Part shown: positions 1 through 22,105 of the stretch, piece after piece
Numbering within the stretch: the first letter of the stretch is position 1
Layout of the letters: each line of letters begins with the position of its first letter
DNA from: a virus
Strand: one strand, 5' to 3'
Length of the DNA: 22,105 bases
IMG/VR virus record: IMGVR_UViG_3300049491_000122
Coordinates: 1-22,105 of that record
Notes under the pieces: model-generated
What the model saw: the letters and a program-made list of their open reading frames with translations, nothing else
Told to the model about the DNA's origin: nothing
Databases searched by the model: none
Program-made: the position numbers and the translations under genes

Positions 1-3
1 ACT

Positions 4-1500
4 CTACGGTGCCCGCACGTCCGCGTGCTCGGTCGCGCCGCCAACGAAGTGGACGATCTGCTCGCCCAGCGCTTGGAAGAAGTTCTTGCCGTTGTAAGTG
101 AGGCGCATCGCCTGCGTCGGCAGGTCGGTCAGCGCCGAGAGCACCATACCGCCAAGGCTCGCCTGCGTCTCGATCGAGCGCACGATCGAGCCCGCAACCG
201 CAAAGTGCGGGCTGTCGACCTGGTCGACAGCGCCGTCAGCGGCATCCATCAGCCGATCAATCGACGTCGACTTCAGCGCGGTTACCGTGGCGTGGTCGGA
301 TTTATTGAGTTGGATCAGTTCGTCGCGCAGCGCGTTGAACGTCAGACGTGGGTTCGGGCCGAGCCGTTCCATCATCGCCGCCGTCTTGGCGCCCCGCTCC
401 AGCGTCCAAAGCACCGCTTGCATCAGCGAGCCGTGACCGAACTCGGCGTTGTAGCCGCCCCACCCCTTCGCATCCGTGAAGTGCAGCACGCGCCGATGCG
501 AAACTTCCTTAGCGATGTTCTGCGTCTTGGCCTGCAGGTCGGTCACGTCGGGACCGGTCGGCATGTCGTCCGACATCTTGCCGCTCAGCAGCGTGTCGTA
601 GACGCTTCGCAGCGCTTCGTTGAGTTGGTTGATGTCGGCGGTGTTCGCGAACTCTTGGCCAAACGTGCGGGCAACGTCGAGCCGGTGCTCGAACAGGCTA
701 TCGCGCCATTTCTCGAACCCGGCAGCGCGCATCTTTTCCGGCTGGTGCATCTGATAGGCGATGTAGCCGCGTAGCTCTTCGATAAAGCCGCCGTGCCGGT
801 TCTGCGTGATGCGGGCCAGGTCCATGTACTTGTGCAGGATCCGCGCCGCCTTCAGCGCTTCCGGACTTTCCGAAACGCCGGGCTTGCCCGTGGGTGACGT
901 CAGTTCCCACAGTTCGTCCATGATCTTCTCATCAAGGAAGCCAGGCCCCAGGCCCACGCCGAGCACCTTGCGGCCTTGCAGATACGGCAGCGCTCCTTCG
1001 CGGTTCAGTTCCGCGAACATCGATTCGACGAACTCGTTGAAGCGGGCACGGGACAGCGCGTCGTAGCTTTCGCGCGCGCCGTTCACTTTCTTGTTCGACG
1101 ACGCCAAGATCGCCTTCAGGCCGGTCACGTCGTCCATGCCGCCCGGTGCGCGCTTGATCGGAGCCTTGGCGCTATCGGCCAGGCGGTTCTTCGCCACCGT
1201 GCCAGCAGTGCCCTTGCCCGCCGAGAACGCTTCGATGTGCATCCGGGCCTGGTTCATCACCGCGACCTGCAGCGCAGCGTTGCGCTTCGTCACGGCGGCG
1301 GCAACGCGCAGTTCGTATGCCGCACGGTCCGCATCGGCGAAGCGCTGGCTGGTTTCGTCGCCCATCCGGCCCGCCGCCTTGCGCGCCTTCGACCGGCCCT
1401 CCAGCCGTTCGATGATCTCGTCGAGTTCATCGTCGGTGAAGTCTTTTCCTTCGTCGCCGAGCTTGCCCAGCATGCAGGCGGCGGTGCGGTTGCGTGCCAT
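4..1500 (-). CDS. Large virion protein, apparently truncated at the left window edge
   Basis: This 498-residue protein starts at the ATG at 1500, which overlaps the preceding TAA by one base (TAATG), and ends at a TAG at 6-4. Recognisable segments are DELDEIIERLEGRSKARKA, the FGHGSLMQAVLWTLERGAKTAAMMERLGPNP stretch and the SLGGMVLSALTDLPTQAMRLTYNG stretch. Similar stretches occur inside very large internal virion proteins of other podoviruses, where sequence continues for hundreds of residues after this point. Here the frame closes after HFVGGATEHADVRAP, shortly after that segment. The end is therefore either a true shorter form, a frameshift or nonsense change, or a sequence-edge effect. It is probably part of the ejected core. 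No catalytic motif is seen. Confidence 0.75.
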   Translation of the reverse strand: MARNRTAACMLGKLGDEGKDFTDDELDEIIERLEGRSKARKAAGRMGDETSQRFADADRAAYELRVAAAVTKRNAALQVAVMNQARMHIEAFSAGKGTAGTVAKNRLADSAKAPIKRAPGGMDDVTGLKAILASSNKKVNGARESYDALSRARFNEFVESMFAELNREGALPYLQGRKVLGVGLGPGFLDEKIMDELWELTSPTGKPGVSESPEALKAARILHKYMDLARITQNRHGGFIEELRGYIAYQMHQPEKMRAAGFEKWRDSLFEHRLDVARTFGQEFANTADINQLNEALRSVYDTLLSGKMSDDMPTGPDVTDLQAKTQNIAKEVSHRRVLHFTDAKGWGGYNAEFGHGSLMQAVLWTLERGAKTAAMMERLGPNPRLTFNALRDELIQLNKSDHATVTALKSTSIDRLMDAADGAVDQVDSPHFAVAGSIVRSIETQASLGGMVLSALTDLPTQAMRLTYNGKNFFQALGEQIVHFVGGATEHADVRAP

Positions 1501-3230
1501 TATGCGGCCTCGATGCAGCCGGCGGCGGCTTCGAACGCCTTGGCGCGGCGCTCCGCCCATGCCGCTTGATCAGCGGCGAACTTCAGCGCGCGATCGTCCG
1601 CATCCGTCACGCGGCCTTGCCCGCGGTACTCTTCGACCACATCCAGAAACTCGGCCTCTTCCTGCTTCACCGCTTCGACCTTGTCCTTGGGTTTCGTTTT
1701 CTCGGCCGCGATCGTTGCCGCGGCGTCATCGACAACCTGCCGGTCGAACGCCCCTTGCGACCGGTCTGCTCGACTTTGCTCTATCAGACCGCCAAGGTCG
1801 CGGGGCGGTGCCTTTGGTGCTTCGGCCCGCACATCGACGATCTCGTTCCCGAAGTGCACGCGCTTGTAGGCGGTGCCTTTCTTGCCAGCGACGGACGGGT
1901 CGGCGTGCCACAGTTCGAGCGGCAACAGACCTTTTTGCGGTTGCGTAGAGACGGGGATGTTCTTCGACGTCGGCGAGATGCCCCACGCACCGTCCTTGTT
2001 CTTGCTGATCAGCGACACGGTGCCGTCGTCGTGACGGAACATGCGCCAGTTGTTTTCCGGCGTGGCGAGAGCGCGTGCCTGGTCCAGCGTGAGGTAGACC
2101 GTGACGTCGGACGTCGCTTGCGGCCCCTGCTCGTCGGCCCCGTGTTCGGGCCGGAACGCCTTGTTGCGTGTCGTCGTGCCGTCGGCGTGAACCTGATAGA
2201 CGGACCCCTTCGCGGTCGTGAACGTGGCTTGCGCTTCGGGTGGCGGCGCCGAGGCCTTCACCGCTTCCAAGCGCGTCTCGATCTCGGCCGCGCGCGCCGC
2301 ATCGTCGCCAACCGTCTCCAGTTCGGACTTGAGCGCGGCAACTTCCTTGCCCGCTTGCGCGCGCGCCTCTTCAACGTGACGCGCCACTTGCGGCGTCACG
2401 TCTACCGGCTCGCCGCGCTCCATTGCGGCAACGGCTTCCTGTAGAAGTTCGCGCTGCTTGTGTTCCGGCATCAGCGCGACGGCGTCACGCAGCGCTGCGT
2501 TGCCCTGCAGGCCGGTGTCTAGACCGCGCAGCGCCTTGGAGACGCGGGCATCGTAGACCGCACCACCGAGCGCGTGCAGACCGCCGCCCATGACGCCGCC
2601 GAGCGCCACGTTCAGAAAGCTGTCGGTGCTCGTGTAGTCGAGTTGTTGTGAAGTTGCTCCGGCGTAGACCAAGGGTTCGACCACAGCCGCACCAGCCGCG
2701 CCTTCGATCGCACCGGCGCCGACCCGCACCGCGGCGCGCGCCAACGTGCCTTCGCCTGCCTGGGCTAGCCAGCGGGCGTATCTGTATTCGCTCACAAACG
2801 GGATGAAGTTCGATGCGGCGTTGATCGGATCCGTAAGCGATCCGACAAGGCCACCGGCGAACCCGGCAACGGAAGCTCCGAAACCGCTGCGAGCGCCGAC
2901 GGTGTTCTGACTGATCTCGCGCTGCTTGAGATATTGCAGCATGTCGAGTTCTTGGCGTGTCATCCCGCCCATCGGGATTTTTAGGTCGAGCCCACGGCTC
3001 CGCACTTCCTCTTCGGCCGTCTTCTGATCGACCCGCGCGGTGACCCCGGCGATCGACGCCATGTCGTCGTTGAAGGTGCGCAGCGCACGGACCCCCAGCG
3101 TGAAGGGGTTCGTGTCAAGCGCGCGGTCGAGCCCTGCTTCGAACGCCTCGCCGGCGCCCGCAGGATAATCCGTGATGTTGCCTGGATCGGTCGTGACGGC
3201 ATCGCCGACCATGTCGAAGATGTCGGCCAT
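1500..3230 (-). CDS. Large virion protein with hydrophobic segments (ejection apparatus component)
   Basis: This 576-residue protein starts at the ATG at 3230 (MADIFDMVGDAV), overlapping the preceding stop by one base; an in-frame ATG at 3320 lies inside the preceding gene. Residues about 115-146 (GFGASVAGFAGGLVGSLTDP and onward), 167-192 and 205-225 are weakly hydrophobic, glycine-rich segments of the type found in membrane-contacting ejected proteins. From about residue 275 it is a charged helix (MERGEPVDVTPQVARHVEEA), then a mixed beta region around 345-490 and a lysine/glutamate-rich tail. The 'GFGASVAGFAGGLVGSLTDPIN' type segment recurs in large podovirus internal proteins. No lysozyme or transglycosylase active site is visible. 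It fits the place of the first part of a T7 gp16-like protein split in two. Confidence 0.75.
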   Translation of the reverse strand: MADIFDMVGDAVTTDPGNITDYPAGAGEAFEAGLDRALDTNPFTLGVRALRTFNDDMASIAGVTARVDQKTAEEEVRSRGLDLKIPMGGMTRQELDMLQYLKQREISQNTVGARSGFGASVAGFAGGLVGSLTDPINAASNFIPFVSEYRYARWLAQAGEGTLARAAVRVGAGAIEGAAGAAVVEPLVYAGATSQQLDYTSTDSFLNVALGGVMGGGLHALGGAVYDARVSKALRGLDTGLQGNAALRDAVALMPEHKQRELLQEAVAAMERGEPVDVTPQVARHVEEARAQAGKEVAALKSELETVGDDAARAAEIETRLEAVKASAPPPEAQATFTTAKGSVYQVHADGTTTRNKAFRPEHGADEQGPQATSDVTVYLTLDQARALATPENNWRMFRHDDGTVSLISKNKDGAWGISPTSKNIPVSTQPQKGLLPLELWHADPSVAGKKGTAYKRVHFGNEIVDVRAEAPKAPPRDLGGLIEQSRADRSQGAFDRQVVDDAAATIAAEKTKPKDKVEAVKQEEAEFLDVVEEYRGQGRVTDADDRALKFAADQAAWAERRAKAFEAAAGCIEAA

Positions 3231-5293
3231 CACTTCACCTGCGCCGATCCGCCGGCCTTGGTGTTCGTGTAGCTGCTGCCGCTGTCCCCGCCGGGATCGA
3301 GCCCGGTCAGAACATCCCACGTCGATCTGATCCGTTGACCGTAACGCGTCACCGGCGCGTCGCCTGCCCAGAGCTCAATGCCGGTGTTGCCCGGCAGCGT
3401 GACCCAGTAGCCGTTGCGCTTCACTGCACCAACGTATTGTTTCCGCGTCTCATCGGTGACCGCACCGGGATCGGCGCCGGGAAGGTCGAGCCCGTCGCCT
3501 TTGAGGTCGCCCATGATCCGGCTGGCACCACGCTCCGCGGCGTCGATATCGACGGCCTTCGGTGCCGTGAAGGGGACACCATTGACGCGGCCGAAGTTAT
3601 ATTTCTTCGTCACCAGTTCGCCGACGGCCTGCTCCGCAGCATCTGCCGGAGAGATGCCGTTGCGCTGAATGAGGCCAAGCGCCAACGTCTCGGCAGCTTG
3701 AGCAACGGCAACGCCCGTTGTACCACCGCCGCCACGACGTGCCAGCGAGCTGCGGAGGCTTCTCATGTCCTCGTTATCGGCGATCAATGCGGACAGGCTT
3801 TCGTCGCCGCTTTCCTTCACGCCGAGCGCCTTGCGTAGCGCCGGAAGTCCGGAACCAGCCTTTCCATCAGCGCCGGCGACACGCGACGTCTCCAGAAGGA
3901 TCGCGGCCATGTTCTTGTTGTCTAGCGTCGCCGCCGCCGCTGTGTTGGCATCGAGGCTCGGTGCCAGTTGGCGGAACACGGTGCCCCAGTTTGATCCGAA
4001 TAGTTGCTGGAACTCGCCCAGCTTCTTGGCTGCCTGATCGGGTGGTGCCCCTCTGATTTCGCCGGCGATAGCTGTCGCGAATTGCCCTGGCAGCGGCTTA
4101 CGCTTGTCCGCGGGAATGCCCATGGCGTCTTGAGCCGCTAGCGTGCGTTTGATCGCGACGCGGAGGTGACCGGGGTCGTTGTTGTTGTCGGCAAATTGCT
4201 GCCACGCCTGCGCGACATTCGGGAACGCATCGCGCGCGGCCGCACCAGGATCTTTGTTCCGTTCCGTTAAAATGCTGTTCGCAATCTTGACCGCTTCAGC
4301 GTGCGCGGCCTGCAGGTCGGCGAAGTCAGCCTCGCCGCCCTTCGGCTTCGATTTCTCCAGCGTCGTCTGTATCTCGGCAAGCGACTGCGACCGCATATCG
4401 CCGGTCACCTTGAAGATCGTGTCGGCCTTCGATGCAGCGCTAGTGTAGCGGTCCCATTCCTTGTCCGTCATCCCGGCGCGGATCGTCTTCAGTGCCTCCG
4501 GGTCGATGCCTTTGCCTGTGATCCGCCGCGACAACAGATCGGATGTTGCGAGGTCGCGGGCGTCTTGAGACAACTCGGCGCGCGATTGTGCCGCATTGGC
4601 CCTCGCCTCGGCTTTCCGTCTGTTGATCTCGATGCCGCGATCGTTCCATGTCCCGGCCCCAAGTTGTTTCTTCGCCTCGTAGGGCGATTTCATGATCAGC
4701 CCGTCGATCGCGGCGTCGGACAGCTTGGCGCGGCCGGTGACCAACGCTCTTTCCGCGTTGACCGCCGGCAGACCGGCAGCATCGATCGCCGCTTCGTAGT
4801 CCTTCAGCACGGCAGCGTATTGCCCGGGGTTGTTCGCCATCACGTTGGCGAGCTTCGACATCACCTCGACGGTGCGCAGTTCGGTACGCTGCACCATCGC
4901 CGCGGCCGCCCAGCCGTCCGATTCGATCTCTTCGTTGCTGCGTAGTTCGTTCAGCCGCTGGCCCAAGAACTCCTGCACCCGCGGATTGTCATGCGCGATG
5001 ACGAGCTGGTCCGCGGCCTCGTCGAAGTCGGCAAGCGCGACATCAGTGAAGCCCTGCAAATCTTTGGCCTGCGTTCGAAGTTCGGTCTGCCGCTTCGCGC
5101 GTGCCGCCCTGAAATCCGCAAGTGCCGCTGCGCCCTCGAGCGCGGCGTCGTGATCGGCAATCTCCGTCAGCACCGCAGCGGCACCCGCAGCATTCCGGCC
5201 GAGGTCGGCAAAGGCTTGGTTCGGCTGTACCGCAGCGTAGTCCACCGGACCCGCGGCACCGATCCCCTGGTTGATGTCCTCGATTCTAGGCAT
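3230..5293 (-). CDS. Large internal virion/ejection protein (T7 gp15-like)
   Basis: This 687-residue helical protein probably forms the ejected trans-periplasmic conduit (T7 gp15 is 747 residues). Long charged helices with heptad character fill most of it, for example DFRAARAKRQTELRTQAKDLQ and NRRKAEARANAAQSRAELSQ. NNPGQYAAVLKDYEAAIDAAGLP and KSPYEAKKQLGAG resemble family segments, and a C-terminal beta-type region has VTLPGNTGIELWAGDAPVTRYGQRI. No transglycosylase motif is seen. The ATG at 5293 overlaps the upstream stop by one base (TGATG). The stop overlaps the next ATG by one base. Gene order is the main support for its role, together with composition. Confidence 0.8.
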   Translation of the reverse strand: MPRIEDINQGIGAAGPVDYAAVQPNQAFADLGRNAAGAAAVLTEIADHDAALEGAAALADFRAARAKRQTELRTQAKDLQGFTDVALADFDEAADQLVIAHDNPRVQEFLGQRLNELRSNEEIESDGWAAAAMVQRTELRTVEVMSKLANVMANNPGQYAAVLKDYEAAIDAAGLPAVNAERALVTGRAKLSDAAIDGLIMKSPYEAKKQLGAGTWNDRGIEINRRKAEARANAAQSRAELSQDARDLATSDLLSRRITGKGIDPEALKTIRAGMTDKEWDRYTSAASKADTIFKVTGDMRSQSLAEIQTTLEKSKPKGGEADFADLQAAHAEAVKIANSILTERNKDPGAAARDAFPNVAQAWQQFADNNNDPGHLRVAIKRTLAAQDAMGIPADKRKPLPGQFATAIAGEIRGAPPDQAAKKLGEFQQLFGSNWGTVFRQLAPSLDANTAAAATLDNKNMAAILLETSRVAGADGKAGSGLPALRKALGVKESGDESLSALIADNEDMRSLRSSLARRGGGGTTGVAVAQAAETLALGLIQRNGISPADAAEQAVGELVTKKYNFGRVNGVPFTAPKAVDIDAAERGASRIMGDLKGDGLDLPGADPGAVTDETRKQYVGAVKRNGYWVTLPGNTGIELWAGDAPVTRYGQRIRSTWDVLTGLDPGGDSGSSYTNTKAGGSAQVK

Positions 5294-5802
5294 CAGTCGA
5301 TCTCCAGCCCCTTAGCGCCGTATGATGATCGAGTCCGCGGCTTCCGTGCCGCCCCGGCCCTACGCTCCAGCGCATCCTTCTCCGCCGCGGTGGTCATCAA
5401 CGAAGCACCGGCGCCGGCGATGCCGCGATACAGAGCCTGGTCGCCTTCGTACTCGGCCGCGTTCGCACGCGACGTGAAGCCGGCCGCTGCGACTTGACCG
5501 CGCCTGCGAACCGCCAGCGCATCGGCGATGAGGTTCACTTCGTTCTGCCGAATCACATCAATCGCGGAGCTGTCGCCCTGCCCCTCCGCGATCGCGGCAG
5601 CTGCTTGGCGTGCGATGACCTGGCGTCCTTCACGACGTGCCGCGGCTTCGTCGTAGGCGGCGGCATCTAGTGCCTGGCGGGCCTGCGTGCGGTAGATATC
5701 CGCGTTCGCGCCCGCAGCCGATCGGTCCGCAAAGCCCTGACCAACCTGCGATGCCGATACCGAATACTTCAAGATCTCGATGAGGTCGGTGCTACCCGCC
5801 AT
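5293..5802 (-). CDS. Internal virion protein (T7 gp14-like)
   Basis: This 169-residue alanine-rich helical protein is probably a core or channel protein ejected with the DNA (T7 gp14 type). The middle is a long helix run with ARQALDAAAYDEAAARREGRQVIARQAAAAIAEGQG, then SSAIDVIRQNEVNLIADALAVRRRG, a pattern like that of gp14-family proteins ('A..R...A.G..G.S.-DV...N---DAL..RR-G'). It then has FTSRANAAEYEGDQALYRGIAGAGASLMTTAAEKD, where a weakly hydrophobic helix may contact membrane, and a basic tail. It overlaps the GNAT-fold gene by 11 bases and shares its TGATG junction with the next gene. The position after the nozzle and before two large virion proteins supports the call. Confidence 0.82.
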   Translation of the reverse strand: MAGSTDLIEILKYSVSASQVGQGFADRSAAGANADIYRTQARQALDAAAYDEAAARREGRQVIARQAAAAIAEGQGDSSAIDVIRQNEVNLIADALAVRRRGQVAAAGFTSRANAAEYEGDQALYRGIAGAGASLMTTAAEKDALERRAGAARKPRTRSSYGAKGLEID

Positions 5803-6229
5803 AGTGCACCTTTTGAAACACGATGTAGGTCTTGCCCGCCCACATGATCGGCTCCGCGTTGATTAGCGGCACGAACCCAAGCATCGCCATCAAGCGGCGA
5901 CCTGCCTCGAAATCCGCCAGCACGGCAGCACGGACAACCGGCCAGCGCTCTTTGTGTGTCGCGATTGCTTCACGCATCGCGCGAACCAGCGCCGTCATGT
6001 AGCGACCGCAGTCGGCGCCGAGATACGTCCATGCGACGGCTTGCCCGGGCCCCACGGGGTAAAGACCGCCTACCGCGATCGTATGACCCTCGGCATCGTC
6101 GTAAGCCCATGCGGCGCCCTCAGCGACGAGACGATCGGCATACCCAGGCGATGGCGGCTCATGCTTCTGAGCCGGCTGCAGACGAACGTCGCGCCAGCGC
6201 TCCAACGTGAACGGTGCCGCCGTGATCAT
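5792..6229 (-). CDS. GNAT-fold internal virion protein (T7 gp13-like)
   Basis: This 145-residue protein has an acetyltransferase-like (GNAT) fold: a strand AAWAYDDAEGHTIAVGGLYPV, a hinge strand AVAWTYLGADCGRYMTALVRAMREAI matching the 'motif A' beta-turn-helix, and FEAGRRLMAMLGFV, the typical GNAT C-terminal helix before a final strand MWAGKTYIVFQKV. The Q/RxxGxG/A acetyl-CoA loop is degraded (LGADCGRYM), so catalysis is doubtful. T7 gp13-family proteins at this position share a GNAT-like fold and are part of the virion core assembly. The ATG at 6229 overlaps the nozzle stop (ATGA); the longer in-frame ATG at 6322 would lie inside the nozzle gene. The gene's end overlaps the next by 11 bases. 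Confidence 0.8.
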   Translation of the reverse strand: MITAAPFTLERWRDVRLQPAQKHEPPSPGYADRLVAEGAAWAYDDAEGHTIAVGGLYPVGPGQAVAWTYLGADCGRYMTALVRAMREAIATHKERWPVVRAAVLADFEAGRRLMAMLGFVPLINAEPIMWAGKTYIVFQKVHYGG

Positions 6230-8979
6230 GACCGCGCCACCTCCATACGTGGGAAGATCGCCGCGATACCAAACGGCACCGGCATGTCGTTTTCGATGCA
6301 GAGAAACGCATCGAGGCCCCACTCGCCGGGCCAGTCGACAACCTTGTCGCCGCTGAACAGCGGGACCGGGGAACCCAAGGGCTGCGTTTGCGTCGTGAAC
6401 TCTTTCCGCTTCATCGTCGTGAAGTTTCGGCCGTACCTGAAGTTGGTCGCATCGATCACACGCACGGCGACATCATTGACCACCTTCTGCTTGCCCTGCG
6501 CCGTCCCTGTCTGCGTCAGCGTTTCAAGCCTCATCGACTTGAAGCGCGACCGCACCGGCAAACCGACCTGGATCACCGAAGCCTGATACTGCAGCGTGAT
6601 CTTGCCGCTGTTGTCGACGACGACGTTCGGGTGCCGCTTCCCATCGGCGAGCACCGCAACGGTCTGACCGCGCAGATGCCACAGGCCCGACAGCGTCGAC
6701 GTCGCGGCGCCGTCGTAGGTCAGCCCGCTATCCGACATCGTCGCATCTTCAAGCAACGGCGTGTTCTCTTCCGACGACGGCGTCCAGCGCGGCCGCAGGT
6801 ACTCGATCGTGCGTTTCGTGCCGCCATCGATGTAGCGCCGCACCACCATCCAGAGCTCGTTCTGCGAGCCGTCCGGCGCCGGGATGCTGATCACGCTTTC
6901 GACGATGGGTGCCGCCGTTGCCCCGGCATCCGAATAGCCCGCGATAGGATGTCGACCCCATGCATAGACGGACTGCTCCTTCTGGTACGTGAAGGCGCGC
7001 AGCGTTCCGTTGGCCTGCACACACCACAACAGGGCATCAGGCTCCTGCACGTACGCCATCGCGCAGACCGGTGACGTCTGAAACAAATGCTCCGACCGCA
7101 GCGTCAGATCGGTGCCGATCCGTTGTTGCGGATCAGGATCGTAGCCGAGGTCGCGCAGCTTCTTTCCGGCGCGCTGCAGGAAGACGGCCGAGGTCCCGAC
7201 GCGGACCGGCTGCACACCACGGGAGCCATGCCCGGAGATCGGCGGCGCTCGGAAGTTGCTCGGACCGATCGGCTCGTTGGTCGATGCGGCCTGCAACCGG
7301 TATTCGCCGGCAGCGGTCCCCATCACCAGACCGTCGTCCATCGACAGCGCCCACTCGATCTTGTTGACCTGCCCGTTGGCCAGCGTGCCGCGGAAGCTGT
7401 TCGTCGCCAGGATTTGGTTCGCCGAGCGTTGCGCGAAGCTGTCGTAGGAACCGCTTTCCGACAGCCACCAGCCGTCCGGCTCTTCAGCAGTCTGCATCAG
7501 GGCGAGACGCTCTTCGTAGAACGCGACGGCGCCGGGATATCCGCGCGACGCCGAGAATGCCCCCAGCGCCCACTTCCAGGTCGCAAACCGTTTGACGGTG
7601 CCCCCCGCCGTGTACACGCCGGCGAAGACAGAACCCTCGAGATCGAAGGTGTTCGCGGCCACGTTGATGGCCTTCCAGTCGCCGTTCGCCGCGGTGACGC
7701 CACCGACGCCGCTGATCGTGACGTAGTCGCCTTCGCTATAGTCGTGCGCCGCCGACGTGATGCGGATGAGACCGCCCGAGTTCGTCGCATTCGTGATCGC
7801 TTGACCCGGAGGATCGAGCCCCTCGCAGAGCCGCGTGACTATGGTCCCCGACATGTTCTTGCTGTCGGTGAAGGCCGTCAGTCGAATGATCGACCACCGC
7901 GAATGCAGGTACCGCAGCCGACGATACGATGCGGTGCCGATGACGGGGTTGTCGTAGGCCTGACCTGCCGTGTGTGTCGGCGCGACCGTTCCGAAGTTGG
8001 TGCCGTTCGATCCCGTCACCTCGTACATGTTGCCGTCGTAAAGCACTTTTGTACCCACGGTCGTGGGCGCCGCGATACCCGCAGCCCATTTCGAGATCGG
8101 CGAGGGGTCTTCATAGAGCTCCTCCATGAAGAACAGCATCCCGACCATGTTGGCGTCGAAGATCGCCGTGTTGCTTTGCAGCGTTACCGGGTCGCCTGGC
8201 TGATAGGTGCCCGACGTGGCGTCGCAAAGCACGCGCGCGGAATCGGTGCCATTCATCGGGGCAAAGGGCCCGTTCGAGAACGTCGCGGTCGACAGCGTCC
8301 AAGCCGTGTGACCGGTGCGGGTCAGCTTGCGTACGGCATAGTCGTTGCCGCGATGCACGATGTACATCACGTCGGCGGTCTGCGCGTAGGACAGCAGCGG
8401 AGCGCCGTCCGCATCAAACAAATCGGCCGCAGCGTACGGTGACACGATCTCGTAGATCTTCGCGACGGTGCCGCCGGCGGTGTAGACACCATAAGCCGAG
8501 GTATCGACGCCGCTGAGTTGGAACGTGTTCGCCGTGGCGCCCGCGACCGTGAACTCGCGGTTGTTCAGTTCGATCATGCCGCCGACAGAAGCCACGATGA
8601 CCCTGTCGCCATTGCTGAGGCCGTGCGCGTTCGAGGTCACAACACCAGGGTTTGCATTCGTGACCGCCGTGATCACGGTCGAGGCCAGCGTGACGATCGC
8701 GTGGTCCTTCAGCACCCGCATGTAGAGGTCGCCAAACTCGAGCGCGTAGGCCTGTTCGACATTGAACTGGAACGGGATCAGCAGCGTGCGCTGCGCCGAA
8801 TTCTTGACCTCCTTCACGTAGCCGGTGCCGGATCGCTGCACGATCGGCCCCTGCACCGTCGGGATGAAGTTTTCGAGGGTCTTGGCGCCAGCGGCGTAGA
8901 ACTCTTTGTCGACGCGGCCATCCAGCAGCGGCGACAGCTCGCCGCTATTCAGGCTCCCGAAGAGTAAGGCAACGGCCAT
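6226..8979 (-). CDS. Tail tubular protein B-like nozzle protein with two E1-FCCH-type insertions
   Basis: This 917-residue protein forms the tail nozzle below the adaptor ring. The N-terminus FGSLNSGELSPLLDGRVDKEFYAAGAKTLENFIP and QGPIVQRSGTGYV is characteristic of the podovirus family, and the body continues with a beta-propeller-like sequence of WTLS/RVLCDA type. Two related insertions of about 70 residues (about 104-176 and 394-466) match the small beta domain shared with the ubiquitin-activating E1 FCCH family and used in phage tail proteins: each has a segment like GLSNGDRVIVASVGG or YSEGDYVTISGVGG, then NTF-L-G, then GVYTAGGTV. The C-terminal part includes a predicted-looking TMKRKEFTTQTQPLG-type segment. 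The stop overlaps the next start (ATGA). T7 gp12 is 794 residues, so the insertions account for the extra length. Confidence 0.9.
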   Translation of the reverse strand: MAVALLFGSLNSGELSPLLDGRVDKEFYAAGAKTLENFIPTVQGPIVQRSGTGYVKEVKNSAQRTLLIPFQFNVEQAYALEFGDLYMRVLKDHAIVTLASTVITAVTNANPGVVTSNAHGLSNGDRVIVASVGGMIELNNREFTVAGATANTFQLSGVDTSAYGVYTAGGTVAKIYEIVSPYAAADLFDADGAPLLSYAQTADVMYIVHRGNDYAVRKLTRTGHTAWTLSTATFSNGPFAPMNGTDSARVLCDATSGTYQPGDPVTLQSNTAIFDANMVGMLFFMEELYEDPSPISKWAAGIAAPTTVGTKVLYDGNMYEVTGSNGTNFGTVAPTHTAGQAYDNPVIGTASYRRLRYLHSRWSIIRLTAFTDSKNMSGTIVTRLCEGLDPPGQAITNATNSGGLIRITSAAHDYSEGDYVTISGVGGVTAANGDWKAINVAANTFDLEGSVFAGVYTAGGTVKRFATWKWALGAFSASRGYPGAVAFYEERLALMQTAEEPDGWWLSESGSYDSFAQRSANQILATNSFRGTLANGQVNKIEWALSMDDGLVMGTAAGEYRLQAASTNEPIGPSNFRAPPISGHGSRGVQPVRVGTSAVFLQRAGKKLRDLGYDPDPQQRIGTDLTLRSEHLFQTSPVCAMAYVQEPDALLWCVQANGTLRAFTYQKEQSVYAWGRHPIAGYSDAGATAAPIVESVISIPAPDGSQNELWMVVRRYIDGGTKRTIEYLRPRWTPSSEENTPLLEDATMSDSGLTYDGAATSTLSGLWHLRGQTVAVLADGKRHPNVVVDNSGKITLQYQASVIQVGLPVRSRFKSMRLETLTQTGTAQGKQKVVNDVAVRVIDATNFRYGRNFTTMKRKEFTTQTQPLGSPVPLFSGDKVVDWPGEWGLDAFLCIENDMPVPFGIAAIFPRMEVARS

Positions 8980-8982
8980 GAC

Positions 8983-9573
8983 CTATTGCCTCGCATCGTT
9001 CCAGGAACCATCCGGAGGCGGCGCCGGCGCCCGGCCGATGCCTTCGACGCGGCGGGCCTGCTTCAGCTTCAGCAGATACTCCCGCATCAGCCCCTCGCGC
9101 TTCGACGTCGACTTCGTGATCGTCTCGCAGACCTCATCGGCTAGCCGCGCCGCCAGCGCCGCCACGAACGTCGCCGAGTACTTGCCGGGGTTCGAGACGC
9201 GGGCCAGATACCGGATGTTCAGAGGGGCCTCGATATCCGTCAGTAGCTTGTCGTCTTCGACGGTGTAGGCGGCACCGTTGAGCACGGCAACACCCTCAAT
9301 CGCCAGGATTTTCAGGCAATCGTTCGGCAACGTGAACTGGTTTGCGTAGCCCCAGAGCGGCGCAGCGACGTCTTCCGCCAGCACGGCACGCCGCTGCGCG
9401 AACGACCAGGCATACGCTTCCAGGACCTCATCGCGGATGGCCACATAGACGCGCCGCAGCGCATCCGCCGCAACACTGTCATCGGTGCTCAGATCGGTCA
9501 GGTAGCCGCCGCCGGGGCCCAGCTTCGACAGCGCCAGGTTGGCGATCTCGGTGTCCGTCAGGAGTTGGGGCAT
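8983..9573 (-). CDS. Tail tubular protein A-like adaptor (T7 gp11-like)
   Basis: This 196-residue protein joins the portal to the nozzle in short-tailed phages. Family-like features are the N-terminal MPQLLTDTEIANLALSKLG helix, DDSVAADALRRVYVAIRDEVL (a helix with the typical 'R..YD..RD..L' pattern), WSFAQRRAVLAE, and then LWGYANQFTLPNDCLKIL, which resembles the conserved 'F..P.DC.R.L' segment. The second half has IRYLARVSNPGKYSATFVAALAARLADEVCETITKS, also typical. The start is preceded by GGGGTGATGA. The length equals that of T7 gp11 (196 residues). Three bases separate its stop from the tubular B gene. Confidence 0.93.
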   Translation of the reverse strand: MPQLLTDTEIANLALSKLGPGGGYLTDLSTDDSVAADALRRVYVAIRDEVLEAYAWSFAQRRAVLAEDVAAPLWGYANQFTLPNDCLKILAIEGVAVLNGAAYTVEDDKLLTDIEAPLNIRYLARVSNPGKYSATFVAALAARLADEVCETITKSTSKREGLMREYLLKLKQARRVEGIGRAPAPPPDGSWNDARQ

Positions 9574-9588
9574 TCATCACCCCAGCCG

Positions 9589-9774
9589 TTACGGGAAATT
9601 CTTTGACGTCGCGATGCGCAGCTTGATCTTGTCAAGCGCCTCGATGGCCTGCAGCTGCGTGATGCCGTTCTTGATGTTCACGTCAACATCGGCCGTGCCG
9701 GCACCACCACCGGTCGCTTCGGTGACCTGCTCAACGCGGAAACCCTTGCTGCAGCCGAACTGTTTCGTCGCCAT
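9589..9774 (-). CDS. Small hypothetical protein between cement and tail genes
   Basis: This 61-residue protein has a moderately basic N-terminus (MATKQFGCSKGFRVEQVTEATGGG), then ADVDVNIKNGITQLQAIEALDKIKLRI and a short tail. No family is recognised. It occupies the place where BPP-1-like phages have a small gene between the capsid cluster and the tail-tube genes. It could be a head-completion factor, but this is only inferred from position. The ATG is preceded by GAGAGGCGAGAG, a purine-rich ribosome binding region. The tail tubular A gene starts 15 bases after its stop. Confidence 0.65.
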   Translation of the reverse strand: MATKQFGCSKGFRVEQVTEATGGGAGTADVDVNIKNGITQLQAIEALDKIKLRIATSKNFP

Positions 9775-9795
9775 GTCTCTCGCCTCTCAGTGGTC

Positions 9796-9818
9796 AGCGG
9801 CGGGGATCACCCGCCGCT
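9796..9818 (-). promoter_or_regulatory. Perfect 9-base-pair hairpin after the cement gene
   Basis: AGCGGCGGG and CCCGCCGCT form a perfect 9-base-pair, entirely GC-rich stem (apart from one A-T pair) around a 5-base loop. It lies 18 bases after the cement stop and about 20 bases before the next ATG. It is not followed by a U-tract on the coding strand (GACCACTGAG), so it could be a weak attenuator, an RNA-processing site or a 3' stabiliser. Confidence 0.5.
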
Positions 9819-9836
9819 TCCGTTTCTTCGGTTCGG

Positions 9837-10337
9837 TTACGAGCCGACAGCGGCGACCGCGAGGTAGCCCGTCAGCGTGGCCCCGGCCGGGATCGTGCCG
9901 CCGGCGACGGTCGCCACGACCGTGACACCGCTGCGGCTCTTGACCAGGAAACGGCCGCCCGTAAGTGCCGCGATATCGGAACCCATCGCGGCACGGCCTG
10001 CAGCCGCGACGTCGATGTCGTCGTCGAAGGCAATCGGTGCGGCCGCGACGGTGTTGCCGTCTTCGTCGGTGTAGGCCGAGAGGCCGATGTCCAACAGACG
10101 GCCGGCTCCGAACGCCGACCAGTCGATGAAGCTAAGCTTCGGCAAAATGACGAAGCGGCCGCCTTCCAAGAAGGCAAGCTTCGCAGTCGAGCCGATGTCG
10201 CCAGCCGCGGCACCTTGCGTGAAGGTGATCGGCACGAACTTGATATCCTTCGGCGCCTGCTCCGGGGTCAGCGACCCATACGTGCGGGGATCCGTGGCCC
10301 TCAAATACTCGGTAGAGCTATCATTGGTGACCGCCAT
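9837..10337 (-). CDS. Capsid cement/decoration protein, BPP-1 Bbp16-like
   Basis: This 166-residue protein sits just after the major capsid gene and resembles the cement protein that reinforces the BPP-1 shell. It begins with a Thr/Pro-rich segment (DPRTYGSLTPEQAPKD) and is then beta-rich: FVPITFTQGAAAGDIGSTAKLAFLEGG, RFVILPKLSFIDWSAFGAGRLLDIGLSAYTDEDGNTV, and a C-terminal GGRFLVKSRSGVTVVATVAGGTIPAGATLTGY. Alternating strands with 'AGATLTGYLAVA' at the end suit a jelly-roll in which this strand closes the barrel. It has a good ribosome binding site (TAGGAGAG). It is separated from the capsid gene by a hairpin-bearing gap. Assignment is by gene order plus sequence character. Confidence 0.8.
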   Translation of the reverse strand: MAVTNDSSTEYLRATDPRTYGSLTPEQAPKDIKFVPITFTQGAAAGDIGSTAKLAFLEGGRFVILPKLSFIDWSAFGAGRLLDIGLSAYTDEDGNTVAAAPIAFDDDIDVAAAGRAAMGSDIAALTGGRFLVKSRSGVTVVATVAGGTIPAGATLTGYLAVAAVGS

Positions 10338-10367
10338 TGGGGTCTCTCCTAAAAGGGTTGTGGGTCT

Positions 10368-10397
10368 CGGTGAGAGCGCCGAGCGGCACCCTCACCG
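10368..10397 (-). promoter_or_regulatory. Hairpin between capsid and cement genes
   Basis: CGGTGAG and CTCACCG form a perfect 7-base stem, and an inner GCC/GGC pairing closes a GAGC/GCTC loop, separated by mismatches. It lies in the 75-base gap downstream of the major capsid stop and before the cement gene. No U-tract follows on the coding strand. It may protect the capsid mRNA 3' end or lower transcription into the next gene. Confidence 0.4.
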
Positions 10398-10412
10398 GAT
10401 CAGTTCAGTGCC

Positions 10413-11315
10413 TTACGATTCGAGGCAGAGGATTTCCTTAACCAGCTTGTTGTCGGTGCGCGCCGCACCGAACGTCGCCATGCTGTACGCCGCCCACGGT
10501 TCCCCGCGGTACGTCGTGTCGCGATAGACGTTGGTGTAGAGCTCTTCCCAAGGCCGGTACTCGACGCCCGACTTCGCCCACACCGGGACGCGGCGGTAGC
10601 CGGAGGCATCGACGCCGAGACGCTGCGTGTGCACGAAGTTGAACTTCAGGAACTTCTTCAGCTTGCCCTCTTCGTCGAGGACAGGCTTGTCGCTGTAGTC
10701 GAGGCTGATGTACTGCGCCTCGTCCAACAGGTTCTTGTCCTGGTCGTCCGTGATCGCGACGTAGAGTTCCTCGCTGTCGAGATCGACCTCGTCGCGCAGG
10801 AAGAACTGGCGCGCCCGCTTCAGCTTCGCAACGGTGAGGCCGGTGTTGCCGGTCGCATCGTAGTTCACCGCGATCTGCTGATTCGCGGTATCGAAGGCTT
10901 GCGTGGTGGCGCCGGTCTCGCCGGACTTCGTGGCCGCGAAGAAGGCGCGGATGATCTCGTCGTCCTTCGCACGGTTGATCGCCGCAACGGACGTCTCGAC
11001 GAACTTCGAAGACGGATCGCTGAGCATCTTGAGTTGCTCGAAGTGATCCATGATCAGCGGGACGTCTTTGCTGATCGGATCGACCCACAGCCGTTCCGTG
11101 GTCGGGTTGAGGTAGGTCTTCGTCTGCAGTTGGCCGGCGACGGTCTGGGCATCGACGGCGCCGATGCGATCGACGACGACGGCCTGCTTGGCGCCCATCA
11201 CGGTTTCGCCGATGGTGACGCACGACAGAAGCTTCGACGGCTTCTGCTGCAGCGCCATACGCAGCGAGGTTTTGAACTGCTGCGCGTAAAAGGTTGGACT
11301 TGCGTTAGCGGTCAT
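10413..11315 (-). CDS. Major capsid protein (BPP-1-like, HK97 fold)
   Basis: This 300-residue protein is the main shell protein. It resembles the BPP-1-type capsid family: no long N-terminal scaffold domain, then MALQQKPSKLLSCVTIGETVMG (N-arm and start of the fold), RIGAVDAQTVAGQ, the P-domain sequence DDEIIRAFFAATKSGETG, the DLDSEELYVAITDDQDKNLL helix-turn, then RLGVDASGYRRVPVWAK. It ends with the TTYRGEPWAAYSMATFGAARTDNK strand typical of the A-domain end. The length of about 300 residues suits the family. Separate scaffold and cement genes flank it as in BPP-1. It has a dedicated 171-base leader, and no protease gene is nearby. Confidence 0.92.
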   Translation of the reverse strand: MTANASPTFYAQQFKTSLRMALQQKPSKLLSCVTIGETVMGAKQAVVVDRIGAVDAQTVAGQLQTKTYLNPTTERLWVDPISKDVPLIMDHFEQLKMLSDPSSKFVETSVAAINRAKDDEIIRAFFAATKSGETGATTQAFDTANQQIAVNYDATGNTGLTVAKLKRARQFFLRDEVDLDSEELYVAITDDQDKNLLDEAQYISLDYSDKPVLDEEGKLKKFLKFNFVHTQRLGVDASGYRRVPVWAKSGVEYRPWEELYTNVYRDTTYRGEPWAAYSMATFGAARTDNKLVKEILCLES

Positions 11316-11326
11316 GTGACCCGCGC
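11316..11326 (-). promoter_or_regulatory. Variant motif GCGCGGGTCAC touching the capsid start codon
   Basis: This is a one-mismatch copy of the recurring motif (A to G at the sixth base of the coding-strand sequence), immediately before the major capsid ATG. At this position it would lie between the GGAG ribosome binding site and the start codon, so it could act at RNA level. It may also be a chance match, since it is GC-rich and has one mismatch. Confidence 0.35.
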
Positions 11327-11442
11327 TCCGATTTAGATGGTGCGCGGATTTCGGTCGCGCCCTTCACCGTCGAAGTGCTGCGAAGCCGTTTAGGTCTTGG
11401 GTCCGTTAGTGCGGCGAGGCCAAGCCAGTGACGGGTCAGTCT

Positions 11443-11469
11443 TCACGGCGGTATTTGGCACCGCCGTGA
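11443..11469 (-). promoter_or_regulatory. Perfect 10-base-pair hairpin in the capsid leader
   Basis: TCACGGCGGT and ACCGCCGTGA form a perfect 10-base-pair stem with a 7-base loop (GCCAAAT on the coding strand). There is no U-tract downstream on the coding strand (AAGACTGACC), so a classic intrinsic terminator is unlikely. An RNA-processing or mRNA-stabilising hairpin ahead of the highly expressed capsid gene, or a protein binding site, fits better. Confidence 0.5.
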
Positions 11470-11476
11470 CTCGCGC
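11466..11476 (-). promoter_or_regulatory. GCGCGAGTCA intergenic motif, site 5 (capsid leader, distal)
   Basis: The coding-strand sequence is GCGCGAGTCAC, 10 bases after the scaffold stop and about 150 bases upstream of the major capsid ATG. Its flanks (GATACG before, GGCG after) match site 2. It overlaps the 5' arm of the capsid-leader hairpin by a few bases, so the motif and the hairpin may work together or exclude each other. Confidence 0.55.
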
Positions 11477-11486
11477 CGTATCTGCC

Positions 11487-12362
11487 TCAGCCGAACGCGA
11501 TCGCTTCCAGTTCCCGCTTCTCGGCCAGGTAACGCTGGTGTTCAGGGTGCGCACGATCGACCAGCGCCTTCCCGATCGTCTTGTCGCCGCCCATCTCGTT
11601 GAGCCGCTTATGCGCGCTCTCTTTCGTCATGCCGCGGTGCTGGCCGTCGGACACAACAAAGCCCGCTTCGACCATGTGACGGCCGAGGAGATGCCCCATC
11701 ATGTGCAGGGCTCGGGTGCCGCCGGGGAGCCGCTCTACCGCCTCCATCATTTCCTTCGTCCAGCCGACTTCCTTCGCCGCGGCAACCCAGCCGCGGTTCG
11801 CCAGATCAAGGTTCGCCTTCGCGCTGTCGCCCCATTCGGCGTTGAGCTTTTCGAAGCCCTCGGTGATCTGCGCGGCGACCTTGGCTTCCTCGGCAGCCTT
11901 GAATCCGGCCGCCTTCTGCGTCGCGACGGCAATCAAGCCCGCCGCTGCCTTGTTCGGGACGCCAAGCTTGTGCAGTTCCGCTGTCCACGCCTTGACCTCT
12001 TCAGACTTCATCGTCTTGGCGGCGTCGCCAAGATCGTACTTGTCTGCCGATTCCGGGACACCAAGCGCAGCGTTGATCTTCTTCCAACTCTCGGCGTCTT
12101 CCGCCTTCGGGACCTCAAACGGACGGCCGGCGGAGAACGCCCGCTTCGTCTCGATGGCACCTTTCACGAACGAAGAGAGGTCTTTGTAGCCAAGTCCGGT
12201 CACAAACTGCGCGCTGTCGGGATCGATCCCGGGCAACCACTCGACGACGCCGCCACCGTTCCCGGCGGCACCATTCGCTGCTGCAGCTGCTGCCGCGGCC
12301 GCACCGTTGTCGCCACCACCTGCCCCGTTTGCGGCTGCCGCCGCTGCGCCTGCATCACTCAT
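11487..12362 (-). CDS. Capsid scaffolding protein
   Basis: This 291-residue protein is probably the scaffold that directs capsid assembly and then leaves the procapsid. It has a low-complexity Ala/Gly/Asn N-terminus (residues about 3-38), a short acidic WLPGIDPDS segment, a middle domain beginning VTGLGYKDLSSFVKG and containing GVPESADKYDLGD, long charged helices (FKAAEEAKVAAQITEGFEKL), and a basic C-terminal helical region that could contact the capsid protein. Middle sequences of the 'P--ADKYD' type are usual in podovirus scaffolds. It stands immediately upstream of the major capsid gene, as in T7 (gp9-gp10) and BPP-1. It overlaps the Bbp19-like gene by 8 bases and is followed by the longest gap in the window. 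Confidence 0.9.
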   Translation of the reverse strand: MSDAGAAAAAANGAGGGDNGAAAAAAAAANGAAGNGGGVVEWLPGIDPDSAQFVTGLGYKDLSSFVKGAIETKRAFSAGRPFEVPKAEDAESWKKINAALGVPESADKYDLGDAAKTMKSEEVKAWTAELHKLGVPNKAAAGLIAVATQKAAGFKAAEEAKVAAQITEGFEKLNAEWGDSAKANLDLANRGWVAAAKEVGWTKEMMEAVERLPGGTRALHMMGHLLGRHMVEAGFVVSDGQHRGMTKESAHKRLNEMGGDKTIGKALVDRAHPEHQRYLAEKRELEAIAFG

Positions 12363-12702
12363 AGAACGTCCTCATCGTTTCGACTGTGTTTTCGACATCG
12401 CCGTCTTGGTGTTCCGGGATCGCCGAGCCCTTGCGGTTTCCGGCGATCTCGTCTTCCGACTTCTCAATCAGGGCCAGGATGTGAATGACGATCTCGCGGC
12501 GAGACGCCCGCGCCACCGTCAGATCATTCTGTCCCGGGAAATACTGCTGCGCCGCATAGAACCCGGCCTTGTCGAACAGATCCCGCAGGATCAGCTTCGC
12601 ATCCGTGTGCAGCTTGCCTTTCTCGTCCAGCATGACCCGCTTCCAGGCCCGCGATACCAGCAGCGTGGCCCGTCTGCGACTTGCCGTCCGTTCGTCCGAC
12701 AT
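12355..12702 (-). CDS. Bbp19-like phage protein
   Basis: This 115-residue protein resembles the Bbp19-like family named after Bordetella phage BPP-1, whose gene lies directly before the scaffold gene, as here. Visible features are a helical N-terminal part (RATLLVSRAWKRVMLDEKG), a LILRDLFDKAGFYAAQQYFPG segment in which the 'L--L---AGFY-----' pattern suits the family, and a long C-terminal helix (REIVIHILALIEKSEDEI). The function is not known in detail; a head-assembly or portal-adaptor role is inferred from gene order. The ATG at 12702 has only a weak purine-rich site upstream. The stop overlaps the scaffold start by 8 bases, implying coupled translation with the scaffold. Confidence 0.75.
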   Translation of the reverse strand: MSDERTASRRRATLLVSRAWKRVMLDEKGKLHTDAKLILRDLFDKAGFYAAQQYFPGQNDLTVARASRREIVIHILALIEKSEDEIAGNRKGSAIPEHQDGDVENTVETMRTFYE

Positions 12703-12719
12703 CCATTGGTCCGCTCATT

Positions 12720-13328
12720 TTAATAAATCCGGATACGCGGTGGCTGACTCGCGCTCCGCCGCAACAGCGTGTAGTGACGCTTCCGGAGCTTCGACAGCCG
12801 CGGCGGCGGGGCCGCGCTCGGCAAAGCCGCGCCGAGAACCCCGGTGGCTGAAGCTGAGACGTTGCCCAGCACCACACTCGACGCGCCCTGCAGACTAACC
12901 GTCCCGGCCGCGACTGATGTGACTGACCCCAGCGTGGTCGATGCAATGCCATGGACCGTCAAGGTCCCACTCGCCGACGCGGCTGCGCCCGCCAACGCTT
13001 GCGCCGCAGCGCCCTGGACCTTGACTGTGCCGGCAGCAGATGGGGTGACGCCAGCGAGCGCGCTCGACGCTGTGCCCTGAATGACGGCAACACCCGCCGC
13101 CGATGGCGTGACGCCCGCCAATGCTTGCGTGGCTTCCCCGGCGATCGCGCCGCCGCTCTCCACGACGACCGCGGCACCGAACACCCACACGCGCGGGCGC
13201 AGATAGCCGTCGTTTGGTGGGCCAGCGTTTCCCCTGAGAAACCCGTCGAAGCGCAGCGGGTATTTCTCGGAGCGCAGATAGCCGTCAGTTTGCGGCCCGC
13301 TGTTGCCCCGGAGGAAGGCGCTAATCAT
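12720..13328 (-). CDS. Repeat-rich fibre-like protein with five 21-residue repeats
   Basis: This 202-residue protein is built from repeats. Residues 5-19 and 30-44 are near copies of a 15-residue unit (FLRGN[S/A]GP--DGYLR). Residues 64-168 are five consecutive 21-residue repeats with the pattern G-A-x4-LAGVTPSAAGTVxVQ, all of exactly 21 residues. The regular short beta-type repeats with Gly turns suggest an extended or trimeric fibre shaft. The N-terminal pair could be an anchor, and the basic C-terminus (LRKRHYTLLRRSAS) a tip or binding tail. There is no enzyme motif. The ATG overlaps the previous stop (ATGA). Its 3' end contains one copy of the recurring GCGCGAGTCA motif. Its role as a head or tail fibre is inferred from architecture. 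Confidence 0.75.
   Translation of the reverse strand: MISAFLRGNSGPQTDGYLRSEKYPLRFDGFLRGNAGPPNDGYLRPRVWVFGAAVVVESGGAIAGEATQALAGVTPSAAGVAVIQGTASSALAGVTPSAAGTVKVQGAAAQALAGAAASASGTLTVHGIASTTLGSVTSVAAGTVSLQGASSVVLGNVSASATGVLGAALPSAAPPPRLSKLRKRHYTLLRRSASQPPRIRIY
12744..12754 (-). promoter_or_regulatory. GCGCGAGTCA motif, site 4 (end of fibre-like gene)
   Basis: The coding-strand sequence is GCGCGAGTCAG, inside the last codons of the fibre-like gene and 41 bases before the ATG of the Bbp19-like gene. It is followed by an AT-rich stretch (GGATTTATTAAAATG). This is the only exact copy that overlaps coding sequence, and it still sits just ahead of the head module. Confidence 0.45.
12825..13139 (-). 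repeat. Five tandem 63-base (21-codon) coding repeats
   Basis: The repeats cover residues 64-84, 85-105, 106-126, 127-147 and 148-168 of the fibre-like protein, with no length variation. The first two are the most alike (both contain LAGVTPSAAG) and the last two have drifted. An exact period with decaying identity suggests expansion by unequal recombination followed by drift, so copy number could differ among related phages. Confidence 0.85.
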
Positions 13329-13813
13329 GCGCCTATCAGATTGTTGTCCGTTGCCCCGTACACGTTCACCGCACCGGCCTTGTGAAACACGATGTAATGA
13401 CCTTCGCCGGCATAAACCGATTGCGACAGGAACGCGCCGTCCGCGCCGCTCACCATCTCATGCACAAGCTCGCGCGTTGACGTGCGGTGCAGGATGACCG
13501 TCGCACTTGCCAACGGGGCGCCATACTGATCGCGCGTCACGCCGGGGAAGCCGACACGGGATGCAACGCCAGCGCCGACCCGCTCCGTCTTGCGACCACC
13601 AGAGGCTTGGAACATGGACACGTCCGCGCCCATGTCACCGATAAAGCCGCGATTGCCAGGCCAGAAGCCGCTGTAGAAACCTTCGTTGCCGTCCGTGTGG
13701 CGCGATCCGCCGCGCCGTGCCGCATCCATCATCGCCATAAATGACGGGTGCAGCCTTTCGTCCTTGGCCCTCAGTTGAAACTCAGGCAGAGCCGCCCCGA
13801 TGAACCCGCTCAA
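13325..13813 (-). CDS. Virion protein with carboxypeptidase-regulatory-like beta domain
   Basis: This 162-residue protein probably starts at TTG (13813, SGFIGAALPEF after the initiator). GGAGGG lies upstream at good spacing and a TTGA overlap joins it to the preceding stop. An in-frame ATG at 13930 would lie deep inside the preceding gene. Residues about 89-145 look like a small prealbumin-like/CarboxypepD_reg domain: FPGVTRDQYGAPLASATVIL followed by a turn, GADGAFLS and a final strand GHYIVFHKAG. Such domains are used in phage tail and head decoration proteins for surface contact. The middle (residues 42-61) is rich in Gly and aromatic residues (GFYSGFWPGNRGFIGD) and suits a fibre or knob. 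The stop overlaps the next ATG (ATGA). The role as a decoration or fibre component is inferred. Confidence 0.7.
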   Translation of the reverse strand: MSGFIGAALPEFQLRAKDERLHPSFMAMMDAARRGGSRHTDGNEGFYSGFWPGNRGFIGDMGADVSMFQASGGRKTERVGAGVASRVGFPGVTRDQYGAPLASATVILHRTSTRELVHEMVSGADGAFLSQSVYAGEGHYIVFHKAGAVNVYGATDNNLIGA

Positions 13814-14064
13814 CCGTAACCCTCCGGCCTCGCCTTCGCGTCCGTGTGACCGGGCGGCATGACGAGCCATCCCCGGTCCTTCGCGTTCGCAAGTACGCAC
13901 TCGCGCGCCTGATCGAGTATCTGCAAGCACAACGCCTTGTCGCCCAACGGCGCGTCCATGCTCATCGTGCCGTCGTAATGCACACGGATCGTCATCGTCG
14001 CCACGTAGGCGGGGGCGTTGAGCGCGTCCCGCTTGAGCTTCAGATGGCGATCCTCGTCAAGCAT
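13810..14064 (-). CDS. Small hypothetical protein
   Basis: This 84-residue protein has charged helices at the start (LDEDRHLKLKRDALN), a strand pair with YVATMTIRVHYDGTMSMDAP, a helix with two cysteines (LCLQILDQARECVLAN) and a Pro/Gly-containing tail. No family is recognised. The alpha/beta pattern and size suggest a chaperone or adaptor of the neighbouring structural proteins, but this is only positional inference. The ATG overlaps the upstream TAA by one base, and the stop overlaps the TTG start of the following gene, so translation of the block is coupled. Confidence 0.65.
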   Translation of the reverse strand: MLDEDRHLKLKRDALNAPAYVATMTIRVHYDGTMSMDAPLGDKALCLQILDQARECVLANAKDRGWLVMPPGHTDAKARPEGYG

Positions 14065-14489
14065 TAGGCGTCAACCACCGCGTTTACGTCCATTGCAACC
14101 GCCGCCGTGATGTTCCAACCGACAACTGCACCGGATGCTGCAATCACCATCCCGCGCGGGAATGTCCACACGACACCCACGCCAATCGTCGCCGCGCTAT
14201 TCCAGCGGCGATGAAAGATCGTCGGTGCCGTGGGCTGAACTGTCCACGTGATATGCCCGTTCACGACTGACGCCGGGTCGCCCGGATCGTCTTGCTGAAA
14301 CAGCACCGCGCCAGATGGCGTGCCGATGGTGGCGGGTCGCCCCAGACCGATCGACTGCGCCGTGCCGGTCGCTTGCACCATCGAGTATTCGAGCAGCGCC
14401 GCGCGCACCGTGGCGGGCGGATAGATGCCGAAGTTGGCGTTGGCGATTGTGAGGCCCGATGTACGGGCGGCTTGTGATTGTATCGCCAT
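14064..14489 (-). CDS. Virion-type structural protein of unknown role
   Basis: This 141-residue protein is beta-rich, with segments such as GLTIANANFGIYPPATVRAA, TPTIFHRRWN-type sequence near residues 90-97, and a hydrophobic C-terminal half (VGVVWTFPRGMVIAASGAVVGW) that looks like alternating strands rather than membrane helices. Proteins of this kind recur in podovirus structural blocks but their role is unknown. It is tightly coupled: one base separates its ATG from the upstream stop, and its TAA overlaps the next ATG by one base. Start choice is therefore good. No enzyme motif is present. Confidence 0.7.
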   Translation of the reverse strand: MAIQSQAARTSGLTIANANFGIYPPATVRAALLEYSMVQATGTAQSIGLGRPATIGTPSGAVLFQQDDPGDPASVVNGHITWTVQPTAPTIFHRRWNSAATIGVGVVWTFPRGMVIAASGAVVGWNITAAVAMDVNAVVDA

Positions 14490-14490
14490 C

Positions 14491-14898
14491 CTAACCGTTC
14501 CCTTCAGTCTGAGATTTGCCCGTGATCCGAAACTCTTGGCCCGTGGTCCACGTCGTGCTGTCCACCGTCATGTCGCCGCCGCCGCCCGTGATCGTCACTG
14601 TGCCCTGCTCGTGACAGGTCACGCCGTCAGAGGCGTAGATGCGATAGTGACCAGGTGTGCCGTCTGCATCGACCGTCCCGACGATGGGAAGGTTGTTCCA
14701 GGCCTTCACACCGCCCGCAGCAGCAGCCGCCCAATCCGAGGCAAGCGCTTCCGTCCACAGAACCGAGCCGGTGTCAGCGGCGGCGCAGTTTGCAGGCGGT
14801 GCGCCGGTGCGAATCTTCACAACCGCCGCCGCACCGATCGCCGTCTCGATTGCATCGAGCTTGGCGTTTCGAACGGCAACAGAAAACTGCACCGTCAT
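14491..14898 (-). CDS. Small virion structural protein, widespread phage family
   Basis: This 135-residue protein resembles a common but poorly characterised phage family found among head and tail genes. It has an N-terminal amphipathic helix (RNAKLDAIETAIGAAAVVKIRTG), a middle strand GGVKAWNNLPIVGTVDADGT, then GHYRIYASDGVTCHEQGTVT, a glycine run GGGGDM and a final TTWTTGQEFRITG strand. The pattern looks like a small beta-sandwich that may decorate the virion. The ATG at 14898 overlaps the portal stop in an ATGA, which decides the start; the in-frame ATG at 15387 would lie far inside the portal gene. The next gene starts one base after the stop. It probably belongs to the structural block between portal and head genes. 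Confidence 0.75.
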   Translation of the reverse strand: MTVQFSVAVRNAKLDAIETAIGAAAVVKIRTGAPPANCAAADTGSVLWTEALASDWAAAAAGGVKAWNNLPIVGTVDADGTPGHYRIYASDGVTCHEQGTVTITGGGGDMTVDSTTWTTGQEFRITGKSQTEGNG

Positions 14899-16538
14899 GC
14901 CGCCGACCTCGAGATCGCTCCGGCCTGCGCAACATCTTTGAGCGCACCGGCGAGTTGCGGTGCTGCCCCAATCATCTGCTGTGCCTGAGCCGCCTTCGCC
15001 TTCTGCGCCCAGATTTCCTCTAGCTTGTCTTTGTCGACCACCCACTTCGCAGGGACGCCAAGGATCGGCGCGCTCTGATGCATCGCCGTTGCCCAATCCG
15101 GGATGTCGGCGAGTTCGGGTTTCACTTGCAGGAACGGTGCTAGCTGTCCCGTCCAGGTCTGGAACGCCGTGACCTCGGCAAGCTTCAAGAGCCGCATCAG
15201 CGGGCTGTTGAACTGCACCCGATACATGCCGCCGGCGCGCTGCAGCACCATCGGCATCGGCGGCAGCTTGCCTTGACGGCCGAGAACGCTGAGTTCGCGT
15301 TCCACGACTTGAGACAGGAACCGCACCACGGAACGACCGACAACAGGCACCGTCAGCTGCGCCTTCTCGTTCATGATGCCCAGCCATTCCGTGGCCGTCA
15401 TCCGTTGCCGATCGGCGAAGATCTGAAACACCGACGTCAGCGCGGCATCTTTGATCTCTTGCTGCCGCTTCGTGATGCGCTCCCAGCCTTTATCGAGATC
15501 GGCGCCGGTGTAGAGAGCCTCGACCAGCTTCTTGCCGTCCGACGTCATGCCACCCCAGTGGATGTCGCCGGCGCCGAGCGACGGCGTGTTGCCGGACTGG
15601 TCATCACCGTAACCCAGCGTGCCGTCGTCGTAGGCCAACAACGGGGGATCAGCCGCCTTTTCGGTCTGGCGATCCATAGCACGGACCATCTTGTTGACCT
15701 GGCGGATCGTCGGCAGCACCGCTGCAGCCCAACCGCGTCCGTACCATTCGTCGGGCGCCTTGGCGTAGCGATAGACCGGTGCCGGGAACGACGAGTAGCC
15801 GCCCTGGCGAAGCGCAACCTTGTCGGCAAGCGCAAGCTCGATCGACATCCACTGCATGCCGCGGGCATCGAGATAGCCAGGCTTCCGCGCCGGGTTCTTC
15901 ATGATGGCGTGCAAGAACTCGAACGTCGTCGTCGGCTTCGTCCGTGCCGCCTCTTTGATCTTGTCCGGCAGACGATCACCGTACTCGTCGACCGCCGCCT
16001 TCGCCGTCAGCTTGAAGCGCCGATCGAGACGGCAGACGTCCATCTGCGCATCGACCATGATGAAGGCTTCGGACGTCGGGATGCAGCGGTAGGAAAGCCC
16101 ACCGCCTGCCCTGTCCAGGATCATCAAGGGCGATGTTCCAAGAACACCACCGTGATGCCAGACGTCGAAGATTTGTTCCTGGAAGTTCGAGGCCGCACGC
16201 TCGGCGCGAAGGACGTCGAGAACATCATCGAAATACTGCTGGACGTCGTCGCGCTCGTTGAGGCGCGGATCCATGGCGGCAAGGCCGTCCCACTTCTGTC
16301 CGGCCGGCGTCGACAAGCTGTCGACCGCCGCGGCGTGACGTTGCGCCTCCGTCGGTGCCGTCGCATCGTACTGCCGTTGCGTCCGCTGCGAGCCCTGCAC
16401 AGCAACCTTGCTGGTGAAGTTCGCGTGCTCCGGAAGCACGTACTCCGCGACTTCCTGGTTCAGACGGTCGAAGTTCGCCCGCTCCGTTGCGAGCTGGGTG
16501 TGCTCTTCAATGACGGTCTCGACAAAACTGCGGGTCAT
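14895..16538 (-). CDS. Portal protein (head-to-tail connector, T7/podovirus type)
   Basis: This 547-residue protein forms the dodecameric portal at one capsid vertex, through which DNA enters and leaves. It matches the podovirus head-to-tail connecting family (PF12236) in length and in recognisable segments: the N-terminal helix with NFDRLNQEVAEYVLPEHANF, the TAPTEAQRHAAAVDSLSTPAGQKW segment, and the stem-region sequence VVRFLSQVVERELSVLGRQGKLPPMP. A conserved-looking FQIFADRQRMTATEW stretch precedes it. The C-terminus is helical and Ala/Gln-rich (WAQKAKAAQAQQMIG), as expected for the barrel. It is preceded by motif site 3 and a small hairpin. Its stop overlaps the next start (ATGA). No truncation or missing region is evident. 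Confidence 0.93.
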   Translation of the reverse strand: MTRSFVETVIEEHTQLATERANFDRLNQEVAEYVLPEHANFTSKVAVQGSQRTQRQYDATAPTEAQRHAAAVDSLSTPAGQKWDGLAAMDPRLNERDDVQQYFDDVLDVLRAERAASNFQEQIFDVWHHGGVLGTSPLMILDRAGGGLSYRCIPTSEAFIMVDAQMDVCRLDRRFKLTAKAAVDEYGDRLPDKIKEAARTKPTTTFEFLHAIMKNPARKPGYLDARGMQWMSIELALADKVALRQGGYSSFPAPVYRYAKAPDEWYGRGWAAAVLPTIRQVNKMVRAMDRQTEKAADPPLLAYDDGTLGYGDDQSGNTPSLGAGDIHWGGMTSDGKKLVEALYTGADLDKGWERITKRQQEIKDAALTSVFQIFADRQRMTATEWLGIMNEKAQLTVPVVGRSVVRFLSQVVERELSVLGRQGKLPPMPMVLQRAGGMYRVQFNSPLMRLLKLAEVTAFQTWTGQLAPFLQVKPELADIPDWATAMHQSAPILGVPAKWVVDKDKLEEIWAQKAKAAQAQQMIGAAPQLAGALKDVAQAGAISRSAA

Positions 16539-16557
16539 GGCCGAAGCCTTACCGGCC
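16539..16557 (-). promoter_or_regulatory. Hairpin over the portal ribosome binding site
   Basis: On the coding strand, GGCCG and CGGCC form a perfect 5-base stem around the loop GTAAGGCTT, with the stem ending directly against the portal ATG. The AAGG in the loop is the only plausible ribosome binding site for the portal. Such a structure could set portal translation at the low level that suits a 12-copy protein. The stem is short and the effect is not proven. Confidence 0.35.
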
Positions 16558-16559
16558 CG

Positions 16560-16570
16560 GTGACTCGCGC
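16560..16570 (-). promoter_or_regulatory. GCGCGAGTCA intergenic motif, site 3 (upstream of portal)
   Basis: The coding-strand sequence is GCGCGAGTCAC, in the 44-base gap before the portal gene, ending 21 bases before its ATG. The spacing is almost the same as at site 2 (23 bases). The function is inferred from recurrence and position. Confidence 0.55.
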
Positions 16571-16582
16571 CCGCCTTAGCCG

Positions 16583-17794
16583 TTAGTACTGCGCGTAGGT
16601 GACAAAGCCCGTCACGGCGCCAGTTGCGGCCGTGAGGCAGAGCGCGTTCGATGCGGCAGTCCGAAACAACGAACCGTTCATGCCGGTCGCAGAGATGTTC
16701 CCCTCATCCTGCAAGCGCATTGCCCCCGTCAGCGATGTCGTGCCGGTCCCGCAGTTTGCGCCGGTCCCGTAAACGAACGTCGCTGTCGTCGCCAACGTAT
16801 CGCCAGAGATCACAAACGAACAGACGCGGATGACCTGCGACGACGCAAGCGCCACGATCTGCGTCGTAGCCGCAGCCGATACGTTGATTACGGCGGAGTT
16901 GGAGCAGGTGAAGTCCCGAGCCCAATTGGTTCCGCCAAAACTGTGCTTGCGCGAATTGGTGTACAGACCGCCGAACGTGTCAGAGAGCGTGTCGCTCGCG
17001 GCAGTGATTGTGCCGCCGCTCGTGCCGTCCGGGTCCTGTAGTTGGACCATCATCGACCCACGCGTGCCGACCTGCAAATCGCCGCGTTGGCCGTCCGCGA
17101 ATGTTGGCTTTGTGCTGTTGTATCTTCCGCCGACTTTGACCGGGCTCCCGCTATCCGCGGAACCGCTCGCCACGGTGCCGTCTACAGAGCCGATTTTACC
17201 CGTTCCGTTAGACCACGGAACAATCTCGACGCGTTGCACTTGGGGCCGAACCGGCGACATGAACGCGACCGCCGTAACGGTGCCGCTGCCGTACGTGGAG
17301 ATGCGGACGCGAAAGTAACGATACGCCAGAGGAATATCTACCGCGTTCGCCGTCGACGGTCCCACGAGACCGCTGCACGAAAGGTTCGTCGCGGACAGGT
17401 TCGTGTAGTTCGCGCAAAGCTGAATCCAGTTCGAGTTGTCGTTAGACCCCTCGAACATCACCGTGTTGCCGGAACCTACGGACGTGAACTGAACGGAAGC
17501 AGCCTGGTAGCCAACCGATACGTCAACCGGGAAGTTGGAGAGCGTCGTGGCGCTCGAAGCCGATCCTGTAACTACCGCGCCACCGGAGAGAACCGTGGTC
17601 CCGCTTGCGGGCCCCACGGAAACGCGCTGATTGCCGCTCGTGTCTTGCGTGCACGGTCGCTGCGTGCCGGCGGTGTACGTTGGCGCGCTCGATACGACGG
17701 TGCAGTTCTGAAGCGTCGCTTGCTGAGCCGCGGCGATCGACGCCGCCAGAATCGCAAAGAGCCCCGCGATCAGGAGCCTGGATAGAGCCTTCAT
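16583..17794 (-). CDS. Secreted beta-rich protein with Sec signal peptide (possible surface or adhesion protein)
   Basis: This 403-residue protein begins with a clear signal peptide: MKALSR, a hydrophobic core LLIAGLFAILAASIA, and an AAA-Q cleavage site near residue 23. There is no lipobox cysteine at the site. The mature part has eight cysteines (an even number, suggesting disulfides) and is rich in Ser/Thr/Gly/Val beta-sequence. Residues about 105-170 (NTVMFEGSNDNSNWIQLC, then YRYFRVRISTYGSGTVTA) resemble a discoidin-like or phage beta-sandwich domain that decorates virions. The C-terminal third (IVALASSQVIRVCSFVISG through SNALCLTAATGAVTGFVTYAQY) looks like a second beta domain. The start is supported by AAGGGG before the ATG at 17794, and a longer frame upstream would lie inside the preceding gene. 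Export of a product from a late phage operon is unusual. It may be a periplasmic or surface factor, or a virion protein with an uncleaved N-terminus. Confidence 0.75.
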   Translation of the reverse strand: MKALSRLLIAGLFAILAASIAAAQQATLQNCTVVSSAPTYTAGTQRPCTQDTSGNQRVSVGPASGTTVLSGGAVVTGSASSATTLSNFPVDVSVGYQAASVQFTSVGSGNTVMFEGSNDNSNWIQLCANYTNLSATNLSCSGLVGPSTANAVDIPLAYRYFRVRISTYGSGTVTAVAFMSPVRPQVQRVEIVPWSNGTGKIGSVDGTVASGSADSGSPVKVGGRYNSTKPTFADGQRGDLQVGTRGSMMVQLQDPDGTSGGTITAASDTLSDTFGGLYTNSRKHSFGGTNWARDFTCSNSAVINVSAAATTQIVALASSQVIRVCSFVISGDTLATTATFVYGTGANCGTGTTSLTGAMRLQDEGNISATGMNGSLFRTAASNALCLTAATGAVTGFVTYAQY

Positions 17795-17804
17795 TCGAAA
17801 CCCC

Positions 17805-18086
17805 TTACGCGCTGCAAAGATCGGAATAGATGGCCGTCGGTGTGCCGTTGCGAACAGCCTTGACCGTCGCGCCGCTGGGAAGGAACACCTCCATGCAAGC
17901 GACGGTCGCGTCGAGAACCTTGCCGGGGATATCGGCATAGGTCCCGTCGCCCATCTGCATTTGCAGCTTGAGCGAGTGGACACCCCACGTCGCCTGCGCC
18001 CGCCACAGGTGCCAGCCACCAGGCTGCACAACGACAGGATTGGAGTCGGCGGCCTGGTTGCTCAACAGGTCGTAACGCTTGCCCAT
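17805..18086 (-). CDS. Small hypothetical virion-type protein
   Basis: This 93-residue soluble protein has mixed beta-type sequence: NPVVVQPGGWHLWRAQATWGV, then LKLQMQMGDGTYADIP, then MEVFLPSGATVKAVRNGTPTAIYSDL. The pattern of short strands with Gly/Pro turns suggests a small beta-sandwich, as in phage head or tail accessory proteins. No named family is recognised. The ATG follows the upstream stop by one base and the stop lies 10 bases before the next start, so it is clearly part of the same transcript. By position (between terminase and portal) it may be a minor structural protein. That is inference. Confidence 0.7.
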   Translation of the reverse strand: MGKRYDLLSNQAADSNPVVVQPGGWHLWRAQATWGVHSLKLQMQMGDGTYADIPGKVLDATVACMEVFLPSGATVKAVRNGTPTAIYSDLCSA

Positions 18087-18087
18087 G

Positions 18088-18519
18088 TCAGGCTCCCATC
18101 AGTTCGGCTGAGCCAAGGTAAGGGCTCGACGTGTCGCCACGGCCACCGCCAGGCGTCAGCAACGCCGCGGCACGGCCGCGCTTCTTGTAAAGATCACTGC
18201 GAAGATCAGCCTCACGCTGCGCATCATCGCGCGTCGCAACGGCGACCTCAGGTATCTTCGGCTTGTCGGCGAGTAACGATGCGCCCGTTCCGACGAGGCT
18301 CGCACCGGACCCAGCAAGAGCCGCGATCTCTAGTGCGCTAAGTCCGCCGGCCGCCGCGGCACCAGCACCAACAGCGCCAGCCGTACCTGCTGCGAGGCCA
18401 GCCGCACCTGCACCTGCCGCAGCCGTTGTGCCAACCGCCGCAGCAGTGCCCGCAGCCGCCGGCGCAGCCGCAGTCGTGCTCGCCAACATCGCCGCAAGGA
18501 AGGGTTCGATACCGCTCAT
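18088..18519 (-). CDS. Alanine/glycine-rich hydrophobic virion-type protein
   Basis: This 143-residue protein is not assigned to a named family. Residues about 10-86 are an uncharged Ala/Gly/Thr-rich stretch (for example GTAAAVGTTAAAGAGAAGLA) that could insert into membranes or pack as helices. They are followed by a short basic linker (ADKPKIPEV) and a charged helix (RDDAQREADLRSDLYKKRGR). The end, RGRAAALLTPGGG and then LGSAELMGA, resembles the C-terminus of small virion proteins that podoviruses encode beside packaging and portal genes. A holin is an alternative but less likely, since holins have defined transmembrane helices and a charged tail and this gene sits between terminase and portal. 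The stop is one base from the next ATG gene. It is preceded by motif site 2. Confidence 0.65.
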   Translation of the reverse strand: MSGIEPFLAAMLASTTAAAPAAAGTAAAVGTTAAAGAGAAGLAAGTAGAVGAGAAAAGGLSALEIAALAGSGASLVGTGASLLADKPKIPEVAVATRDDAQREADLRSDLYKKRGRAAALLTPGGGRGDTSSPYLGSAELMGA

Positions 18520-18542
18520 CGGGTCAACGCCCTAAGCGCGCC

Positions 18543-18553
18543 GTGACTCGCGC
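18543..18553 (-). promoter_or_regulatory. GCGCGAGTCA intergenic motif, site 2 (after terL)
   Basis: The coding-strand sequence is GCGCGAGTCAC, located in the 38-base gap between terL and the next gene and ending 23 bases before that gene's ATG. The upstream flank (GATACT) and downstream flank (GGCG) match those of the copy at 11466-11476 closely, giving a longer shared core GATAC-N-GCGCGAGTCACGGCG. The function is inferred from recurrence and position. Confidence 0.55.
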
Positions 18554-18557
18554 AGTA

Positions 18558-20018
18558 TCAGTCCAACCCGCGGGCACGCCCCGGACGCCGCGGTGCTGCA
18601 GCACCAACCGGACGCATCACCGCCTTACCTTCGCCGGCACCAAGCAGCATGTACTGACCAGCCTCGCAGACGTGGCTGAAGCGGTTCTTGTTCGGCTTGT
18701 CGTGGTATCGGGCGTCGCCGACGATCTGCAGCCTCTTGTACTGATACCCACCGGCCATGCCCTTGCGGGCCGTATCGCAGCGCGGATCGATCACAAGACC
18801 CGGAACACCATCGATCAGACGCGACAACGGCAATGCCACGGCTTCACGCCGCAACACGGGATCGTTTGACGGCGCCGCGACAGCGGGAACACCCTCACCG
18901 CGCAAGATCATGAACGGCGTCGTCTCATCGGTCTGGGCACGATCATCGCCCGCCGGATCGCCGAAGATCCCGTTGATCGTTGCTCCCGCATATTCGCGAT
19001 CGAGCTTCGATCGCAGCAAATTGCCGAAACGCTTCGCACCCATGTCCGTAGTCACGAGCTCGTCGATCCAGTGCCAGCGGCCCAACATTGTGCGCTGCCC
19101 GAACAGCGCCGCCGGCGTCAGACCGAAGTCGATCCCAACCCAAAGGCCCAGCCTCGGATCGAACTGCACCTGCCGCACATGCACGTTGTCGCGGAATTCC
19201 GGATAGACCGGCTTGCCGTCAGTGACGAAACCGTAGTCGCCTCGGACATAAACCTTGATCCAAGCCTCGTCTTTGCCCGCTGACGATAGCGTGTAGTAGC
19301 CAACGTTCAGGTTATCGAGGTTCTCGGCTTCGGGCGAATCACCCCCTGGCTGCGAATAGAACTCGAACAGCGCCTGATCAGGCGCGATGATCCCGGCATC
19401 CCGAAGGTCTTTCTCTGCCTTCAGCAAGCTATCAAGGGTTTCGCCGGGAACGCGTTCGGCGAGGTTGTACCACCAATGGTCAGTGTCCGGCGGGTTCGTG
19501 TCCATGATGACGCCGCGCCAACCGCTGCCGCCGTCACGCTTCGGCGGAAAGCGCCCGACGCGACCGGTCAACCCATCGACGATCGCCTTCGGCACTTCGC
19601 GCGCTTCGTTGATGAAGGCGCCGGTTAGTTCCAGGGAAAGTAGCTTCTTCACGTCCGCCGGCCGATCGAGGGCGATGAACATCACCTCGAGATCGATCTC
19701 GCCGGTCTGAATGTGATGCGTCGGCGGACCGGCGTCCTGCCAGTTACCCATCTCGCGCGGGAACCACTCGTGCCAGGTCTTGATCGTCGTCGTCTTAAGT
19801 TCGGGATAGGTGTTGCGCACAATCGCCCAGCGCGCACGACGGATGCCCTGATGGTTCGGTTCGCGTTCCGCGAGGTGTCGCCAGATGCGAAAGCAGCAGG
19901 CCACAGACTTGCCGGACCCGATCGGCCCGCGAAGCCCGCTCAAGAACGCGTTCGAATAAAAGAATGCATCCGCCACCGGACCCGGCGGCTGGTATGTGAT
20001 CTCAAGCGGATTTGGCAT
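18558..20018 (-). CDS. terL: Terminase large subunit (packaging ATPase/nuclease)
   Basis: This 486-residue protein pumps DNA into the procapsid and cuts the concatemer. The ATPase domain has a Walker A at residues 31-38 (GPIGSGKS) and a Walker B with catalytic glutamate at 131-138 (LTGAFINE). An arginine-containing strand (WAIVRNTYPELK, 64-75) and a later MDTNPP segment (172-177) are typical of phage terminases. The C-terminal RNase H-like nuclease has its first aspartate at GIDFG (295-299, D297) and later acidic residues in GDPAGDDR (353-360). The length is normal for the family. The start at 20018 (MPNPLEITYQPP) was preferred over an in-frame ATG at 20060 because it limits the overlap with the small subunit to 17 bases and removes a non-family N-terminal extension. 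A GGGCGGGC stretch lies upstream. Confidence 0.96.
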   Translation of the reverse strand: MPNPLEITYQPPGPVADAFFYSNAFLSGLRGPIGSGKSVACCFRIWRHLAEREPNHQGIRRARWAIVRNTYPELKTTTIKTWHEWFPREMGNWQDAGPPTHHIQTGEIDLEVMFIALDRPADVKKLLSLELTGAFINEAREVPKAIVDGLTGRVGRFPPKRDGGSGWRGVIMDTNPPDTDHWWYNLAERVPGETLDSLLKAEKDLRDAGIIAPDQALFEFYSQPGGDSPEAENLDNLNVGYYTLSSAGKDEAWIKVYVRGDYGFVTDGKPVYPEFRDNVHVRQVQFDPRLGLWVGIDFGLTPAALFGQRTMLGRWHWIDELVTTDMGAKRFGNLLRSKLDREYAGATINGIFGDPAGDDRAQTDETTPFMILRGEGVPAVAAPSNDPVLRREAVALPLSRLIDGVPGLVIDPRCDTARKGMAGGYQYKRLQIVGDARYHDKPNKNRFSHVCEAGQYMLLGAGEGKAVMRPVGAAAPRRPGRARGLD

Positions 20019-20319
20019 TAGCCCGCCCAAAGCTGAATGCAAACGATGTTGCCCCCGCACCCTTGTTGGCCGTGGGCTTCGCGGTTTCGAACGGCGCCGC
20101 CTTCACTGCAGCCATCAACCGAACGTCGCCTGGCATCGCCGAATTCCGGTAGATCGCGCGCAGTAGATCGACCGCCTTGTAGTCGGGAGCCAACCCTTGA
20201 GCGGCCATCTCGATTAGGTCGACCCCGTCGACTGTCGTGACGACGCCCTTCGCGACCGTGGCGTCGTTCTTCTTGCCCTTCGGCCGCCCCGCGCCTTCCC
20301 TTCGGCCACCTCTAGGCAT
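20002..20319 (-). CDS. Terminase small subunit-like protein
   Basis: This 105-residue protein is probably the small terminase subunit, which recognises the phage DNA and regulates the large subunit during packaging. The N-terminus is the basic, glycine-rich segment PRGGRREGAGRPKGKKN, a common opening of small terminase and related phage DNA-binding proteins. A helical middle (about residues 32-75, DLIEMAAQGLAPDYKAVDLLRAIYRN) could serve in oligomerisation. The C-terminus (KGAGATSFAFSFGRANAKSA) may contact the large subunit. It lies directly upstream of terL and overlaps it by 17 bases. The main argument is position plus the basic N-terminus; homology to a specific family is not certain. The first ATG after the regulatory gap was chosen, although its ribosome binding site is weak. 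Confidence 0.7.
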   Translation of the reverse strand: MPRGGRREGAGRPKGKKNDATVAKGVVTTVDGVDLIEMAAQGLAPDYKAVDLLRAIYRNSAMPGDVRLMAAVKAAPFETAKPTANKGAGATSFAFSFGRANAKSA

Positions 20320-20337
20320 TCGCAGTTTTCCGCCAAC

Positions 20338-20361
20338 GTTTGAATATCAAACAAATCAAAC
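20338..20361. promoter_or_regulatory. AT-rich operator-like palindrome and half-site repeat
   Basis: GTTTGA-ATA-TCAAAC is a perfect 6-base inverted repeat (20338-20352), followed three bases later by a third half-site in direct orientation (TCAAAC, 20356-20361). The cluster lies between motif site 1 and the terminase small subunit start. It is one of the few AT-rich stretches in a GC-rich window. Spaced half-sites of this kind are typical of dimeric repressor or activator operators. Three DNA-binding-type proteins are encoded just upstream. Which protein binds, if any, cannot be told from sequence. Confidence 0.45.
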
Positions 20362-20365
20362 GCGA

Positions 20366-20376
20366 CTGACTCGCGC
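20366..20376 (-). promoter_or_regulatory. GCGCGAGTCA intergenic motif, site 1 (upstream of terminase small subunit)
   Basis: On the coding strand the sequence reads GCGCGAGTCAG and sits in the 61-base gap between the winged-helix gene and the terminase small subunit, 46 bases before the start codon. It is one of five exact copies of the 10-mer in the window. Here the motif also lies in a short inverted repeat (CGCGA, five bases, TCGCG). It is followed by an AT-rich stretch, which would suit a promoter or operator. The function is inferred from recurrence and position. Confidence 0.55.
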
Positions 20377-20380
20377 GCAA

Positions 20381-20692
20381 TTATTCCGGCAGCGAAGGCG
20401 GTCGACGCGGCAAGACCTCGCCTGTCTCTCTGATCTTGATGCACCGCCAGTTACGGCCGCGCTCGACCTCGATCAGACCGTCGCGCTCCAGGGCTCGAAT
20501 CATCAAGGTCCCAGCCTCATGCTTCTTCGTGCGGATGCCTTGCATCCGATCGGCCGGCTGAAACCGCTGCTTGCCGAGCCCGATCCACTTCGCGATCTCG
20601 GTGTTCGACGGCGCCGGCTGGCGGCGTGCAGCGCGGTGCCGCAACAGCGCCATCGTCTTGTCGACCCGTTCCCGTGTGACCGCGACCGTCAT
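20381..20692 (-). CDS. Winged-helix DNA-binding protein
   Basis: This 103-residue protein starts at the ATG at 20692, which overlaps the upstream stop by one base (TGATG) and is preceded by GGAAG. A longer in-frame start at 20872 would run almost entirely inside the zinc-protein gene and is rejected. Residues about 27-86 look like a winged helix similar to the LexA or MarR DNA-binding domain: PSNTEIAKWIGLGKQ (helix-turn-helix), GTLMIRALERDGLIEVERGRN (recognition helix plus wing) and a final strand RCIKI. The N-terminal helix is basic. It is the last gene before the AT-rich operator-like region ahead of the terminase genes, so an autoregulatory or early/late switch role is plausible. That role is inference; the fold is moderately sure. 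Confidence 0.75.
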   Translation of the reverse strand: MTVAVTRERVDKTMALLRHRAARRQPAPSNTEIAKWIGLGKQRFQPADRMQGIRTKKHEAGTLMIRALERDGLIEVERGRNWRCIKIRETGEVLPRRPPSLPE

Positions 20693-20892
20693 CACTTCCT
20701 CGCCTTGCGCCAATCGGCGTGACCGACGTGATAGGCGTGGCAGAACTCGCAGCGATAGACCTGGCACGGCGCCGCCTTGATGCCGTTGCCGGGTCTCCGC
20801 TTCTGCATCCGTTCGGCCTTCAGATGCGCGCCGGAGCGGGTCGCGTACCGTAGCTTTCCGGTTCTGTGGCAAGTGTCGACACCACCGCTCAT
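20692..20892 (-). CDS. Small zinc-binding protein (HNH-like/zinc ribbon knuckle)
   Basis: This 66-residue basic protein has a cysteine/histidine pattern suggesting one zinc site: C8 near the N-terminus, C43, and a tight knuckle C48-x2-C51-x3-H55-x2-H58 (YRCEFCHAYHVGH). Arg- and Lys-rich segments between them (KAERMQKRRPGNG) and at the C-terminus suggest nucleic acid contact. Small proteins with this 'Y-x-C-x-x-C-x-x-x-H-x-G-H' ending are common hypothetical proteins of phages and actinobacterial or proteobacterial mobile elements. The ATG at 20892 follows a purine-rich GGGGGC sequence, 14 bases after the GapR-like stop. The stop overlaps the next ATG by one base (TGATG). The exact role is unknown. 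Confidence 0.75.
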   Translation of the reverse strand: MSGGVDTCHRTGKLRYATRSGAHLKAERMQKRRPGNGIKAAPCQVYRCEFCHAYHVGHADWRKARK

Positions 20893-20906
20893 CGAATCGC
20901 TGCCCC

Positions 20907-21155
20907 CTATTCCGTCGTCATCCCAAGGGCCGACATGTAGAGATCGAGTATCGCGCTTTGCTCTTCGCGTTCGGTGGCATCGAGCTTCCGCAGACGGACC
21001 ACGGTGCGCATGATCTTCGTGTCGAACCCGTTGCCCTTAGCCTCGGCGTAGATCTCTTTGATGTCGCCGTTCAGCGCCGCCTTCTCTTCCTCGAGCCGTT
21101 CGACACGCTCGACGAGAGCCTTCAACTGATCCTTCGCAAAGTTCGGCTTGCTCAT
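20907..21155 (-). CDS. GapR/DUF2312-family nucleoid-associated protein
   Basis: This 82-residue protein closely resembles the DUF2312/GapR family. Caulobacter GapR is an essential protein that forms clamps on overtwisted AT-rich DNA ahead of replication and transcription and stimulates topoisomerases. Visible family features are the N-terminal coiled coil (about residues 8-35, [17 protein letters not shown]), the [16 protein letters not shown] linker (35-50) and the C-terminal helix [15 protein letters not shown] followed by [10 protein letters not shown]. The ATG at 21155 overlaps the upstream stop in an ATGA; a longer in-frame start at 21200 would add an Arg/Gly-rich stretch unlike the family. 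Phages of alphaproteobacteria often carry such a copy, which supports an alphaproteobacterial host. The phage copy may help replicate or compact phage DNA or interfere with host GapR; that part is inference. Confidence 0.93.
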
Positions 21156-21448
21156 TGCACGCCACCTTCGGCCGCTTCGTCCGCCGCCGGCGGCACCCAA
21201 GCCAGCGCCGCCGCACCGGCATCTGTGAGCCGATACAACGGCGTCAGCCTGACGCGGTTCGCCGTGATCTTCTCGAACACGAACTCGCCCTCTACGGGCG
21301 TCAGGAAGCCGCGGCTGCAGCAGGTATCCAGCATCGTGCGGTTGTCGGCGCTGTAGGTGAACTCACCCTTCTCGTTGCCGGACAGGAACTCGCGGTCACC
21401 CTTCGTCAGGGGATCGCGATCGGGTTGCTTCAAGATCTCACGCGTCAT
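21152..21448 (-). CDS. Small phage protein, possible winged-helix domain
   Basis: This 98-residue protein starts at the ATG at 21448 ([13 protein letters not shown]). A longer in-frame start at 21496 would overlap the upstream HTH gene by 59 bases and is less likely. The middle (about residues 35-80) has an [12 protein letters not shown] helix-turn followed by beta-type sequence ending in [11 protein letters not shown]. That ending is common in small winged-helix phage proteins, where it closes the domain. The tail ([11 protein letters not shown]) is acidic and flexible. It overlaps the HTH gene by 11 bases upstream and the GapR-like gene by an ATGA junction downstream, so it is part of the same transcript. 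No family is firmly recognised, and the winged-helix suggestion is weak. Confidence 0.65.
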
Positions 21449-21947
21449 GGCGGGCCTCGCTGGGGTCGACGTTGTCGGGTTGCGGGAGTGTCCCAATGCT
21501 GTCGCGTGCGACGCCGTTCGACGGCGCGGTCGACACTACGGGGACATGACGATCGAGCCAGCCGCGCACTTCGGCACGGCGATACAGCACCGCACGGCCC
21601 TCTTTGAACCAGCTTGGCCCCTTTCCGGCGCGGCGCATGCCGCCAAGCGTCGACACCGGGATCCCGAGCGCAACGGAGACTTCTTCCGGTCGCATCAGTT
21701 CGGGACCATCGGCGACGCCCTGCGGCAGCACCGTGACCGACGCGATCGTCGCCGTCGGAACGCGGGGACGCCGCGCCAAGGCGTTCACGGCAACGATGTT
21801 GACGAAGCTGCCTACCGTTTCGAGCAGGCGCAGCTCGTCGTCGTCGCTGAGGTCGTAGAGCGCTTTGACTTCGCCGACGAACTCGGCGAGCGCGTCATCA
21901 TGCGGGGTTACCGGCGGTTGCCCACCGCGCGGAACGCGATCGGTCAT
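21438..21947 (-). CDS. Helix-turn-helix (MerR/excisionase-type) DNA-binding protein
   Basis: This 169-residue protein probably binds DNA. Residues about 84-134 match the short MerR-like fold of phage excisionases and AlpA-type regulators (HTH_17): LMRPEEVSVALGIP, then a turn and a recognition-helix region, then GPSWFKEGRAVLYRRAEVRGWLDRH, where the wing and the closing 'R..V..WL' helix are typical. Residues 1-80 are acidic and of unknown fold. The ATG overlaps the upstream stop (ATGA) and is preceded by AAGGAG, so the start is well supported. Its 3' end overlaps the next gene by 11 bases. It could be a transcriptional regulator of the phage, for example a ligand of the operator-like or repeated sites described in this window, or an excisionase. 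No integrase is visible to decide. The fold call is strong and the role is inferred. Confidence 0.8.
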   Translation of the reverse strand: MTDRVPRGGQPPVTPHDDALAEFVGEVKALYDLSDDDELRLLETVGSFVNIVAVNALARRPRVPTATIASVTVLPQGVADGPELMRPEEVSVALGIPVSTLGGMRRAGKGPSWFKEGRAVLYRRAEVRGWLDRHVPVVSTAPSNGVARDSIGTLPQPDNVDPSEARHDA

Positions 21948-22105
21948 TGGCTATTCTCCTTGGGTTGAGGGGGCTCGAACTTCATCGTCACGTGTTCGCC
22001 GAAGGCTTCGTCGATCTTCTCGCCGAACTTTTCGTTGGCGAACGAGGCGGAGTACCGCGACTGCATCAGCAGCGTTGTCAGCGAGCCGTTCGGGCGGGCG
22101 TTGCC
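21944..22105 (-). CDS. C-terminal part of an unknown phage protein (5' end outside window)
   Basis: The last 53 codons of a gene entering from the right edge are visible, ending in TGA at 21946-21944. The visible part begins with GNARPNGSLTTLLMQ and ends in a charged, proline-containing tail (KFEPPQPKENSQ). The stop overlaps the ATG of the next gene in an ATGA junction, and the gene's own 3' end supplies the AAGGAG ribosome binding site for that gene, so the two are probably translationally coupled. No family is recognised from this fragment. By position it belongs to the early or regulatory gene run upstream of packaging. The reading frame is supported by the coupling and by the absence of stops; the function is unknown. 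Confidence 0.6.
   Translation of the reverse strand, partial: GNARPNGSLTTLLMQSRYSASFANEKFGEKIDEAFGEHVTMKFEPPQPKENSQ

Follow-up and report, generated by a model that had tools for sequence, protein, structure and literature searches.

A short sequence that recurs in one orientation ahead of the particle-building genes of a phage raises the question of what it does there. To our knowledge, the late transcription signals of most uncultured phages are not known. The window analyzed here is a whole IMG/VR record of 22,105 bases, and almost all of its genes lie on the minus strand. Genes for portal, major capsid protein, large terminase, and tail and internal virion proteins can be recognized. The window represents part of the genome of a short-tailed phage and lacks most of the early genes. 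An earlier note on this DNA had read the repeat as a phage-specific promoter element for packaging, head and related genes.

A 10-base repeat on the coding strand

Five exact copies of GCGCGAGTCA occur in the 22.1-kb window, all on the minus (coding) strand. Their positions and common orientation agree with the earlier note, and its estimate of far below one expected copy was borne out by 100 dinucleotide-preserving shuffles (0.25 expected, maximum 2). The sequence is the most over-represented 10-mer of the window (first-order Markov model; Poisson p = 10^-6.8); as the sole evidence, this count is only suggestive or borderline after correction for the ~10^6 possible words. As had been claimed, four of the five exact copies are intergenic; gaps make up ~3% of the window sequence (p about 5e-6). 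The fifth copy (12745-12754) is located in the 3' end of an ORF. The copies are listed here with their conservation in the relatives L107, C19 and L301, which are described below.

20367..20376, minus strand: putative promoter box GCGCGAGTCA, upstream of a small-terminase-like gene (start 20319); PSSM score 28.7 bits
18544..18553, minus strand: putative promoter box, ahead of the gene with start 18519; copies at the syntenic junction in C19 and L301
16561..16570, minus strand: putative promoter box, upstream of the portal gene; syntenic copies in C19 and L301
12745..12754, minus strand: putative promoter box, in the 3' end of ORF 12720-13328 and 42 nt ahead of start 12702
11467..11476, minus strand: putative promoter box, 151 nt ahead of the major capsid gene; conserved in L107 and C19

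Two copies are close to start codons, with 22 and 24 intervening nucleotides rather than the 21-23 claimed before. The longer core GATAC-N-GCGCGAGTCACGGCG reported for two copies is indeed common to those at 11467 and 18544. An IMG/VR search with this core gave no match. Rfam gave no match either. A form with one mismatch also exists, at 11317-11326 instead of 11316-11325. It is no evidence by itself, because a one-mismatch search gave a total of 6 in the window and 5.7 in shuffles. This copy lies within the capsid leader and scores 9.0 bits with the PSSM, compared with 24-29 bits for the other copies. It is probably not a promoter, given this score, the loss of its TA (see below) in L107 and C19, and its place as part of the capsid start region.

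Conservation of the box in related phages

No close relative of the window was found among 50,697 annotated phage records, the nearest of which share ~35% identity with it in the portal. A capsid search gave L107, whose capsid protein is 77% identical to that of the window. A search of bacterial and archaeal genomes gave a locus (L194) on C19, a 40,592-base contig of the alphaproteobacterial assembly G001, with 58%, 62% and 73% identity to the window in portal, capsid and terminase, respectively. The first and last 29 bases of C19 are identical (in the printed ends), an integrase gene is located at the contig end and a gene for an HTH_3 repressor-type protein at 6386-6940; C19 therefore probably represents an entire temperate phage. 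Alphaproteobacterial genomes were then searched and yielded L301, an 11.3-kb contig of another genome that belongs to the same order as that of C19; L301 has two box copies, one ahead of a 143-aa gene and one ahead of the portal gene. The window, L107, C19 and L301 form the clade considered here, with 15 sites in all. Only exact matches to CGCGAGTCA were gathered as sites, which makes the box invariant by the way the sites were chosen, and the number per genome is small.

All 15 clade copies lie on the late-gene strand. The capsid-gap box is kept in the window, L107 and C19, and the portal-gap and 143-aa-gene-gap boxes are kept in the window, C19 and L301. The earlier note had raised loss of the motif in relatives with the same gaps; the comparison found the element kept at the same gaps in relatives with 53-77% protein identity. 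It had likewise raised copies inside genes or in random orientation. C19 carries seven CGCGAGTCA copies, all on the late-gene strand, all between genes and all in the structural-to-lysis region, with none before position 14,159 or on the other strand. Among them is a tandem pair in the region ahead of the homologue of the 12702-start gene. In L107 the box lies directly 3' of the preceding gene's stop, and the remaining capsid gap is partly conserved. With the PSSM, true sites score 22-30 bits and the best other site scores 12.

The motif is absent from distant IMG/VR portal relatives, except for isolated single copies that fit no pattern, and no clear equivalent repeated motif was found in the more distant portal relatives. 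The repeats CCGTCTCCG in MW202898 were rejected as a coding-type repeat. The 10-mer is not enriched in the host assembly G001.

A second element at fixed spacing from the box

Alignment of all sites reveals TA or NA at a constant distance of nine bases past the box. The A at offset 20 is present in 14 of the 15 clade sites (binomial p = 1e-9), and TA at offset 19 is present in 9 of 15 (4e-13). The sole site lacking A at offset 20 is the first of a tandem pair, of which the second copy fits. Exact 10-mers from outside the clade (n = 10) have A at that place in 2 cases. Both L301 sites were found after the pattern had been fixed, and both fit it, with A at offset 20 and ATG at offset 32. The corresponding elements of the window are as follows.

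20352..20357, minus strand: -10 candidate GATTTG, nine bases past the box, with A at the fixed offset 20
18529..18534, minus strand: -10 candidate TAGGGC, fixed spacing
16546..16551, minus strand: -10 candidate TAAGGC, fixed spacing
12730..12735, minus strand: -10 candidate TATCCG, fixed spacing
11452..11457, minus strand: -10 candidate CAAATA, fixed spacing

Only the TA/NA is kept, and the final T of a TAnnnT -10 is not conserved. A TTGACA-like -35 with 16-18 nt spacing has no consensus site in 8000-22105, and no conserved columns occur upstream of the box at the -35 place. The earlier statement that no bacterial -35/-10 could be recognized holds for the -35 element; a minimal -10 candidate lies nine bases downstream. 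If the TA is set at -12/-11, the box spans -31 to -22 and transcription would start ~31 bases past the box start. Box and second element very likely constitute a bipartite promoter, with the box at about -31 to -22, a minimal -10 and no -35. Conservation, orientation, position, and the spacing to the -10 and to start codons are observed, and together they make it highly probable that the GCGCGAGTCA repeat is the upstream box of a phage late-promoter family ahead of particle-building genes.

A methylation site within the box

The box contains GAGTC, which falls at about -27 to -23 if the TA is numbered -12/-11. GAGTC is a methylation target (GANTC) of CcrM. GANTC is depleted 3- to 5-fold in all four phages (0.21-0.30 of Markov expectation; 47 observed vs 170 expected in C19), yet all coding-strand GAGTC sites of the window (5 of 5) lie in the box. 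A milder depletion of GANTC has been described for the genomes of alphaproteobacteria (PMC3973325). One class of Caulobacter cell-cycle promoters is marked by a GANTC located between -35 and -10, for example at -28/-29 in ctrA P1 and at -24 in podJ P2 (PMC4287350).

The activator of the late promoters could then be the epigenetic circuit of the host: CcrM would methylate GAGTC, and GcrA with the main sigma factor would open the promoter, tying late transcription to DNA replication or the cell cycle. This explanation shares the promoter reading and differs on the activator. The place of GAGTC in the phage promoters, which is that of GANTC in the Caulobacter cell-cycle promoters (PMC4287350), and the concentration of the window's otherwise avoided site in the box both favor it. 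GcrA and RAMA-domain (as in CcrM) proteins match above cut-off in both assemblies that hold relatives. However, the conserved element is longer than GANTC, and other GANTC sites in gaps lack the -10 spacing. The box reads CGAGTCA at 15 of 15 sites and differs in its last base from YGAKTCK, the extended site that is active with GcrA (PMC7987155), although the need for this extension is disputed in Brevundimonas. Across 1.2 Mb of G001, GANTC sites are not accompanied by a peak of TA at the spacing found in the phages. Given the length of the box, its deviating last base and the lack of a spacing signal in host DNA, methylation dependence is kept as a rival that is possible but unlikely. As a separate observation, YGAKTCK sites in G001 show a small TA excess one base further, at about 7/64.

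Start codons and the capsid leader

The promoter reading places transcription starts close to two start codons and well ahead of a third. The genes and the leader concerned are the following.

18088..18519, minus strand: 143-aa gene with no assigned function; ATG at box offset 34, predicted leaderless
14895..16538, minus strand: portal (head-tail connector) gene, PF12236 (E = 2.9e-89); ATG at box offset 32, predicted leaderless
11316..11466, minus strand: conserved capsid-gene leader, with ACTGACCCG and GGAGCGCGGGTC adjoining the start; three-way alignment and consensus fold
10413..11315, minus strand: major capsid protein gene, PF19821 (E = 2.5e-52)

Measured from the box start, the ATG of the 143-aa gene has an offset of 34 in the window, 33 in C19 and 32 in L301, and the portal ATG has offsets of 32, 31 and 32, respectively. 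The ATG would fall at about +1 to +4 in both genes, which predicts leaderless mRNAs. Pairing of both genes with the 16S rRNA tail is weaker than that of most other genes in the window and C19 (anti-Shine-Dalgarno duplex energies of -2.9 to -5.2 kcal/mol). The capsid start lies ~150 bases past the box, after a leader that is conserved in three phages.

In an alternative RNA-level explanation, the motif would act in the mRNA by pairing as a hairpin with TGACCCG 17-30 nt downstream to control translation or processing. Three of the four coding-strand TGACCCG sequences of the window are located just 3' of the motif, and the TGACCCG of the capsid leader is conserved in three phages. In C19, however, most sites are not followed by TGACCCG, and in L301 neither site is; the -10 spacing, by contrast, is nearly universal. 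Fold z-scores are ordinary except at 11467, and the distance that stays constant is from the motif to the TA, not to the start codon. The hairpin was seen at three window sites and in the capsid leaders only and was rejected as a general feature; an RNA element is a very unlikely explanation of the repeat.

Mycobacteriophage stoperators are short, asymmetric, one-way intergenic sites, and the boxes resemble them in their single orientation, intergenic location and several copies per genome; repressor or transcription-stopping sites of this kind are nevertheless highly improbable here, as no copies occur in the C19 early region, the expected target of a prophage repressor, and every site is accompanied by a -10 of its own at a constant distance, several with an ATG at +1 to +4.

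A candidate regulator

With a weak -10 and no -35, the proposed promoters would need an activator that binds the box. This activator would most likely be phage-encoded, and one window gene provides a first candidate.

20381..20692, minus strand: candidate regulator, 103 aa, winged-helix-like, just ahead of the terminase genes

Homologues with 54-60% identity occupy the same place in C19 and L301, and all three clade members whose sequence reaches this place encode the protein. It was not found in 13 more distant relatives; because some of these loci stop short of its place, the link between regulator and box is a weak correlation only. The AF2 model has the order H-H-H-E-E at middling confidence (pLDDT 70.6), and it gave no significant PDB match, with a LexA repressor on top. 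A PDB sequence search with the candidate and the C19 HTH protein gave no match. No relatives of the candidate were found in phage records, and one weak match was found among 384 other alphaproteobacterial genomes. The modeled fold and the conserved place suggest this protein as the first candidate for the box activator.

A phage polymerase was also sought. PF00940 (T7-type polymerase) has no match in G001 or G470, and the control set was equally without a match. Outside its structural module, C19 has no ORF large enough for a single-subunit RNA polymerase.

Discussion

Comparison of relatives supports the promoter reading of the earlier note, which had missed the downstream -10, the predicted leaderless starts, the embedded GANTC site and the candidate regulator. 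We propose that GCGCGAGTCA is the upstream box of a late-promoter family of the form (G/C)CGCGAGTCA-N9-(T)A. The box would stand in for the -35 element at about -31 to -22, and the TA/NA would form positions -12/-11 of a weak -10 that is recognized by the host's RNA polymerase carrying the main sigma factor. With the activator bound, each copy would start or boost the transcript of one sub-block: terminase, the 143-aa gene, portal, the gene before the scaffold-position gene, and capsid in the window, together with tail-fibre and lysis-type genes in C19. The start point would coincide with the ATG of the portal and 143-aa genes, giving leaderless mRNAs, and the capsid transcript would carry a conserved structured leader. 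Conservation and spacing point to promoter activity, presumably in the late phase.

The family provides a concrete candidate late-promoter sequence for an alphaproteobacterial phage lineage that has no close annotated record. The model predicts transcription starts nearly to the base, including those of leaderless portal mRNAs, and names a candidate activator. It also places a CcrM methylation site inside the putative late promoter of these viruses, whose genomes otherwise avoid it, and whether a phage reads the cell-cycle methylation of its host becomes a simple reporter question. A temperate podovirus lineage might have built its late promoters on the CcrM mark, with a methylated GAGTC box that is read by GcrA or a phage activator, drives leaderless mRNAs for portal and further particle genes and couples particle production to replication, but this fuller scenario is rather doubtful.

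Several known systems share features with these promoters. The localized nick motifs of phiKMV-like phages and phage tf are also short, repeated, one-strand motifs; their consensus sequences (PMC3517423) do not match the box, and a nick site would leave the -10 spacing unexplained. The start-associated sequences of cluster K mycobacteriophages lie 3-7 bp before starts in the non-structural half of the genome and have a Shine-Dalgarno (AGGAG) core (PMC3203893). Like the box, they are short, asymmetric, one-way, repeated before genes and absent from the host; unlike them, the box lies 21-152 bp before starts in the structural half and has no AGGAG. The GcrA/CcrM promoters of Caulobacter share GANTC between -35 and -10, an alphaproteobacterial setting and depletion of GANTC outside regulatory sites, whereas the phage box is longer and fixed, its last base does not fit YGAKTCK and its spacing is absent from the sampled host DNA.

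A further parallel is with the T4 middle promoters, which combine a MotA box with a sigma70 -10; the box has a TGCTT core, is centered at -30 and lies 12 +/- 1 bp from a strong TAtaaT (PMC2988021). As in the promoters proposed here, a phage box of roughly 9-10 bp replaces the -35 and works with a host -10. The two differ in that the box here is GCGCGAGTCA, its distance to a minimal TA is 9 bp, and the genes served are structural. The late-promoter family appears to be real and conserved, and new both in sequence and in its phage lineage. By analogy, the window promoters would work like a T4 middle promoter while standing outside that class.

Capsid leader and downstream gaps

The capsid leader (11316-11466, minus strand) lies between the major capsid gene (10413-11315) and a copy of the box at 11467-11476, the repeated 10-mer read as the upstream half of the inferred late promoters, and is kept in three phages. 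TGACCCG and CGGGTCA, one at either end of the leader, are exact complements of each other, and a GGAG adjoins the capsid start near the closing helix. Two gaps 3' of the capsid gene (10338-10412 and 9775-9836) contain hairpins of a different kind, and the box is absent from both.

Other repeats and GANTC depletion

At 13197-13316, within the N-terminal portion of ORF 12720-13328, a 45-base segment is imperfectly duplicated; its copies are 76% alike. The 9-mer GCGCTCGGC occurs 16 times versus 1.8 expected in C19 (loci L203-L205), a related 40.6-kb phage contig in an alphaproteobacterial assembly. GANTC is about fivefold rarer than the Markov expectation across the window (1-22105), and L304 (1-19000), an alphaproteobacterial region with a portal relative, has one GANTC in 19 kb versus 73 expected.

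DNA-binding proteins and a second candidate regulator

The candidate regulator gene (in the window 20381-20692, minus strand; 103-aa winged-helix-like protein) is adjoined by genes for GapR-like proteins. C19 encodes two consecutive GapR-like DNA-binding proteins (PF10073) at 11079-11617, and the window has a 66% identical homologue at 20907-21155. A second candidate regulator is encoded at C19 8315-8824 (L203): a 169-aa helix-turn-helix (HTH) protein with a match (E = 9.5e-9) to phrog_323, a family of D5-like transcriptional regulators.
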